This document shows, in pieces, positions 1 to 64,000 of a stretch of DNA of 64,000 bases. The translations under genes and the position numbers were made by a program. How positions within the stretch are numbered: position 1 is the stretch's first letter; each line of letters opens with the position of its first letter. The stretch covers positions 6,466,501 to 6,530,500 of the forward strand of contig NZ_CP119147.1 of the NCBI RefSeq assembly GCF_029167645.1, read 5' to 3'. Under the pieces are notes generated by a model. The model was not told the DNA's origin and did not search any database. It saw only the letters and a list, made by a program, of their open reading frames with translations. Origin of the DNA: Streptomyces sp. AM 2-1-1 (GTDB lineage Bacteria; Actinomycetota; Actinomycetes; Streptomycetales; Streptomycetaceae).

Positions 1-186
1 GGCGCCGGTCGCCCCCTTGGTGCACAGCCGGCCGGCGTTGGCGGGATGCGCCTTGTCCCCGGACGCCTTCGCCACCCGGCGGCGGCCGTCCAAGGGGTCC
101 CGTACCAGGTCGAGCACGATGCCGCAGCCGACGCCGCAGTACGAACAGACCGTACGGACGCCGCCGTCGTTCGAGCCAGATGCCAC
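1..186 (-). CDS. Molybdopterin nitrate reductase, N-terminus only (runs off the window)
   Basis: This is the first 62 codons of a bis-MGD molybdopterin oxidoreductase, most like the actinobacterial assimilatory nitrate reductase catalytic subunit, which reduces nitrate to nitrite in the cytoplasm. The visible part holds the N-terminal [4Fe-4S] motif C-x2-C-x3-C (VCSYCGVGCG) and the downstream stretch ending GRLCTKGAT that supplies the fourth cysteine, in the usual order for this family. I start it at GTG 186, just before ASGSNDGGVRT, with a GGGGTGGGGG stretch upstream. The rest lies outside the window, so formate dehydrogenase or another family member is not fully excluded. It follows the ABC pair on the same strand but a strong hairpin separates them. 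Confidence 0.75.
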   Translation of the reverse strand, partial: MASGSNDGGVRTVCSYCGVGCGIVLDLVRDPLDGRRRVAKASGDKAHPANAGRLCTKGATGA

Positions 187-333
187 CGAACCCCCACCCC
201 GCGGTGTGTGCCTTGCCTCCCTGCACCGTAGGAAGATCGAATTTCCGGACGGTGACGCGGCACGGGCACGGCGGGTTACTCCCCGCGCACACCCCCCGGG
301 GGAGCCGTGTGAGGCGGGAGGGTGTGCGGCGGA

Positions 334-364
334 CCCGGGCTCCGGGGGTGCCCCCGGAGCCGGG
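334..364. terminator. GC-rich hairpin between ABC operon and nitrate reductase gene
   Basis: A 15-base arm at 334-348 pairs with 351-364 across a 2-base TG loop, with one bulged G. No U-tract follows, as is common in Streptomyces. It lies about 50 bases beyond the stop of the downstream ABC gene and is followed by two more imperfect copies of a CCGGAGCCGGGAGTG-like unit up to about 410. A terminator for the ABC operon is the simplest reading. Confidence 0.55.
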
Positions 365-414
365 AGTGCCCCCGGAGCCGGGAGTGCCCCCCGGAGCCGG
401 GGGTGCCGGTCCGC

Positions 415-2196
415 TCACCCGTGCCAGGACCGCCACAGCGCCGCGTACGCACCGTCCGCCGCGACCAGTTCGTCGTGGCTGCCCAGCTCGCTGATCCGGC
501 CCCTCTCCACGACGGCGATCACGTCCGCGTCGTGCGCGGTGTGCAGCCGGTGCGCGATCGCCACCACCGTCCTGCCCTCGAGCACCCGGGCCAGCGACCG
601 CTCCAGGTGCCGGGCCGCGCGCGGGTCCAGCAGCGAGGTCGCCTCGTCGAGCACCAGGGTGTGCGGGTCGGCCAGCACCAGCCGCGCCAGCGCGATCTGC
701 TGGGCCTGCGCCGGTGTCAGCGCCGCACCGCCCGACCCCACCTCGGTGTCCAGGCCGTCCTCCAGCGCCGTCGCCCAGCCGTCGGCGTCCACCGCCGCGA
801 GCGACGCCCACAGCTCGGCGTCCCGTGCCCCGCTCCGCGCCAGCAGGAGGTTGTCGCGGAGCGAACCGACGAACACGTGGTGTTCCTGGTTGACGAGTGC
901 GACGTGCTCGCGCACCCGCTCGGCGGCCATCCGGGACAACTCCGCGCCGCCGAGCGTCACCGCACCCGTCCTCGGCGCGTAGATCCCCGCCAGCAGCCGC
1001 CCCAGCGTGGACTTGCCCGCCCCCGACGGGCCGACCAGCGCGATCCTGGTGCCCGGGGCCACGTCCAGCGACACCTCGTGCAGCACGTCCACCCCGGAGC
1101 GGTAGCCGAAGCGCACCTCGTCCGCACGGACCTCCCGGCCCTCGGGACGCACCGCCTCGTCGCCCGCGTCCGGCTCGATGTCGCGCACCCCCACCAGCCG
1201 GGCCAGCGACACCTGAGCCACCTGCAACTCGTCGTACCAGCGCAGGACCAGCCCCAGGGGATCCACCAGCATCTGCGCCAGCAGCGCGCCCGTCGTCAGC
1301 TGCCCGACGGTCAGCCACCCCTCCAGGACGAACCAGCCGCCCAGCATCAGCACGGTGCCCAGGACCGTCACGTACGTGAGGTTGATGACGGGGAAGAGCA
1401 CCGAGCGCAGGAAGAGGGTGTACCGCTCCCACCGGGTCCACTCCATGATCCGCCGCTCCGAGAGCGCCACCCGCCGCGCGCCGAGCCGGTGGGCCTCCAC
1501 CGTGTGCCCCGCGTCGACCGTCTCCGCGAGCATCGCGGCCACCGCGGCGTACCCGGCCGACTCCGAGCGGTACGCGGACGGAGCCCGCTTGAAGTACCAG
1601 CGGCAGCCGGTGAGCAGCAGGGGGAGCGCCACCAGGACCGCGAGGGCCAGCGGCGGCGCGGTCACCGTGAGCGCCCCGATCAGCAGTCCGGCCCAGACCA
1701 CGCCGATGACGAGCTGCGGGACGGCCTCGCGCATGGCGTTGGCGAGCCGGTCGATGTCCGTGGTGATCCGGGAGAGCAGGTCACCCGTCCCCGCCCGCTC
1801 CAGCACACCGGGCGGCAGACCCACCGCACGGACGAGGAAGTCCTCGCGCAGGTCGGCGAGCATCTCCTCGCCGAGCATCGCGCTGCGCAGCCGCATGAGC
1901 CAGGTGAAGAGCGTCTGGAGCAGCAGGGCGGCCGCGAAGATCGCGGTGGTGCGCTCCAGGTGGAGATCGGTGACCCCGTCGGCGAGGTCCTCCACCAGCC
2001 CGCCCAGCAGGTACGGCCCGACGATGGACGCGACCACCGCGACCACGTTGGCGGTGACGAGCACGGCGAACGCGCCGCGATGACGCCGGAGCAGATCGCG
2101 GACGTAGGCCCGCACGGTGGCGGCCGAGCCCACCGGCAGGGTGGTGGCCGTTTTCGGCGCGGCCGGGTCGTACGACGGTGGTGCGAGGCCGATCAT
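415..2196 (-). CDS. ABC exporter half-subunit A (TMD-NBD), degenerate signature
   Basis: A 593-aa fused membrane and nucleotide-binding half-transporter in the inner membrane. Six membrane segments lie within about residues 40-330. The NBD has a normal Walker A (GPSGAGKST, 389-397), Q-loop (VNQE), Walker B (LVLDE, 514-518) and H-loop His549. The ABC signature, however, reads LTPAQ (493-497) instead of LSGGQ. Its start overlaps the stop of subunit B by ATGA (2193-2196), so the pair is translationally coupled and most likely heterodimeric. Combined with B's intact LSGGQ, this subunit forms the one catalytically normal ATP site. The substrate cannot be read from sequence; drug, lipid or siderophore export are all possible. 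Confidence 0.9.
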   Translation of the reverse strand: MIGLAPPSYDPAAPKTATTLPVGSAATVRAYVRDLLRRHRGAFAVLVTANVVAVVASIVGPYLLGGLVEDLADGVTDLHLERTTAIFAAALLLQTLFTWLMRLRSAMLGEEMLADLREDFLVRAVGLPPGVLERAGTGDLLSRITTDIDRLANAMREAVPQLVIGVVWAGLLIGALTVTAPPLALAVLVALPLLLTGCRWYFKRAPSAYRSESAGYAAVAAMLAETVDAGHTVEAHRLGARRVALSERRIMEWTRWERYTLFLRSVLFPVINLTYVTVLGTVLMLGGWFVLEGWLTVGQLTTGALLAQMLVDPLGLVLRWYDELQVAQVSLARLVGVRDIEPDAGDEAVRPEGREVRADEVRFGYRSGVDVLHEVSLDVAPGTRIALVGPSGAGKSTLGRLLAGIYAPRTGAVTLGGAELSRMAAERVREHVALVNQEHHVFVGSLRDNLLLARSGARDAELWASLAAVDADGWATALEDGLDTEVGSGGAALTPAQAQQIALARLVLADPHTLVLDEATSLLDPRAARHLERSLARVLEGRTVVAIAHRLHTAHDADVIAVVERGRISELGSHDELVAADGAYAALWRSWHG

Positions 2197-4079
2197 GCCC
2201 TCTCCTCGATCTCTCCGGCTTGCCGGAGGCTGTTCAGCTCGTCGATGGTGCTGTCCGCCGCCGTACCGCGCGAGGAGACCGCCCGCGGGGCCGCCACCGC
2301 GCCCTCGTCCCCGGTCTCCCGGGTGACGACCGAGCGGTAGAGCGTGTCGGTGTGCAGGAGTTCGCGGTGCGGGCCGACCGCGACGACCGTCCCGTCGTGG
2401 ACGAGTGCCACCCGGTCGGCGAGGTCCAGCAGCAGCGGCGAGGAGGAGAACACCACGGTCGTCCGACCCTGGCGCAGCTCCCGGATCCCGGCGCCCACCC
2501 GGGCCTCCGTGTGCGCGTCCACGGCCGAGGTCGGCTCGTCGAGCACCAGCACCTCGGGGTCGGTGACCAGGGAGCGCGCCAGCGCGAGCCGCTGCCGCTG
2601 CCCCCCGGAGAGCGAGCGTCCGCGTTCGGTGATGCGGGTCCCCATCGGGTCACCGTCCGTGTCGACGGAGGCCTGGGCCAACGCGTCCAGCACGTCGTCG
2701 CAGTGGGCGGCCGACAACGCGTCCTCGGCGCGCACCGCTCCCGACGCGGGTACGTCGAGCAGCTCCCGCAGCGTGCCCGAGAGCAGCACCGGGTCCTTGT
2801 CCTGCACCAGCACGGCGGTGCGCGCGTCCGCCAGCGGCAGTTCGTCCAGCGCGGTGCCGCCCAGCAGGACGGACGCCACCGGCTGCGGCGCCCCGTCCCC
2901 GTCCGGCGTGTCCTCGGCGGGGGCGTGGCCGCCGAGTCGCTCGGCCAGCCGCCCCGCCTCGTCCGGGTCCCCGCAGACCACGGCGGTGAAGAGGCCCTCT
3001 GCGGCCAGCAGCCCGGTGACCGGGTCGTACAGATCACCGGAGGGCGGCGTCGCGCTGCCGCTGGTCGCCTCGGAGGGACCCGCGTGCCGCCGCAACGACA
3101 GGACGCGGACGGCGCGCTGCGCGGAGGGACGGGAGAAGGAGTAGGCCATGGCGATCTCCTCCACCGTCCTGAGCGGGTAGAGCAGCAGCATCGCCGAGTT
3201 GAAGACGGTGACCAGTTGGCCGACCTCGATCTCTCCGTCGCGGGCGAGCCCGGCCCCGTACCCGACCAGCGCGATCAGCAGCAGACCGGGCAGCAGCACC
3301 TGGACCGCGGAGATCAGGGACCACATGCGGGCGCTGTGCACGGCCGCGCGGCGGACCTCCTGGGAGGCGCGGCGGTAGCGGCCGAGGAAGAGCTCCTCAC
3401 CGCCGATGCCGCGCAGCACCCGCAGCCCCGCGACGGTGTCCGAAGCCAGCTCGGTGGCCTTGCCCGCCTTCTCCCGCTGCAGGTCGGCCCGCCGGGTCGC
3501 CCGGGGCAGCAACGGCAGCATCGTCAGCGCGAGTACGGGGACGGAGAGCGCCACCAGCACGCCCAGCGACGGCAGGTACAGCACCAGACCGACGCAGATC
3601 AGCACGAGCGCCACGGCGGAGGCGAGGAAGCGGGAGAGCGCCTCGACGAACCACCCGATCTTCTCCACGTCGCCGGTGGAGACCGCGACGACCTCGCCGG
3701 CCGCCACCCGACGCGTCAGCGCCGAACCCAGCTCGGCGGTCCGCCGGGCGAGCAGTTGCTGCACCCGGGCGGCGGCGGTGATCCAGTTGGTGACGGCGGT
3801 GCGGTGGAGCATCGTGTCGCCGACGGCGATGCCGATGCCGAGGAGCAGGATCAGGCCGCCGGAGAGCGCGAGCCGGGTGCCGGAGCGGTCGATGACCGCC
3901 TGGACCGCCAGACCGGCCGCCAGCGGCAGTCCGGCGAGGGAGAGCTGGTGGAAGAGCCCCCAGCAGAGCGACGTGAGCTGCCCCTTGAGCTGGTTGCGGC
4001 CGAGCCAGACGAGGAAACGGGGGCCGGACCGTACATCAGGATCGCCGGGGTCCTGGTACGGAAGATCACGAATCTGCAT
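2193..4079 (-). CDS. ABC exporter half-subunit B (TMD-NBD), Walker A lost
   Basis: A 628-aa half-transporter and partner of the next gene. Start chosen at ATG 4079 (MQIRDLPYQD); the open frame continues upstream to 4409 but that stretch is Arg/Pro-rich and not family-like. Membrane segments lie at about residues 35-315. In the NBD the Walker A region reads GDPDEAGRL (370-378) with no GKS/T lysine, and the H-loop position is Ser (FSSS, 544-547). The signature LSGGQ (490-494) and Walker B LVLDE (511-515) are normal. This pattern is the exact complement of subunit A. Loss of the Walker A lysine is more extreme than in many heterodimeric exporters, where the degenerate site keeps it. First gene of the two-gene operon. 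Confidence 0.9.
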   Translation of the reverse strand: MQIRDLPYQDPGDPDVRSGPRFLVWLGRNQLKGQLTSLCWGLFHQLSLAGLPLAAGLAVQAVIDRSGTRLALSGGLILLLGIGIAVGDTMLHRTAVTNWITAAARVQQLLARRTAELGSALTRRVAAGEVVAVSTGDVEKIGWFVEALSRFLASAVALVLICVGLVLYLPSLGVLVALSVPVLALTMLPLLPRATRRADLQREKAGKATELASDTVAGLRVLRGIGGEELFLGRYRRASQEVRRAAVHSARMWSLISAVQVLLPGLLLIALVGYGAGLARDGEIEVGQLVTVFNSAMLLLYPLRTVEEIAMAYSFSRPSAQRAVRVLSLRRHAGPSEATSGSATPPSGDLYDPVTGLLAAEGLFTAVVCGDPDEAGRLAERLGGHAPAEDTPDGDGAPQPVASVLLGGTALDELPLADARTAVLVQDKDPVLLSGTLRELLDVPASGAVRAEDALSAAHCDDVLDALAQASVDTDGDPMGTRITERGRSLSGGQRQRLALARSLVTDPEVLVLDEPTSAVDAHTEARVGAGIRELRQGRTTVVFSSSPLLLDLADRVALVHDGTVVAVGPHRELLHTDTLYRSVVTRETGDEGAVAAPRAVSSRGTAADSTIDELNSLRQAGEIEERA

Positions 4080-4145
4080 GAGGTTCCCAGCATCGAGAAG
4101 GACGGAGTCCACCGGCGACGGCGCTACCGAAGTGGTGAAGGGCAA

Positions 4146-4162
4146 ACAGCAAGACTTGCTGT
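4146..4162. promoter_or_regulatory. Candidate operator upstream of the ABC operon
   Basis: A perfect 7-3-7 inverted repeat, ACAGCAAGACTTGCTGT, in an unusually AT-rich patch. Its near edge is 67 bases upstream of the start of subunit B, within the only non-coding gap (4080-4437) that can hold the operon promoter. No regulator gene is adjacent, so the binding protein is unknown. Confidence 0.4.
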
Positions 4163-4367
4163 CCAGGCCGTTTCGACGCAAATGATTTTCTTCGGCATTT
4201 CCGGCTTGTCCGTCGCTCCCGGCCTTCCCGGCTTTCGCGCGGTCGCTCGGCGGGCGTGACTGCCGGCGTCGGTGCACTGCCGCCCCCCACGGTCGACGCC
4301 GAGCCCCCGCTCCGGGTCGTCTTCCCCGGCTGCCCGCACCGACCGGCCGCGCCGCCGGCACGACGAC

Positions 4368-4383
4368 CGGCACCTCGGTGCCG
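4368..4383. terminator. Short hairpin beyond the FAD/Fe-S dehydrogenase gene
   Basis: CGGCACC pairs with GGTGCCG across a 2-base loop, 55 bases beyond the stop of the gene ending at 4438. The stem is short and there is no U-tract, so a terminator role is only plausible. Confidence 0.3.
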
Positions 4384-4437
4384 CTGACCCGCTCCGCCGT
4401 CCAGGGCACGGCGGAGCGTGCGGGGGGGACGGGAGCG

Positions 4438-7416
4438 TCAGCCCGGTCCGCCGGTCGCGTGCGTCGCCCGAGCCGGTCGCGTCGCCCGCTCGAGTTCCAT
4501 CAGGACCGAGCGGTACGGGTGCCCGGTGGCCCGGTCCATGCCGATCTCGCACATGCGGTTGGCCGAGAGATGGGCGTCGAAGTCACGGGTGGCGACCTCG
4601 GCGGCCTCCTTGGCGGTCGCCGAATCGGTCAACTCCTTGTGCAGCATTCCGCGATCGCCGGCGAACCCGCAGCACCTCGCGTCGTCGGGCACGAACACCT
4701 CCTCCGCGCACGCCCCCGCGAGTGCGCGCAGCCGCTCCACCAGGCCGAGATGCTCCATCGAGCACGTCGGGTGCACGACGGCCGATCCGACCGTGCGCAC
4801 CACCGTGAGGCGGGGGAGCAGTTCGTCGGCGGCCCAGGCGAGCGAGTCCACCACCGTCAACTCCGCGTGCAGCGCGCGGTTCTCGTCGGTGAGGTGGGGG
4901 ACGACCTCCCGTGCGATGCCGAGGGTGCAGGAGGTGGCGTCGACCACCAGCGGAAGCGCGCCCCCGCCCGTCCAGCCCCACGCCGCCTCCACGACGCGGT
5001 TGGCCATCACGGCGTTGGCAGCGTCATACCCCTTGGAGTGCCAGATCGTCGCGCAGCAGGTCCCGGTGACGTCGTCCGGGATCCACACCGGCCGGCCGGC
5101 GCGGGCGGAGAGCGCGACGACGGAGTGCGCGAGCGACGGCTCCCGCCGCCCTCCGGGACCCGCGAAGATACGGTTCACGCACGCGGGGAAGTAGACCGCG
5201 TGCGCCCCGGCGCGTGAGGTGGGCGGAAGCGCGCGGAGGGCCGCCGGCGGCAATTGCGGCAGCCACTCGGGCATCAGGTCCGGACGGACCACCCGGCGGG
5301 CGAGCCGGGTCACCGAGGTCAGCAGCGGATCCCGCACCCGGTCGCCGAGGCTGCCCGCCACCCCCACGGCGAGGCGGGCGGCTGCCTCCACCACACCGAA
5401 GTGCCGTGCGGTCAGCGCCGCGATCCGTTCCTCGCGGGGCGAGTGCCGCTGCGAGCGGAAACCCTTCATCATCGCGCCGGTGTCGATGCCGACGGGGCAC
5501 GCGAGCATGCAGGTGGAATCGCCCGCGCAGGTGTCCACCGCGTCGTAGCCGTACGCGTCGAGCAGGGCGTTCTCGACGGGGGAGCCGTCGCTCTGGCGCA
5601 GCATCTCCCGCCGCAGCACGATCCGTTGGCGCGGTGTGGTGGTGAGGTCCTGGCTGGGGCAGGTGGGTTCGCAGAAGCCGCACTCGATGCATGGGTCCGC
5701 GACCGGCTCCACCGAGGGAATCGTCTTGAGGCCGCGCAGGTGTGCCCGGGGATCGCGGTCCAGGACGACCCGGGGAGCCAGCACTCCGGCCGGATCGATC
5801 AACCGCTTCGTACGCCACATGAGTTCGGTCGCGCGCGGACCCCATTCGCGCTCCAGGAAGGGGGCGATGTTGCGGCCGGTGGCGTGCTCGGCCTTCAGCG
5901 AGCCGTCGAACCGGTCCACCACGAGCGTGCAGAACGCCTCCATGAACGCGGCGTACCGCTCGACGTCGGCGGGGGCACCCGCGTCGAAGGCGAGCAGGAA
6001 GTGGAGGTTGCCGTGGGCGGCGTGGCCGGCCACCGCCGCGTCGAAGCCGTGCCGCTCCTGGAGTTCGAGCAGGGCCTCGCAGGCGTCCGCCAGCCGGGAC
6101 GGCGGTACCGCGAAGTCCTCCGTGATCAGTGTCGTGCCCGAGGGGCGCGAGCCGCCGACCGCGGTGACGAAGGCCTTGCGCGCCTTCCAGTACCCGTTGA
6201 TCGTCGCCCGGTCGCGGGTGAACACGTTGGTGACCGACGCGGCCGGGGCGACGAGGTCGAGCCCCGCCACCACGGAGGCCGCCGCGCGCTCGTACCCCTC
6301 CAGCGCCGCCTCGTCCGGGGCGCGGAACTCGACCAGCAGGGCCGCCGTCGCCCGGGGCAGGGCCGCCCAGTCCGCGGGCACCCCTCGCACGCTGACGGAG
6401 GCGCGCAGGGTGTTGCCGTCCATCACCTCCACGGCGAGGGCGCCGGCCGCGTTGAACAGCGGCACCGCTGCGGCGGCCGCGGTCAGCGAGGGGAAGAAGA
6501 GGAGGGCCGTGGAGAGCCTCCGGTCGAGCGGCAGGGTGTCGAAGACGATCTCCGAGAGGAAACCGAAGGTGCCCTCGGAGCCCACCATCAGCCCTCGCAG
6601 GATCTCCACCGGCGTCGTGCCGTCCAGGAACGCGTCCAGCCGGTAGCCGTTGGTGTTCTTGATCTCGTACTTGGCACGGATGCGGGCGGTGAGCACCTCG
6701 TCCGCCCCGATCTCCTCCTTCAGCGCCAGCAGCCCCTCGCAGAGGCGGGGCTCGGACCGCGCGAGGAGCTCGTCGGCCGCCGGATCGGCGGTGTCCACCA
6801 TCGTGCCGCCCGGCAGGACGAAGGAGAGGGAGGAGACCGTCCGGTAGCTGTTGCGCGTGGTGCCCGCCGTCATCCCGGACGCGTTGTTGGCGACGACCCC
6901 GCCGACCGTGCAGGCGATCGCACTGGCGGGGTCGGGGCCGAGCACCCTGCCGTGGCGGGCGAGGGCGGCGTTGGCCCGCGCGATCGTGGTGCCGGGCCGG
7001 ATCCTGGCCCGCGTGCCGCCGTCCAGGACCGTGATGCCGCTCCAGTGGCGGCGGACGTCGACGAGGATGTCCTCGCCCTGGGCCTGGCCGTTCAGACTGG
7101 TGCCGGCGGCGCGGAAGACGACGTTCCTCTTCTTGCCATGTGCGTACGACAGCACCGCCGAGATGTCGTCGACGTCCTCGGCGACGACCACGACTCGGGG
7201 CAGGAATCGGTACGGGCTGGCGTCGGAGGCGTACTTCACGAGGTCGGAGACCTTCCAGAGCACCTTCCCGGCACCCAGCAGCGCGATCAGATCCGACCGC
7301 AGGGGCTCGGGGGTACCCGTCGCACTCCGGTCGGAGACCCGGTCGGGGGCCGCCTCCCGCGGGCCGCCCGGACGCAGGGCGTGCGGCCCCGGCTCCAGCA
7401 GTGGCATCTCCGGCAT
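4438..7416 (-). CDS. FAD-binding and Fe-S-binding 2-hydroxyacid dehydrogenase (D-lactate / D-2-hydroxyglutarate type)
   Basis: A 992-aa fusion enzyme predicted to oxidise a D-2-hydroxy acid and pass electrons to the quinone pool at the membrane surface. Domain order: PCMH-type FAD-binding domain (about 60-290, with GTSLNGQ and ANNASGM motifs), FAD-oxidase C domain (about 295-560), two ferredoxin-like clusters (CIECGFCEPTC near 577; CAGDSTCMLACP near 628), then a C-terminal cysteine-rich CCG domain with FPAC, PTCSMEHLG and CCGFAGDRG. This is the arrangement of Dld-II lactate dehydrogenase and E. coli YdiJ, and the length is close to YdiJ. Substrate choice between lactate and 2-hydroxyglutarate cannot be read by eye. 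It lies 55 bases behind marR on the same strand, so the two are probably co-transcribed. Confidence 0.85.
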   Translation of the reverse strand: MPEMPLLEPGPHALRPGGPREAAPDRVSDRSATGTPEPLRSDLIALLGAGKVLWKVSDLVKYASDASPYRFLPRVVVVAEDVDDISAVLSYAHGKKRNVVFRAAGTSLNGQAQGEDILVDVRRHWSGITVLDGGTRARIRPGTTIARANAALARHGRVLGPDPASAIACTVGGVVANNASGMTAGTTRNSYRTVSSLSFVLPGGTMVDTADPAADELLARSEPRLCEGLLALKEEIGADEVLTARIRAKYEIKNTNGYRLDAFLDGTTPVEILRGLMVGSEGTFGFLSEIVFDTLPLDRRLSTALLFFPSLTAAAAAVPLFNAAGALAVEVMDGNTLRASVSVRGVPADWAALPRATAALLVEFRAPDEAALEGYERAAASVVAGLDLVAPAASVTNVFTRDRATINGYWKARKAFVTAVGGSRPSGTTLITEDFAVPPSRLADACEALLELQERHGFDAAVAGHAAHGNLHFLLAFDAGAPADVERYAAFMEAFCTLVVDRFDGSLKAEHATGRNIAPFLEREWGPRATELMWRTKRLIDPAGVLAPRVVLDRDPRAHLRGLKTIPSVEPVADPCIECGFCEPTCPSQDLTTTPRQRIVLRREMLRQSDGSPVENALLDAYGYDAVDTCAGDSTCMLACPVGIDTGAMMKGFRSQRHSPREERIAALTARHFGVVEAAARLAVGVAGSLGDRVRDPLLTSVTRLARRVVRPDLMPEWLPQLPPAALRALPPTSRAGAHAVYFPACVNRIFAGPGGRREPSLAHSVVALSARAGRPVWIPDDVTGTCCATIWHSKGYDAANAVMANRVVEAAWGWTGGGALPLVVDATSCTLGIAREVVPHLTDENRALHAELTVVDSLAWAADELLPRLTVVRTVGSAVVHPTCSMEHLGLVERLRALAGACAEEVFVPDDARCCGFAGDRGMLHKELTDSATAKEAAEVATRDFDAHLSANRMCEIGMDRATGHPYRSVLMELERATRPARATHATGGPG

Positions 7417-7471
7417 GACGGCATCCCCTCGGGCGGCCGGACGCGGTCCTCCCGCGTCCGGGTACGACGGC

Positions 7472-7915
7472 TCAGCAGCGGCGCCCCGGAAGCCCTTCGA
7501 CCAGAGCGGCCAGCAGACCGCCGAGCACCTCGCGCTGTTCGGCGGTCAACGGAGTCAGGATCTCCTCCGCGGCGGCCCGGCGCGCGTCGCGCAGCGAGCC
7601 GAGCGTGGCCCGCCCCTCGTCGGTGATCTCGATGCGCACCACCCGCCGGTTGGCCGGATCCGGCGCCCGGCGCACCCGGCCGCCCGCCTCCAAGCCGTCC
7701 ACCAGGCTGGTCACGGCACGCGGGACGACGTCCAACCGCTGCGCGAGATCGGCCATCCGGGGCGGCGAGTCGTACTGTGCGACGGCGCGCAGCAGACGGA
7801 ACTGCGCGGGCGTGATGCCGATCGGCTCCAGCTGGCGGCTCTGGATGCGGTGGAGCCGACGGGTCAGCCGCAGCAGCTGCTCGGCGAGGTGACCGTCGGA
7901 ATCGGGGGAGTCCAT
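7472..7915 (-). CDS. MarR-family transcriptional regulator
   Basis: A 147-aa winged-helix repressor of normal MarR length. The DNA-binding core runs at about residues 30-100: FRLLRAVAQY, then MADLAQRLDVVPRAVTSLVDGLEAGG as helix-turn-helix, then the wing with DPANRRVVRIEITDEG. Start at ATG 7915. The dehydrogenase gene follows on the same strand and an ABC exporter is divergent 283 bases away. A MarR next to an efflux pump commonly represses both itself and the pump, with release by a phenolic or drug ligand. That link is inferred from context only. Confidence 0.9.
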   Translation of the reverse strand: MDSPDSDGHLAEQLLRLTRRLHRIQSRQLEPIGITPAQFRLLRAVAQYDSPPRMADLAQRLDVVPRAVTSLVDGLEAGGRVRRAPDPANRRVVRIEITDEGRATLGSLRDARRAAAEEILTPLTAEQREVLGGLLAALVEGLPGRRC

Positions 7916-7919
7916 GGGG

Positions 7920-7980
7920 GAACAATATCAGGACCTGGTTCATTGTGAGTATAGGTAACAGTGAGATACGCTCTTCACGG
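7920..7980. promoter_or_regulatory. Divergent promoter/operator region, marR and ABC exporter
   Basis: An AT-rich island inside very GC-rich DNA between the divergent marR and ABC genes. On the minus strand TATACT (7948-7953) sits 33 bases before the marR ATG and is a reasonable -10 box. GTTCATTG and GGTAACAGTG flank it and could be MarR half-sites, although they do not form a clean palindrome. Confidence 0.35.
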
Positions 7981-8198
7981 CTCGGATCACCGCATCCCTA
8001 GGCGCCCGACCACGCTGGGCCCCTGCCTGCTCCGTTCGCAGCCCCAGCCCCAGCACCCCACCTTCTGCCCCAGCCTTCTGCCGCCGCTCGCTCCCAGCCC
8101 ACTCGCCGGTTCGCCCCACGGCTCGCGTCCCGCCCGGCCGGCGCGGGCCGAGCGGCCGTCCATCCGCACCCAGCACCCCGCACTTTCAGCAGGAGCCC

Positions 8199-10004
8199 AT
8201 GAAACCCGACGAACCCACCTGGACGCCCCCACCCAAGGACGGCCCGCAGCCGCCCGCCGAGGTGCGCCGCATCCTCCGTCTCTTCCGCCCGTACCGGGGC
8301 CGCCTCGCGGTCGTGGGGCTGCTGGTCGGCGCCTCCTCCCTGGTGGCGGTCGCCTCACCCTTCCTGCTCCGCGAGATCCTCGACACCGCCATCCCCCAGG
8401 GGCGTACCGGCCTGCTCACGCTGCTCGTGCTCGGGATGATCGCCGCCGCCGTGACGAGCAGCGTCTTCGGCGTGCTCCAGACCCTCATCTCCACCACCGT
8501 CGGCCAACGGGTCATGCACGACCTGCGCACCGGCGTCTACACCCAGCTCCAGCGCATGCCGCTCGCCTTCTTCACCAGGACCCGGACCGGTGAGGTGCAG
8601 TCCCGCATCGCCAACGACATCGGGGGGATGCAGGCGACCGTCACCTCCACGGCCACCTCCCTGGTCTCGAACCTCACCGCCGTCGTGGCCACGGTCGTCG
8701 CGATGCTCGCGCTGGACTGGCGGCTCACCGTCGTCTCGCTGCTCCTGCTTCCCGTCTTCGTGTGGATCAGCCGCCGCGTCGGACGCGAGCGGAAGAAGAT
8801 CACCACCCAGCGGCAGCGGCAGATGGCCGCGATGGCCGCGACCGTCACCGAGTCCCTCTCCGTCAGCGGCATCCTGCTCGGCCGCACGATGGGGCGGTCC
8901 GACTCACTGATCAAGGGCTTCTCCGAGGAGTCGGAGCGGCTGGTCGACCTCGAAGTCCGCGCCAACATGGCGGGACGCTGGCGGATGTCGACCATCGGCA
9001 TCGTCATGGCCGCCATGCCCGCCGTCATCTACTGGGCCGCCGGTCTGGCCATGAGCTCCGGTACCACCGCCGTCTCCATCGGCACACTCGTCGCCTTCGT
9101 CTCGCTCCAGCAAGGACTGTTCCGGCCCGCGGTGAGCCTGCTCGCCACGGGAGTCCAGATGCAGACCTCCCTCGCGCTCTTCCAGCGCATCTTCGAGTAC
9201 CTCGATCTCGAGGTCGACATCACGGAGACCGGGAATCCCGTGCGGCTGGACCGCATCCGCGGCGAGGTCGTCTTCGAACACGTCGACTTCGGCTACGACG
9301 AGAAGAGCGGCCCCACGCTCAGCGACATCGACGTGAAGGTGCCCGCGGGCACCAGCCTGGCGGTGGTCGGGCCCACCGGGTCCGGCAAGTCCACTCTGAG
9401 CTACCTCGTGCCCAGGCTCTACGACGTCACTGCCGGCCGCGTGACGATCGACGGGATCGACGTGCGCGACCTCGACTTCGACTCCCTCGCCAGGGCCGTC
9501 GGCGTGGTCTCGCAGGAGACCTACCTCTTCCACGCCTCGGTCGCGGAGAACCTCCGGTTCGCCAAGCCCGACGCCACCGACGAGGAGATCGAGGCAGCGG
9601 CGCGCGCCGCCCAGATCCACGACCACATCGCGTCGCTCCCCGACGGATACGACACCCTCGTCGGCGAGCGCGGGTACCGCTTCTCCGGTGGGGAGAAGCA
9701 ACGCCTCGCCATCGCCCGGACGATCCTGCGCGACCCTCCGGTCCTGGTGCTCGACGAGGCGACCAGTGCCCTCGACACCCGTACGGAACACGCCGTACAG
9801 GAAGCGATCGACGCCCTCTCCGCCGGCCGCACCACCCTCACCATCGCGCACCGCCTCTCCACCATCCGGGACGCCGACCAGATCGTCGTCCTGGAAGGCG
9901 GCCGTACCGTCGAACGCGGTACCCACGACGAACTTCTCGCGCGGGACGGACGGTACGCGGCGCTCATCCGCCGAGATACCCAATTGGCTCCCGCGCCGGG
10001 CTGA
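8199..10004 (+). CDS. ABC exporter, fused membrane and ATPase domains (likely homodimer)
   Basis: A 601-aa multidrug-type half-transporter. Membrane domain at about residues 35-320 with six predicted helices. The NBD is fully consensus: Walker A GPTGSGKST, Q-loop SQET, signature FSGGEKQRL, Walker B VLVLDEATSALD, H-loop AHRLST. Both ATP sites of a homodimer would therefore be active, unlike the heterodimeric pair at 415-4079. Start at ATG 8199, preceded by CAGGAG (8189-8194). It diverges from marR, which suggests ligand-induced export. The substrate is unknown. Confidence 0.92.
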   Translation: MKPDEPTWTPPPKDGPQPPAEVRRILRLFRPYRGRLAVVGLLVGASSLVAVASPFLLREILDTAIPQGRTGLLTLLVLGMIAAAVTSSVFGVLQTLISTTVGQRVMHDLRTGVYTQLQRMPLAFFTRTRTGEVQSRIANDIGGMQATVTSTATSLVSNLTAVVATVVAMLALDWRLTVVSLLLLPVFVWISRRVGRERKKITTQRQRQMAAMAATVTESLSVSGILLGRTMGRSDSLIKGFSEESERLVDLEVRANMAGRWRMSTIGIVMAAMPAVIYWAAGLAMSSGTTAVSIGTLVAFVSLQQGLFRPAVSLLATGVQMQTSLALFQRIFEYLDLEVDITETGNPVRLDRIRGEVVFEHVDFGYDEKSGPTLSDIDVKVPAGTSLAVVGPTGSGKSTLSYLVPRLYDVTAGRVTIDGIDVRDLDFDSLARAVGVVSQETYLFHASVAENLRFAKPDATDEEIEAAARAAQIHDHIASLPDGYDTLVGERGYRFSGGEKQRLAIARTILRDPPVLVLDEATSALDTRTEHAVQEAIDALSAGRTTLTIAHRLSTIRDADQIVVLEGGRTVERGTHDELLARDGRYAALIRRDTQLAPAPG

Positions 10005-10119
10005 TCGCCCGCCCCGGGGCCGGCGCTGCCCGTCGGGTTGGGGAGAGCCGCCCGCCGGGTTGCCGAGAGTCGAGCGTCGCTGCCATCGATCGGGGGATTT
10101 GTACGGTTATCGTGCCCGC

Positions 10120-10980
10120 ATGGTGAATGATCACGGCGCGTACCGGTCCCGCCGGAGGCTCCGGCCCACACGACGGGGCAAGGCGATGCTGCTCCTCGGC
10201 GGTGCGGTCGCCGCTGCGGCGGTGGTCGCGGCACCCCTCCTCGTACGCCAGGACCGACCCGAGAGGAACGTGGAACAGACCGCCTCCCTGGTGATTCCCG
10301 AGGGATGGCGGGCGGCGCAGGTCTATACGGCCGTCGACCGGGCGCTCCGAGTCCCACCGGGCACCACCGAGAAGGCCGTGCCCGGGGCCCGCCTTCCGCT
10401 TCCCGGGGCCGCCCACGGGAACCCGGAGGGTTTTCTCTTCCCGGCCACCTATCCCATCCGCTCCGACACGACCCCCCGCAGCCTCCTGCGCTACATGGTG
10501 CGCACCGCGACCGAGCGGTTCCAGGACCCCCGGGTCACCGCCGGAGCGCTGGGCCGGCACATCAGCGCCTACCAGGCGGTGACCCTCGCCAGCGTCATCC
10601 AGGCGGAGGCGGACACCGCCTCCGACATGGGCAAAGTGGGCCGGGTCGTCCACAACCGCCTGCTGAAGGACATGCCGCTGCAGATGGACTCGACGCTCAA
10701 CTACGCCCTGCGGCGCTCCACGTTGGACACCACCGCCGACGACACCCGCATCGACAGTCCCTACAACACCTACCGGCGTAAAGGGCTCCCTCCCACCCCG
10801 ATCGGGAACCCCGGTGAACAGGCGATGCGGGCCGCCACCGGCCCGACCGCAGGCCCGTGGCTGTACTTCGTGACGGTGGGACCGGGGGACACGCGCTTCA
10901 CCGAGGAGTACGCGGCGCACCGGCGCAACGTCGCCGAGTTCAACCGCAAGCGCCGGAGCACCGCCGCCCCCACCGGTTGA
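10120..10980 (+). CDS. MltG/YceG-like endolytic transglycosylase
   Basis: A 286-aa membrane-anchored protein. A basic N-terminus is followed by one membrane segment at about residues 21-41, with the rest outside. The YceG/MltG core is clear: LASVIQAEA, then DMGKVGRVVHNRL, MPLQMDSTLNYAL, SPYNTYRRKGLPPTPIGNPG and a C-terminal YFVTV. MltG cleaves nascent glycan strands at the membrane and helps terminate peptidoglycan polymerisation. The catalytic Glu is expected in the QAEA stretch, actinobacterial form of the EKE motif. It is shorter than typical MltG proteins, so it may be a paralogue of the main mltG. Start at ATG 10120; the frame is open upstream but overlaps the ABC gene. Confidence 0.8.
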   Translation: MVNDHGAYRSRRRLRPTRRGKAMLLLGGAVAAAAVVAAPLLVRQDRPERNVEQTASLVIPEGWRAAQVYTAVDRALRVPPGTTEKAVPGARLPLPGAAHGNPEGFLFPATYPIRSDTTPRSLLRYMVRTATERFQDPRVTAGALGRHISAYQAVTLASVIQAEADTASDMGKVGRVVHNRLLKDMPLQMDSTLNYALRRSTLDTTADDTRIDSPYNTYRRKGLPPTPIGNPGEQAMRAATGPTAGPWLYFVTVGPGDTRFTEEYAAHRRNVAEFNRKRRSTAAPTG

Positions 10981-11062
10981 GCCCCGGACCGGCGCGGTAC
11001 CGCCCGGCGCGGCACGGCACGCTACGGCCGTCGACCCGCTGCCGCACGCTGCCCGCCCGAGA

Positions 11063-12286
11063 TCAGGCCGGTACGCCCGCGGACGCGCGGCTCTCCGTGG
11101 AGCCTTCTGGGTGGCCTCCGGCGATGCGGACCTCCGTACCACCTTCCGTACCGCTCTCCGCACGGACGTCGGTACGGCCTCCGGGGTGGACCTCCGTACG
11201 GACCTCCCTACGGGTTTCCGCCAGCAGGCGCATGACCGAACGTGCGGCGGTGCGTCCGGCCCGGTTGGCGCCGATGGTGCTCGCGGAGGGGCCGTAGCCG
11301 ACGAGGTGGACACGCCCGTCCCGCACCGCCCGCGTGTCCTCCACCCGGATTCCACCCCCGGGCTCCCGCAGTCTCAAGGGGGCCAGGTGATCCACGGCGG
11401 GCCGGAAACCGGTCGCCCAGAGGATCACGTCGGCGTCGATGCCGCCGCGCCGCCCGTCGTCCCAGGCCACCCCGGTCGGGGTGATGCGGTCGAACATCGG
11501 CAGCCGGTCGAGAATGCCGCGCGCCCGCGCGGCACGGATGGCGTCATTGAGGGGCAGCCCGGTCACACTCACCACACTGCGGGGCGCCTGCCCCCGGCGT
11601 ACCCGTTCCTCCACCAGGGCGACGGCGGCGCGCCCCTCCTCGGCCCCGAACGGGCCCTCGCGGAAGACGGGCTCGCGCCGGGTCACCCAGTAGGTGGCCG
11701 CCGCGACGTCCGCGATCTCCATCAGGTGCTGGGTCCCGGAGGCGCCGCCCCCGACCACCAGCACCCGAAGCCCGGCGAACTCGGCCGGCCCGGGGTACGA
11801 CACCGTGTGGAGCTGCCGTCCGAGGAACGTGTCCTGCCCCGGGTAGCGGGGCCAGAACGGCCGGTCCCAGGTACCGGTCGCGTTGATCACCGCCCGCGTG
11901 GCGTGCACCCCCTCCGACGTCTCGACCCGTAGCCGACCTCCGTCACCCTCCCGGACGGCGGTGACGTCGACCGGCCGGTGCACCCGGAGGCCGAAGCGTT
12001 GCTCGTAGGCGTCGAAGTAGGCGCCGATCACCTCGGAGGAGGGCAGGTCCGGGTCGGCGCCGGTCAGTTCCATGCCCGGCAGCGAGTGCATCCCGTGCAC
12101 CTTGCCGTACGTCAGCGACGGCCACCGGAACTGCCAGGCACCTCCCGGCCGTGGGGCATGGTCGAGAACGACGAAGTCGTGATCCGGCTCCAGGCCGGCC
12201 CGTGCGAGGTGGTGCGCGGCGGAGAGTCCGGCCTGCCCGGCGCCGATCACCACCACGTCGATGTCCCGTACCTCAGATTCGTTCAC
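11063..12286 (-). CDS. Flavin-containing monooxygenase / NAD(P)-binding oxidoreductase
   Basis: A 407-aa flavoprotein. The N-terminal FAD Rossmann fold is clear (VVIGAGQAG, residues 12-20), with the flavin-monooxygenase-type motif FLGRQLHTVSY and a second Rossmann motif VLVVGGGASG for NADPH. The conserved ATGF and a C-terminal GYGPSASTIGANRAGR follow. These are group B monooxygenase features; it may oxygenate a soft heteroatom or a ketone, or act as a simple reductase. Start chosen at GTG 12286 (NESEVRDIDVV). An open extension to 12412 runs through a 44-base tandem repeat and has repetitive Arg/Gly-rich content, so it is not used. It converges with the mltG-like gene. Confidence 0.8.
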   Translation of the reverse strand: MNESEVRDIDVVVIGAGQAGLSAAHHLARAGLEPDHDFVVLDHAPRPGGAWQFRWPSLTYGKVHGMHSLPGMELTGADPDLPSSEVIGAYFDAYEQRFGLRVHRPVDVTAVREGDGGRLRVETSEGVHATRAVINATGTWDRPFWPRYPGQDTFLGRQLHTVSYPGPAEFAGLRVLVVGGGASGTQHLMEIADVAAATYWVTRREPVFREGPFGAEEGRAAVALVEERVRRGQAPRSVVSVTGLPLNDAIRAARARGILDRLPMFDRITPTGVAWDDGRRGGIDADVILWATGFRPAVDHLAPLRLREPGGGIRVEDTRAVRDGRVHLVGYGPSASTIGANRAGRTAARSVMRLLAETRREVRTEVHPGGRTDVRAESGTEGGTEVRIAGGHPEGSTESRASAGVPA

Positions 12287-12322
12287 GCTTCTACCAACCG
12301 CGGCGGCGCGGCTCGTCTTCCC

Positions 12323-12410
12323 TCGCCCTCCGCGACGGCGTCGCCCGCGGCACTCCTTTCCGGGCCTCGCCCTCCGCGACGGCGTCGCCCGCGGCACTCC
12401 TTTCCGGGCC
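12323..12410. repeat. Two perfect 44-base tandem copies
   Basis: Units at 12323-12366 and 12367-12410 are identical. Each contains the near-palindrome CGACGGCGTCG and the phrase GCACTCCTTTCCGG. They fill the gap between the divergent monooxygenase and YjbQ genes, so both promoters must be around or inside them. They may be a duplicated extragenic repeat or a duplicated regulatory unit. Confidence 0.9.
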
Positions 12411-12483
12411 ACCCCCGGCCCTCAGCTCCGCCGCCGAGGCGCAGGAGCGCGCGTCCGGCCCGGCGGGACGGGAAGATGGCGGC

Positions 12484-12909
12484 ATGGCTGATTCCTTCAC
12501 CACACACGTCCTGCACCTCACCACCGGGTCCTCGGAGACGGTCACCGACCTGACCCACGACTGCGAGCAGTTCCTGTCCCGTGCCGCCGTCGGCCGTGAC
12601 GGCCTGCTGAACGTCTTCGTCCCCCACGCGACAGCCGGAATCGCCGTCCTGGAGACCGGCGCCGGCAGCGACGACGATCTGCTGGCGACCCTGCACACCC
12701 TGCTTCCCGCCGACAACCGCTGGCAGCACCGCCACGGAACCCCGGGCCACGGCCGTGACCACGTCCTCCCCGCCCTCGTACCGCCCCACGCCACCCTGCC
12801 GGTCATCGCGGGCCGCCTGGAGCTGGGCACCTGGCAGTCGGTGTGCCTGGTGGACACGAATGTCGACAATGCGGAGCGTCGGGTGCGGTTGAGCTTCTTC
12901 GGTGGGTGA
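12484..12909 (+). CDS. YjbQ family protein (secondary thiamine-phosphate synthase-like)
   Basis: A 141-aa single-domain protein of normal UPF0047/YjbQ length. Family motifs are present: VFVPHATAGIAVLE, HRHGTPGHGRDHV, and GRLELGTWQSVCLVDTN near the C-terminus. YjbQ proteins form trimers; E. coli YjbQ has a weak thiamine-phosphate synthase activity, but the main role is unsettled. Start at ATG 12484. It diverges from the monooxygenase gene. Confidence 0.9.
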   Translation: MADSFTTHVLHLTTGSSETVTDLTHDCEQFLSRAAVGRDGLLNVFVPHATAGIAVLETGAGSDDDLLATLHTLLPADNRWQHRHGTPGHGRDHVLPALVPPHATLPVIAGRLELGTWQSVCLVDTNVDNAERRVRLSFFGG

Positions 12910-13184
12910 CCCAATCTGGTTGCACGATAGGCGGGAACTCCGGCCGCACCAACCGGACCCTCGGATCGTGTGTCCGAACCTGTCACGCAGGCTTGTATAA
13001 GCCCTCGCCGTGCAATCGAAGCGCTGCTCCTCACACGCTTGTTCCGCCTCCCTGCTGCTCATTTTTTTGGGGAGGAGAGCTTCTGAAGATCGTCGATCGG
13101 TTGACCAGTAAACTTCGTCACCGGCTCCCTCACACTCGTTCGGTGCCGTGTCGTACGCGCGGTGGTCCCTAGAGGCGGTCGCTT
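12910..13184. other. Gene-free stretch of lower GC before an IS element
   Basis: No ORF with family features was found. The stretch is less GC-rich than the rest and holds a T-rich run with GGGGAGGAG at about 13061-13077. It could be the remains of a locus disrupted by the adjacent insertion sequence. I see no tRNA-like cloverleaf. Confidence 0.4.
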
Positions 13185-14307
13185 CTCAGAGGGTGTTTAC
13201 GCCTCTTTTAGTGCAACTTCATGTGTTATGCGAATCCGCTTTGATGAGATGGGTGCTTCTCGAGGTCGCGCTGGTGCGTGTGGGGTGCTGATGCCGTCGT
13301 CTCGCCCGCACTCCTCCTGTTTCATCCCACACGCGTCGTCGTGCACCGTTCGCTTCGCGCGCCTGTTGCATGCGCCTGGGCCGGATCCTCGGCCGGCCGG
13401 TATTCCAGAGTCATGACTGAGCGCCGTCGCTATCCAAGTGACCTCTCCGATGCCCGATGGGAGCTGGTCGAGCCGGTCCTGACTGCCTGGCGGTCCGAGC
13501 GCCGCGGCCGCGGCCTGGACATCGGCAGGCCACCGAATCATGACCTGCGCAGTCTTCTTGACGCGGTCCTCTACGCGAACCGCACCAGTATCCCGTGGCG
13601 CTATCTGCCGCACGACTACCCGCCCTGGAACACCGTGTACACCTACTTCGCCCGCTGGCAGGAAGAAGGCGTATTCGATCAGCTCAACAGCCTCCTCGGG
13701 CGCCAAGTCCGCAGGCAGGAAGGCCGGGGTGACGAACCGACCGCCTGCGTCATCGACTCCCAGAGCATCAAGACCTCCACCAACGTCCCCGCCATCGGGC
13801 AAGGCATCGACGCGGGCAAGAAGATCGTCGGCCGCAAGCGGAGCATCGCCATCGACACCGTCGGACTCCTCCTCGGAGTGCTGGTCACCGCGGCCAGCGT
13901 GCAGGACTCAGCCGCCGGCCGAACCCTCATCGAACGAGTCACCACCGAGCATCCCACCGTCCGCAAAGCCTGGGTCGACGGCGGCTACCGCCAGCACCTC
14001 GTCGAGCACGCCGCCACGCTCGGCATCGACATGCACATCGTCCGCCGCGACCCCACTACCAGGGGCTTTGCCGTTCTGCCCCGCCGCTGGACTGTCGAGC
14101 GCACCCTGGGATGGCTCATGAACCACCGACGCCTGGCCCGCGATTACGAAGCAAACCCACACCGCTCCGAAGCCATGATCCACCTCGCGATGATCAACCT
14201 CATGACCCGCAGACTCACCGCAGAATCCACCCCAACATGGCGCGACGCATGAACCATCTACAACCGCGCAACCCGGGATGAAACAACGGGACAAAACACC
14301 CTCTGAG
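13185..14307 (+). mobile_element. Complete IS5-family insertion sequence (1123 bases)
   Basis: Perfect 14-base terminal inverted repeats, CTCAGAGGGTGTTT at 13185-13198 and its complement at 14294-14307, bracket one intact transposase gene. The size is normal for the family. The flanking bases do not give an obvious direct duplication, so one side may have rearranged after insertion. It marks the left edge of the accessory island and ends 20 bases from the stop of the unknown gene at 14328. Confidence 0.85.
13413..14252 (+). CDS. IS5-family DDE transposase
   Basis: A 279-aa single-ORF transposase. The N-terminal domain starts YPSDLSDARWELVEPVL and continues with GRPPNHDLRSLLDAVLYANRT and YLPHDYPPWNTVYTYF. 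DDE residues lie in CVIDSQSIKT (first D), AWVDGGY (second D) and RWTVERTLGWLMNHRRL (E), the signature for IS5 relatives. Start at ATG 13413. Earlier in-frame codons back to 13278 are not family-like. The gene is intact, so the element may still be mobile. Confidence 0.9.
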   Translation: MTERRRYPSDLSDARWELVEPVLTAWRSERRGRGLDIGRPPNHDLRSLLDAVLYANRTSIPWRYLPHDYPPWNTVYTYFARWQEEGVFDQLNSLLGRQVRRQEGRGDEPTACVIDSQSIKTSTNVPAIGQGIDAGKKIVGRKRSIAIDTVGLLLGVLVTAASVQDSAAGRTLIERVTTEHPTVRKAWVDGGYRQHLVEHAATLGIDMHIVRRDPTTRGFAVLPRRWTVERTLGWLMNHRRLARDYEANPHRSEAMIHLAMINLMTRRLTAESTPTWRDA

Positions 14308-14327
14308 GCTGATCGACACGGAGGCCG

Positions 14328-16292
14328 TCAGCGTCCTGGCGGAGGTGCCGGCCACGCGACTCCGTCGACCGCCGCGCCGAGGAGGTCGCCCAGCCGGTGC
14401 CAGGCGCCCGGGCCGGCGTGCGACATGGGGCTTGCTGCGAACCGCTGCCAAGCCGCGTCACTGTCGCCGAGCACCTCGGAGACGTAGGCCGCGACTGCAG
14501 GATGAGTGGTGTCATAGCGCGGGCCGCGTGCTTTGACTGCTGACCAGGCAGGCAGCAGCCGGAGCAGCTCCGGAGGGCACTCGGGCCGGCCCAGCATGAT
14601 CTCGGCCCAGCTTCCGCGCAGTTCGGGACCACCGCCCAGGCGCCTGCGCAGGTGCAGGGTGAGGTCGAGCAGAGTCTGCTGCGGGGCGGAGTGGCGGGCC
14701 AGTACGTCGTCGAAGGCGAGGGACTTTCGGTAGGAGCGGGCGGCGAAGGAGAGCAGGGCCTCCTCGACGAGCGCGTCGTTCCCCGTGTGCCGGTCCAGGT
14801 ACGCGACGAGAACGGCCTCGTCGGCGTCGGCAAGCTGTCTGAACCGGATGCTTTGAGGGTCGCCGAGGGAGGCCGTGCGTCGGCCCGGCAGGGCAGGGAC
14901 GGGATCCGTGACGAGCGGCATGATGGTGGCCATCAGTTTCTCGGCCCGTTGGTTCTCTTCCCACCCGGAATGGTTGGAGGGGTAGCCGTATGCGCTGGAC
15001 CGGGTAGCCAGAGACCGCCTGGTGTCCTCAACTACAAGACGCGCCCTCTGCCGCGTCTCCTCCGTGACTTCGGGGAGATGGACGAGGAGTGCGTGCAACC
15101 AGCCGAGGTCGCGCACGACCCGATAGCGCGAGGCGGGTTCCGGTTCCCAGACGTTCAGAGCAGAAAGGCAGATGGTTGCGAACCGCGTGGCGAGGGCGGC
15201 GACGAGCTCCTGGGACGCCAGCCATTCTCGGGGCCGGCCGTAACGCCGGGCCTCTCCGGGGTTGAGGAGGAACCGCCAGGTCTGGCTTCCTGCCCGCTCC
15301 ACCCAGTCGACGGCGAGGCGGCAAAGAACGGTCTGGATGGACTCGGACTGCATCTCCTCGTCGAGGAATCGTTCCACGTAGTCGCGCTCGTCCTGGGACG
15401 CGGCCGCCAACGCGTCGGCGTAGCGCTCCCGAGCCTGCGTGGGCGTCAGCCCGTCCCGGCAGGACCGGGAAATCCGGGTGACGAGGACCGCACGCTGGAA
15501 GGACTCCAGGTTGTGTGCCGCGACTTCCTCCAACAAGGCTGGTTCTACGTGCCACGGTATGGATCCGATCAGGTGCTCACGCACCACGCGGTCGGCTGCG
15601 GGGTGCGTTGCGGACCATTCCAGCAGGCGGCGGTGATGTTCGGTCTGGACCCGTAGGACGCCTTCCCACATGCTTTCCCAGGCGTCGGATGCGGCGCGGT
15701 GACGCTCCATCCACGCGTCGACGTCTTCTTCGCCGTCAAGCTTGTCCGGCCCGAGCGGTAGGCAGTCGATGGCTGCGACGAACACGTCCTCGTGCAGGCC
15801 GTGTTCACCAAGAACGACCTGGGCGGGCGTCGGAACCTTTAGCAGCTCGGGGGTGATGGGCAGGCGCGATGTCGACCGCCGGCGGAGCTCAGCGACGACG
15901 GCGTGGATGAGTGCTGCGCCACCCTCTCTCCGGCCAAGGGCACCGAGTCGCGGCTCAGGGCACTTCTGCAGGACCTGCGCCCTGTATGCCTCCGGGCAGG
16001 CTTGGTGCGACAGAGCGACGCGGGTCAGGTCCACGCGCTCGGACGTCGTGTGCGGGCGCGGTTCGTGACTGAGATCGCTCTCCACTGCCATGGCCAACAG
16101 CCACTCGGGCGCGGACTTTGCGAGCGGTCCTGTAAGAAGGGACATGACCAGGCCGTCCCGATCCGTGCCCGGGGGCGCCGCGCGAATCGCCTCGACAGCC
16201 ATGCGGGTAGGCGGGGAATCCTCGGACGCCCGCGCGATGACCGTACGCAGGAAGTCGTGAGGAAGAGACAGGCGTGGTTTGACCGCGGCCAT
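14328..16292 (-). CDS. Unknown 654-aa protein downstream of Wadjet jetD
   Basis: I do not recognise this protein. It is soluble with no signal peptide or membrane segment, rich in Arg, Glu and Leu, and largely predicted helical, with stretches such as AHNLESFQRAVLVTRISRS and DLGWLHALLVHLPEVTEETRQRA that suggest an alpha-solenoid-like scaffold. No nucleotide-binding or nuclease motif is visible. Start chosen at ATG 16292 (MAAVKPRLSLPHDF) with GGAG just upstream; a TTG at 16379 would add 29 residues. It lies 142 bases beyond jetD on the same strand, so it may be the fifth gene of the Wadjet transcript or a separate cargo gene. Its stop is 20 bases from the IS5 end, so its C-terminus may have been trimmed by the insertion. 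Confidence 0.7.
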   Translation of the reverse strand: MAAVKPRLSLPHDFLRTVIARASEDSPPTRMAVEAIRAAPPGTDRDGLVMSLLTGPLAKSAPEWLLAMAVESDLSHEPRPHTTSERVDLTRVALSHQACPEAYRAQVLQKCPEPRLGALGRREGGAALIHAVVAELRRRSTSRLPITPELLKVPTPAQVVLGEHGLHEDVFVAAIDCLPLGPDKLDGEEDVDAWMERHRAASDAWESMWEGVLRVQTEHHRRLLEWSATHPAADRVVREHLIGSIPWHVEPALLEEVAAHNLESFQRAVLVTRISRSCRDGLTPTQARERYADALAAASQDERDYVERFLDEEMQSESIQTVLCRLAVDWVERAGSQTWRFLLNPGEARRYGRPREWLASQELVAALATRFATICLSALNVWEPEPASRYRVVRDLGWLHALLVHLPEVTEETRQRARLVVEDTRRSLATRSSAYGYPSNHSGWEENQRAEKLMATIMPLVTDPVPALPGRRTASLGDPQSIRFRQLADADEAVLVAYLDRHTGNDALVEEALLSFAARSYRKSLAFDDVLARHSAPQQTLLDLTLHLRRRLGGGPELRGSWAEIMLGRPECPPELLRLLPAWSAVKARGPRYDTTHPAVAAYVSEVLGDSDAAWQRFAASPMSHAGPGAWHRLGDLLGAAVDGVAWPAPPPGR

Positions 16293-16381
16293 CGGACTCC
16301 AATCGTCGGCACCACCCCGCGACGTGATCCTCTGGTCAGCGCCACCCGGGCACGGTGTCGTATCAGGTGTGAGCGTCAATG

Positions 16382-16419
16382 ATGCCGAAGGGGACTGACA
16401 ATCCAGGGGAGTTCGGCAT
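16382..16419. terminator. Stem-loop after jetD
   Basis: ATGCCGAA (16382-16389) pairs with TTCGGCAT (16412-16419) across a 22-base loop, 16-53 bases beyond the jetD stop. It could partly terminate or attenuate transcription into the 654-aa gene. The long loop makes this weak. Confidence 0.3.
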
Positions 16420-16434
16420 GATGCTGACGTCGCA

Positions 16435-17715
16435 CTACACCTGGCATGACAGGTCTGCCACCAACAGATCGAGGGTGGCCTCCTCGTGGAGCGCGACGCC
16501 GAGGGCGGTCATGGCGGGGGCGAGGTCTGGGTCCCAGTCTGCGTCGACCGGCCCGCCGTCGAGAGCCAGTTGAGGGATGGCCTCGGATTGACTGCGAGCG
16601 GCCAGGCGCTCGTAGTCCGCAGTGTCCATGCGCCATGGCAGTGCCTCGTAGCGGCGGATCACCCGGTTGGCCAGCGCGATCCCCGGCCAGTCGAAGTCGC
16701 CGTGGTACGCGAAGCGGCAACCCGTGGCGGCGAGGGCGTCGAGAAGCGTGAAGACCACGGTGGCGGCACTGCCGGAGGTGCACACGATGGGCCGGACGCA
16801 GGCGGCGTCAGCCGCGGCTTCCACAACACGCGGATTCTCACAGATGTGGATGAGCGTTGCGGCGGGGAGCTGCAGCCGGAAGTCACGGAGGTCGCGTGGT
16901 GTGACATGAACTTCGCAGTGATGGTCGGCCCGCTCCCGCAGAGCACGCTCCCGCCAGCCCTCGCCGACGGGTCGCAGCCCGTAGGTGAGCACCGTGCTGG
17001 AGACCTCGTCCGGCGTGACGGACACCAGCCGCCACAGAGCGCGTCGGCCGGCGGCGTCGTCGGGGAACTCGGTGCCATGGGCGAGGGCGACGCCGCGTTG
17101 GACGACGCGTGCGAGCCAGGTGCCGTCGTCAAGGCCGTGGGCGGAGCCGGTCGTCATGGCTGCGAGTTCTCCTCGGCCGCGCGTGCCGTTGCGTTCAGTG
17201 CCTTCGGGGCCGAGGAGAGCGGTGAGGACTTGGACCGCCTGCTGGAGTGTCCATATCGCCGCTTCAGGTGTCACTCCTTTCGGAACACCGGTACGGCGCA
17301 GCAGGTCGTACCACTGCTGAGGCCATTCCTGGTCAGCGAGCGGGGAGGCGTCCAGTGACGAAGAAAGGGACGACCACACCCGCTCCCGCCGCGCCGCCAC
17401 GTCCGCGCGGGCGGCACGGCGGTCGGTGAGTGGCGGTCCGAGTTCTTCCAGAGTCCGTCTGAGTCCGAGTCCGACGGCTGAAGCGCGTAGCCGTGCGTCG
17501 AGCACGTCGAGCCGTATGGTCGCAGCGGCACCTGTGAGGGGTTTGCCCAGTAGGAGGGACAGATCGTTGCGTTCCTGGGCGTTCATCGCGGTCAGCCGGA
17601 GCGAACCCGTGGCCTGTACGCCGTTGCTCTCCAGGCGTTTACGTGCTCCCTGCCACAGCCGGACGAGTCCGGGTCCCTTCAGCCAGTCGCGCGTTGCGGC
17701 GGGCAGCCCGCTCAT
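16435..17715 (-). CDS. jetD: Wadjet type II JetD, Toprim-type nuclease (DUF2399 / TIGR02679)
   Basis: A 426-aa protein. The N-terminal half matches the DUF3323/TIGR02679 type, and the C-terminal half is the DUF2399 Toprim-like fold. Putative metal ligands are Glu293 (ICENPRV) and Asp340/Asp342 (HGDFDWPG). In Wadjet, JetD is the topoisomerase-VI-like nuclease that cuts the closed circular plasmid DNA recognised by the JetABC SMC complex. Its ATG overlaps the jetC stop (17712-17715). Both catalytic motifs look intact, so the system is probably active. Last certain gene of the jet operon. Confidence 0.9.
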   Translation of the reverse strand: MSGLPAATRDWLKGPGLVRLWQGARKRLESNGVQATGSLRLTAMNAQERNDLSLLLGKPLTGAAATIRLDVLDARLRASAVGLGLRRTLEELGPPLTDRRAARADVAARRERVWSSLSSSLDASPLADQEWPQQWYDLLRRTGVPKGVTPEAAIWTLQQAVQVLTALLGPEGTERNGTRGRGELAAMTTGSAHGLDDGTWLARVVQRGVALAHGTEFPDDAAGRRALWRLVSVTPDEVSSTVLTYGLRPVGEGWRERALRERADHHCEVHVTPRDLRDFRLQLPAATLIHICENPRVVEAAADAACVRPIVCTSGSAATVVFTLLDALAATGCRFAYHGDFDWPGIALANRVIRRYEALPWRMDTADYERLAARSQSEAIPQLALDGGPVDADWDPDLAPAMTALGVALHEEATLDLLVADLSCQV

Positions 17716-20700
17716 ACGGACACCAGACGCCGGTGCCGACCGTTCCAGGCGTAGTGCAGGGTGCCCACCCCGCGTACGTGGGGATCACGAAGGCACTCGT
17801 AGATGTGCAGGGACGGAACCTCGGGCCAGTTGCCCATGAGCCGCTCGCTGGTGAGGACGAAGTCGAGATCGAGGTCGACGAGGATACGGCCCAGTCGGCC
17901 GTGGGTGGGTTCATCGACCTTGGCGAAGGCGTCGTCCAGGAGGATCAGGCGTGGTGCGTGAGGTGCCGATTCGGCGAGGCTGCTGAAGTGGGCGGCTGCT
18001 GCGGCGAAGAGCACGAGGTAGGAAAGCACGCGTTGTTCGCCCTGGCTGAGCCCCGTCCGGCCGGTCAGTTTCCTACGGCGGCCTGGGGCCGCGTCCTCGA
18101 CCACGAAAGTGTGGAAGCGGAACCAGTCGCGGTAGTCCAGCGCGGTCCGCAGATGGGCGGCGTAACCGGCCGATGGGTCGGCACGACGGGCGTCCTCGAT
18201 CCGGCGTTGCAGCACCTCGCGCAGCTGCTCGGTCTGCTCGCGCGTCCTGAGGCTCGACGGACTGCGCAGCAGCTCGACGGCCGCGCGTACATCCGCGTCC
18301 ACATCCTCGTCTAGCTTCCACAGCAGCTCGACGCCGAGGCCGTGGGAGGTGCGCACGGTCCGCAAGGTGTCGTTGAGAGCCGCGACCAGGTTCGCAGCGG
18401 TGATGACCTGCGCCGAGAGGTGGTCGCCTAGCTCGCCGGTCAGGAACCGCTGGAAGACCTCACGTTCGCGCTCGGTGAGCCGCCCTCGGGCCTCCGTGGC
18501 CTGAACCGCGATCCGCTCGCCCACAGCCGCGACGTCATGAGACCCGTGGTCGTCGACCAGCCGACACACTTTGATCCCGTGGCGCTCCTCCAGCTGCGCA
18601 TCGAACCCACCGGCCAGTTGATCTCGAAGATCGGTGTGCCGGTTGAGCAGGGTGCTGTCCGACACCTCGCCCTTCGGGCGGCCGAGGGCTTGCTCCACGG
18701 CGTCGGCGAGGGCCCGCAGCGCTCGCAGACGGCTGCGCACGTCCGCGCCGGGATCGTCCGACACGTACTCGGGCAGCGAGGACCGGTCGAGGCCGGCGCC
18801 GAGCACCACCTCCGGTCGGCCGAGAGCAGTGCGAAGAGCGCTGCCGGTGTCGATGACCGTCGTTTCCTGGTTCGCCAGGGTTCCGCGCAGGCGCTTCTCG
18901 TCCTCTTCCGCGCGCACGCGCTGGTCGTGGAGGTCGTCGCGGGCTTTCTGCGCCCCGGGCAGGGCGCGGTCGGCGTTCGCGATGCGCTGTTTGGCCTCCT
19001 GCTCGCGGGAGAGGATCTCTTCCTCGGACGATCCGATGGCCTTTTCGCGGGTACGCAGGTCCTGCTCAGCGGTGCGCAGTCCGGCGAGGTGGAGCCGGTA
19101 GCTCTCGTCCGCGGCCAGGCGATCCCCTTGGGCTCGTCCGTACCGGTCGGCATCGGCCTGGTTGGTACCGAGCCGCCCACCAGTGCCGCTGACGGCCCTG
19201 CGCAGATGCCCGATACCGCCGAGCAGGCCGGTCAGTGCGGTGCGCACACTGTCTAGGGTGGCCGGGTCGCCGGGCAGGTCGTGGGCGGTCGCAGTGGAAT
19301 CCGCCTCGGTCCGTGCCGATACCGCGAGAGCGCGTGTCTCCTCGGCCAGCCGCGCCGCGCGGGTCGCCTTGGCGGTCAGGCCGCGCAGGGTCCGTTCTGC
19401 TGACTCGGTTCTGCTCCATGCGTCCGCGAGATTCCGTGCCCTGGGGAAATCCCGTTCTGCGAGCGTGAGAGCCCGACGCGTGGCATCGGCTACGGCGAGC
19501 GCTTCGCGAACGTCGGCCAGCCGCTGTTCCGTCTGCGTGGTTCGTTCCTCCAACTCGGCGAGGATGCGACGCCGAGTCTCGGCCCGTACGGCGGCCCCAA
19601 CGTACTCGGTGTCGCCCTTATCGTAGCGACCGGTGAGTACGCCCAGACGCCAACTGCCGTCGAAAAATACCTCATTGTGTGCGGAAGTCTCTTGTGTCGA
19701 TGCGAGTGCAATGCTGGCCAGCAGACCCTCAACCTGCTCGGTTGTGATGCCGCAACCCGGCTCAGGGGCTGGGCGCAAGGCCGAGGCGAGAGTCGGTCCG
19801 TCGGACAGCACGGGACCTTGCTGGAGAAGGGTGTCGCGGGTGCGTGAATCGAGCAGGACGCCGTCCGCACTCACCCACGCGTCCAGGATTCCACTCGCCT
19901 CCAGCGCCCCTTCCAGACCAGCTCGGTCGGTCGGCGCCAGCTCGTCCACGAAGTCCACGAGCCGGTAGAAAGGTGCTCCACTGCCCGGCTTCCTCGCGGC
20001 AGCACGATGGTGTGGGGCCGGCGGCTCGGGGTCGGTACGCCGCTCCCAGTCCCGCTTCTGCTCCGCCAGACGGTCGAGTTCCTCACCGAGTCGACCGACG
20101 TCGAGCGCCAATGTGTCCCGACATCCCGTGAGTTCCTCGCCGTACGGCTCCAACGCGGCCTGAGCGGTCCGCCACGCATGGCTGTCGATGTCGGGCGGCA
20201 GTGTGCGGTCTACGAACGGCGCGTCAGTAGAGGTCTCGTGGCCGACAGTGGCGTGGACGGCGTCCAGCGACGGCAGGTCGGGACGCAGTGCAGTCCGAGT
20301 GCGCACCGCCCACTCGGCGACTTGACGGGAGTAGGCGCCGCTCTGCTCGGCGACCTTCTGACGGCTGCCGTCGAGGTGGCCGACGGCCTCTTCCGCCTCG
20401 CCCTCTAGCCGTTCGCGCTCGGCATCGGCCTGAGCTGCCGCGCCCCGGGCCTCGTCCGCCCGTGCGATGAGGCGGGTTACCTCCTGCACCATCCGGGCCC
20501 GATTTCTCGCGACCGTCTCGGCGTCCTGCAACTGGTTCTGCCAGGACCGCAGTCCTTCCTGAGCCGTGACCGTGTCCACGCGGGCCGCCGACCGGTGCCG
20601 TACGGCGCGCGTCTCCCCGTCCGGAGTCGTCAACGCGGTTTCGGTGGCCTGGGCGAGAACCGTTCGCGGCAGGGCCACCGCCTCGCCGAGATGGCCGGTG

Positions 20701-21968
20701 GGAAGCCCGGCCTTTTCCGCCTGCGTCAGCAGCTCCCGATGTTCGCTTCCCAGCTCGGCCAGTCGGCTTCCGAGGTGTTCGACGCCTTCGGCCAGTCGCT
20801 CGGCCGAACCCTCCTCCGTATCGTGCGCGTTGCTCAAGGTCATGAACGCAGCCGCGGCGGCGGTGTGCAGCGCCTCCACCGTGCTGCGGCGCTCCGATAG
20901 TTCGCGCAGGCTGCGGTAGGCGTGACTGGCGTGCAGGGCGGCCAGGTCGGTCCGGGCGTTCTGCTCTTCGTCGCGCAGGGTCTCCAGTCGGCCCTCCGAC
21001 TCCTCCTCCTGCGTCCTCAGGTCGCTCGTCCGCTGTGCGGCGTCTCCGGCCGCCCGGCGCCGCTGTGCGAGGACGCCCAGCTCGTGGCTCACGCTCTGGG
21101 CGGAAGCGCGCAGGACCCCGGCCAGGTACCCGCGGTAACTGGTGAGAAACGTGCGCAAGGCCGCGTCGGTGCGTTCAAGGCGGCCGAGTTCGTCCCGTAC
21201 GGCGTCGAGGTCGTGGAGGTTGCGCGCTACCTTCTCGACCACGTCCTCGTCGAGCCCTGGCAGGGTCTCGCTCAGCAGGGAGACCAGACCCCCGTGTTCG
21301 ATGCGGTCGCCGACTGTCGGGCGCCGCAGCCGGTGGAGGAGCTGTGTGAGGTTGCGGTAACGCGTCGCGTCGGTGATGCCGAACAGTTCCCGGGCCACTC
21401 GTGAGCGGTGCTGGACCGCACGGTCGGTCGTGTTGTCGGAGCCGACGATCTCCTTGAGCCGGTCGACCGGTAGCGGCTTGCCCGCCTCGACCAGATGCAG
21501 GTCCTCACCGATCCGCAGCGGGGTGACGAAGAACGTCGGCAGCGCCTTCTGCGTCGACTTCGAGGCGCGGATGGCGGCGCCGAGCGTCAGGTGGCGGTGA
21601 CCGCCGTCGTCGGCTGTGCCCCGGAACTCCACCCACAGATACCCGAGACGGTTGGTCTGCTCGAACCCGTCCAGCATCAGCCACGCGAGCGTGGTGCGGC
21701 CGGTGCCTGTCGCGTCCAGTGCCCGGGAGTCGCCGTCCAGAAGGTACGGAAGCAGCATCTCCAGGGCCTTGGACTTGCCCGCACCGTTCTTGCCACGCAG
21801 CAGCAGCCGTCCGTCGCCGAAGGAGAACTCCTGCTCGTCGTACTGCCAGACGTTCTGGATGCCCGCCCGGTGCAGCCGGAAGCGGGTGCCGCCGTCTCTT
21901 GTGGGGCTGACGGTTGTCGCAGCTCCGGAACGCGGCAGCGGAACGAGGCCACGCGCGTCGGTGGTCAT
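17712..21968 (-). CDS. jetC: Wadjet type II JetC, SMC/MukB-like ATPase (TIGR02680)
   Basis: A 1418-aa SMC-like motor. The N-terminal ATPase half has Walker A GKNGAGKS (59-66). Long charged helices and heptad-like stretches run from about 220 to 1250 around a hinge. The C-terminal half has a signature LSQGEQR (1307-1313) and Walker B LILLDDAF (1341-1348), with Asp where many SMCs have the catalytic Glu. It extrudes DNA loops with JetA and JetB and hands small circles to JetD. Both flanking junctions are 4-base ATGA overlaps. The length is normal for the family. Confidence 0.92.
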   Translation of the reverse strand: MTTDARGLVPLPRSGAATTVSPTRDGGTRFRLHRAGIQNVWQYDEQEFSFGDGRLLLRGKNGAGKSKALEMLLPYLLDGDSRALDATGTGRTTLAWLMLDGFEQTNRLGYLWVEFRGTADDGGHRHLTLGAAIRASKSTQKALPTFFVTPLRIGEDLHLVEAGKPLPVDRLKEIVGSDNTTDRAVQHRSRVARELFGITDATRYRNLTQLLHRLRRPTVGDRIEHGGLVSLLSETLPGLDEDVVEKVARNLHDLDAVRDELGRLERTDAALRTFLTSYRGYLAGVLRASAQSVSHELGVLAQRRRAAGDAAQRTSDLRTQEEESEGRLETLRDEEQNARTDLAALHASHAYRSLRELSERRSTVEALHTAAAAAFMTLSNAHDTEEGSAERLAEGVEHLGSRLAELGSEHRELLTQAEKAGLPTGHLGEAVALPRTVLAQATETALTTPDGETRAVRHRSAARVDTVTAQEGLRSWQNQLQDAETVARNRARMVQEVTRLIARADEARGAAAQADAERERLEGEAEEAVGHLDGSRQKVAEQSGAYSRQVAEWAVRTRTALRPDLPSLDAVHATVGHETSTDAPFVDRTLPPDIDSHAWRTAQAALEPYGEELTGCRDTLALDVGRLGEELDRLAEQKRDWERRTDPEPPAPHHRAAARKPGSGAPFYRLVDFVDELAPTDRAGLEGALEASGILDAWVSADGVLLDSRTRDTLLQQGPVLSDGPTLASALRPAPEPGCGITTEQVEGLLASIALASTQETSAHNEVFFDGSWRLGVLTGRYDKGDTEYVGAAVRAETRRRILAELEERTTQTEQRLADVREALAVADATRRALTLAERDFPRARNLADAWSRTESAERTLRGLTAKATRAARLAEETRALAVSARTEADSTATAHDLPGDPATLDSVRTALTGLLGGIGHLRRAVSGTGGRLGTNQADADRYGRAQGDRLAADESYRLHLAGLRTAEQDLRTREKAIGSSEEEILSREQEAKQRIANADRALPGAQKARDDLHDQRVRAEEDEKRLRGTLANQETTVIDTGSALRTALGRPEVVLGAGLDRSSLPEYVSDDPGADVRSRLRALRALADAVEQALGRPKGEVSDSTLLNRHTDLRDQLAGGFDAQLEERHGIKVCRLVDDHGSHDVAAVGERIAVQATEARGRLTEREREVFQRFLTGELGDHLSAQVITAANLVAALNDTLRTVRTSHGLGVELLWKLDEDVDADVRAAVELLRSPSSLRTREQTEQLREVLQRRIEDARRADPSAGYAAHLRTALDYRDWFRFHTFVVEDAAPGRRRKLTGRTGLSQGEQRVLSYLVLFAAAAAHFSSLAESAPHAPRLILLDDAFAKVDEPTHGRLGRILVDLDLDFVLTSERLMGNWPEVPSLHIYECLRDPHVRGVGTLHYAWNGRHRRLVSV

Positions 21969-23290
21969 AGCGGCAACTCCTCCTGAACGTCTGTGTCCTT
22001 GCCGACTGCGGTGGCCGGGCGCACCATGACTTGGGTGGCGTAGCGAGCCGCTGCAGCCAGCAGCAACCAGCCGTCGCCGCCGGGCCGTGCACCATGGACA
22101 TCGGTCACCGTGCGTCCTTCCGATGCCTCTTCGACGTACCCCTCCGGCAGTCCTTCGCCCTCGGCGCGCAGCTGGCCCGCGCGGGCCATCAGCCGCATGC
22201 GGACCAGCAGGTCCAGTACGGCCTCTCGCAGGGAGGGAAGGTCTTCCAGGTAGCCGCGTTGCCAGTTGCTGCGTTGCCCGTACTCGGTGATGAGCTCGGC
22301 GAGGACCTCGTCCACCAGGCCGTCCGGGACGGCCACCCCGATGATGAGTGTCCCGCCGGTCGCCGGATGCCCCGGTTCCTCCGGCCGAAGGCGTTCCACG
22401 AGCCGTTCCGCCAGCAGCAGCGCGGCCTGTGCGACGGTCCCCGTGCCCGGCAGGTGCAGATCCGTGAGTTCTTCCTCGGGGTCCACCAGCGCCACGCCCT
22501 CGGCACGGATCTCCATCTCCAGACCAAGGAGTTCGGAGAAAGCCTGGGCCTCCCGGCGCTGCCGGGTGCGCAGCCAGTCACGCTCGGCGTCAGTGAGCTC
22601 GTCGAGGTGGACGACGGGTGTCTCGACGAGCATCCGGCGCACATAGGTGCGTGGTCCGCCGAAGCCCGGATCCGCTGCCCGCCGGACCAGGTCGGCGCCG
22701 TTCCGAGCCTGGGAGAGCGGGCCGGCGACGACCACGCGTGCCAGCTCCCGGTCTATCGTGATCAGGGCTTCTCCGCCCGCCTCCTGCGCAAGTGCGGCCA
22801 CCTGGCCCTCGGTCTCGATGAGCACGCCCCAGTCGACGAGCTGGCGCAGAGCCGCGACCAGGGTCCGCTTCCCAGCCGCCCGGCCCGTTCCCTCCAGCTC
22901 GATCCCGGCGTCGGCCGAGGCGGCCCTGATGTCGGCGACCAGGTGGGACAGCAGCATCTGCTCTGGCGCAGTCACCAGCACGGACAAGGCCAGCGCGAGG
23001 CAGGCGTACGTCTGTGGGGTGAACGGGGTGCCGGTGGAGCGCTCCAACCGATGACCCGAACCCGCCCCCAGCCCCGCCTTGAACAGCCGGGCGTAGGAGC
23101 TGTCGACCAGCAGGCGGTAGCCAAGCACCTGCTGGAACCGTTTGCCCAGCCAGTCGGCGTGCCGGCGGATCAGCGGGAAGAGGTCGGCGTGGGGGCCGTC
23201 CGACGCGACCAGCGGGTGAGCGAGCAGCAAGCGGGCAGCGGTGCGGCGCTCGGCTGCCAGGGCTACGTCGTGAGTCGAGGGGAGGGTCAT
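21965..23290 (-). CDS. jetB: Wadjet type II JetB, MukE-like (TIGR02678)
   Basis: A 441-aa protein, assigned from its position between jetA and jetC plus TIGR02678-like sequence: an N-terminal helical block with RRTAARLLLAHPLV, LFPLIRRHADWLGKRFQQVLGY, and a central winged-helix stretch with TLVAALRQLVDWGVL. It is expected to bind the kleisin JetA and regulate the SMC ring on DNA. ATGA overlaps join it to jetA (23287-23290) and jetC (21965-21968), so stoichiometric expression is likely. Confidence 0.88.
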   Translation of the reverse strand: MTLPSTHDVALAAERRTAARLLLAHPLVASDGPHADLFPLIRRHADWLGKRFQQVLGYRLLVDSSYARLFKAGLGAGSGHRLERSTGTPFTPQTYACLALALSVLVTAPEQMLLSHLVADIRAASADAGIELEGTGRAAGKRTLVAALRQLVDWGVLIETEGQVAALAQEAGGEALITIDRELARVVVAGPLSQARNGADLVRRAADPGFGGPRTYVRRMLVETPVVHLDELTDAERDWLRTRQRREAQAFSELLGLEMEIRAEGVALVDPEEELTDLHLPGTGTVAQAALLLAERLVERLRPEEPGHPATGGTLIIGVAVPDGLVDEVLAELITEYGQRSNWQRGYLEDLPSLREAVLDLLVRMRLMARAGQLRAEGEGLPEGYVEEASEGRTVTDVHGARPGGDGWLLLAAAARYATQVMVRPATAVGKDTDVQEELPL

Positions 23291-24915
23291 GACACGCTCG
23301 CCTCCGCTTCGCCGTCGACCGCGGCGGAGGTGCGGCCGATGTCCAGCTCCAGGTCGTCCAGCAGCAGGTCGCCGTCGGCCGAGTACAGCATCGTTTGCGT
23401 GCCTGCCGTCCGGCGCACGGTGAAGCGGATACGCAGTTCGGCGTCTTCACTGCTGGCCGACGCGAGGTCGAACCCCGCCGTCCTCTCCCTGTCCGTGCTG
23501 ACGGGCCTTCTGAGCTGTGCGTTTCCGAGCGCTGTGGCCAGCAGCTCCAGAAGCAGCCCGAGCGCCGCCGAGGTGAGTCGTACGTCGGCGAACCGGCCGG
23601 ACGCACTGCGCAGTTCGTCGGCTGCCGCTGTTCTGGCCGCTGCCCGCTGACGGGCTGCCTCCCTCAGCAGCCGCTTCTGCGCGGAGTGGTCCTCTACCGC
23701 TGAGGCCCGCCCCCGCTGGGCCCGGCTGCCTCGCTCGCGCAGGGCCACCGGTACCTCGACCACCGGACCGGTCCACCAGCTCGTGTAGGCGGGCACCACC
23801 TCGTCGGTGGCCGGAGGTATGCCCAGATGGCGGGCGCCGTACAGCCCGAATGCGGCGACGGCGATGTCGTGTGCGTCCCGCGGAGCCGCTTCGTCGAACC
23901 AGCGGGCCAGCCGCAGCAGATCCTTGCGCCGGGACATCTCCCCGGTGGCTGACCGCAGCATTCGCTTGGCGTTGGCGAGCAGCGACTGCAACGCGCGCAG
24001 GGTGGCGTCGCGTAGCTGGTCGACCTGGCTGCCCTGGCCGTCGGTGTTGCAGAACCAGCCGCGCAGGCCCTCCCAGTCCGCGAATTCGCGGCCGCGGCTG
24101 CGCTGGATCCGGATGTCAGGGCGGCTTTCGCTCTGCGCCTGCGTCGAGATCCCGTTGAGTCCCTGGGCGTGGGAGTCCAGCCGGTCCAGCAGAGCCGGGA
24201 TGTACGGCCACAGCGTGTCCAACGCCGCCGAAATCCGGGGTGCTCGGAACGCCACGTCCTCCGTGATCGCCTCGACGTAGTCCAGGAGCAGTTCCTTGAA
24301 GCCCTGGTACTCGGCGCTGTCCAGGTCGTAGCGGGACAGCACCTGGCCGAGGTAGGCGTAGAAGTCGCGTATGGAGTCCGCGAACTCGGTGAACTGCACG
24401 AACAGCGTGCTGATTCGCTCCAGTCCGTCCTGCGGCTCGACGCCGCCCGGCGCGGTCACGAGGTCGGCCAGCTCCCGTAGTCCGCGCTCGACCAGGGCCA
24501 GCAGTTCGTTGCTGACCTCGCGGGCGGCGTCGGCCTCGGTCAGCACCCCGTCGGCGTCCCGCTGGATACGTTCGCCCAGTTTCGACAGCTGGTAGCGCGA
24601 GCGGGAACGCTGGTACTCGCTGATGCTGGATGCGTTCACCGTGTGGCTGCTGCGCAGCAGGTTTCCCCAGGCCACCAGCTGTTCCAGCCGGACTGTGAGG
24701 GTATCGGCGTCGAGCCCCGCGGCGAAAGTTCCGGCCTGGCGCAGTTTCACCATGATTTCCGGGACGGCGAGATCCGCCAGCAGCGTTCCGCAGAAGACCC
24801 GCATGATCGCGACGTGCTCCAGCCGCTCGGGCGCGCTGAGGTACGTGTACGCGTTTAGCCGCCGCCGTGCCTCCTCGTCGGAGTCCTGGCCCGGACCGGA
24901 TTCTGATGCCCCCAT
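23287..24915 (-). CDS. jetA: Wadjet type II JetA, MukF-like kleisin (TIGR02677)
   Basis: A 542-aa kleisin-like subunit and first gene of the operon. The N-terminal winged helix (YTYLSAPERLEHVAIMRVF and VRLEQLVAWGNL) and a long central helical domain with FYAYLGQVLSRYDLDSAEYQGFKELLLDYV match the TIGR02677 type. It bridges the two JetC heads. I start it at ATG 24915; there is no Shine-Dalgarno sequence directly upstream, so it may be translated from a leaderless transcript or the start may differ slightly. A truncated IS3 fragment ends about 90 bases upstream and may now contain the promoter. Confidence 0.9.
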   Translation of the reverse strand: MGASESGPGQDSDEEARRRLNAYTYLSAPERLEHVAIMRVFCGTLLADLAVPEIMVKLRQAGTFAAGLDADTLTVRLEQLVAWGNLLRSSHTVNASSISEYQRSRSRYQLSKLGERIQRDADGVLTEADAAREVSNELLALVERGLRELADLVTAPGGVEPQDGLERISTLFVQFTEFADSIRDFYAYLGQVLSRYDLDSAEYQGFKELLLDYVEAITEDVAFRAPRISAALDTLWPYIPALLDRLDSHAQGLNGISTQAQSESRPDIRIQRSRGREFADWEGLRGWFCNTDGQGSQVDQLRDATLRALQSLLANAKRMLRSATGEMSRRKDLLRLARWFDEAAPRDAHDIAVAAFGLYGARHLGIPPATDEVVPAYTSWWTGPVVEVPVALRERGSRAQRGRASAVEDHSAQKRLLREAARQRAAARTAAADELRSASGRFADVRLTSAALGLLLELLATALGNAQLRRPVSTDRERTAGFDLASASSEDAELRIRFTVRRTAGTQTMLYSADGDLLLDDLELDIGRTSAAVDGEAEASVS

Positions 24916-25002
24916 GCCGGTGAGGTTACGCGGAGCAGCCGGGCGCCGTCGTTGGGTGGCCGAAAATGCCGCAGACGTGTGCCAGGCTTGAGCTGTCTCG
25001 AA

Positions 25003-25253
25003 GTCGCAGGATCTCGTTCTCCTGCTCCAGCAGTTTGATCCGCCGCCGTGCTTCCTGAAGTTCCGTATTCTCCTGACTGGCCGTCCCGGGCTTGGTCCCG
25101 TCGTCGATGTCCCTCCGACGCATCCACTTCCAAAGCGTCATCGGGTGGACTCCAAAGGTAGTGGACACCCGTTCGACCGTCAGGCCTGCGCCGCGGTTCC
25201 TTGCGACCCGCACGACGGTCTTGGAGGAGCTCCTCCGGATGAGGCTTGGACAC
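25003..25253 (-). pseudogene. IS3-family orfA remnant, frameshifted and truncated
   Basis: From GTG 25253 the sequence reads SKPHPEELL and then a one-base shift is needed to continue TVVRVARNRGAGLTVE, the helix-turn-helix GVHPMTLWKWMRRR and the leucine-zipper stretch LEQENEILRLR. That is the order of IS3 OrfA. The 3' end is lost around 25003, orfB is absent, and unrelated sequence leads into jetA. It is a decayed insertion at the 5' edge of the Wadjet operon. Confidence 0.8.
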
Positions 25254-25326
25254 AGCGAAATCCGTCCCACCCGCCCCACACGGCAAACCAGTTCGGATGT
25301 CACTCGATTCGTGTGACAGACCCGCT

Positions 25327-25356
25327 GCATATCCGCTTGCGAAGCGCAGGGTATGC
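25327..25356. promoter_or_regulatory. Nested inverted repeat between jetA and the divergent unknown gene
   Basis: GCATA (25327-25331) pairs with TATGC (25352-25356), and inside it CGCTT (25334-25338) pairs with AAGCG (25342-25346). It lies in the divergent gap, about 164 bases before the start of the plus-strand gene. It could be an operator or a small RNA hairpin; nothing adjacent identifies the binder. Confidence 0.3.
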
Positions 25357-25519
25357 GCTAACCTTCGGGCAGGAATGGAGCCTGGGATGGTACCTGGGCC
25401 ACCTCCGATCGTCTTGAGGTACGGAGCGTCGGAAAGCGCCCTCGCCACCACCTCCTTCCCGCTTCCTGCGCACCTGTTCTGTCCGGCCGTCGTGTGCCGG
25501 ACGGCCGAAAGGCGTTTCC

Positions 25520-26515
25520 TTGACCGTCTACTCTCAGCATGCCACTCGTGGAAAGACTCAAATCCTGGCGACCTACCAAGGTCCGGACGGCGTAGTGTCC
25601 AAGACCGTGACAAGTCTTGCCGAGCCTTACCTTGCGGTTCCGGTCGTCGACGCCCTCAACAGGATCTCCGCCTTCGCTACCGTCCCTGTCAGCATCCACG
25701 ACCGCCGGGAACGGCGTGTGGGCTACTACCCGCGCACGCACCTCGCCTCCCTGACCGATCCTGCCGCCCGCCCCAACCTTTTCGGCGGCGCCCACAGTCT
25801 CTGGTACGAGTACGTATGCCTGCGGCTTCACCAGGCGCTGGCCGACCTGGAAAGTGCCGTGGCAGTTCTCCCCGGCACGGTTAGCAGGGCGATCCAATCC
25901 GAACTGGATGAAGAGAAGCACGGGTTGCAGACAGGACTCGCAGAGTTCTCGGGAGCTTCCACCGAGGACGAGCCGGAGACCGAGCGCTGCTGGGAGTTCA
26001 GGCACCCCTTCGTGAAGTACGACGACGGGCTGGACACGCTGAGCGACGAGACGCGCGAGCAGCTCGACCGACGCGAGTCGGGATTCACCTCGGAGGAACG
26101 GGAGAAGGCGGTCGCTGCCCTCCGGGTGCTGGTCACCGCGCACGCCCAGGGCGGCGACGTGGGGGCTTCACTCGACGACCCCAGCTGTCGCCTCTTCGTG
26201 GAGCCGTACGACTCCGACGGCTTCTACCTGACGATCGAAGCGCCGGAGCCAGGCGACGACGAGACTTCGTGGGAGATCGAGGTCGGCCGATGGGTGCCGG
26301 ACGATCCCGAGGAGGAGGCCGGGAACCACACCAGGGCGACAGGCCACGACATGGTCGGCTGTGCCCTTCCGGTCGCGCCGACCGTCGAGGAGATCGCTCA
26401 TCTGCTGAAGTCCGTGGACGAGAAGCCGCTGCTACTCGCCGAGTGGGCTGAGTCGCGCGTGGGAGCGGTCCTCGCAGGGACGACGATGGTGGTGACCGAA
26501 CGCTACGTCTCGTGA
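25520..26515 (+). CDS. Unknown 331-aa acidic protein divergent from jetA
   Basis: I do not recognise this protein. It is soluble and strongly acidic, with Asp/Glu-rich stretches (EPGDDETSWEIEVGRWVPDD) and no membrane segment or catalytic motif. Start taken at TTG 25520 because GAAAGG lies 7 bases upstream; GTG at 25595 or 25607 would remove 25-29 residues. It sits in the accessory island, divergent from Wadjet and upstream of the nuclease-TerD gene. A role as an extra defence or regulatory factor is possible only by context. Confidence 0.65.
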   Translation: MTVYSQHATRGKTQILATYQGPDGVVSKTVTSLAEPYLAVPVVDALNRISAFATVPVSIHDRRERRVGYYPRTHLASLTDPAARPNLFGGAHSLWYEYVCLRLHQALADLESAVAVLPGTVSRAIQSELDEEKHGLQTGLAEFSGASTEDEPETERCWEFRHPFVKYDDGLDTLSDETREQLDRRESGFTSEEREKAVAALRVLVTAHAQGGDVGASLDDPSCRLFVEPYDSDGFYLTIEAPEPGDDETSWEIEVGRWVPDDPEEEAGNHTRATGHDMVGCALPVAPTVEEIAHLLKSVDEKPLLLAEWAESRVGAVLAGTTMVVTERYVS

Positions 26516-26592
26516 TCGAGTCGGCAAGGAAGGCGTGATGCTGACGTGGCGGAGACTGGGCGCGGCTCGCCACGCATGCCGAGTGGATGCTG

Positions 26593-26632
26593 CAGCCGTG
26601 GTGGTCACCTCGCGAGGTGACCACCACGGCTG
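26593..26632. terminator. Perfect 40-base palindrome
   Basis: Two 20-base arms match exactly with no loop, centred between 26612 and 26613 at TCGCGA. It starts 78 bases beyond the stop of the 331-aa gene. As RNA it would fold into a very stable hairpin, so a terminator is the default reading. As DNA it is a long cruciform-capable palindrome, which is uncommon and tends to be unstable. Confidence 0.5.
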
Positions 26633-27096
26633 GGCAGGCGTGCGTTGGGATCCGGATAGGCTGGGGTTGCCTTAACGGAGTTTGGTGGACACGAACAGGA
26701 GCAACACCAACCGTCAGGTCAGGTTGTCGTTCCTGGGTGGCGTTGGCGAAGCCTGACTGTACGGGCCATGTCCGGCCGCACCAACTGCCCGGGGCCGTGG
26801 TGCGCAGCCACACCGGGCACTCACGCGCTCCCTGGCTCCGCCGCCGATGTGCGGTCGTGGTGCGGCCCCTATTCGACCCTGGTATCGCCCGGCTGACGAG
26901 CCACCCGCCCATCTCCCTCGCAGGCGAAGTGGGCCACTGTGCTCGGTAGTCCGACGGATGGCTGTTGCCCTGAGCGGTGGCGGAGCTTCTTGCGAGTCCC
27001 GCCGCAAGAGTGCGCTGTGCATGGAAAAATCCACCTGGCCGATTATGAGCGCGAGAGGGCTGTGTGCCGCTTGCCGCACCCGGAGGGGAGCCCGAG
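26633..27096. other. Gene-free stretch before the exonuclease-TerD gene
   Basis: I found no convincing ORF here. Short open frames overlap in several phases without family features. It must hold the promoter of the exonuclease gene. The last bases (27082-27090) are its ribosome binding site, GGAGGGGAG. Confidence 0.4.
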
Positions 27097-28971
27097 ATGG
27101 CCCTGCTGTCAGCGAACCCGAAGTGGCCTACGTTGCCCGAGTATTTCTACGACTGGGCGTTGGTGGACGTGGAGACCTCCGGGCTGAGGCCCGGCCGGGA
27201 CCGCGTCCTGTCCCTCGCGGTCGTCACGCTGGACGGACACGGTCGACGGACCGGCGAGTTCTCCACGCTCCTCGATCCGGGCTGCGACCCGGGGCCTGTG
27301 CATGTTCATGGGCTCACCCGTGCGCGCCTGGCAGGCGCCCCCACCTTCGAACAGATCGCGCCGCAGGTCGGTGCGCTGCTGGGCGGTCGCGTCCTGGTCG
27401 CCCACAACGCGCAGTTCGACTACGACTTCCTGGCCCACGAGTTCGCCCGCGTCCGCTCGTGGGTGCCCGTGAGCAAACGTCTGTGCACGCTGGCTCTCAA
27501 CAGGCTGATCGCGCCCGCGACGCCGAATCTCAAGCTGGGGACGCTTGCCGCGCACTACGGCGTGCGTCAGGAGCGGGCCCACGACGCGCAGGATGACGTC
27601 CGGGTGCTTGCTGGGATTCTGCACGGCTCGCTGGACGCGGCGGGACGTCTGGGCCTGGACCTTCCGCTCCTGGCCTGCCCGCCACGCCAGGACTACAAGC
27701 CCTTCGTTCCGAAGGCCCCCTGCGCGTACCGGAACCCCGGCCGGTTCCATGCAGGGAACTGTCTGGTACAGGGGATGAAGGTCGCTGTCACCGGCGAAAC
27801 CCTGGTGTCCCGCGAGGAACTGATAGCCCGCTCGGTGGCGGCCGGCCTCAACATGATGACTTCGGTCAGCGGACAGACCAGCCTCCTGGTCAGCAATGAT
27901 CCTGGCGGCGGGACCGCCAAACTACGCCGGGCCATTGCCGAAGGCGTGCCCCTGGTGGACGAGCAGACCTATCTGCGGCTGCTGGACGAGGTGCGGCCCG
28001 GCCAGGCCAAGGGCGCGGCCCAAGCCGGAGTCGCCGGCCGATGCCGCGCCGCAGAGACGCCGGGGGACGCGGCGGCCGTGCCCCGCACGCCTACGCCCGA
28101 ATTGCCCGCGCAGCGCACCACGGCACCCGTCACACGCACCGGTCCTGCCAGGGCGGACCGGGTACTTGCCGGACGCCGGGTACTGGTGCTGGGTGGCACC
28201 CACGAGGAAGCCGGAGCGGCGCGTGTCCGTGTCGTCGAGCTCGGCGCCTCCGCAGCGGTCAACCTCTCGGCGAAAGTCACCGACATCGTGTTGCTCCCCG
28301 GCGGGGAATCGGACCGGCGCGTGAGCCGCATTACCTCGCTCGGCCTGCCCGTCCACGACGCCGATTGGCTCCTCGCGCCCACTTCGGCCCCTGCCCCCGA
28401 ACCCGGTTTCGTGCAGCAGGACCCGGCCGCGGGCTCGCGGGACACGGCAGAAGTTCTGGTCCGCGGTGCGGTCGTCGACCTGCCCGAGGCCGGAGCGATG
28501 TGGACGGTTGCGGCCACATGGGGGCAGCTCACCGCATGCGACGTCGATGTCGTCGCCTTCCGGCTGGACGCGCAGGAGCAGGTCGCGGGAGATGAAGACT
28601 TCGTCTTTTACGGAGCGCCCGGACACCCCGACGGCACGGTACGGCTCGCCATGGACGGCCCGACGGAACAGGCCATCAGCGTTGACCTCGAGCGGCTGCC
28701 CCTGGAGGTGTCCAGGGTCGTGGTGGCGGCGGCGATCGACGGCGACGCCACATTCTCCGACGTCGGCGCGGTGGAGGTCGTCGCCACCTGCGGGATCGGC
28801 GAGGCTCCGACCGCCCGTGCCACCCTCGATGCCGCTACCACCGAGCGCACTATGATCCTCGCCGAGATCTACCGCCGGGGCGAGGGGTGGCGGCTGCGCG
28901 CGGTCGGGCAGGGATACGACCACGCTCTCGCCGACCTCGCCCGGTCCTACGGAGTCGACGTCGCCGAATGA
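27097..28971 (+). CDS. DEDDh exonuclease - BRCT - BRCT-like - TerD fusion
   Basis: A 624-aa multidomain protein. Residues 15-185 are a DnaQ-type 3'-5' exonuclease with all motifs intact: Exo I Asp24/Glu26 (VDVETSG), Exo II His103-Asn and Asp108 (VAHNAQFD), Exo III His162 and Asp167 (AHDAQDD). A BRCT domain follows at about 225-300 (GMKVAVTGETL) and a second BRCT-like repeat at about 355-430 (GRRVLVLGGTHEE). The C-terminal 170 residues (about 452-622) are a TerD-type domain with the acidic GDEDFVFYG metal-binding loop. TerD proteins belong to tellurite- and phage-resistance clusters. The fusion suggests a nuclease steered by DNA-damage and metal or stress sensing. Start at ATG 27097, 6 bases after GGAGGGGAG. 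Confidence 0.88.
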   Translation: MALLSANPKWPTLPEYFYDWALVDVETSGLRPGRDRVLSLAVVTLDGHGRRTGEFSTLLDPGCDPGPVHVHGLTRARLAGAPTFEQIAPQVGALLGGRVLVAHNAQFDYDFLAHEFARVRSWVPVSKRLCTLALNRLIAPATPNLKLGTLAAHYGVRQERAHDAQDDVRVLAGILHGSLDAAGRLGLDLPLLACPPRQDYKPFVPKAPCAYRNPGRFHAGNCLVQGMKVAVTGETLVSREELIARSVAAGLNMMTSVSGQTSLLVSNDPGGGTAKLRRAIAEGVPLVDEQTYLRLLDEVRPGQAKGAAQAGVAGRCRAAETPGDAAAVPRTPTPELPAQRTTAPVTRTGPARADRVLAGRRVLVLGGTHEEAGAARVRVVELGASAAVNLSAKVTDIVLLPGGESDRRVSRITSLGLPVHDADWLLAPTSAPAPEPGFVQQDPAAGSRDTAEVLVRGAVVDLPEAGAMWTVAATWGQLTACDVDVVAFRLDAQEQVAGDEDFVFYGAPGHPDGTVRLAMDGPTEQAISVDLERLPLEVSRVVVAAAIDGDATFSDVGAVEVVATCGIGEAPTARATLDAATTERTMILAEIYRRGEGWRLRAVGQGYDHALADLARSYGVDVAE

Positions 28972-29013
28972 CTCCACGGCAGGACCAGAATTGATGGGAT
29001 CGACAGAGTGTCC

Positions 29014-29038
29014 TAAGAGCTCGTAACACAATTTTGTG
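29014..29038 (+). repeat. Left terminal inverted repeat of the IS427-like element
   Basis: Starts TAAGAGCTCGTAACAC and matches the complement of 30332-30356 with two mismatches. The first two bases are the proposed TA target duplication. Confidence 0.8.
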
Positions 29039-29091
29039 AATGATGGCTGGTAGGGCGATACCGGTGTGATGATTCGGCCGTTCGTGAGGGT

Positions 29092-29900
29092 GTGGGTACT
29101 CGACCGTGGATCGTGGACGATGAGTTGTGGGCTCTGGTCGAGCCGTTGCTGCCGCCGGGGCCGGAGCGGTCTCCGGGGCCGAGGCCGGTGTCGGATCGGC
29201 TCTGCCTCCAGGGCATCCTGTTCGTCCTTCACAACGACATAGCCTGGCAACTCCTGCCGCTGGAGCTGGGGTTCGGTTCAGGGCAGACCTGCTGGCGTCG
29301 TCTGGACCGGTGGCAGAAGGCCGGGGTCTTCGACACGCTGCACCGGGTTCTGCTCGCGGAGCTGAACGCGGCCGGTGTGCTCGACTGGTCGCGGGCGTGC
29401 GTGGATGGTTCCCACATCCGCGCGAAAAAGAGGGCGCCGACACCGGCCCGTCGCCGGTCGACCGGCGGAAAACGGGCAGCAAACACCACTTGATCTGCGA
29501 CGGACGCGGCACCCCACTCAAGGTGATCACGACTGCGGCGAACGTCAACGACGTCACCCAAACCCTGGCCCTGGTCGATGGCATTCCACCCGTGGCAGGC
29601 CGCCCTGGCCGGCCCCGCCGACGACCAGAAGCCCTCCTTGGGGACAAGGGCTACGACTCCAACCCCAACCGCGACGAGCTGCGTCGCCGACGGATCCTGC
29701 CCGTCATCTCACGCAAAGGATCACCGAACATCAAGGGCCGGGGCAAGCTCCGCTACGTCGTCGAGCAGACCTTCGCTCTGCTCCACCAATTCAAACGTCT
29801 CGCCGTCCGCTGGGAACGCCGCACCGAACTCCACGACGCCTTCGTCTCCCTGGCCTGCGGCCTCATCTGCTGGAGACGTCTCAGGAAGGCCCGCTCCTGA
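29092..29900 (+). CDS. IS5-family transposase made by -1 frameshift (OrfA 29092-29493, OrfB to 29900)
   Basis: OrfA starts TRPWIVDDELWALVEPLLPP and carries the first catalytic Asp in ACVDGSHIRAKK. OrfB overlaps it in the -1 frame and continues EGADTGPSPVDRRKTGSKHHL, then the second Asp in LGDKGYDSN and the Glu in YVVEQTFALLHQFKRL. Joining the frames at the AAAAAG run (29424-29430) gives one continuous transposase that matches family spacing. This fits programmed -1 frameshifting known in IS427 relatives, so the gene is probably functional rather than broken. Confidence 0.85.
29424..29430 (+). promoter_or_regulatory. Frameshift slippery run in the transposase gene
   Basis: The run GAAAAAG lies where OrfA codons GCG AAA AAG meet the -1 frame of OrfB. 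Sliding back one base here gives RAKK-EGAD. It is one A short of the classic A-AAA-AAG heptamer, so frameshifting may be modest. Confidence 0.55.
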
Positions 29901-29950
29901 TCGCACTCCGAGTGATCACGGGCAGTGCAGCGTCTTGAGAGATTCGGGGG

Positions 29951-30274
29951 TTACTGGTGCGGGGCGTGCCTGGTTCCGGTCGGCTCTGTCGTGTCTCCCT
30001 CGGCTGCGGTGAGGCGGAGTCGTCCCTCGGCTCCTGCTTTGACGACCTTGACCAGCAGCGTGCTCGCGTCGTCGAAGCGCAGGGTGAAGTGCGGATCGAG
30101 CTGCATCAGGAAGTCAAGGTTCTCCTTGTCCTCCGTGGTCAGAGAAGATTCGAGGGTTGCCTTGGACGACCAGGTGTCTTCAGCGGTACGGACCACCTGC
30201 ACACCAAACCTGCCCAGGCACGTCGATCGGTTGGCCCACCACTCAAGCATCACGGTGCCCTCGTAGCTGTCCAT
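29951..30274 (-). CDS. Unknown 107-aa passenger protein inside the IS
   Basis: A small soluble protein starting MDSYEGTVMLEWWANRS, with a beta-strand-like pattern and a central DPHFTLRFDDASTLLVKV stretch. I do not recognise its function. It lies antisense to the transposase, between the transposase stop and the right inverted repeat, with its ATG 58 bases inside that end. The compact beta pattern would suit a binding or immunity-like role, but that is speculation. Confidence 0.6.
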   Translation of the reverse strand: MDSYEGTVMLEWWANRSTCLGRFGVQVVRTAEDTWSSKATLESSLTTEDKENLDFLMQLDPHFTLRFDDASTLLVKVVKAGAEGRLRLTAAEGDTTEPTGTRHAPHQ

Positions 30275-30331
30275 GGTTCAAGTATCGCGAGCGAGCAGGC
30301 AGCCGTGTGTCAGCGATGCAGCATCTGAGGC

Positions 30332-30356
30332 CACAAGATCGTGTTACGAGCTCTTA
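30332..30356 (-). repeat. Right terminal inverted repeat of the IS427-like element
   Basis: Ends GTGTTACGAGCTCTTA, the complement of the left end. It lies 432 bases beyond the transposase stop, further than expected for an element without cargo. Confidence 0.8.
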
Positions 30357-30397
30357 ACGAGTGGTTGTGACGGGCGCCCTGCTGGGACCATGCCCTG

Positions 30398-30679
30398 GTG
30401 AACTCAGGACTCCCCGCCGGGTGGACGATCGAGCGCGTGCGCGCTCTTTCCGGAGACCCCAGCGCTGCCCCGCTCTCCTTCGATCGACTCGTAGTCGTCG
30501 AGACAACCGGCCAGGACGACTACAAACCGCTCCGGCCCAATGTGATTCTTGCGTTCCACGAGTTGTGCCTCGTGATGCACGACGACGAGTGGTTCATGGG
30601 GCTGCTCGACGACGACGGCTCGGTGATCTGCTGGGCCTCCTACGGATCCGACCTGGCCGAGGCCATCCGCAGCCTCTGA
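30398..30679 (+). CDS. Unknown 93-aa protein
   Basis: A short ORF from GTG 30398, with mixed composition (LSFDRLVVVETTGQDDYKP, ELCLVMHDDEWFMGLLDDDGSVICWASYG) that looks like a real small domain rather than a shadow. Asp- and Trp-rich. No motif is recognised. It starts just outside the IS right end, which may now provide upstream sequence. An Imm/SMI1-like small domain is conceivable but not supported by a clear motif. Confidence 0.5.
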   Translation: MNSGLPAGWTIERVRALSGDPSAAPLSFDRLVVVETTGQDDYKPLRPNVILAFHELCLVMHDDEWFMGLLDDDGSVICWASYGSDLAEAIRSL

Positions 30680-31179
30680 GCGACACCTCGCACCTTCAGC
30701 CACGTTCGCAACACGCCCTAGGGCGACGATGTACGTGGCCCGGGTGACGGCGGTGTCCCAAGAAGCCGGACGCGCCGTCACCGTAGGAGTGATGTCCGGC
30801 CCCACCAAGCGCGCACCTGCACGGCCGGGGAACTTGCCCTTCCCCTCCGGGACCCCCATGATCCTGGCCCGCCCTCCACGGCTGCGCGGGGCATCCGAAG
30901 CGCCCTGGCCACCAGCGGCTCCGGACGGGCGTTGCGGGATCTCTTCGCCGCCGGGATGAACTACGGACGCGCCTGCGCCCGCGGCAGCGGTTCCAGCAGC
31001 CGTTGACGACGGTGATCCGCCTCCCCGGGCAGATACGGCGCTCTTGTGTTCGTCGCGTCGCCGCTCTGGCATCCGGCGTCGTCGTGCGAGCGGCGAGCGG
31101 CCTCGGCCGCGCAGGCCTTCGGACGAGGGCGAGCGCCGCGCTGCACGGCCGGCCACTTTCCCGAACGCTGCCCGGTGGC

Positions 31180-31360
31180 AGAGTGTCAGAGACCCCTCCG
31201 AGGTTGCCGCGTTCCAGGCGCGTGCAGTACGCGACGCTCACGCCGGCGAGCGTCGCGATCTCGCCCCTGCGCAATCCGGGCACCCGCCGTTGGCCGTGCA
31301 CCGGCAGCCCCGCCGACTCGGGTGGGATCCGGGCCTGTCGCGCGGCCTGCCCAGCGCGCG
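31180..31360 (-). pseudogene. Remnant of an XRE/MmyB-like helix-turn-helix regulator
   Basis: The minus strand reads RIPPESAGLPVHGQRRVPGL followed by RRGEIATLAGVSVAYCTRLERG and NLGGVSDTL, the N-terminal HTH of Streptomyces MmyB-type regulators. After about 31180 the frame no longer resembles the family, and upstream it has no start codon near the expected position. The rest of 30680-31400 shows no other gene I can support. Confidence 0.65.
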
Positions 31361-31401
31361 ATGGTGCACGTCCCGGCCGTGCTGCGAACTCGGCACCCTA
31401 A

Positions 31402-31442
31402 GGAGCCGCCGGCCCGGCGGTGGTGGCCGGGTCGGCGGCTCC
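31402..31442. terminator. Strong hairpin downstream of the GH5-FN3-CBM2 cellulase
   Basis: A 17-base arm (GGAGCCGCCGGCCCGGC) pairs with 31426-31442 with one G-T wobble across a 7-base loop. It lies about 108 bases beyond the cellulase stop at 31550. Confidence 0.7.
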
Positions 31443-31549
31443 TCCCTCACCTGTACCGCCGGGCCTTGGTTCGGGTTTCCCGGAATATCGGTGGGGCGAC
31501 TGCGAGGGCGCGAGTGATGTCGTCGCAGGGGCAGGGGCAAGGGCTGTGG

Positions 31550-33349
31550 TCAGGCTGTCGTGCAGGTCCTGCCGTTGAGAGTGAAGGTGGTCGGGGCAGT
31601 GTTCGTGGCGCCCCTGTTGGCGATGAAGCCGAGAGTGACGGAACCGTCGGCGGTGATGGTGTTGGTGTAGGAGGCGGGGATCACGCTCACGGACCCGCCT
31701 GTCTGGGTGGGGGTCCCGCCCCACATGTTGTTGACGGTCTGGCCGTTGGCGAAGGTGAAGCCGAGCTTCCAGTTGCTGACAGCGGCGGCGCCGGTGTTGC
31801 GGATGGTGATCTCGCTCTGGAAGCCGCTTCCCCAGTCACCCACCACGCGGTAACCGACGGAGCAGGTGCCGGCCGGGGTTCCGGTGGTGGTGATGGTGAC
31901 GGCGGCCGAGCGGGTGGAGCGGTTGCCGGCCGCGTCCTTGGCGTAGACGGCGAAGGTGTAGGCCGTGCTGCCGGACAGCCCTGTGACCGTGGCCCGGTTG
32001 GAAGCCGAGCCGGCCACCTGCGTCTCGGTGCCCCCGGTGACACGGACGACCTCGTAGCCGGTGACCCCTACGTTGTCCGTGGAGGCCGCCCAGTTCAAGG
32101 TCGCGGAGGTGGCCGTCACCTCGGAGGCGGTGGGAGTCCCCGGAGCGGTGGGCGCAGCGGTGTCACCGCCGGGATCACCGGGGGTCTGGCTGAGCAGGTG
32201 CGCCTTGAAACCTTCACCGTAGGTGGTGGTCGGTGTGCCGTTCCAGTCCTCGATGAGCACATTGCCACCGCTGCAGCCCCAGGGGTTCCAGGTCCAGGCC
32301 GTGTACCCGACCTTGTTGGCGTCCGCCCAGGCCGTTACCCGGTCGATGTAGTCGTGGGCGCAGGTGTCCTGACCGATCTCGCCGGCCTGGACCGGTACCT
32401 GGGCGGCGACCGCTCCGATGTTGCTGTCCCAGCACGAGGTGGTCACGCAGCCGTTGAAGTTGTAGGAGTGCCATGAGGCCATCAGATTGCCGGTGGGGTC
32501 GGCCGGCTTGAACTCCAGCCACCGACTCAGGTTGTTCGTCCACTCCAGACCACCCGACATGATCACGTTGGTGGCACCGGTGGCGCGTACCGCGTTGACG
32601 AGGGTCTGCATGCCGGCGACCGGGTAGGTGATCCCGGCGCAGGTGCCACCGTCACGCAGACAGGTCCATGCGGCCGTGGCGTCGGACCAGTTGTTGGCCG
32701 CGTCCGGGTACGGCTCGTTGAACAGGTCGAAGATGACCGCTCCGTTCCCCTTGAACATCGTGGCCACCTCGGACCAGAACGTGGGGGCGTAGCGCGCGTC
32801 CGGCATCGGCTTCTGACAGGTGGCCGCGACGTCCGGGCAGCCTCCGCCGGGGCCGGTGTACTCGCCCCACGTCCAGTGCAGGTCGAGAATGACGTTGATG
32901 CCGTTGGCCACCAGAAGGTCCGCGTAGGTCTTGACCGCCTGCTGGTAAGCCGCCGCGGTGGGCGCTGTCGGAGGTAAGTTCCCAGTGCCCAGCCAGCACT
33001 CCTCGTTCAGCGGGATCCGGACAGTGTTGATCTTCCACGCCTTCATCGCGTCGACGGCCGCCTGGTCCGTCGGTCCGTCGAATATCTCCTTGCCCTGGAC
33101 GCAGCCGAACTCCCCTCCGGACCGGTTGACGCCCAGGGGGCGGAACGTGGAATCTGCCCCGGTGACCAGGCGATTGCCCGAGACGTGCAGTGCCGGCGCC
33201 GCGGCGACCGCCGATGCCCTGCCGTCGGCGGCCGACTGACCGCCCGCCGCCGGGGCCACCGCCGAGGCCGGGCCGCCGAAGCCGGCCACCGAACCCGCCA
33301 CAAGCACTCCGACAACGCCGAAAGCCCGAAGGGCTCTTCGCATACTCAT
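31550..33349 (-). CDS. Secreted GH5 endoglucanase with FN3 and C-terminal CBM2
   Basis: A 599-aa exported cellulase. Signal peptide 1-30 (cut after PASA). The GH5 catalytic domain spans about 55-385, with acid/base Glu212 (DLFNEPYP) and nucleophile Glu324 (VQAGEIGQ). An FN3 linker domain lies at about 398-487 and a CBM2 cellulose-binding module at about 495-599 (GYRVVGDWGSGFQ, NGRTC). It should cut internal beta-1,4-glucan bonds outside the cell. Start at ATG 33349 (MSMRRAL) with GGGAGAG just upstream; ATG 33343 is an alternative. A perfect CebR box lies 153 bases upstream, so it is probably repressed without cello-oligosaccharide. Confidence 0.9.
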   Translation of the reverse strand: MSMRRALRAFGVVGVLVAGSVAGFGGPASAVAPAAGGQSAADGRASAVAAAPALHVSGNRLVTGADSTFRPLGVNRSGGEFGCVQGKEIFDGPTDQAAVDAMKAWKINTVRIPLNEECWLGTGNLPPTAPTAAAYQQAVKTYADLLVANGINVILDLHWTWGEYTGPGGGCPDVAATCQKPMPDARYAPTFWSEVATMFKGNGAVIFDLFNEPYPDAANNWSDATAAWTCLRDGGTCAGITYPVAGMQTLVNAVRATGATNVIMSGGLEWTNNLSRWLEFKPADPTGNLMASWHSYNFNGCVTTSCWDSNIGAVAAQVPVQAGEIGQDTCAHDYIDRVTAWADANKVGYTAWTWNPWGCSGGNVLIEDWNGTPTTTYGEGFKAHLLSQTPGDPGGDTAAPTAPGTPTASEVTATSATLNWAASTDNVGVTGYEVVRVTGGTETQVAGSASNRATVTGLSGSTAYTFAVYAKDAAGNRSTRSAAVTITTTGTPAGTCSVGYRVVGDWGSGFQSEITIRNTGAAAVSNWKLGFTFANGQTVNNMWGGTPTQTGGSVSVIPASYTNTITADGSVTLGFIANRGATNTAPTTFTLNGRTCTTA

Positions 33350-33501
33350 CGCACTCTCCCTCAACGCACGTACATGACCGATCACTCCACAGAGGACCGC
33401 CCGGGCACGAAACCGGCCTCGAAGCGGGTTCCCTGGGGGGCAATGCGCCTTTTCTGGGCGCATGACCTTCGATACTGCGCACAACGCCGTTCCGACGATC
33501 G

Positions 33502-33515
33502 TGGGAGCGCTCCCA
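33502..33515. promoter_or_regulatory. CebR/CelR operator, GH5-FN3-CBM2 gene
   Basis: A perfect TGGGAGCGCTCCCA palindrome, the known 14-base operator of LacI-family cellulose regulators in Streptomyces and Thermobifida. It lies in the gap upstream of the minus-strand cellulase; the plus-strand phosphoglucomutase starts 446 bases away. Confidence 0.9.
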
Positions 33516-33960
33516 CGTGGAGCGAGCGTAGACGCGCCGGGCAACCGGACGGAAGCTCTCTGCAGGACTTGTTTCCGCCGTCGAACCCTGAGACTTCGGA
33601 AGCGGGCGGAGGAGGATGGTCGACGGTAGCGGGATGGGGGCGAATCACGCGTACGACCGGCGTCCGCAGGGCTCAACTCCTGCCCGCAGCCCCAAGCGGT
33701 CGGTGGCTTCCGAACACGGCAGGCCCCGGCCGCGCCCCGGGGCGGAGGGCCCGGCGAGCGAGCGAACGGGCCAGGAGGACGGCCTGTCGGGCAACGGCGC
33801 CGGCTCCGTGCTTACGGCCCGGCGGAGGCGGACGGACGCGCGTGGTCCGCAGGACCGTCGAAACTCAGGAGACGTGAGCACCACGGGAGCCACGAGGGGC
33901 GGGCCGGACCGGAACCTGGTGCTATGGAACGGGACGCCTTCGTCGAAGGGACCACCGGTC

Positions 33961-34722
33961 ATGGCACGCGCACCGTCACCAGCCGCAGTCCTGCTCTCCC
34001 AGCACGCCGTCGTCTTCGACACGGACGGCGTGATCACGGACTCCGCTCCGGCACACGCCGCGGCCTGGAAGGAAGCGTTCGACGCCTGCCTGGCCTCCCA
34101 CGAAGGACAGAGGCCCTTCGACGAGGTGGACGACTACCGGCGCCACGTCGATGGCAAGTCGCGCAAGGACGGCGCCACCGCGTTCCTCCTCTCCAGGGGC
34201 ATCGACCTGCCCGAGGGCGACCCCGACGACCTGCCGGGCACCGGGACGGTGTGGGCCGTCGCCGCGCGGAAGGACGAGGTGTTCACACAGCGTCTGCGCG
34301 ACGGCCCGATCGCGGTGTGGCCGGGGACGGTCCGCCTCCTGCGCGTCCTGCACGACGCCCACGTGCCGATCGCCGCCGCTTCCGCGTCCCGGCACGCCAC
34401 GGAGCTGCTGGCCGGGGCCGGCCTGCTCACCCTCTTCACGGCGGTGGTCGACGGCAACGAGGCGCGGCGCCTGGAGCTGCCCGGCAAACCGGACCCCGCC
34501 CTGTTCACCGAGACGGCGCGGCGCCTGGGGACCCCGCCCGGGGACGCCGCCGTCGTGGAGGACGCGCTGGCCGGGGTGGAGGCGGGCCGGCGGGGCGGCT
34601 TCGGACTCGTCGTCGGGGTGGACCGGACGGACAGCCCCGAGGGCGCCGCCGACCTGCGCCGGCACGGCGCGGACCTCGTGGTGGCCGACCCCGGGGACCT
34701 GCTGATCACCGGGGAGGACTGA
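33961..34722 (+). CDS. Beta-phosphoglucomutase-like HAD hydrolase
   Basis: A 253-aa HAD-superfamily protein with nucleophile Asp20 and acid/base Asp22 (VVFDTDGVITDS). Motif II is in AAASASRH and a lysine in LPGKPDPALF, with VVEDALAGVEAG as the last HAD motif. Next to a GH65 phosphorylase it most likely converts beta-glucose-1-phosphate to glucose-6-phosphate. Start at ATG 33961. Its stop overlaps the next start by one base (TGATG), so the two are coupled. Confidence 0.85.
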   Translation: MARAPSPAAVLLSQHAVVFDTDGVITDSAPAHAAAWKEAFDACLASHEGQRPFDEVDDYRRHVDGKSRKDGATAFLLSRGIDLPEGDPDDLPGTGTVWAVAARKDEVFTQRLRDGPIAVWPGTVRLLRVLHDAHVPIAAASASRHATELLAGAGLLTLFTAVVDGNEARRLELPGKPDPALFTETARRLGTPPGDAAVVEDALAGVEAGRRGGFGLVVGVDRTDSPEGAADLRRHGADLVVADPGDLLITGED

Positions 34723-37148
34723 TGGCACGCGGATGGACCTGGGCCTACGAGGGGTACGACCCGGAGAAGGAGCGGTTGCGGGAAGCGCTGTGCACGCTCG
34801 GCAACGGCTACTTCGCCACCCGCGGAGCCGCGCCGGAGACGTCGGCGGGCGAGAACCACTACCCGGGCACGTACGTGGCGGGCTGCTACAACCGGCTCAC
34901 CTCCTCCGTCCAGGGACGCCAGGTCGAGAACGAGGACATGGTCAACCTCCCGAACTGGCTTCCGCTGCGCTGCCGCATCCGTCCCACCGGCTCCCGCCCC
35001 GGCCCCTGGCTGACCCCCGACCACGCCCACCTCGTCGACCACCGGCAGTCGCTCGACCTGCGCGGCGGCACGCTGACCCGTCACTCCGTGTACGAGGACG
35101 GCGACGGCCGTAGGCTGACGGTGCGACAGGAGCGGCTGGTCCACATGGGCGACCCCCATCTTGCCGCGCTGCACACGGAGTTCACGGCGGAGGGGTGGTC
35201 GGGCGAGCTGGAGGTGGAGGCCGCGATCGACGGCGACATCCGTAACGAGGGCGTGGCACGCTACCGCGAACTGGCCGACCGCCACCTCGTCGGCTGGGAG
35301 ACCGGTACGGAGCCCGGTTCCACGGTGTGGCTGCGCTGCAGCACGGTGGAATCGGACATCGGCATCGCCCTGGCCGCCCGCACCGTAGCCTCCTGCGGGC
35401 CGGAGAAGAACGGCGACCACCGGGCCGCACCGGAGCAGCGGGCCCGTGCGGTCCACCAGCGACTGCTGCTCCCGCTCGCCCCCGGATCGGGCGCCGTCGT
35501 CGACAAGACGGTGGGTCTCTACACCTCCCGCGACCCCGCCATCGGCAGTCCGCTCCGCGCCGCCGTGGCGGCGGTGGGGGACGCGCCGGCCTACGGCCGG
35601 CTGCGAGCCTCGCACCGCCGGGCCTGGGCGAGCCTGTGGCAGCAGGTGAAGCTGGAAGTACCGGGCGACCCCGGACGCATCCTGCGGCTGCACCTCTTCC
35701 ACGTCCTCCAGACGCTTTCCCCCCACACCGCCGGACTCGATGTCGGGGTACCGGCGAGAGGCCTGCACGGTGAGGCGTACCGGGGACATGTCTTCTGGGA
35801 CGAGCTGTTCGTCCTGCCCTTCCTGAATCTGCATCTGCCGGACGTGTCACGGGGGTTGCTCGATTATCGCTACCGGAGGCTCCCCGCGGCCGTCGCCGCC
35901 GCACACGCGGCGGGCAGGTCGGGGGCGATGTACCCGTGGCAGAGCGCCGACGAGGGGCGCGAGGAGACCCAGGAGGTCCACCTCAACCCCCGCTCGGGCC
36001 GCTGGCTGCCCGACCGTTCGCGGCTGCAGCACCACGTGGGCTCGGCGGTGGCGTACAACGTGTGGCAGTACTGCCAGGCCACCGGTGACACGGACTACCT
36101 CTACTCCAAGGGCGCTGAGATGGTCATGCAGATCGCCCGCTTCTGGGCGGACAGCGCGGAGTGGGACGACTCCCTCGGGCGGTACCGCATCCGCGGAGTC
36201 GTCGGGCCCGACGAGTACCACGACGCCTACCCGGACTCCGACGCGGCGGGGCTCGACGACAACACCTACACCAACGTGACGGCGGCCTGGGTGCTGGCAC
36301 GGGCCGGGGAACTCCGCACCTGCCTGCCCCCGACCAGGTGCGGGCAACTCCTCGAACAACTCCGGCTCGACCCGGCGGAGATGGACCGCTGGGATGACAT
36401 CTCCCGACGCCTCTACGTGCCCCACCACCAGGGCGTGATCAGCCAGTTCGCCGGCTACGGAGACCTGGAGGAACTGGACTGGGCCGGTTACCGGCAGCGG
36501 TACGGGGACATCCGGCGCCTCGACCGCATCCTCGAGGCGGAGGGTGACACCGCCAACCGCTACCAGGCGTCCAAGCAGGCCGATCTGCTGATGCTCGGGT
36601 ACCTCTTCTCACCCAAGGAGCTCGACGCGCTGTTCCGGCGGCTCGGTCACGAGGTCGACGACGAGACCTGGCGCGCCACGGTCGACTACTACGTGCACCG
36701 TACGAGCCACGGCTCCACTCTCAGTTCACTCGTCCACGCCTGGGTCCTGGCGAGGGTCCACCGCGACGACGCGTGGGCCTACTGCGAGGAGGCACTGATC
36801 GGCGATGTGGCCGACATCCAGGGCGGTACGACGGAGGAGGGCATCCACCTGGGCGCGATGGCCGGGACCCTCGACTTCGTCCAGCGCGGCATGACGGGTC
36901 TGGAGACCCGCGACGACGCCCTGTGGCTCGCGCCGGCCACGCTGCCCCAGCTCTCCAAGTTCCGTATGAGACTTCGCTTCCGCCACCACTGGGACGTGGA
37001 CCTGCGCATCCGCGCCGAGCGTCTCAGGATCGCCGTGCCTGACTCCGACCGGCCGGGGGTCCGGGTGAGGCTGGACGGCAGCACCTACGTCGTCGAGCCG
37101 GGTACGGCCCGGTGGCTGGAGATCCCCGACGACACCTCCGGCGCCTGA
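34722..37148 (+). CDS. GH65 disaccharide phosphorylase (trehalose/maltose/kojibiose type)
   Basis: An 808-aa inverting phosphorylase of normal GH65 length: an N-terminal beta-sandwich (EALCTLGNGYFATRG) and a C-terminal (alpha/alpha)6 barrel with catalytic Glu498 in VVGPDEYHD. It splits an alpha-linked glucose disaccharide with phosphate to give beta-glucose-1-phosphate, the substrate of the preceding mutase. Specificity among trehalose, maltose, nigerose or kojibiose cannot be read by eye. RBS GGGGAGG lies within the end of the mutase gene. Both sit among cellulase genes but have no CebR box directly upstream. Confidence 0.88.
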   Translation: MARGWTWAYEGYDPEKERLREALCTLGNGYFATRGAAPETSAGENHYPGTYVAGCYNRLTSSVQGRQVENEDMVNLPNWLPLRCRIRPTGSRPGPWLTPDHAHLVDHRQSLDLRGGTLTRHSVYEDGDGRRLTVRQERLVHMGDPHLAALHTEFTAEGWSGELEVEAAIDGDIRNEGVARYRELADRHLVGWETGTEPGSTVWLRCSTVESDIGIALAARTVASCGPEKNGDHRAAPEQRARAVHQRLLLPLAPGSGAVVDKTVGLYTSRDPAIGSPLRAAVAAVGDAPAYGRLRASHRRAWASLWQQVKLEVPGDPGRILRLHLFHVLQTLSPHTAGLDVGVPARGLHGEAYRGHVFWDELFVLPFLNLHLPDVSRGLLDYRYRRLPAAVAAAHAAGRSGAMYPWQSADEGREETQEVHLNPRSGRWLPDRSRLQHHVGSAVAYNVWQYCQATGDTDYLYSKGAEMVMQIARFWADSAEWDDSLGRYRIRGVVGPDEYHDAYPDSDAAGLDDNTYTNVTAAWVLARAGELRTCLPPTRCGQLLEQLRLDPAEMDRWDDISRRLYVPHHQGVISQFAGYGDLEELDWAGYRQRYGDIRRLDRILEAEGDTANRYQASKQADLLMLGYLFSPKELDALFRRLGHEVDDETWRATVDYYVHRTSHGSTLSSLVHAWVLARVHRDDAWAYCEEALIGDVADIQGGTTEEGIHLGAMAGTLDFVQRGMTGLETRDDALWLAPATLPQLSKFRMRLRFRHHWDVDLRIRAERLRIAVPDSDRPGVRVRLDGSTYVVEPGTARWLEIPDDTSGA

Positions 37149-37270
37149 CGAAGGGGCCGAGTGCCCGGCACGCCCCGGCCACGGGAGGCTTCGGCCCGGT
37201 GCGGGCTTCGCCGCCGCCGACGCGGCAACCGCCGCGCCGGGGTGCCGCCCCGGGCCGGGGCACGCGTGAC

Positions 37271-37306
37271 GGCGCCGGTTCCCCGCCCGCTGCGGGGACC
37301 GGCGCC
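37271..37306. terminator. Bidirectional hairpin between GH65 and LPMO genes
   Basis: GGCGCCGGT plus CCCCGC pairs with GCGGGG plus ACCGGCGCC with a single bulged base and a 5-base loop. The genes converge here, so it can serve both. Confidence 0.7.
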
Positions 37307-37320
37307 GCTTCCTCCGGTGG

Positions 37321-38439
37321 TTACGGGTTGACGCAGCCGATCGAGCCGACCGGGAAGTCATTGCCGGTCGATGTCGCCGTGAAGCCGAAGGTGACGCTGC
37401 CCTCGGGCGGGATGGTCCGGTTGTAGTCGACGTTCTTGACCGTCAGCGTGCCGTCGGACCCCGTGGTCAACGCACCGTTCCACACACTGCTCACCTTGGT
37501 GCCCGTGCCGGGCGCCCACTTCACGGCCCAGCCATCGCGCGCCGCGGTGCCGTGGTTCATGACTTGGACGGAACCCTGGAATCCGCCGCTCCAGGAGTTG
37601 GTCACGCTGTAGACGGCCATGCACCCGGTGTGCGGATCATTCGGTGTGGGCGTAGGCGTCGGTGTGGGAGTGGGTGTCGGCGTGGGAGTGGGCGTCGGAG
37701 TGGGTGTGGGCGTGCTGCCCGAGCCGCGGATGCCGGTCACCTCGCCGTTGCCGCCGTCGAAGACGATGTCGGAGCAGGAGAAGAAGTTCTCCTGGCTGTC
37801 CGAGCGAACCCACTGGATGAACATCACCGCGTCGCCCGAGCGACCCGACGGCAGGGGCAGGTTCCAGTAGTAGTGGCCACCGTCCGTCCCCGGTGAACCC
37901 ACCATCGACGGGTTGGTGACGGTCTGGATCAGCTCCAGGTCGTCCCAGCCCAGTTCGGTGCTGGGCGAGTAGCCGGGCTTGGACAGGTACACCCGGAACG
38001 AGCCGGGGTGCGCGGCCCAGTTGCTGTGATCGACCTCGATCGTCCTGCCGGACGTCAGGTGGGTCCGGGGCCAGTCGGCGCGGGCGGCGTTGTAACCGGT
38101 GAAGTTGTACGGGGATTTGTCGCCGGCACTGCACAGCTTTCCGTCCGGGACGTAACCCGCGCCGCGCCCACCGGCGTTGGAGTCGAGTACGGCGAACCAG
38201 TTGTACAGCGCGGTCGCGCCGCTCTCGTTGAGCGCTGCCTTGCACGCCGGGTTGGTCGGGTCCAGAGCGCCGGTACTGGTCTTGGCGTCGAGCCAGCAGA
38301 GGTAGGTCCGCGATCCCGGCGTCATCGTCACACCGTGTGCCTGGGCGTTGCCTTGGCCCAGTAGGGTCAGCGCGAACCCGCCGAGCAGCGTCGCGAGCAC
38401 CGCCGCCAGGGAGACGAGTCGTTTCTTGCGTTGAGCCAT
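37321..38439 (-). CDS. Secreted AA10 lytic polysaccharide monooxygenase with CBM2
   Basis: A 372-aa exported copper enzyme that oxidatively cleaves crystalline cellulose or chitin. Signal peptide 1-34, ending NAQA; the mature N-terminus starts at His35 (HGVTMTPG), the first ligand of the copper histidine brace. A second His lies in NWAAHPGSF. The AA10 domain ends near 230, followed by a Thr-Pro repeat linker and a CBM2 (about 270-372). The CBM2 and CebR boxes point to cellulose. Start at ATG 38439 with GGAGAC upstream. The operators lie 415 and 570 bases before it, implying a long leader. Confidence 0.92.
   Translation of the reverse strand: MAQRKKRLVSLAAVLATLLGGFALTLLGQGNAQAHGVTMTPGSRTYLCWLDAKTSTGALDPTNPACKAALNESGATALYNWFAVLDSNAGGRGAGYVPDGKLCSAGDKSPYNFTGYNAARADWPRTHLTSGRTIEVDHSNWAAHPGSFRVYLSKPGYSPSTELGWDDLELIQTVTNPSMVGSPGTDGGHYYWNLPLPSGRSGDAVMFIQWVRSDSQENFFSCSDIVFDGGNGEVTGIRGSGSTPTPTPTPTPTPTPTPTPTPTPTPNDPHTGCMAVYSVTNSWSGGFQGSVQVMNHGTAARDGWAVKWAPGTGTKVSSVWNGALTTGSDGTLTVKNVDYNRTIPPEGSVTFGFTATSTGNDFPVGSIGCVNP
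37642..37713. repeat. Thr-Pro codon repeat in the LPMO linker
   Basis: About 12 imperfect 6-base units encode an alternating Thr-Pro linker between the catalytic and binding domains. Such tracts can change length by slippage without breaking the frame when whole units are lost. Confidence 0.85.
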
Positions 38440-38853
38440 GGAAGTCTCCAGTGCCTGTGTGGGGTTGTCTTCCGGTCGGTCCTGTCCGCCGCGCCCCCTG
38501 CCCGGTGGGGCGAACCCCGCCGGTCCGGCGGTGCTCCCCGACCGACGGGCGAGGAGCACCGCCGGCGGCGTGCGTGGAACGGACGGGCGGTGTGCTCCGG
38601 ACGAAGTGGCCGGCAGAGGGGTGGGGAAGGGCGAGCGTCGGTACGGGCCGTCACGTCGTACGTTTTCTACGGTCCGTATGCGGGCCGGCGCGTCGTACTT
38701 CTCCGAGTCGCATCGGGTGCTGAGCGGCACGCGCCGCCGGTGCGGTGCGCGCGGAGTTCCCCGACTGCCTGCCGAGCGCTGTCTGTCCGGACCTCTGGGG
38801 AAGGGGTGGCCGGATGAGGCGACCAGGGATCGGGATGCTCCCACCATCTGCGA

Positions 38854-38867
38854 TGGGAGCGCTCCCA
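38854..38867. promoter_or_regulatory. CebR/CelR operator, LPMO upstream site 1
   Basis: A perfect TGGGAGCGCTCCCA, 415 bases before the LPMO ATG. A partial half-site, GGGATGCTCCCA, lies 11 bases away at 38832-38843. Confidence 0.85.
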
Positions 38868-39008
38868 TGTGCGAGTTCACGGCAACTGTAGAAGTGTCGC
38901 CGTGTCCCTGACAACCCATCGGACATGAGCACGTGCGGACCGGATCCGGAGTGGCTGGTCAGAGGGGTGGTGAAATGCGGCGGAGGTCGCCCGTGCTCGC
39001 CCATGAGA

Positions 39009-39022
39009 TGGGAGCGCTCCCG
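39009..39022. promoter_or_regulatory. CebR/CelR operator, LPMO upstream site 2
   Basis: TGGGAGCGCTCCCG, one mismatch from consensus. It lies between the LPMO and the 3' end of the repressor gene, 155 bases from site 1, a distance that would allow looping. Confidence 0.75.
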
Positions 39023-39202
39023 TCTGGCCGGCTCCAGCGGCTTTGGCAACCCCGGACCGGGTGCCGTCGCACGGCGCGGAGGTCGAGGGCCCCGCGGCCA
39101 AGGCATCTGCCGGGATCGACTGGTCGCATCCCCGTCCCGCGGTGGTACCGGGCGGGCACATACGCCGGATGCCTCGCCGTGGGGCCGGCCGGGAGGCGGC
39201 GG

Positions 39203-39300
39203 TCCCGGTCCCTGCGGGGCCCACATGGCCCGGCCCGTTGTTTCCGGATGTTCCCGGTCCCTGCGGGGCCCACATGGCCCGGCCCGGTGTTCCCGGATGT
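39203..39300. repeat. Two 49-base tandem copies downstream of cebR
   Basis: Units at 39203-39251 and 39252-39300 differ at two positions and a partial third copy begins at 39301. Each contains TCCCTGCGGGGCCCACATGG. They lie just beyond the repressor stop at 39367, so they may act as a terminator array. Apart from the two operators, 38440-39366 has no gene I can support. Confidence 0.8.
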
Positions 39301-39366
39301 TCCCGGCCCCTCGGGCGTGGCCGGGTGCGGCTCGGCCCGAGGTGCCGTCATGGGTGCGCGGGCGGC

Positions 39367-40389
39367 TCAGGCCGACTCGCGCACCACCAGCCGAGTCCGC
39401 AGGATCACGTGGCGCCAGGCCACTTCCGGCTGATTCATCTCCTCCAGCAGCAGTCGCACCATGGTCCGGCCGATCTCCTCCATCGGCTGGCGGACGGTCG
39501 TCAGCGGCGGATCGGTCTGCTCGGCCAGCTCGAAGTCGTCGAATCCGATCACCGCCACGTCCTCCGGTACCCGGCGCCCCGCCGCGTGCAGGGCGGTCAG
39601 CGCCCCGGCGGCCATGCTGTCCGACGCGGCGAAGACGGCATCCACCTCCGGGTGGCGCTCGATGAGCCCGGCCATCGCCCGCCGCCCGCTCGACACGGAG
39701 AAGTCGCCCTGGACGACGAGTGACGGCTCCGTGGAGAGTCCGGCCTCCTCCAGCGCCTCCTGGTAGCCGCGCAGCCTGCACCGGGCGACGTACATCTCGG
39801 GCGGGCCGGTGATCGTGGCGATGGCCGTCCGTCCGCCGCTCACCAGATGGGCCACCGCCGCCCGCGCACCGCCCACGTTGTCCGCGTCCACATAGGTCAC
39901 CTGCTCGTCGCTGGAGCGCCTGCCCAGCAGCACCGTGGGCAGGCCTGCTTCGGCCAGCATGTCCGGCAGCCGGTCCTCGGCCCGCACGGACATCAGCAGC
40001 GCCCCGTCGACCCGGCCGCCGCGCACGTACTCCACGAGCCGTTGCCGTTCGGCGTCGGTGCGGACGAGCGTGAGCAGCAGTTGCACGCCCGACTCGGCCA
40101 GGGCGTCCCCGACGGCCCGGGCGACCTCCGAGAAGAACGGCTCGCCGAAGAGCCGCCAGTCCGTCTTCGTCATGACCAGTGCGACGGCGTCCGCGCGCCT
40201 GCCGGCCAGTGAACGCGCGGCCAGATTGGGCACATAGCCCAGTTCGTCGATGGCGCGCTGCACGGCACGGCGTGTGGACGCCTTGACGCCCGACGCGTTG
40301 TTGATCACTCGGGAAGCCGTGCTCCGCCCCACTCCGGCAAGGGCGGCCACTTCCTCCAACGTCGGTGTGCCGAAACTGCGCTTCAGCAT
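39367..40389 (-). CDS. cebR: CebR/CelR-like LacI-family repressor of cellulose genes
   Basis: A 340-aa LacI-type repressor. The N-terminal HTH is TLEEVAALAGVGRSTASRVI (residues 10-29) with a hinge-helix region (RSLAGRRADAVALV), followed by a periplasmic-binding-like sensor domain to the C-terminus (VVVRESA). CebR binds TGGGAGCGCTCCCA and is released by cellobiose or cellotriose. Five such sites lie in this window, upstream of three secreted cellulose enzymes. Start at ATG 40389. The usual neighbours cebEFG and bglC are not seen here, so this could be a local CebR paralogue; the symbol is assigned by operator context. Confidence 0.85.
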   Translation of the reverse strand: MLKRSFGTPTLEEVAALAGVGRSTASRVINNASGVKASTRRAVQRAIDELGYVPNLAARSLAGRRADAVALVMTKTDWRLFGEPFFSEVARAVGDALAESGVQLLLTLVRTDAERQRLVEYVRGGRVDGALLMSVRAEDRLPDMLAEAGLPTVLLGRRSSDEQVTYVDADNVGGARAAVAHLVSGGRTAIATITGPPEMYVARCRLRGYQEALEEAGLSTEPSLVVQGDFSVSSGRRAMAGLIERHPEVDAVFAASDSMAAGALTALHAAGRRVPEDVAVIGFDDFELAEQTDPPLTTVRQPMEEIGRTMVRLLLEEMNQPEVAWRHVILRTRLVVRESA

Positions 40390-40878
40390 GTTCCCACCCC
40401 CAGAGCGCCCGATCCTACGGCCCGACGGGCGCCCCCGTGTGGCAGCCCTGACGGGTCGTCGGTGTCCGCGCCGCCCGCCACGTCCCGCCGTGGGCGGTAC
40501 CGACGTGGTCATCGAGGCCGGAGAGGCGGATGCCGTCAAGGGAACGCCGGCGAAGAGGCAGGGGTCGGGCGGGGGATGTGACGCGTCGTCCGTCCTGGCC
40601 GGCCGCCGGATCCGCGCCTGAGGCGACGGACGTCTGCCCCGAGTCGATCGGACCGCCGTGCGTGGCACCTCGGCGGCAACACCGCCCGGGCGAGGACGGT
40701 TCCGGTCCGTCGGAGGGCCGAAGGGCCGCTTCCCGGCGGTGGCGTTCACCCCGGTCGCGCGGTCGGCGGGCGGGGGCGTCCTCCTGCGGTCAGCGGGGCG
40801 TCCGGCAGCCCCCGCGCGCACACCGCTCGCGGCGAATCGTGTCCGAGAGCTTGACGGTGCGTCGTGCGACCCCGAGAT

Positions 40879-40892
40879 TGGGAGCGCTCCCA
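40879..40892. promoter_or_regulatory. CebR/CelR operator, CBM2-GH5 upstream site 1
   Basis: A perfect TGGGAGCGCTCCCA, 230 bases before the CBM2-GH5 start and 490 bases from the repressor start, inside a 733-base divergent gap without other genes. Confidence 0.88.
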
Positions 40893-41075
40893 CTTCAGTT
40901 CCCCCGGTATCGCGACCTCCGCGCTCCCGTAGCTGTGCACCCCCACGACCCTCGGACCGGCGCCATCGGCCTGCGGGAGGCTCTCACGACGAAGAGCGGT
41001 CGGCTCGTTCCGGTCCCACGCCCAGGCCGGAGCTGCGGATCGGACGGGACGGGCCGCTCCCGGGACACGGCTTCT

Positions 41076-41089
41076 CGGGAGCGCTCCCA
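41076..41089. promoter_or_regulatory. CebR/CelR operator, CBM2-GH5 upstream site 2
   Basis: CGGGAGCGCTCCCA, one mismatch. It ends 33 bases before the GTG start, so bound repressor would block the start region or a short leader. Confidence 0.8.
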
Positions 41090-41122
41090 TCGCGTGCCCC
41101 CTTTCGTACGAGGAGGAATGCT

Positions 41123-42496
41123 GTGAAACGCTTTCTGGCCCTACTGGCGACCTGCGCGACGATCCTGGGCCTCACCGCTCTGTTCAGCCCTCAGGCGGTG
41201 GCCGCCGCCGGATGCAAGGTGGACTACACGGTCGCCAGCCAGTGGCAAGGCGGCTTCCAGGCCGGCGTGAAGATCACCAACCTGGGTGAGCCCGTGTCCG
41301 CGTGGACGCTCAAGTTCACCATGCCCGACGCCGGGCAGAAGCTCGTCCAGGGCTGGAACGCCACCTGGTCGCAGTCCGGTTCCACGGTCACCACCGCCGG
41401 CCTCGACTGGAACCGCGCGCTGGCCACCGGCGCGTCGGCCGACGTCGGATTCACCGGATCCTTCACGGGTACCAATCCGAAGCCCACGGCGTTCACGCTC
41501 AACGGCGTCGCCTGCACGGGCTCCGTCGGCGAGGAGCCGCCGCCCGTGCCGAGCACCGGCACTCCCGTGGAGATCAACGGACAGGTGCACGTCTGCGGCG
41601 TCAACCTGTGCAACCAGTACAACCGCCCCATACAGCTGCGGGGGATGAGCACCCACGGCATCCAGTGGTTCAGCGCCTGCTACAACAACGCTTCCATGGA
41701 CGCCCTGGCGAAGGACTGGAAGGCTGACCTGCTGCGCGTCGCCATGTACGTGCAGGAGAGCGGCTACGAGACCGACCCCGCGGGCTTCACCAGCCGGGTG
41801 AACAGCATTGTCGACATGGCCGAAGCCCGTGGCATGTACGCACTGATCGATTTCCACACGCTGACGCCGGGCGACCCGAACTACAACCTCGCACGTGCGA
41901 AGACGTTCTTCGCGTCCGTCGCGGCCCGCAACGCGAACAAGAAGAACGTGATCTACGAGATCGCCAATGAGCCCAACGGCGTGAGCTGGAGCGCCATCAA
42001 GAGCTACGCCGAGCAGGTCATCCCGGTGATCCGGGCCGCCGACCCGGACGCGGTCGTCATCGTCGGCACCCGCGGCTGGTCCTCGCTCGGGGTCTCCGAC
42101 GGATCCGGCGAGAGCGAGGTCGTCAACAGCCCCGTCAACGCCGCCAACATCATGTACGCGTTCCACTTCTACGCCGCGAGCCACAAGGACAACTACCGCG
42201 CCGCGCTGAGCCGGGCAGCCACCCAACTGCCCATGTTCGTGACGGAGTTCGGAACGGTGAGCGCCACCGGTGGGGGAGCGATGGACCGGGCGAGCACCAC
42301 GGCGTGGCTGGACCTGCTCGACCAGCTGAAGATCGGCTACGCCAACTGGACCTTCAGTGACGCGCCGGAGAGCAGTGCGGCGCTCCAGCCCGGCACCTGT
42401 GCGGGCAACGACTACAGCAGCAGCGGCGTGCTGACCGAGTCGGGCACGCTGCTCAAGAGCCGGATCAGCACCGCCGACAACTTCCCCACCCACTGA
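41123..42496 (+). CDS. Secreted CBM2-GH5 endoglucanase
   Basis: A 457-aa exported cellulase with reversed architecture. Signal peptide about 1-29 (AVAAAG), CBM2 at 30-132 (QWQGGFQAGVKITN), a short Pro-rich linker, then GH5 at about 150-455 with acid/base Glu283 (EIANEPNG) and nucleophile Glu375 (FVTEFGT). Start at GTG 41123 with AGGAGGAA 4 bases upstream. It has two CebR boxes. Together with the other GH5 and the LPMO it covers endo-cleavage and oxidative attack on crystalline cellulose. Confidence 0.92.
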   Translation: MKRFLALLATCATILGLTALFSPQAVAAAGCKVDYTVASQWQGGFQAGVKITNLGEPVSAWTLKFTMPDAGQKLVQGWNATWSQSGSTVTTAGLDWNRALATGASADVGFTGSFTGTNPKPTAFTLNGVACTGSVGEEPPPVPSTGTPVEINGQVHVCGVNLCNQYNRPIQLRGMSTHGIQWFSACYNNASMDALAKDWKADLLRVAMYVQESGYETDPAGFTSRVNSIVDMAEARGMYALIDFHTLTPGDPNYNLARAKTFFASVAARNANKKNVIYEIANEPNGVSWSAIKSYAEQVIPVIRAADPDAVVIVGTRGWSSLGVSDGSGESEVVNSPVNAANIMYAFHFYAASHKDNYRAALSRAATQLPMFVTEFGTVSATGGGAMDRASTTAWLDLLDQLKIGYANWTFSDAPESSAALQPGTCAGNDYSSSGVLTESGTLLKSRISTADNFPTH

Positions 42497-42584
42497 TCCA
42501 CCCGCCGACCCGCGCGCCGACCTGCGACAAGGCATCAGCCGTGCCTGAAGCCCCGTCCGCCGCAGGATGCGCCTGACCGGCGAG

Positions 42585-42630
42585 CCCCTCACTCTCGCCG
42601 CCTCCCCGAGGAGGCGGCGAGAGCGAGGGG
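42585..42630. terminator. Long hairpin after CBM2-GH5
   Basis: A 21-base arm starting CCCCTC and ending GCCTCC pairs with 42610-42630 with one mismatch across a 4-base loop, about 90 bases beyond the cellulase stop. Confidence 0.75.
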
Positions 42631-42793
42631 AGGGCCGGGCCCACCTGCCGATGGTCCCAGTGATCGGTCCTGAGTCGCCCCGCGCGGCGGTGCGGCCGTA
42701 GTGCAGGCGGTGGCCGTCTTCCGCCCACCGCCCCTGTCTTTCCGGACGGACGCCCCGGGCCCGGTCCGGGATCCAGCGAGAGTGAGGAAACCA

Positions 42794-43225
42794 ATGGGTC
42801 TGCTCGACAAGAACCGTGATTCTGTACTCGGACTGTTCCGCGCCGTCATCGGGTTACTGTTCGCCTGCCACGGGGCGGCGACCCTGTTCGACGTGTTCGG
42901 CGGCGCCCACGGCGCGTCCCCCGGCCTGTGGGAGTGGCCCGGCTGGTGGGCCGCCCTCATCCAGTTGGTCGGCGGCGTCCTGGTGCTGGTGGGCTTCGGC
43001 ACGCGGGTCTCCGCGTTGATCTGCTCCGGCTCCATGGCGTACGCCTACTTCAGCACCCACCAGGGGACCGCGCTCCTGCCCATCGAGAACGGCGGTGAGG
43101 CGGCCGCGATGTTCTGCTGGGCCTTCCTCCTCATCGCCGCCCTGGGACCGGGCCGTTGGGCCGTGGACCAGGTCGCGGCGCGGAGCGACGACACACGGAC
43201 AGCGGCTCCGCTCCCACGGCACTGA
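42794..43225 (+). CDS. DoxX-family membrane protein
   Basis: A 143-aa inner-membrane protein with four hydrophobic helices (about 12-32, 50-70, 74-92, 103-125) and the DoxX-typical start of helix 1, LFRAVIGLLFACHGAATLFDVFG. DoxX proteins are linked to thiol-oxidation or redox homeostasis in some actinobacteria; the function here is unknown. Start at ATG 42794. It converges with the phosphatase gene. Confidence 0.85.
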   Translation: MGLLDKNRDSVLGLFRAVIGLLFACHGAATLFDVFGGAHGASPGLWEWPGWWAALIQLVGGVLVLVGFGTRVSALICSGSMAYAYFSTHQGTALLPIENGGEAAAMFCWAFLLIAALGPGRWAVDQVAARSDDTRTAAPLPRH

Positions 43226-43313
43226 GCCGTCGTCCCGGCGTCCGGGCGCGCCGATCCCTTTCCTGGTTCCCGGCCACCGGGGGAGGCGGGCTCGGGCCCG
43301 GGACCTCGGGTGG

Positions 43314-43354
43314 CGACCCCCGCCGACGTGAGGTCGTGACGTCGGCAGGGGTCG
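43314..43354. terminator. Hairpin between the convergent DoxX and phosphatase genes
   Basis: CGACCCC-C-GCCGACGT pairs with ACGTCGGC-A-GGGGTCG with one C-A mismatch and a 9-base loop. Located for both converging genes. Confidence 0.65.
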
Positions 43355-43510
43355 TATCCACGGACGGGACCACCAGCCGGGGCGGTCAGTGTGCCCGCCG
43401 GTACCACCCGTGACCGGTCCGTGCGCGTGTCGGTCCCGGCGACCTCTTGGCTCAGCCGCGGCGACCGGCCACCAGCCGGCGCAACGGGTTCGTGCCCTCC
43501 GGAGGGCCGG

Positions 43511-45598
43511 TCAGAGTTCCGGTACGGCGTCGAGGTCGAACGCATCTTCGGCCGGTGCGTCGGTCGACGGTCCGTCGAGCCGCTGCTCGCACCAGATGGT
43601 CTTGTCCCGGCGCCCGTGGCGGACGCCCCAGCGGTTGCTGAACCGCATCACGATGTAGAGCCCGCGACCTCCTTCGTCGCTCTCCCGCGCGTGACGCAGA
43701 TGAGGGCTGGCGCTGTTGGCGTCGGTGACCTCGGACAGCAACCGGCCGCGGTCGTGGATGAGGCGCAGGCGGACCGGCCCGGTGCCGTAACGGATCGCGT
43801 TGGTGACCAGTTCACTGACGACGAGTTCGGTGGCGTATGCGGCGTCGTCGAGATCCCAGGCGGCGAGCTGGCGTTCGACGAGCCGTCGCGCGGTTCCCAC
43901 GACGGAGGCGTCGGCGGGCAGCGTCCAGTCCGCCACCCGGTCCGGCGGGAGGACACGGGTGCGTGCGAGCAGGAGCACCGCGTCGTCGTGGCGGGACGGC
44001 GCCATCCGGTAGACGGCGGTGTCGCACAGCTCCGCCAAGGGCCGGGTGGAGGAGGCGAGCACGTCCGCGAGACCGCGCGCGGCGGTCGTGCGGTCGTGGC
44101 CGCCGGCGTCGAGGAGGCCGTGGGTGAAGTGGGCGAGGAGGCTGCCCGGCAGGAGTTCGGTCTCGGCGGCGAAGTAGGCGCGCCCGCCGCCCGCCCCCAG
44201 GGGAGGCCCTTCCGGAACGTCCACCGTGCGGCGGGTTCCGTTCGGGTCGATGACCAGCGGTGCCGGATGTCCCGCGCGGATCATGGTGCAGCGCCGGGAA
44301 ACGGGGTCGTAGACGGTGAGGGCGCACGTCGCCACCTCCTCGCTCCCGCTCCGCGCGGCGGTATCCACGAGCTGGGCGCAGACCTCGTCCAGATGGGTGA
44401 GCAGTTCGTCCGGTTCCAGGTCCTGGAGAGCGAGTGTGCGCACCGCGATCCGCAGCTGACCCATGGTGGCCGCGGCCTCGATGCCGTGACCGACGACGTC
44501 GCCGACCACCAGGGCGACCCGGGCGCCGGACAGGGGAATGACGTCGAACCAGTCGCCACCGGCGGTCTCGGGCAGGTAGACGTGAGCGGTCTCCACTGCC
44601 GTGAGCTCGGGGATGGTACCGGGTTGCAGCCTGCGGTGCAGGGTCGTGGCGATCGTGCTCTCGCGGTGGTACCTGCGTGCGTTGTCGAAGTGTGCGGAAG
44701 CGGTGCTCGCCGCTTGCCGGGCCACGTCCAGGTCCGCTTCCTCGAAGGGGTCCGGCCGGCGCCGGTACAGGGTCAGCAGTCCGAGGACGGTTTCCCGGAC
44801 CACGAGCGGAGCGACGATCATGGAGTGCACGCCTGCTGTGATCAACGGAGCGAGGTCTTCCGGGGCGGCGGACAGCCACGGGGTGTCCTGCGAGACCCGC
44901 ACGAGGCGTGCTCGCGCGTCTCCCAGGGCCTGCGTGTACGGCGTGGCGAAGGGGAACGGGCGGCTGTCGCCGTCCTTCCGGCTCCGAGCGGCCCCGGCCG
45001 GAGCGAAGGACACACGGCGCAGGGGAGCGTCGTGCGGCGGCGGGACCGCCGGCCCCGCGACGTCCCCGCCGTCGTCCAGCAGGTCCACGCTCACGGCGTC
45101 GGCGAAGGCGGGCACGAGGGACCGGACGAGTCCGTCGGCGATGGTCCGGGTCTCCAGCGTCGAGCCCAGCGCCGCGTGCACGCTGCTGAGAACCGCCAGC
45201 CGGTCCGCCGCGGCCTGCCGTTCGGTCACGTCCTCGACCAGACCCACGACCAGGCGCTTCGCTCCCTTCGCCGAGCCGCTCAGCGGGAACAAGGAGATCT
45301 CCAGGGCGAGGGTCCCGTACGGGGCCGACGGTGAACGTCCCCGTACCAGCCGGCGTCGCAACGGCTCACCTGTCGCGAATGCCTCGTCTATCAGCGCCGC
45401 GGCGGTGTCCGCGTCGAAACCGGGGGCGAAGTCCCCGATCTCGTGCCCGATCACTTCTTCGGCGGACAGCTCGCGCACCCCCCGGCCGGAGGGGTTGTAG
45501 CGCGTGACCCTGTGGTCGGCGTCGAAGAGGAACAGGCCTTGGGGCGAGTCCGCGAACAGCGCGTTCAGTACCGCGGCCTCATCGATGGAAGCGTCCAC
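43511..45598 (-). CDS. PAS-GAF-PP2C(SpoIIE)-HATPase regulator, RsbU-like
   Basis: A 695-aa soluble multidomain regulator. Order: PAS (about 5-115, FADSPQGLFLFDADHRVTRYN), GAF (about 130-300), PP2C/SpoIIE serine phosphatase (about 310-530, GGDWFDVIPL and VVGDVVGHGIEAA with metal Asp residues), and a C-terminal RsbW-type HATPase (about 545-680, ELVVSELVTNAIRYG). Such proteins dephosphorylate anti-anti-sigma factors in response to a sensed signal, and the HATPase may itself bind a partner. Start at GTG 45598 with AAGGGAG upstream; ATG 45643 would add 15 residues. Confidence 0.85.
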   Translation of the reverse strand: MDASIDEAAVLNALFADSPQGLFLFDADHRVTRYNPSGRGVRELSAEEVIGHEIGDFAPGFDADTAAALIDEAFATGEPLRRRLVRGRSPSAPYGTLALEISLFPLSGSAKGAKRLVVGLVEDVTERQAAADRLAVLSSVHAALGSTLETRTIADGLVRSLVPAFADAVSVDLLDDGGDVAGPAVPPPHDAPLRRVSFAPAGAARSRKDGDSRPFPFATPYTQALGDARARLVRVSQDTPWLSAAPEDLAPLITAGVHSMIVAPLVVRETVLGLLTLYRRRPDPFEEADLDVARQAASTASAHFDNARRYHRESTIATTLHRRLQPGTIPELTAVETAHVYLPETAGGDWFDVIPLSGARVALVVGDVVGHGIEAAATMGQLRIAVRTLALQDLEPDELLTHLDEVCAQLVDTAARSGSEEVATCALTVYDPVSRRCTMIRAGHPAPLVIDPNGTRRTVDVPEGPPLGAGGGRAYFAAETELLPGSLLAHFTHGLLDAGGHDRTTAARGLADVLASSTRPLAELCDTAVYRMAPSRHDDAVLLLARTRVLPPDRVADWTLPADASVVGTARRLVERQLAAWDLDDAAYATELVVSELVTNAIRYGTGPVRLRLIHDRGRLLSEVTDANSASPHLRHARESDEGGRGLYIVMRFSNRWGVRHGRRDKTIWCEQRLDGPSTDAPAEDAFDLDAVPEL

Positions 45599-46044
45599 TG
45601 CTGCCGGCTCCCTTCGCGGACCACCCCCCTCACCATCCCGCATCGTCCGGGCGCGGCAAGTCGGCAGGCTCGGCGCGGGTGACGAGGCGGCGCGTCGTGA
45701 AGGTGGGCGGCGCCCTCTTCTCCACACCGGGTGACGACCCGCTGCGCCCGGGCTCCGACGGGTGCGACCGATCCGGTCCGTCGTCCTCGGCACGGAGGTC
45801 ACCGCCCGCATACAGGACGACCGTGCGATGAGCGCCCCGTACGACGGGTGAGCGGGGACCGGCGTTCCCCGGAGGGGGGTGGGAGGCACCGGGTTTCCTC
45901 CTGGTCCGCCCGGTCGATGGGTCACGCGGATCATCGCCCCGGCGGCCACCGGGCGCGGGGGAAGAACTGCCGGCAGGCTCCCTCCGGAGGGAATTGACCC
46001 CAGCGGCTGCGCGCGGATCAGCGGGTTCCGTGCGGCGGACAGCA

Positions 46045-46078
46045 CTGCGGGGCCGGTGCGTGCGCACCGGCCCCGCAG
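46045..46078. terminator. Perfect hairpin after katG
   Basis: A 16-base perfect stem (outer pairs CTGCGGGG, inner GGTGCG) with a 2-base TG loop, 47 bases beyond the katG stop. The rest of 45644-46124 is gene-free and must hold the promoter of the phosphatase gene. Confidence 0.75.
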
Positions 46079-46124
46079 CCGGAGTGTGCCGGCTACTGGT
46101 GGAACAGCCGTGGCCCGGTCACGG

Positions 46125-48563
<2,439 letters not shown>

Positions 48564-48632
48564 TCACGTGTCTCTGCTGCCGTACCGGAGTCTTCCTGTC
48601 TCTTGGATGTCGCCGGGTTCGATCCTACGATG

Positions 48633-48647
48633 GACTTCGTCCAAGTC
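48633..48647. promoter_or_regulatory. Candidate Fur-type operator in the katG/fur gap
   Basis: GACTTCGTCCAAGTC is a perfect 5-5-5 inverted repeat, with a further AAGAAGT extension on its right. It lies 97 bases before the fur-like ATG and 253 bases before katG, matching the type of box bound by FurS/CatR regulators. Confidence 0.6.
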
Positions 48648-48743
48648 AAGAAGTGCGCTAAAACCATAATGACGGGGCGCGGCGTCAGCGGATCTTTCCG
48701 AGGGCCGTGGTTGCTCCCCGCGAAGCGGAGCAGGTGAAACGAG

Positions 48744-49154
48744 ATGAGCGACCTCCTTCAGCGGCTGCGGCATCGTGGCTGGCGGATGACCTCGCAGCGG
48801 CGCGTCGTCGCGGAGGTGCTCGACGGTGAGCACGTGCACCTGACGGCGGACGAGGTGCATCTGCGTGCCGCCGCGCGTCTCCCCGAGATCTCCCGCGCGA
48901 CCGTCTACAACACGCTGGGCGAACTCGTCGCGCTCGGCGAGGTGCTGGAGGTGTCCACCGTGGGCCGGGCCAAGCGCTACGACCCCAACGCGCGCCGTCC
49001 CCACCAGCACCTGGTGTGCTCCGGCTGTGGCACGGTCCGAGACGTCCACCCGGCCGGCGATGCCCTGGGTGACCTGCCCGAGGCCGAGCGGTTCGGCTTC
49101 GCCGTCGGCTCGGTGGAGATCACCTACCGCGGTGTGTGCCCGGCCTGCGCCTGA
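48744..49154 (+). CDS. Fur-family peroxide regulator (CatR/FurA-like)
   Basis: A 136-aa Fur-family repressor. N-terminal winged helix with GWRMTSQRRVVAEVL and EISRATVYNTLGELV; a His-rich HQHLVCSGCG metal region; and a second CPAC pair at the C-terminus, giving two CxxC pairs for structural zinc. Divergent from katG, which suggests it represses katG and itself until peroxide oxidises its iron or thiols. Start at ATG 48744. Whether it is a CatR- or FurA-type orthologue cannot be told from one window. Confidence 0.9.
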   Translation: MSDLLQRLRHRGWRMTSQRRVVAEVLDGEHVHLTADEVHLRAAARLPEISRATVYNTLGELVALGEVLEVSTVGRAKRYDPNARRPHQHLVCSGCGTVRDVHPAGDALGDLPEAERFGFAVGSVEITYRGVCPACA

Positions 49155-49796
49155 CCGCGGTGGCACCGCCGCCCACCGGCACCCCTGCCGCCCATCCTCC
49201 GCCCCGGCCGACGGTCGCGGTACACGTCACGCCTCTTCCACCGCCCCCGCTCCGATCCTCCCCGGGCTCTGCCCCGCGCAACGTCCCGTCTCCGGCGGAC
49301 CGGAGGCGGGAACGCCCGGCCCCGGTCACCGGTTGACGGCACGCCGGGGAACGCGGGTGCCACGCCGCTGACCACACCGGCCGGCGGGGGCCGCCGGGCC
49401 AGGGGCCGGCTCGGCGGGCCGCCGGGTCCGCCCACAGGACATGGCCGGAATGCGGCGTCACCCTCACCCACCCCGGCACGCGCGGCTTCTGCCCCGACGG
49501 TCGGCAGGCGGGCCGCGGCTGACGGGCCGGTATCCCCGCCGGGGCGTGAGGAGTGGCGGTCCCGGAACCCGACGGATGCCTCCTGCGGCGCACGTGCCCC
49601 GGTCCCGCACGGCGTGCCACCCGCCCGGGCGGCCCCTGCCGGAAGCGGGCCCGCAGGGCGGGGCGGAGGGAGCCGGACCCGTTGTCACTGGCGACGCCTA
49701 GAGTCTCTTCCACTCGTCACGGTCCGTTGCCGTCGGCGGGTTTCATCAGCGTGCCGCCGGTTCGGCGGCCGTACGGGACGACGGGGAGAACAGCGC
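49155..49796. other. Gene-free stretch upstream of the DUF4132/MoxR operon
   Basis: Very GC-rich, with only low-complexity Arg/Pro/Gly open frames on both strands. A TAGAGT box at about 49700 lies after GTTGTCA-rich sequence and could be part of the operon promoter, but no clean -35/-10 pair is visible. GGGGAGA at 49783-49789 is the RBS of the next gene. Confidence 0.4.
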
Positions 49797-50657
49797 ATGG
49801 GGTGGGTTCCGGCGGGCGACTACGAAGTCGCCCTGGAAGCGGGCAAAGTGGTCTGCCGCAACGGGAAGGGCCGACGGCTGAAATCCGTCCCGGCCGGCCT
49901 CAGGGACGACCCGGCGGTGGTGGGCCTCCGGCAGCTGACCGAGTGGCTGACCCGGCACGAGCACCAGTGCCTGAGCGATGTCGAGCAGTGGATGGTGCGG
50001 TCGCTTCCCGTCCCCACGGCCGTGCTCGCCCGGGTCTGGCCCGACCCGGCGTGGCAGGCGGCCCTGCGGGACGTGGTGGTCACCGGCGCGGACGGTGGAG
50101 TGGCCGGGTTCCTGCGCGATGTCGATCCCGACCGCGGACTCGGACTCGTCGACCTCGACGGCGACACGGTCCGCATCACCCCGGACATCGTCAGCGTGCC
50201 CCACCCCGTCCTCCTCGACGACCTCGACGAGCTGCGGGAGTTCGCGGTCGAGCTGGGAGTGCGCCAGCACGTGGACCAGTTGTTCCGCGAGGTGTGGCGC
50301 CGCCCGCCCGGGCTCGCCCCGGAGACCACCTCCGTGGACACCTACGGCGGCGGCGTGTTCAAGGAAGTGCGCTTCCTGCACGGTCGCGTCACCCAGCTCG
50401 GCTACCGGGCGCGCGGCGGATACGCGATCTGCCCGGTCATCGAGGGCGGCGCCACCGCCGAGGCGCGTATCTGGATCGGCGAACACGACGGATACGACGA
50501 GACCGGTACCGAGACGGGCCCCCTGGGCTGGACCGACCCCGCAGGGCGTGCGCTGACGCTGGCCGAGGTCGGCCCCGTCGCGTGGTCCGAGGGCATGCGC
50601 ATGGCGGCGGCGCTCTACGCCGGCCGCGACGTGGCGGACGAGGAGCGAGCGGCATGA
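49797..50657 (+). CDS. DUF4132-containing protein, operon gene 1
   Basis: A 286-aa soluble protein that corresponds to a stand-alone DUF4132 domain. The family stretch QHVDQLFREVWRRPPG and the following YGGGVFKEVRFLHGRVTQLGYRARGGY are visible. In E. coli YehI/MolR the domain lies at the C-terminus of a much longer protein. Start at ATG 49797 with GGGGAGA upstream. Its stop overlaps the next start (ATGA, 50654-50657). The function is unknown; the domain is found with MoxR-type ATPases and VWA proteins. Confidence 0.75.
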   Translation: MGWVPAGDYEVALEAGKVVCRNGKGRRLKSVPAGLRDDPAVVGLRQLTEWLTRHEHQCLSDVEQWMVRSLPVPTAVLARVWPDPAWQAALRDVVVTGADGGVAGFLRDVDPDRGLGLVDLDGDTVRITPDIVSVPHPVLLDDLDELREFAVELGVRQHVDQLFREVWRRPPGLAPETTSVDTYGGGVFKEVRFLHGRVTQLGYRARGGYAICPVIEGGATAEARIWIGEHDGYDETGTETGPLGWTDPAGRALTLAEVGPVAWSEGMRMAAALYAGRDVADEERAA

Positions 50658-53600
50658 GCATCACGACGACGAACACCCCCACCGGTCCGGCGGCACCGGG
50701 CGCCGTGTCCCTTCCCGTCCAGGCCCGGGGCGACAGCGGCGCGGCTCCCGTCGACGAGGCCCGCGCGGCGGCCCTGCTGGACGCGGGCGCGATCCTCCCC
50801 GTCGGTACCACCGACCGGGACGACGCGGACGCGCTGACCGCCCGTGCGTACACGCACCACGCCCTCGGCGACCGGCCCGTGGTCCGGCTGGTGCCCGGCA
50901 CGCTCGGCGAAGCCGAGGACCTGGCCCTCGAGTTCCTCGGGCTGACCCGGACCGCCGAGGCCCCCGTCGTGGGCCAGGTACGCCGCGAGACCCTGGGCTT
51001 CCCCGCGTGGGCGCTGGTCAACGACCCGGCCAACGGGCACCACGCCCTGGCTCTGGTCAAGGACATCGAGCGGCTGGGCCGGCAGGCCAAGACCCGCGCC
51101 GGGGCCGCCAAGGAGGGCTTCGACGCGCTCGGCACCCGGCTCGGCCGTGCCGTGCCGCACTTCCTCCCCACCTACTACGAGCAGGTGGCACGCCTCTTCC
51201 TCCAGGCGGAGAACACCACGTACGCCGCCTCCTTCTTCGGCAAGGCCCGCGAGGCCGAGCGGGTGCACGGACTGGTGGTGGACGAGGACCGGCAACGGGC
51301 CGTCTTCCTGGAGTTCGCCTTCGCCGGTGCGCTGACCGTCAAGGCGCTGCGGCAGTACGTGCGCGATCTGGTGGCCCGGCTCGGAGCGGCGGACGCCTGG
51401 ACGCAGTTCCGCCGCCTGCTGGTCGAACGCTGCGCGGCCGGTGTGCCTCCGTACGCGGCGCTGCCGCAGGACGTGCGCGCGCTGGTCAAGGCCGCCGGGC
51501 TGGACCGCGAGGCCGCCGAACGCGAGCTGGTGGCGGATCTGATCGACTCACCGGGAGTGGTCCGCGCCCCCGCTCCGTTCTGGACGGCCTACCGCTCCGC
51601 GCTCGTCGCCCTGGCCCGACGGGACGCGAGCGTGCGGATCCGGCTCCTCACCTTCTTCCCGGAGACCTTCGGCGAGAGCGGCCGGGACACGGACGGCGAA
51701 AGCGGCTGGCTCGCCCTGCTGGCCGAATCCGGTGCCGAGGAGCTGCTGACCGCCGTCCCGGACACCTCCGACGACGCTGTCTCCCCTTCCCCGGCGGAGT
51801 GGCTCGCCCGCTGGGAGGCACACCGCCGGAACCACCGGGTCACCTCGGGCCGCAGCCCGCAGACCCTCGACCTGGCCGCCCGGATGGCGGACCGGTTGCG
51901 CGCTGACGGACGCCCCGTCCAACTGTTCCAGGGCCGCTGGCAGACCACGGCCGACCTGGACCTCCTCGACCTCTGCCTGGCCTCCGGCGTCCCCGTCTCC
52001 GAGCCGGACGACCAGGACGCGGGCACCCGCGGTCTCCCGGTCGGCCAGTGGCTCAGCGACACCGCGCCCGGTGCGCGGGATCTCGCCGCCGTCGCCGCGC
52101 GACCGGCCTTCCGCGCCCTGCTGCGCCGGAACGTCGGCGGGCTCGGCGACGGACGCGGTCAGCGACTGGACGACGCGGGCATGGCCAAGCTCGCGGCGCA
52201 CCCCGTCCTCTCCGCGATCCTGCGCGAGTGGCTGACCGCCTGCGCCGAGGAGTACGCGGCCACGCGGGGTCTCCCCGGGCTGTACACCGCCTTCAACAGG
52301 CTCTCGGCGTTCCGCGCCGTGGCCGCGGACGTCGCCCCCGAGGCCGTGCGCCTCCTGGAGGAGCACGACATCGTGCCGCTGCTCGCCGCCACCCTGCGTA
52401 CCGGCGTCCTCGACGAACTGGGCTGGCCCGCGCTCGACGAGACCTACACCGAACTCGCCGCCGAGGTTGCCGCCGCCACCGGTCAGCGGCACCGCCGGTC
52501 GGAGGGTGTGGGTGTCACCGGAGCCTGGCCCGCGCTGATCCTCCACACCCTCGAACGGGCCGTCGTCGTCGGCCCGGAGGGCGTTCTGCTGCGGCACACC
52601 GTGCGGCCGCCCAGCACCGTGGACCACTGGCGTACGTACGCCTTCCGCTACGTCGACGGCGAATTGCTGGTCATCTGGTGGGAGGACGGCAAGCAGCGCG
52701 GCTACTGGTCGCACCGACCCGCCGACGTGTTCACCGTCGGCGGTGAGGAGACCCCCCGCTGGGGCGGCTCCCGTGCCGCGGACGAAGTTTCCCTGCCGCT
52801 GCCGGGTGGGGGCCTCGCCACCGGCGGCAGAGCCCTGCACGCGGGAGACACCTCCCTCCCGCCCCGGCGCGCCGTCATCTCGGACGGCACCGGCCACTGG
52901 CGGGAGGGCCACCAGGGCACGCAGCGGGTGTGGCTGGAGTACGACCCGGCCACCGGAACGCACGGCCGCGCGTCCCTCCCCGCCTTCCTCCGCTCCGGGG
53001 TGCGGGACGGCAGCCGGCTGCTCACCGAGCACTGCCAGGTGCTGCCCCTCCAACCCGGTCTGGAGAAGACCCCGTTCGGCACGGACGGCACCGTCCTCGG
53101 CCGCTGGGTGCGCCGCACGGTCACCGAGCCCGGCACGGCCGCCCCCGCCGACGGGCACCGCATCGTCGCGGGCACCCCCGACGGTCACACGGTCGCCCTG
53201 CCGCACCCGCTGCCCGGCGGCGGTTCCCCGGTGCCGCTCGGCGCCCTCACCCTGCCCGGCGGCTCCCGGCCCGTCGCGGCCCTGCACCACCGTTCCGTCG
53301 AAGTGCACCCGGCGGACACGGACGGCGCCGGGAGCAGTTTGTGGTCCGTCACCACCGGCGCCCCCGGCGGCAACGACGCGGCGGGCACCCCCTACGTGCC
53401 TCCCCTCGCCTACTGGCACGCCCTGCGTCCGAGGGACGAGCGGGGCTCCACCGCTCTGCGGAACCTGACGGACTCCCGGGCGGGCGAGATCTTCGAGGCG
53501 GTCGTCGACGCGCTCGTCGCGCACCTCCAGGCGTTCCGGGCCGTCGAGGAGTACACCGGGCCCTCCTCGCGGGAACTGAGCGAGGAGGCCGTCGCCCGGG

Positions 53601-55819
53601 TGCTGCCCGAGGTGTCCGACCCGCGGCTCCTCACGGGTGTCACCGCGCTCGTCCGGGAAGCGGTGGACCGCGCCGCAGCGACCGCCCGGTACGTGGAACC
53701 GCCCGAGCCCGTGCGGCCCGCCACGCCCCAGGACACCGCGCGCATCCGAGGCATGTTCTTCGACCACGAGCCCGAGCACGGCGACGACACGACCCTGCGG
53801 GACGCCTCCGCCTGGAGCTCCGAGCGGATGCGCGGCACCAGCTGGTGGGGAGCCGGCCGCCGGTGGACGACGATCCGGCAGATCCTCGCCGTCAACCATG
53901 TCCTCGGCGGCGAACCGGCGTTCGGCCCGCCCACACCGCCCAACGTGCCCTTCGCCCCGGTGGACGGCTGGCAGCGGGACGAGTACGTCGTGCCCGGCGA
54001 TTCCCTGAGCTGGACCTCACTCCTCGACACGCTGCCCGAACTCGCCTACCGGGCCGCCTCGGCGACCACCTCCCCCGAGCACCGCGCGGCGCTCCTCGTC
54101 CTCCTGGACACGCTCGCCGCGGGCCCGCTGGCCGACCCGGCGGGCACGGTCCGGCAGGTGGAACTCGTCGAGCCGTTCGGCACGGCGACCCCCGGAACGG
54201 GACGCCAGGAGGTCGTGCACCGCCTCGGCCAGGTGCTGCGCAAGGGCGCACGCACCGTGGTGGTCATTTCCGACCGCGGCCGGAACCCCCTGAACGACGC
54301 GGCACGCTGGCTCGCCCTGGACCACGACCCGACCGGCGCCTTCGGCCCCGTCCCCGGCTTCACCCTGGACCGTGAGCACGTCCACCACACGGGCGTCGCC
54401 CGCGACCGGCTCGCCCGGCTCACCGCCCTCGTACGGGAACAGGGCCCGGCACCCTGGCGTCCGGAGGCCGCCGAGGCCTTCCACGCGGCCACCGGAATCG
54501 GCCCCCTCCAGTCCGTCGCACTGCTGTCGGCCGCCGTCGAAGAGCCCGGCGCCGAGGCGCTGGCGCTGCTCGGGGTGAAGACGCGTGCCTTCGAGACGGC
54601 CCGGTCCAGGCTGGACGCCCTGCCCCACGACGACCGGCACGCGCTGCTCCGGGCGCTGCTCCCCGCCGATCCCGCCGAGCTGTGGTCCACGGGCCCCGAC
54701 GTCCGGGCCGCAGCCGAGGTCTGGCAGAAGGGCCTGGCCTCCCTCGTCCGCGTCCCCGAGGAACTGGACCTCGACCTGTCGGGCACCACTTCCGTCGCCG
54801 TCGACCTCATCCTCAACACCGGCTCCCGGACATGGCTCGACCACGGCACCGCCGTCCCGGACGGCACCGGTCGTCCGGTCCTGACCCGGGTAGCCGCGAG
54901 GGGTGCGGTCTCCTCGGCCCTGACCGCCCTGCGCACCCTCGCCTACACGCTGCCGTACGGGCACCCCCTGCGGGCGCACCTGCCCGTCGGGCTCGCTGCG
55001 TTGCGTGACCGCCTCGCCGACCCGGGCCTGGTACTGGACCTCGGTCTGGAGTGGACCGAGGCGGGGGGTTCGATCGGCCCCACCGTCCGCGCCGCCCACG
55101 GGCTCCCCGAGTCCGGCGGCGCCGACGCCGACGGACTGGTCCGGGCCGGCGCGGCGCTGCTCCTCGCTCCCGGCCACGGCACCAACGAGAGGCTGCTGAT
55201 CCGGCCGGCCGGACTGGCGGGACCCGACGACCCGGCGTTCGGCCTCGTCGAAGGCGTCTTCGGCCCGCACGCCGCCGGGGATCCGCTCGCCCTGCGCGCA
55301 CTGCTGGGTGAGGAGACCGCCGCACTGGCTTCGGCCGGTGCCCCCGACGGTTCCCCGCACCACCCGGCCCAGGATCCGGCACGCGCGGTGGGGGAGTTGG
55401 TGGCCGAGGCCGCCGGCACCCTCCAGCTGAGCGCGGACGCCGCCGCCCTCTACCTCATGCTGCTCGCGCTGCCCGACCCGACGGACCGCAACTGCGTGCG
55501 CTGGACCGAGTGGAAGCCCGCCCGGGTCAAGAAGGCCCGCGCGGAACTCGCCGCCACGGATCTCGTCGTGGAGGCGAAGCGCTCGCGCGCCGGCCGCACC
55601 CTGTTCCTCCCCTGCGGCTGGCTCGAACGCGGGGCCCCTGGACTCCCGCTGGAGACCTGGAAGGAACGCCTGTACCCGGTGACGGGGTCCGCCCGGACCC
55701 TGCCCCACCTCCCCGTGCCCGAGCTGTTCGCAGCCGCCTGGGCGCGGGTCCGCGAAGGCGACGCCCCCGCCTTCGAAGAACTGGACACCCGCGCAACCCG
55801 GAAGGGCCGCCGCCGATGA
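50654..55819 (+). CDS. Unknown 1721-aa protein, operon gene 2
   Basis: A giant soluble protein with no motif I recognise. The N-terminal 400 residues are helical, with RLFLQAENTTYAASFFGKA resembling a TPR/solenoid repeat. A central region (about 600-700) has FRYVDGELLVIWWEDGKQRG and YWSHRPADVFTVGG. The C-terminal end is a basic tail (TRATRKGRRR). No Walker, nuclease, protease or membrane motif is seen. Translational coupling by ATGA to both neighbours indicates one complex with the MoxR ATPase. It may be the large effector or scaffold remodelled by the ATPase; the MolR-like long arm split from its DUF4132 domain is another possibility. Confidence 0.85.
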   Translation: MSITTTNTPTGPAAPGAVSLPVQARGDSGAAPVDEARAAALLDAGAILPVGTTDRDDADALTARAYTHHALGDRPVVRLVPGTLGEAEDLALEFLGLTRTAEAPVVGQVRRETLGFPAWALVNDPANGHHALALVKDIERLGRQAKTRAGAAKEGFDALGTRLGRAVPHFLPTYYEQVARLFLQAENTTYAASFFGKAREAERVHGLVVDEDRQRAVFLEFAFAGALTVKALRQYVRDLVARLGAADAWTQFRRLLVERCAAGVPPYAALPQDVRALVKAAGLDREAAERELVADLIDSPGVVRAPAPFWTAYRSALVALARRDASVRIRLLTFFPETFGESGRDTDGESGWLALLAESGAEELLTAVPDTSDDAVSPSPAEWLARWEAHRRNHRVTSGRSPQTLDLAARMADRLRADGRPVQLFQGRWQTTADLDLLDLCLASGVPVSEPDDQDAGTRGLPVGQWLSDTAPGARDLAAVAARPAFRALLRRNVGGLGDGRGQRLDDAGMAKLAAHPVLSAILREWLTACAEEYAATRGLPGLYTAFNRLSAFRAVAADVAPEAVRLLEEHDIVPLLAATLRTGVLDELGWPALDETYTELAAEVAAATGQRHRRSEGVGVTGAWPALILHTLERAVVVGPEGVLLRHTVRPPSTVDHWRTYAFRYVDGELLVIWWEDGKQRGYWSHRPADVFTVGGEETPRWGGSRAADEVSLPLPGGGLATGGRALHAGDTSLPPRRAVISDGTGHWREGHQGTQRVWLEYDPATGTHGRASLPAFLRSGVRDGSRLLTEHCQVLPLQPGLEKTPFGTDGTVLGRWVRRTVTEPGTAAPADGHRIVAGTPDGHTVALPHPLPGGGSPVPLGALTLPGGSRPVAALHHRSVEVHPADTDGAGSSLWSVTTGAPGGNDAAGTPYVPPLAYWHALRPRDERGSTALRNLTDSRAGEIFEAVVDALVAHLQAFRAVEEYTGPSSRELSEEAVARVLPEVSDPRLLTGVTALVREAVDRAAATARYVEPPEPVRPATPQDTARIRGMFFDHEPEHGDDTTLRDASAWSSERMRGTSWWGAGRRWTTIRQILAVNHVLGGEPAFGPPTPPNVPFAPVDGWQRDEYVVPGDSLSWTSLLDTLPELAYRAASATTSPEHRAALLVLLDTLAAGPLADPAGTVRQVELVEPFGTATPGTGRQEVVHRLGQVLRKGARTVVVISDRGRNPLNDAARWLALDHDPTGAFGPVPGFTLDREHVHHTGVARDRLARLTALVREQGPAPWRPEAAEAFHAATGIGPLQSVALLSAAVEEPGAEALALLGVKTRAFETARSRLDALPHDDRHALLRALLPADPAELWSTGPDVRAAAEVWQKGLASLVRVPEELDLDLSGTTSVAVDLILNTGSRTWLDHGTAVPDGTGRPVLTRVAARGAVSSALTALRTLAYTLPYGHPLRAHLPVGLAALRDRLADPGLVLDLGLEWTEAGGSIGPTVRAAHGLPESGGADADGLVRAGAALLLAPGHGTNERLLIRPAGLAGPDDPAFGLVEGVFGPHAAGDPLALRALLGEETAALASAGAPDGSPHHPAQDPARAVGELVAEAAGTLQLSADAAALYLMLLALPDPTDRNCVRWTEWKPARVKKARAELAATDLVVEAKRSRAGRTLFLPCGWLERGAPGLPLETWKERLYPVTGSARTLPHLPVPELFAAAWARVREGDAPAFEELDTRATRKGRRR

Positions 55820-57039
55820 CGAACGACGCCACCACCACCATGGACGACCCTTCCACGGGCGGTGTCCCCGCCCGGGCGACGCCGCCCGGCCGGGAACACC
55901 GCCAGGTCACGCCGCCCGAGGACCGGTACGCCACCGAGCTGGCCTTCCTCGCCGCCCACGACTCCGGCCCCCGCCCTCTCGGCTGGCTGCTGACCCCGCG
56001 TGCCGTCGTCACCTTCGTGATGGGCAGCGCGGGAGAGCCGCTGAGCCTGCCGAAGGGCGCCCGGCCGGCAGCGGAGGTGCCTCGCCGCCTCGTCATCGAG
56101 CAGAAGTTCGTCGGCGAGCGCGCTCTGGTCGAACGGTGCGTGGTCACCCTCGCCGGAGAGCGCGGACTCCTTCTCGTGGGCGAACCCGGCACCGCCAAGT
56201 CCATGCTCTCCGAGCTGCTGTCGGCGGCGGTCTGCGGGACCAGCGCACTCACCGTGCAGGGCACCGCGGGCACCACCGAGGACCAGCTCAGGTACGGCTG
56301 GAACTACGCGCTGCTGCTCGCCCAGGGACCCACCGAGCAGGCCCTGGTGCCCTCCCCGGTGCTCACCGCCATGACCCGGGGGGCCGTCGCCCGCGTCGAG
56401 GAGGTCACCCGCTGCCTGCCGGAGGTCCAGGACGCCCTCGTGTCGCTGCTGTCCGAGCGGCGGATCGCCGTCCCCGAACTCACCGGCGGCGAGGGCGCTC
56501 AGGTGCACGCCGCTCCCGGGTTCACCCTCATCGCCACCGCCAACCTCCGGGACAAGGGCGTCTCGGAGATGTCCGCCGCCCTGAAGCGGCGCTTCAACTT
56601 CGAGACCGTGGGCCCCATCGGGGACGTGGACGCCGAGACCGCGCTCGTCCGGCGCCAGTCGCGGGCGGCCGTCGAACGCGTGGGCGCCGCGTACCAGGTG
56701 GACGACGCGGTCCTCGAGGCCCTGGTCACGGCCTTCCGGGACCTGCGCGAGGGCCGCTCCGCGGAGGGCTGGGAGGTCGAGCGCCCCTCCACGGTGATGA
56801 GCACCGCGGAGGCGGTCTCCGTGGCGGGCGCCTTGGGCCTGGCCGCCGCCTACTTCCCCGGCGACCGGGACGTCCTCTCGCTCCTCCCCGGCCACCTGCT
56901 CGGCGTCGTCCGCAAGGACGACCCCGCCGACGCGGCCCGGCTGCTGGGCTACTGGGACGGGCCCGTGCGCAGGCGCGCGGAGCAGGGGTCGGCCACCTGG
57001 CGCGCCCTGTGGGAACTGCGTGCGGTGCTGGAGAACTGA
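55816..57039 (+). CDS. MoxR-type AAA+ ATPase, operon gene 3 (YehL-like)
   Basis: A 407-aa AAA+ ATPase. Walker A GEPGTAKS (122-129); the Walker B region reads VARVEEV (191-197), with Glu in place of the usual Asp; sensor 1 TLIATAN (237-243); arginine finger region LKRRFNF (256-262). MoxR ATPases act with VWA proteins to insert metals or remodel partner proteins. The partner VWA domain is in the next gene, 3 bases downstream. The E-for-D change in Walker B may alter hydrolysis. Start overlaps the previous stop by ATGA. Confidence 0.9.
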   Translation: MTNDATTTMDDPSTGGVPARATPPGREHRQVTPPEDRYATELAFLAAHDSGPRPLGWLLTPRAVVTFVMGSAGEPLSLPKGARPAAEVPRRLVIEQKFVGERALVERCVVTLAGERGLLLVGEPGTAKSMLSELLSAAVCGTSALTVQGTAGTTEDQLRYGWNYALLLAQGPTEQALVPSPVLTAMTRGAVARVEEVTRCLPEVQDALVSLLSERRIAVPELTGGEGAQVHAAPGFTLIATANLRDKGVSEMSAALKRRFNFETVGPIGDVDAETALVRRQSRAAVERVGAAYQVDDAVLEALVTAFRDLREGRSAEGWEVERPSTVMSTAEAVSVAGALGLAAAYFPGDRDVLSLLPGHLLGVVRKDDPADAARLLGYWDGPVRRRAEQGSATWRALWELRAVLEN

Positions 57040-57042
57040 CGG

Positions 57043-60000
57043 ATGAGCGAGTCGATCTCCCCCGCTACGCGGCCTGCCACCGAGGTGTCGCCCACCGCCG
57101 GTGCGCCCACCGCTCACCCGGCCCCGGGCCCGGCGGCCGGACCCGCCACCCCGGATGCCGCGGTGGCGGCGCTCGCGGCGACCGGGCCCCGGTCACCGTT
57201 CCTCATCGGGGTGCGCCACCACGCGCCCTCGCTGGCGGCCGCCCTGCCGGCCCTGCTGGACACGGCCGCCCCCGACGTCCTCCTCGTCGAACTGCCCGCC
57301 GAGTTCCAGCCCTGGCTGGGCTGGCTCGCCCACGAGGAGACCGAGGCCCCGGTGGCGCTGGCCGCCGTGCTCCCCGACGGGCCCGGCCCTCCGGGCGAAC
57401 GGGGCCCGGCCTTCTATCCGTTCGCGGACTTCTCGCCCGAACTGGTCGCCCTGCGCTGGGCGGCCCGGAACGGCGTCCCGGCCGTGGCCTGCGACCTGCC
57501 GCTCGCCGACCGGGCGTGGACGGGCGGCGGCTCCAAGACCCCCGCCCCGGCCCCGGACGCCGGGCCTGCGCCCGGGCCGGGGGAGGGGCACGGGCTGTCC
57601 GACGCGCTCCGGTCCCGGCTCACCGGCCGGGACGGAGACGACCTGTGGGACCGGATGGTGGAAGCCCTCGCGCCCGGTTCGACCCCCGAGGCGCTCCGCC
57701 GTGCCGCCCTGCTCACCGGCTGGGCGCTGCGCCAAGAGACGGAGGCACGGGGCGGAGTGACCGGCACGGACCTGGCGCGCGAGACGTGCATGCGCGGGCA
57801 CGTGGCCCGGGCCATGGCGGACGGGCGGCGCCCCGCCGTACTGGTGGGAGCCTTCCACACCCCGGCGCTGCTCCCGTCCGCCGCCGGAACCGCCGGAACC
57901 GCCGGAACCGCCGGAACCGCCGGAACCGCCGGAACCGCAGGGACCGCCGTGGGTGCCGCGCCGGGTGTGGACGGCACCGGCGACGGCGCGGCAGGGACGG
58001 CACCGTGCACGGTCTCCCTGGTCCCCTACACCTACCCACTGCTCGACTCACGTTCCGGGTATCCGGCCGGTATCCGCGACCCGGAGTGGCAGCACACCGT
58101 CCTGGAGGCGGCCGGGGACCCGGCCGCGCTGCACGAGGCGCTGATCCGCACCGCGGTCCGCGTCTGCGCCGACCTGCGCGGGCAGGGCCACCCCTACGGA
58201 CCGGCGGACGGCCGGGAGGTCGTCCGGATGGCCGGTGACCTGGCCCGCCTGCGTGGGTTGCCCGCCCCCGGCCGCGGAGAACTCCTGGAGGCCGTGCAGA
58301 CGGTGCTGGGACGCGGCGAGACCTACGGCACGGGCCGCGCCGTCGCCCGGACCCTCGAACGGGTACTCGTCGGAGTCCGCACCGGACGGCCCGCGCCCGG
58401 CGCTCCGCGCGGCGGACTGGGCCCCGCGGTCGAGGACGAGATCGCGGCGCTCTCCCTCCCCGGCCCGGAGGCCACCCACGAGAAGACACCGCGAGACCTC
58501 CGGCTCGACCCGGTCCGCTCCCCCCTGGACCGGCGCCGCGAACTCCTGCTGCGCAGGCTGGCGGTGTGCGGCATCCCCTACGGACAGGAACAGGAGGTGA
58601 CCGGCGCGGCGGGCACGGAAGGTCTCACGACGCGCTGGCAGGTGCGGTGGACCCCCGCGACGGCCGCGATGCTCACCGCGGCCGGGGCCCGCGGTGTCAC
58701 CCCGGCCCAGGCGGCCGAGGGCGTGCTGCGGCAGCGGCGCACGGCGGAGCGGGCGGAGGGCGGCCCGACGGCGGCCCAGGTCGTCCGCGGCCTCACGGAG
58801 GCCGCGGAGTGCGGGCTCACCGCCCTGGCCGGTGAACGGCTGACGGAACTGGCGGCCGTACTCCCCGCGAGCGGCACCCTGCCCGAACTCCTCACCGGGC
58901 TCGACCTGCTGGACCGCATCGACGCCGGCCTCCTGCCCGGTCCGGCCGCGCCGGACGCTCCCTCGGGCCGGGACACCGCTGCCGCCGACCGGGCCTCCCG
59001 CACCGCACACGCGGCCGAACTCCTCACGTCGGCCGCGGTCCGCCAGATCGACGGTCTGACCGGCTCGGACGAGCCCGAGGACGCCCGGGCCCTGCTCGAA
59101 CTGGCCCAGCGGGCCGACCGCTTGGGCGGCATCCGACTCACCGACGCACTCGCCCGGCTGACCGCCGACGGTACCCCCCTGATCGCCGCGGCCGCCGGGG
59201 CGATCCGCGTGCTCACGGGGCACCAGGAGGCCGAGACCTTCGGCGGGCGCGTCGCCTCCTGGGTCGACGGAGCCGTGGACGGCCCCTCCCGGGCCGCGCT
59301 CACCGCCCGCCTCACCGGTCTCCTGACGGTGGCGGGCCCGCTCCTGACCGTCGGCGCCGGTGCCCTGGACCCGCTGCTGCAGCGGGTCGTGGAACTGGAG
59401 GACACCGCCTTCCTGGCCCGGCTGCCGGCCCTGCGCGGTGGTTTCGACACCCTGAGCCCGGCCGCCCGGGAGCGGCTGCTGGACACCGTCGAGGAACGGC
59501 TGGGCGAACGGCTCGACCACCTCGACGAGGACGACCCGGTCGAACTGGCCCGCCGTACGGCCGCCGACCTCGCCGCCCGCGACCTCCTGGCCGGCCTCGG
59601 CCTCCCCCTTCCGGCGCCCGCGCACGACGACCGGTGCACCCCGCTGTCCGGCCTTCCCGCCGACGTACCGGCCACCGCGCCGCCGAGCGGCGCCGCCCAC
59701 GCGAGGACCCTGGCACCCGCCGACCGCTGGCGGCTCGTGCTCGGCCGGCGCACCGACAGCCTTCCCTCCCGCGCCGCCCGGACGGCGACGGCCCTGGACG
59801 AGCTCTACGGCGCCGGCCACGGCGAGGGTTCCCGCAGCGGCCTCCCCGGTCACGGACGCGGTGGCGGCCCCGGACAGCGGGGCGGCCGGGAACCGTCGTT
59901 CCCCGGCGTCCGCGAATGGTCCGAGGAGCTGTCCGCGCTGTTCGGACCCGGCATCCGCGAGGAGGTCCTCGCCGCAGCAGCCATGACGGGCCGTCAGGAC

Positions 60001-60831
60001 GTCCTCGCCGCACTCGACCCGGCGGCCACCACCCCCTCCGTGGAACTGCTCCGGACGATCCTGCGGTACGCCGGCGGCCTCCCCGAAGCCCGCCTGGCGG
60101 CGCTCCGGCCCCTGGTCCGCCACCTGGTCGACGAACTGACCCGGCAACTCGCCACCCGGCTGCGCCCCGCCCTCACCGGCACGATGTCGGCCCGGCCCAC
60201 CCGCCGCCCCGGCGGCCGGCTGGACCTGCCGCGCACCCTGCGCGCCAACCTGGCCACCGCCCGCCGCACGGCCGACGGAACGGTCCGGGTCATCCCCGAG
60301 AAACCGGTGTTCCGCAGCCGCGTCCGCCGCTCGGCCGACTGGCGCCTGATCCTGGTCACCGACGTCTCCGGATCGATGGAAGCCTCGACGATCTGGTCCG
60401 CGCTGACCGCCTCCGTGCTCGCCGGGGTGCCGACCCTGAGCACCCATTTCCTGGCCTTCTCCACGGAGGTCGTCGACCTCACCGGCCATGTGCGCGACCC
60501 TCTCTCCCTCCTGCTGGAGGTGAGCGTGGGCGGGGGTACCCACATCGCCGCCGGACTGCGGCACGCCCGCAGCCTGATCACGGTGCCGAGCCGCACCCTC
60601 GTCGTGCTCATCAGCGACTTCGAGGAGGGAGCGCCGCTCGCCGGACTCCTGGCCGAGGTGCGGGCCCTCGTGAACACCGGGAGCCACGTCCTCGGGTGCG
60701 CGAGTCTCGACGATGCCGGCCGCCCCCGCTACTCGACCGGTGTCGCCGGGCAACTCGTAGCTGCCGGCATGCCCGTGGCGGCTCTCAGCCCACTCGAACT
60801 GGCCCGCTGGATAGGGGAGAAGACCGCATGA
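57043..60831 (+). CDS. DUF5682 protein with C-terminal VWA (CoxE-like) domain, operon gene 4
   Basis: A 1262-aa protein in which two usual neighbours appear joined. The N-terminal 800-850 residues match DUF5682/YehM style, with FLIGVRHHAPSLAAALPALL and LLVELPAEFQPWLGW. The C-terminal part (about 880-1262) is VWA-like with an intact MIDAS DVSGS at 1107-1111, a threonine in GGGTHIAAGL and an Asp in LISDFEEGA. A 9-base minisatellite encodes a Gly-Thr-Ala run at 281-301. The MIDAS suggests Mg-dependent protein binding as client adaptor for the MoxR ring. Four-base overlap with gene 5. Confidence 0.85.
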   Translation: MSESISPATRPATEVSPTAGAPTAHPAPGPAAGPATPDAAVAALAATGPRSPFLIGVRHHAPSLAAALPALLDTAAPDVLLVELPAEFQPWLGWLAHEETEAPVALAAVLPDGPGPPGERGPAFYPFADFSPELVALRWAARNGVPAVACDLPLADRAWTGGGSKTPAPAPDAGPAPGPGEGHGLSDALRSRLTGRDGDDLWDRMVEALAPGSTPEALRRAALLTGWALRQETEARGGVTGTDLARETCMRGHVARAMADGRRPAVLVGAFHTPALLPSAAGTAGTAGTAGTAGTAGTAGTAVGAAPGVDGTGDGAAGTAPCTVSLVPYTYPLLDSRSGYPAGIRDPEWQHTVLEAAGDPAALHEALIRTAVRVCADLRGQGHPYGPADGREVVRMAGDLARLRGLPAPGRGELLEAVQTVLGRGETYGTGRAVARTLERVLVGVRTGRPAPGAPRGGLGPAVEDEIAALSLPGPEATHEKTPRDLRLDPVRSPLDRRRELLLRRLAVCGIPYGQEQEVTGAAGTEGLTTRWQVRWTPATAAMLTAAGARGVTPAQAAEGVLRQRRTAERAEGGPTAAQVVRGLTEAAECGLTALAGERLTELAAVLPASGTLPELLTGLDLLDRIDAGLLPGPAAPDAPSGRDTAAADRASRTAHAAELLTSAAVRQIDGLTGSDEPEDARALLELAQRADRLGGIRLTDALARLTADGTPLIAAAAGAIRVLTGHQEAETFGGRVASWVDGAVDGPSRAALTARLTGLLTVAGPLLTVGAGALDPLLQRVVELEDTAFLARLPALRGGFDTLSPAARERLLDTVEERLGERLDHLDEDDPVELARRTAADLAARDLLAGLGLPLPAPAHDDRCTPLSGLPADVPATAPPSGAAHARTLAPADRWRLVLGRRTDSLPSRAARTATALDELYGAGHGEGSRSGLPGHGRGGGPGQRGGREPSFPGVREWSEELSALFGPGIREEVLAAAAMTGRQDVLAALDPAATTPSVELLRTILRYAGGLPEARLAALRPLVRHLVDELTRQLATRLRPALTGTMSARPTRRPGGRLDLPRTLRANLATARRTADGTVRVIPEKPVFRSRVRRSADWRLILVTDVSGSMEASTIWSALTASVLAGVPTLSTHFLAFSTEVVDLTGHVRDPLSLLLEVSVGGGTHIAAGLRHARSLITVPSRTLVVLISDFEEGAPLAGLLAEVRALVNTGSHVLGCASLDDAGRPRYSTGVAGQLVAAGMPVAALSPLELARWIGEKTA
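57883..57945 (+). repeat. 9-base minisatellite inside the DUF5682 gene
   Basis: Six exact GCCGGAACC units (57883-57936) plus a degenerate seventh (GCAGGGACC) encode a repeated Ala-Gly-Thr run. The unit length keeps frame, so copy number could vary between strains without loss of the protein. Confidence 0.95.
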
Positions 60832-62672
60832 CCGCCTCGCCGCTGCCACCTGTCGCGCCGGAGGTCACGGCCACCCTGGTCGAGGAACTCTCGCCCCGGC
60901 TGCGCAAGCGGCTGGACGCCGCCGTCACCAAACTCGGCGCCCGTCCGACGCGCCGCTCCGGGGACACGGTGACGATCACGGTCGACGACGAGACCGAGCT
61001 GCGCCTGCACGCCCCGGGCGGCGTGGTGGCGACGGTGGACGCCATCGCCTGCGGCTGCCTCCTCGCCCCCGCCTGCGTCCACCGCGCGGCCGCCGCCTGC
61101 GCCGCCCCCACCGCCGACCCGGCGACCTCAGGCGACGGCGGATCCGGCCGGCCGCCCGGCGAAGGCGCCTCGGCGACGGATCCGGTCCCCGGGCCCGATC
61201 CGGACCCCGCCGCCGATCCCGCCGCTGCGAACGAGGTGGCGAGCCCGGCCCAGCGCGCCGCGGCGGACGCCCTCTGGTCGGCCGGCGCCGCCGTGCTGGA
61301 GGCCGGCGTCGGTGGGGCCGGCGCCGTCACCCAGTCGGCCCTCCTCCGCGCCGCGCACACCGCCCGGCTCCGGCACCTGCCGCGCGCCGCGGCCGCCGCG
61401 CTGTCCGTCGTCACGCTGCTGCGCGCCGCCCGCACCGGCGACCCGTCCTACCGCACCGCCGACCTCGTCACGGCCCTGGCCGAACTCCTGGGCACCGTCC
61501 ACCGGTTGGGCACCGCCTCCGGGGCGGAGCTGGCAGCCCTGAGAGGCCGCGCGCGCCGCCCGTACAGCCCCGACGGCTCGCTGCGCCTGTACGGCCTCTT
61601 CACCGAACCCGTGGTCACCGACTCCGGGCACGGCGGCGTCCGCACCTGGGTCGCCGCACCCGACGGCCGCCTCCACACGGTCGGAGACGTGGCCCCCGGC
61701 GGCGTCGGACGCGCCCTGGGCGTGGCCGACCGGGCCGTACGCCTGGGAGACAGCGCGCTCACCCATCGCGAGCTGGGACGGGCCGGCCTGGCGGTCTCGG
61801 GCGCGACGGTCTCGCCGGACGGCAGACTGGGCGCGGGGAAGGGCGTCAAGGCCGTCACCGCCCAGGGCGCGGCGTGGACGGAGCCGCCGCTCGCCGCTCT
61901 GTGGGAACCGCCGCCGTCCGTGCAGGCCTCCCGCGCCCTGCGGTCCACCGCGCGCTACGCGGACCCGGACGGTAGCGGCAGTGATCTGCTCTTCCTGGAC
62001 GTCGAACTCCTCGGCGCCGTGCGGGAAACGGGCGGCACCTGCCTGCTCGCGCGGTGCGCAGGGGGCGTTTCCGTCCGGCTCACCGTCGCCGACGACGACC
62101 CCGCGCTCGCCCACCGCGACAACCTGATGCTGCTGGCCACGGCGCCGGGGACACGGTTGAGGATCATCGGCCGCCTCGTCCCCGCCTCGCATCCCCGGCT
62201 CGCCCTCCTCGCCTGCTCGCACCCGACCGGCGACGGCACGATCGACCTCGGCCTCGACCGCCTGCGCCGCGCCGATCTGCCGGACCCGACCGCCCCCGTG
62301 CACCCCGCCCCGCCGCAGGCCGGCGGACCCGGCATCCACTCACCCCTGTACCTCCTGGAGCGGCGGGTCGAACAGGCGGTCCCGGCGGGCCGCGCCGCCC
62401 TCGGCATGCTCGGCGACCTCACCTCCGAGACCCGCCGCATCGGCCGCGCGGGCCTCCCCACGGCCGCCGGACTCCTCACCGCGCTGTGCGCCTCGGCGGC
62501 CCAGCGGGAGCGCGACCACTTCGGCCGCCTCCTCCCGGCCGACACCGACGGCTTCGCCCTGCACTGGCTCACCGCCGCCCGTTACACGGCGGCCGTGGCC
62601 GAGGCCCTGTGCGCGGCCGCGTGGGATACGGCGCCGGAGGAGGGGCGGGCCGTGGCGTCATCGGATTACTGA
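60828..62672 (+). CDS. SWIM zinc-finger protein, operon gene 5 (YehQ-like)
   Basis: A 614-aa soluble protein. The SWIM motif C-x-C-xn-C-x-H is at Cys75, Cys77, Cys83 and His85 (ACGCLLAPACVH). Long helical and beta regions follow without recognised motifs. SWIM domains bind DNA, RNA or protein. In E. coli the homologous slot in the yeh cluster is YehQ. The ATG overlaps the stop of gene 4 (60828-60831), and GGGGAGAAG serves as RBS. It ends the operon; no hairpin is obvious in the 250 bases after it. Confidence 0.85.
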   Translation: MTASPLPPVAPEVTATLVEELSPRLRKRLDAAVTKLGARPTRRSGDTVTITVDDETELRLHAPGGVVATVDAIACGCLLAPACVHRAAAACAAPTADPATSGDGGSGRPPGEGASATDPVPGPDPDPAADPAAANEVASPAQRAAADALWSAGAAVLEAGVGGAGAVTQSALLRAAHTARLRHLPRAAAAALSVVTLLRAARTGDPSYRTADLVTALAELLGTVHRLGTASGAELAALRGRARRPYSPDGSLRLYGLFTEPVVTDSGHGGVRTWVAAPDGRLHTVGDVAPGGVGRALGVADRAVRLGDSALTHRELGRAGLAVSGATVSPDGRLGAGKGVKAVTAQGAAWTEPPLAALWEPPPSVQASRALRSTARYADPDGSGSDLLFLDVELLGAVRETGGTCLLARCAGGVSVRLTVADDDPALAHRDNLMLLATAPGTRLRIIGRLVPASHPRLALLACSHPTGDGTIDLGLDRLRRADLPDPTAPVHPAPPQAGGPGIHSPLYLLERRVEQAVPAGRAALGMLGDLTSETRRIGRAGLPTAAGLLTALCASAAQRERDHFGRLLPADTDGFALHWLTAARYTAAVAEALCAAAWDTAPEEGRAVASSDY

Positions 62673-62924
62673 ACGGCGGGGCCCGGCGAACACGGGCTGA
62701 CGGTCGGACAGTCCCCGGCGTTCGTGCGGCAGTTCCCTGCAACGGCGGCGTCGCATGCGTCGAACGACAAGGTGAACCGGTGCGGGAGGTCCGGTTCAGA
62801 CCCGACCTGCGGGCAAAGAGTGTCGGGCCCCGCAGCCTGACTCTCACGCAGGAGGCGACGCCGCGGGTGGTGAGGGGCCGAAGGCGGGGGTAGACGGTGA
62901 AAAGTACCTAACGAGGGAGGAGCA

Positions 62925-63365
62925 ATGCCGAAGGACACGTCGCTGCGCGCGATGGGATGGGCTCAGACGTTTCCGGTGTCGCAAGGCGTGCGGGCCGGCC
63001 GGCAGTGGACGCGTCAGCGCCTGGCATCCCTGGAATGGACCAGGAACGCGCCCGAATCGGTGGACGCGATCCTGCTCAGTGTTTCCGAACTCGTCACCAA
63101 CGCACATGTGCATGCACACAGTGACGCCCAGCTCGTGCTGACCTGGGACAGCCACTGCCTGCACGTGAGTGTGCACGACTCCGACCCCGTCCCGCCCGCC
63201 AAGAAACCGGAGGACCTCACGTTGACCGGGGGGCGCGGAATGGTTCTCGTCGACGCGCTCGCCGACGGCTGGGCCACGCACCCCCAGGCGTCCGGCAAGA
63301 CCGTCACCGCGTGCTTCGTACCGCCGGGCGCTCCGAAGCCCCGGCACGGCGGAGACGTCAGCTGA
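62925..63365 (+). CDS. RsbW-like ATP-binding regulator (HATPase_c_2)
   Basis: A 146-aa single-domain GHKL ATPase of the anti-sigma/serine-kinase type abundant in Streptomyces. N-box SELVTNAHVHAHS, a G1-like LHVSVHDSDPVPP and GGRGMVLVDAL are present. It may act as kinase or antagonist of an anti-anti-sigma factor. Start at ATG 62925 with a strong GAGGGAGGAG. No sigma or anti-anti-sigma gene is adjacent, so its partner is unknown. Confidence 0.88.
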   Translation: MPKDTSLRAMGWAQTFPVSQGVRAGRQWTRQRLASLEWTRNAPESVDAILLSVSELVTNAHVHAHSDAQLVLTWDSHCLHVSVHDSDPVPPAKKPEDLTLTGGRGMVLVDALADGWATHPQASGKTVTACFVPPGAPKPRHGGDVS

Positions 63366-63445
63366 TTCACCGGGGGTGCCTCCATGTCGTTCGTCGACTC
63401 CGCGCTGCCGGATTTGTGGGTGGTGGTGCCGTTCATGCGCTGAGG

Positions 63446-63750
63446 CGCGACGGCCGGTGTTCGGGGTTCGCAGAAGGTTCCGTCGCGGAGTATGGCGAAA
63501 AGGAACAGGGGCCGCTTGAGCTGCGGTTTCCGCCTCGTGGGGCGTGTCCGCCGTGGACGGAGGTTCCCGGTAACTGTGTGGTCGGCGAGGTCGGCACAGG
63601 AGGCGAGGTGGGCGGCGGTGGGGAAGCTGGCGCCTTGGCCGACGGTGGTCAGCAGCACTGCGGCGGCCCTGACGCCGACACCGGGCACCGAGGTCAGGAC
63701 CGGGGAGAGAGGTGGGCCTCCAGCAGGGAGCTGATCTGAGTTTCCAGGTG
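63446..63750 (-). pseudogene. IS110-family transposase remnant
   Basis: The minus strand reads LETQISSLLEAHLSP, then after a frame change MPGVGVRAAAVLLTTVG and AHLASCADLA, followed by QLKRPLFLF joined directly to AILRDGTFCEPRTPAVA. These are pieces of the C-terminal (Tnp_IS116/IS110/IS902) half in order, but with a frameshift and a deletion of about 35 residues. The N-terminal DEDD half is missing. Confidence 0.75.
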
Positions 63751-63830
63751 TGGGGCAGGGTGCCGGGGAGAGTCCTGTTCGCCCGGCTTGATCACACGCC
63801 GGTGCGGTCGGAGCAGGTCCGGCCCAGAGA

Positions 63831-64000
63831 TCAGAGTTCTGCCGGAGGCAGGCCGAGATGGTCGTGCAGTGCCTGGCTGCCGACGGGTGTCACGAGGAGG
63901 GCGCGGCTGGTTCCGATGCGCGTCATCCACCCGGCGGCGAGTGCGTGGGCGGACAGGGCGGAGCCCACCACGCCGGCCAGGTGGGGACGGCGCTCGGTCC
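63831..64000 (-). CDS. ArsR-family regulator, C-terminal end only (runs off the window)
   Basis: The minus strand from the window edge to the stop at 63831-63833 reads ERRPHLAGVVGSALSAHALA, then AGWMTRIGTSRALLVTPVGSQALHDHLGL, typical of the C-terminal part of Streptomyces ArsR-like winged-helix regulators. Only the last 55 residues are present, so the metal or ligand cannot be guessed. Confidence 0.6.
   Translation of the reverse strand, partial: TERRPHLAGVVGSALSAHALAAGWMTRIGTSRALLVTPVGSQALHDHLGLPPAEL

Follow-up and report, generated by a model that had tools for sequence, protein, structure and literature searches.

Five adjacent genes, here called A to E, form a conserved unit in which the catalytic motifs of C and D are conserved and which is preceded by a conserved promoter element common to recA. 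They lie within the window, that is, the whole stretch of 64,000 nucleotides of Streptomyces sp. AM 2-1-1 that was analysed. We consider, at a probability of roughly 0.6, that these genes are one operon for an ATP-driven remodelling machine that would be made upon DNA damage. The induction by DNA damage is predicted from the promoter sequence, and the idea of a remodelling machine derives from the known MoxR-VWA pairs.

Organization and conservation of the five genes

It had been noted before that the genes are joined by three 4-base overlaps (A/B, B/C and D/E) and one 3-base gap (C/D), and direct translation bore this out (Table 1). Translation of the gene ends gave an ATG start codon in all five genes, and the third-position GC agrees with their frames.

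Table 1. Positions of the genes and sequence features in the window
Feature	Position	Strand	Description
Predicted RecA-NDp/PafBC-type element	49682..49704	+	TTGTCACTGGC-N6-TAGAGT; 92 bases from the ATG of gene A
Gene A	49797..50657	+	286 aa, stand-alone DUF4132 domain; Pfam PF13569, 1.7e-26
Gene B	50654..55819	+	1721 aa, without known domain
Gene C	55816..57039	+	407 aa, YehL-type MoxR AAA+ ATPase; Pfam AAA_5, 1.4e-37
Walker A motif GEPGTAKS	56179..56202	+	C residues 122-129; from alignment
Gene D	57043..60831	+	1262 aa, YehM-like DUF5682 part fused to YehP-like VWA part
GxRHHxP motif	57208..57228	+	DUF5682 part of D; invariant in 6 aligned proteins of three lineages
VWA_CoxE domain	60148..60813	+	D residues 1036-1257; Pfam, 1.3e-64; MIDAS-like DVSGSM sequence
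Gene E	60828..62672	+	614 aa, SWIM-type zinc-motif protein
CxC-x5-CxH zinc motif	61050..61082	+	E residues 75-85; invariant in 9 of 9 aligned proteins

The best 80 of 369 confirmed relatives gave 77 named loci, a sample biased to close relatives, and in all 77 of them A lies directly 5' of B. All five genes were found in 61 of these loci, 14 others reach the end of a contig, and in two A and B stand alone. The 4-base overlaps are kept in most of the relatives (A/B in 74 of 77, B/C in 50 of 70 and D/E in 53 of 60); between C and D, 59 of 68 have a gap of 2-5 bases. The constant adjacency of A and B and the recurring overlaps point to an arrangement that exceeds chance. Furthermore, the 404 genes that flank 60 loci fell into 289 clusters, 236 of them singletons; since the order of the five genes is kept while the flanking genes vary widely, they appear to act as a single unit. 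Scattering of the genes in relatives, which the earlier note had set against its own reading, was not found in this phyletic and neighbourhood survey of the 77 named loci.

Within the genus the operon has a patchy distribution, with about 21 of 61 genomes positive by score band and 9 checked by gene content. Across relatives it is found at many different sites, and in the genome under study a Wadjet type II cassette is located 25 kb upstream of it. The genes katG and Fur were considered as a clue to oxidative stress and were set aside as local neighbours, since none of the 77 named loci has either gene close to the operon.

Genes C and D: ATPase, DUF5682 and VWA parts

In blastp, the product of gene C is 45% identical to E. 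coli YehL over 382 columns (6e-97). Of 70 relatives, 69 match both the Walker A and the Walker B regular expression, and a sequence search against solved structures returned midasin chains only, up to 1e-10. Gene D matches DUF5682 in Pfam (9e-202) in addition to the VWA_CoxE domain; by blastp its first part resembles YehM (26% identity) and its last part YehP (37% identity, 3e-57), and a profile comparison of the DUF5682 part with YehM reached 100% (1.9e-43). Both C and D also gave weak chelatase-type scores. Against solved structures, the DUF5682 profile had one chance-level match (0.17) and the VWA part of D, searched as a single sequence, had none up to E 1.

The conserved motifs of DUF5682 are GxRHHxP, E, RExxM and HxPA. 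By eye, the order of these residues resembles that of what we take to be the motifs of TIKI/TraB/EreA-like enzymes; in a profile comparison with 11 proteins of the erythromycin-esterase family, DUF5682 (E 0.12) did not stand out from unrelated controls.

Genes A, B and E

The PF13569 (DUF4132) family found in A is also matched by residues 954-1138 of E. coli YehI, its C-terminus, though the profiles of A and YehI gave no direct alignment. Gene B had no match in Pfam, PADLOC or NCBIfam, nor among solved structures by sequence search, and the profile comparison found no similarity to YehI or to anything in the E. coli yeh set. Its weak matches are only of helical-repeat-like type, the best being HEAT_Nup120 (0.055), and its conservation is strongest at residues 61-240 and 1621-1721. 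The parts corresponding to A and B are joined in single proteins elsewhere (loci L145 and L147), which argues against the previous view of A and B as two separate clients. These fused proteins and the DUF4132 domain of YehI led us to consider A-B as a split YehI; this was rejected given that B is unlike YehI, and we therefore treat B as new.

The assignment of E to the SWIM type is weak. Gene E itself had no match in Pfam and none among solved structures in a sequence search, and its relatives scored against SWIM below the cutoff (best E 0.005 in 3 of 9, with further values of 0.027 and 0.024). The CxC-x5-CxH pattern is matched by the E proteins of 59 of 60 relatives. The spacing is the same in YehQ, and a weak profile match between E and YehQ is located around the zinc motif (E 0.0084, probability 4.8%).

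Relation to the E. coli yeh genes and to other systems

The set had been compared with E. coli yehI-yehL-yehM-yehP-yehQ, and the likeness stands for A, which shares DUF4132 with YehI, for C (YehL) and for D (YehM/YehP); it is weak for E and does not extend to B. DUF4132, MoxR, DUF5682 and VWA parts, together with a tentatively assigned SWIM part in E, are common to both sets (MG1655, locus L001), and the order I-L-M-P-Q matches A-C-D-D-E. The operon differs in its stand-alone DUF4132, in a gene, B, for which the E. coli set offers no equivalent, in the fusion of the YehM-like and YehP-like parts and in a promoter type absent from E. coli. To our knowledge, YehL represents one MoxR subfamily without known role, though it is present in E. 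coli K-12. The literature searched gave no function for DUF5682, DUF5691 or yehL-M-P-Q.

A sister system that we call type 2, found in the genus and in the phylum, is composed of SWIM, DUF5691, MoxR, DUF5682 and VWA parts, so that four core parts are those of the five-gene operon, whereas a DUF5691 scaffold replaces DUF4132/B. In the genus it is near universal, is split into two divergent operons and carries the same promoter element.

The MoxR-vWA ternary conflict systems (with VMAP, iSTAND, FtsH and beta-propeller components), described as common in multicellular bacteria, likewise combine MoxR and VWA with further large proteins (PMC7159879). None of those four components is among the Pfam matches of our five proteins, the bpMoxR score of 22.6 lies below the cutoff of 27, and the terms SWIM, WGR, TIKI and EreA have 0 occurrences in the available portion of that article. 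As in C and D, in NorQ-NorD a MoxR ring is paired with a VWA partner whose N-terminal part is large (PMC13036017); the operon differs from it by the lack of a metalloenzyme partner, by another N-terminal domain and by three more proteins.

The predicted promoter element

The element upstream of A has two mismatches to the RecA-NDp/PafBC consensus, which we take to be TTGTCAGTGGC-N6-TAGGGT, and it is the sole site with four mismatches or fewer on both strands of the 64-kb window. This promoter had not been mentioned in the earlier note. A genome-wide pattern, which was designed to admit the operon's own site, matched without mismatches at only two places in the 7.2-Mb genome, recA and the five-gene operon; with one mismatch there were four matches, two of them at the divergent promoter pair of this genome's sister DUF5682 system. 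Nine motif-bearing genes of the genus were run against NCBIfam and six could be named, as RecA, UvrB, RadA, an Ogt-type methyltransferase, a DNA polymerase III beta-like protein and ribosomal S6; three of the nine had no repair link. To judge from the six named genes, the pattern is in this genus a mark of genes for repair or replication. The element also precedes the sister systems of the genus, in 20 of 20 type 2, 4 of 4 type 3 and 12 of 12 type 4 loci, loci of one lineage being related, so that neither these counts nor those for the 77 named loci are independent. Outside the genus it is present, within four mismatches, in 1 of 15 loci.

The element resembles that of recA in the RecA-NDp/PafBC regulon of Actinobacteria (PMC6789036, PMC8223512, PMC5087735). 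RecA-NDp promoters have been reported in S. coelicolor before recA and the UV-inducible SCO6735 (PMC5087735), and PafBC, activated by ssDNA, is described as binding a -26 element (PMC11804915). The PafBC branch has recently been termed unproven in Streptomyces, and an initial search with the M. smegmatis motif is reported to have found no conservation in S. venezuelae (PMC9380542). In mycobacteria, ClgR has been proposed as the binder of the same element (PMC5656591). In the genome under study, by position and by eye, the genes in the place of pafB and pafC are an adjacent pair downstream of a Pup ligase gene, one of them with a WYL sequence; the PafB-like protein had no NCBIfam match. In Deinococcus, depletion of the damage repressor DdrO is reported to raise two genes, one with DUF4132 and the other WGR/MolR-like (PMC8533742). 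Control by LexA was also considered and is not put forward, since every GAAC-N4-GTTC site of the window lies within a gene, either B (53912) or D (59890). No strict LexA box is present in the E. coli yeh region.

It could be argued that the operon is constitutive and its element an ordinary promoter or a coincidence, since hexamer-like promoter halves arise by chance and base composition predicts about 105 sites per genome with four mismatches or fewer. We regard this as very improbable. The element is kept at a fixed distance from the operon in relatives, it was found with the same threshold in 74 of the 77 named loci (those drawn from the best 80 of 369 relatives; three lack it), whereas 7 of 1000 other genes from these loci have it, and it recurs in four lineages. 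In addition, its halves, TTGTCA and TAGAGT, have 11 bases between them, which is too short for a standard -35/-10 pair.

Proposed mechanism and alternative explanations

According to the promoter prediction, ssDNA would activate PafBC, which would direct RNA polymerase to 49682-49704 as at recA. By analogy with the family, C would form a MoxR ring on which the VWA part of D may dock, as NorD does on NorQ, and turnover of the ring could then pull or twist the DUF5682 part of D or its cargo. The weakest step is the last one, in which the zinc-motif protein E and an A-B scaffold might carry the ring to its target, the likeliest being a protein assembly on damaged DNA.

It is at this last step that a general protein-quality-control machine, with a damage-responsive promoter and targets unrelated to DNA, is the best rival. 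We consider it rather unlikely, with nothing specific counting against it. In its favour, the mycobacterial PafBC branch is described as reaching also proteostasis and oxidative stress (PMC8223512), and M. smegmatis without pafBC is reported to have lower levels of two MoxR proteins and of a von Willebrand factor protein, though the changes are small and the MoxR genes are different ones (PMC5656591). It seems improbable to us that the operon encodes a chaperone for metal or cofactor insertion comparable to NorQD or the chelatases; in that case C, with the VWA part of D, would open up a client enzyme, and the client or the metal carrier would be E or A-B. Such insertion is a frequent role of the MoxR-VWA pairs of known function (PMC13036017), and the CoxE-like VWA part and the chelatase-type scores agree with it; however, no recurring metalloenzyme appears among the 404 flanking genes of the 60 loci, and a recA-type promoter would not be expected. 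We judge equally improbable an anti-phage or conflict system in which A-B or DUF5682 would be the effector and DNA damage caused by phage the trigger. Other MoxR-VWA systems have been proposed as conflict systems in multicellular bacteria (PMC7159879), and the patchy distribution, the many different sites and the nearby Wadjet cassette are in line with this. Against it, PADLOC gave a single match for the five proteins (0.024, not credible), no rapidly varying effector module was seen among the five genes, and the near universal type 2 sister is unlike a typical defence island. Furthermore, 114 of the 404 flanking genes, compared with PADLOC, presented no obvious trend; among the 25 listed of the 42 families matched, the commonest was a cold-shock model, with a raw count of 6 in the 114. 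Thus, of the "stress or conflict" role suggested earlier, stress is retained and narrowed by the promoter to DNA damage, while conflict is not, as 0 of 5 proteins had a credible PADLOC match.

Returning to a remodelling machine made upon DNA damage, we would extend it only tentatively, as a doubtful possibility, to the YehL/YehM/YehP/YehQ-type systems from E. coli to Streptomyces. These may be unrecognised DNA-damage machines with a MoxR ring, a VWA-DUF5682 lever, and SWIM and DUF4132/DUF5691 recruiting scaffolds, which would dismantle protein complexes stuck on damaged DNA, DUF5682 possibly being an enzyme itself. The presence of a recA-type promoter before four divergent versions of the system in one genus provides the first concrete condition for a phenotype search and leads one to expect a phenotype there, and the question of the role of the YehL systems becomes directly testable. 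For Streptomyces, it suggests that the DNA-damage regulon may include a large ATP-driven machine.

Organization and conservation of the operon

The operon genes, here called A to E in their order, are collected below with the other features of the window. Their overall extent, their families, and the junctions between them (4-base overlaps at three and a 3-base gap at one) match the description in the earlier note, which had been made from the sequence alone. The window corresponds to 6.47-6.53 Mb of a 7.13-Mb contig, and the nearest relatives of its proteins were found in Streptomyces (e.g. 87% for B and 98% for part of D), from which the genus is taken to be Streptomyces.

Features of the window, in order of position
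Feature	Coordinates	Strand	Description
Transposase-like fragment	13413-14252		close to the Wadjet cassette; by eye
Wadjet type II cassette	16435-24915	-	complete (JetD, JetC, JetB, JetA); PADLOC
Transposase-like fragment	29397-29900		close to the Wadjet cassette; by eye
KatG-like gene	46125-48380	-	catalase-peroxidase; just upstream of the operon; named by eye
Fur-like regulator	48786-49154	+	just upstream of the operon; named by eye
RecA-NDp-like element	49682-49704		upstream of A; TTGTCACTGGCGACGCCTAGAGT
A	49797-50657		DUF4132, 286 aa
B	50654-55819		1721 aa, without known family
C	55816-57039		MoxR
D	57043-60831		DUF5682 and VWA_CoxE
E	60828-62672		614 aa, zinc motif CxC-x5-CxH

The five genes are a real unit. 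Conservation was evaluated in 77 named loci, taken from the best 80 of 369 relatives obtained by scanning named genomes with B; according to their titles, 74 belong to Streptomyces and one each to [Kitasatospora], Actinacidiphila and Embleya. Gene A was located immediately 5' of B in all 77, and the complete A-E set was detected in 61. In 14 of the 16 incomplete loci the contig ends within or just past the last gene found, and in the other two (L115 and L123) C, D and E were absent from 10 kb of downstream sequence. The 4-base overlaps were kept between A and B in 74/77 loci, between B and C in 50/70 and between D and E in 53/60, and a gap of 2-5 bases separated C from D in 59/68. The neighborhood, in turn, is not conserved, as 404 flanking genes from 60 loci gave 289 clusters, of which 236 had a single member. 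In other actinobacteria, B-like proteins are present with none of C, D and E nearby, A-B fusions among them.

Regarding the surroundings, no KatG-like or Fur-like gene adjoined the operon in the 77 named loci. Phage tail sheath-like genes, possibly belonging to contractile injection systems, were observed beside some type 1 (window-type) or A-B loci (3 of 114 flanking genes scanned), and also in the flanks of L013 and L123. The Wadjet cassette of the window (E-values of 4.9e-136 for JetD, 0 for JetC, 4.3e-122 for JetB and 5.5e-218 for JetA) sits in a stretch of lower GC that spans roughly 12 to 34 kb.

A family of DUF5682 systems

Of the 61 genomes examined from the genus, 58 had DUF5682, compared with 21 in a draw of 296 across the phylum. 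Four versions of the system could be told apart by gene content: type 1, that of the window; type 2, with SWIM, DUF5691, MoxR, DUF5682 and VWA; type 3, which resembles E. coli yehI-L-M-P-Q and has a MoxR about 64% to YehL; and type 4, with a small zinc-motif-like protein, a 463-aa protein, VWA, MoxR and a diverged DUF5682. Profile comparison joined their DUF5682 parts at 99.9-100% for types 1-3 and 98.2% for type 4. The likeness of the window operon itself to yehI-L-M-P-Q, proposed in the earlier note, is largely right: it holds for A, C and D, is weak for E, and does not extend to B.

In 30 genomes, SWIM (PF04434) matches clustered at DUF5682 (23 of 57 within 6 kb, about 0.2 expected), and 23 of 55 DUF5682 loci had such a match nearby. 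PF04434 was not found near the other 32, types 1 and 4 among these, where the SWIM label is a putative one, taken from the motif and weak scores. In the type 2 system of the window genome (L012), the N-terminal zinc motif was not found in the three forward frames of 11600-12700, on the SWIM-DUF5691 side; this motif is kept in type 2 of other genomes of the genus, and the window genome seems to have lost it. The same system adjoins sucC-/sucD-like genes (L012, 4565-6652), as does L023, both by eye.

The promoter element

The element upstream of A resembles in its sequence the RecA-NDp element, which is bound by PafBC in mycobacteria. As reference we used TTGTCAGTGGC-N6-TAGGGT, which we take to be the consensus, and this was the sole site of the window at ≤4 mismatches to it. 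With the same threshold, a site was present in the 400 bases before A in 74 of the 77 named loci, starting mostly about 115 or 60 bases from the start codon, and none was found there in L097, L127 and L130; the background was 7 in 1000 other genes of the named loci, B to E included. The element also precedes the A-B-only loci L115 and L123.

A genome-wide search with the pattern TTGTCASTGGNNNNNNNTASNGT, shaped to admit the window site, matched the window genome exactly at two places, the operon and recA (about 34 bases upstream of its called start). Four matches had one mismatch, two of them at the divergent promoters of the type 2 system, and the reversed pattern, used as control, gave no match. 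Across 61 genomes from the genus, 422 exact matches were counted versus 1 for the control; among the 150 matches listed (18 genomes), 14 had a DUF5682 gene at a distance of 9 kb or less, where 0.5 were expected.

The sister systems carry the element as well. It was found in 20/20 type 2 loci, each with sites in both orientations (for L200, a called gene start could be assigned to only one of them), in 12/12 type 4 loci, and in 4/4 type 3 loci of the genus, three of these with the site at ≤60 bases from the called start and one, L017, with it 516 bases upstream. Among nine type 1 loci drawn from the genus, eight had it at ≤3 mismatches and the ninth, L149, at 4. Beyond the genus, of 15 loci checked (types 1, 2 and 4) only L045 had a site at ≤4 mismatches; loci L050 and L054 showed none at ≤3. 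Three of four stand-alone B genes of the genus had the element at ≤4 mismatches. It is carried at that threshold by L141, L142 and L143, stand-alone or fused B-type genes of the genus, so that B may work independently of the MoxR ring.

Proposed regulation and mechanism

Eighteen further sites, hand-picked from four genomes, were inspected. Downstream of them we found UvrB in three genomes and ribosomal S6, whose operon usually includes ssb, in two (one checked in each case), together with a DNA polymerase III beta-like protein, RadA and an Ogt-type methyltransferase. When nine motif-bearing genes were compared with NCBIfam, six were named (these five and RecA), one had no match and two fell below family cutoffs; the element is therefore a reasonable marker of the DNA-damage regulon, with exceptions. 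Related genes of about 390-400 aa lie behind the element in two genomes (L233:212-1405, without NCBIfam match, and L241:1697-2860), and these are possible new damage genes.

As to the regulator, the window genome has genes in the pafB/pafC place, 3' of a Pup ligase gene; they were named by position and WYL sequence, the PafB-like protein having no match in NCBIfam. PafBC is not known from E. coli, and no strict LexA box was found in the E. coli yeh region. RecA-NDp promoters have been described for recA and SCO6735 in S. coelicolor (PMC5087735), whereas in S. venezuelae a first search reportedly showed no conservation of the motif that PafBC has in mycobacteria (PMC9380542). The other candidate regulator is ClgR (PMC5656591).

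The Walker motifs of C were intact in 69/70 relatives, the VWA part of D has a MIDAS-like sequence, and 57 of 68 called D proteins, incomplete ones among them, matched both the GxRHHxP and DxSGS patterns. In NorQ-NorD, the finger of the VWA part inserts into the ring, and the partner is twisted as the ring turns over (PMC13036017); because of this analogy, the C ring would be expected to act on D. The DUF5682 residues kept across three lineages (GxRHHxP, E, DLP, RExxM and HxPA) could be an active site; in a profile comparison with 11 proteins of the erythromycin-esterase family, made to look for an EreA-like fold, DUF5682 reached E 0.12, a score that unrelated controls equalled. A-B and E would be the target-finding parts. 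Given the promoter and the induction of DUF4132 and WGR/MolR-like genes on DdrO depletion in Deinococcus (PMC8533742), our first guess for the target would be a protein assembly on damaged DNA.

Among open-licence papers we found no mention of DUF5682 or DUF5691 and no functional study under the yeh gene names, and in their accessible text none describing this system through PafBC or RecA-NDp paired with MoxR or SWIM; later papers cite an early claim that molR has a molybdate role. The promoter gives a gene set without known condition a testable one, the predicted induction of the operon by DNA damage.
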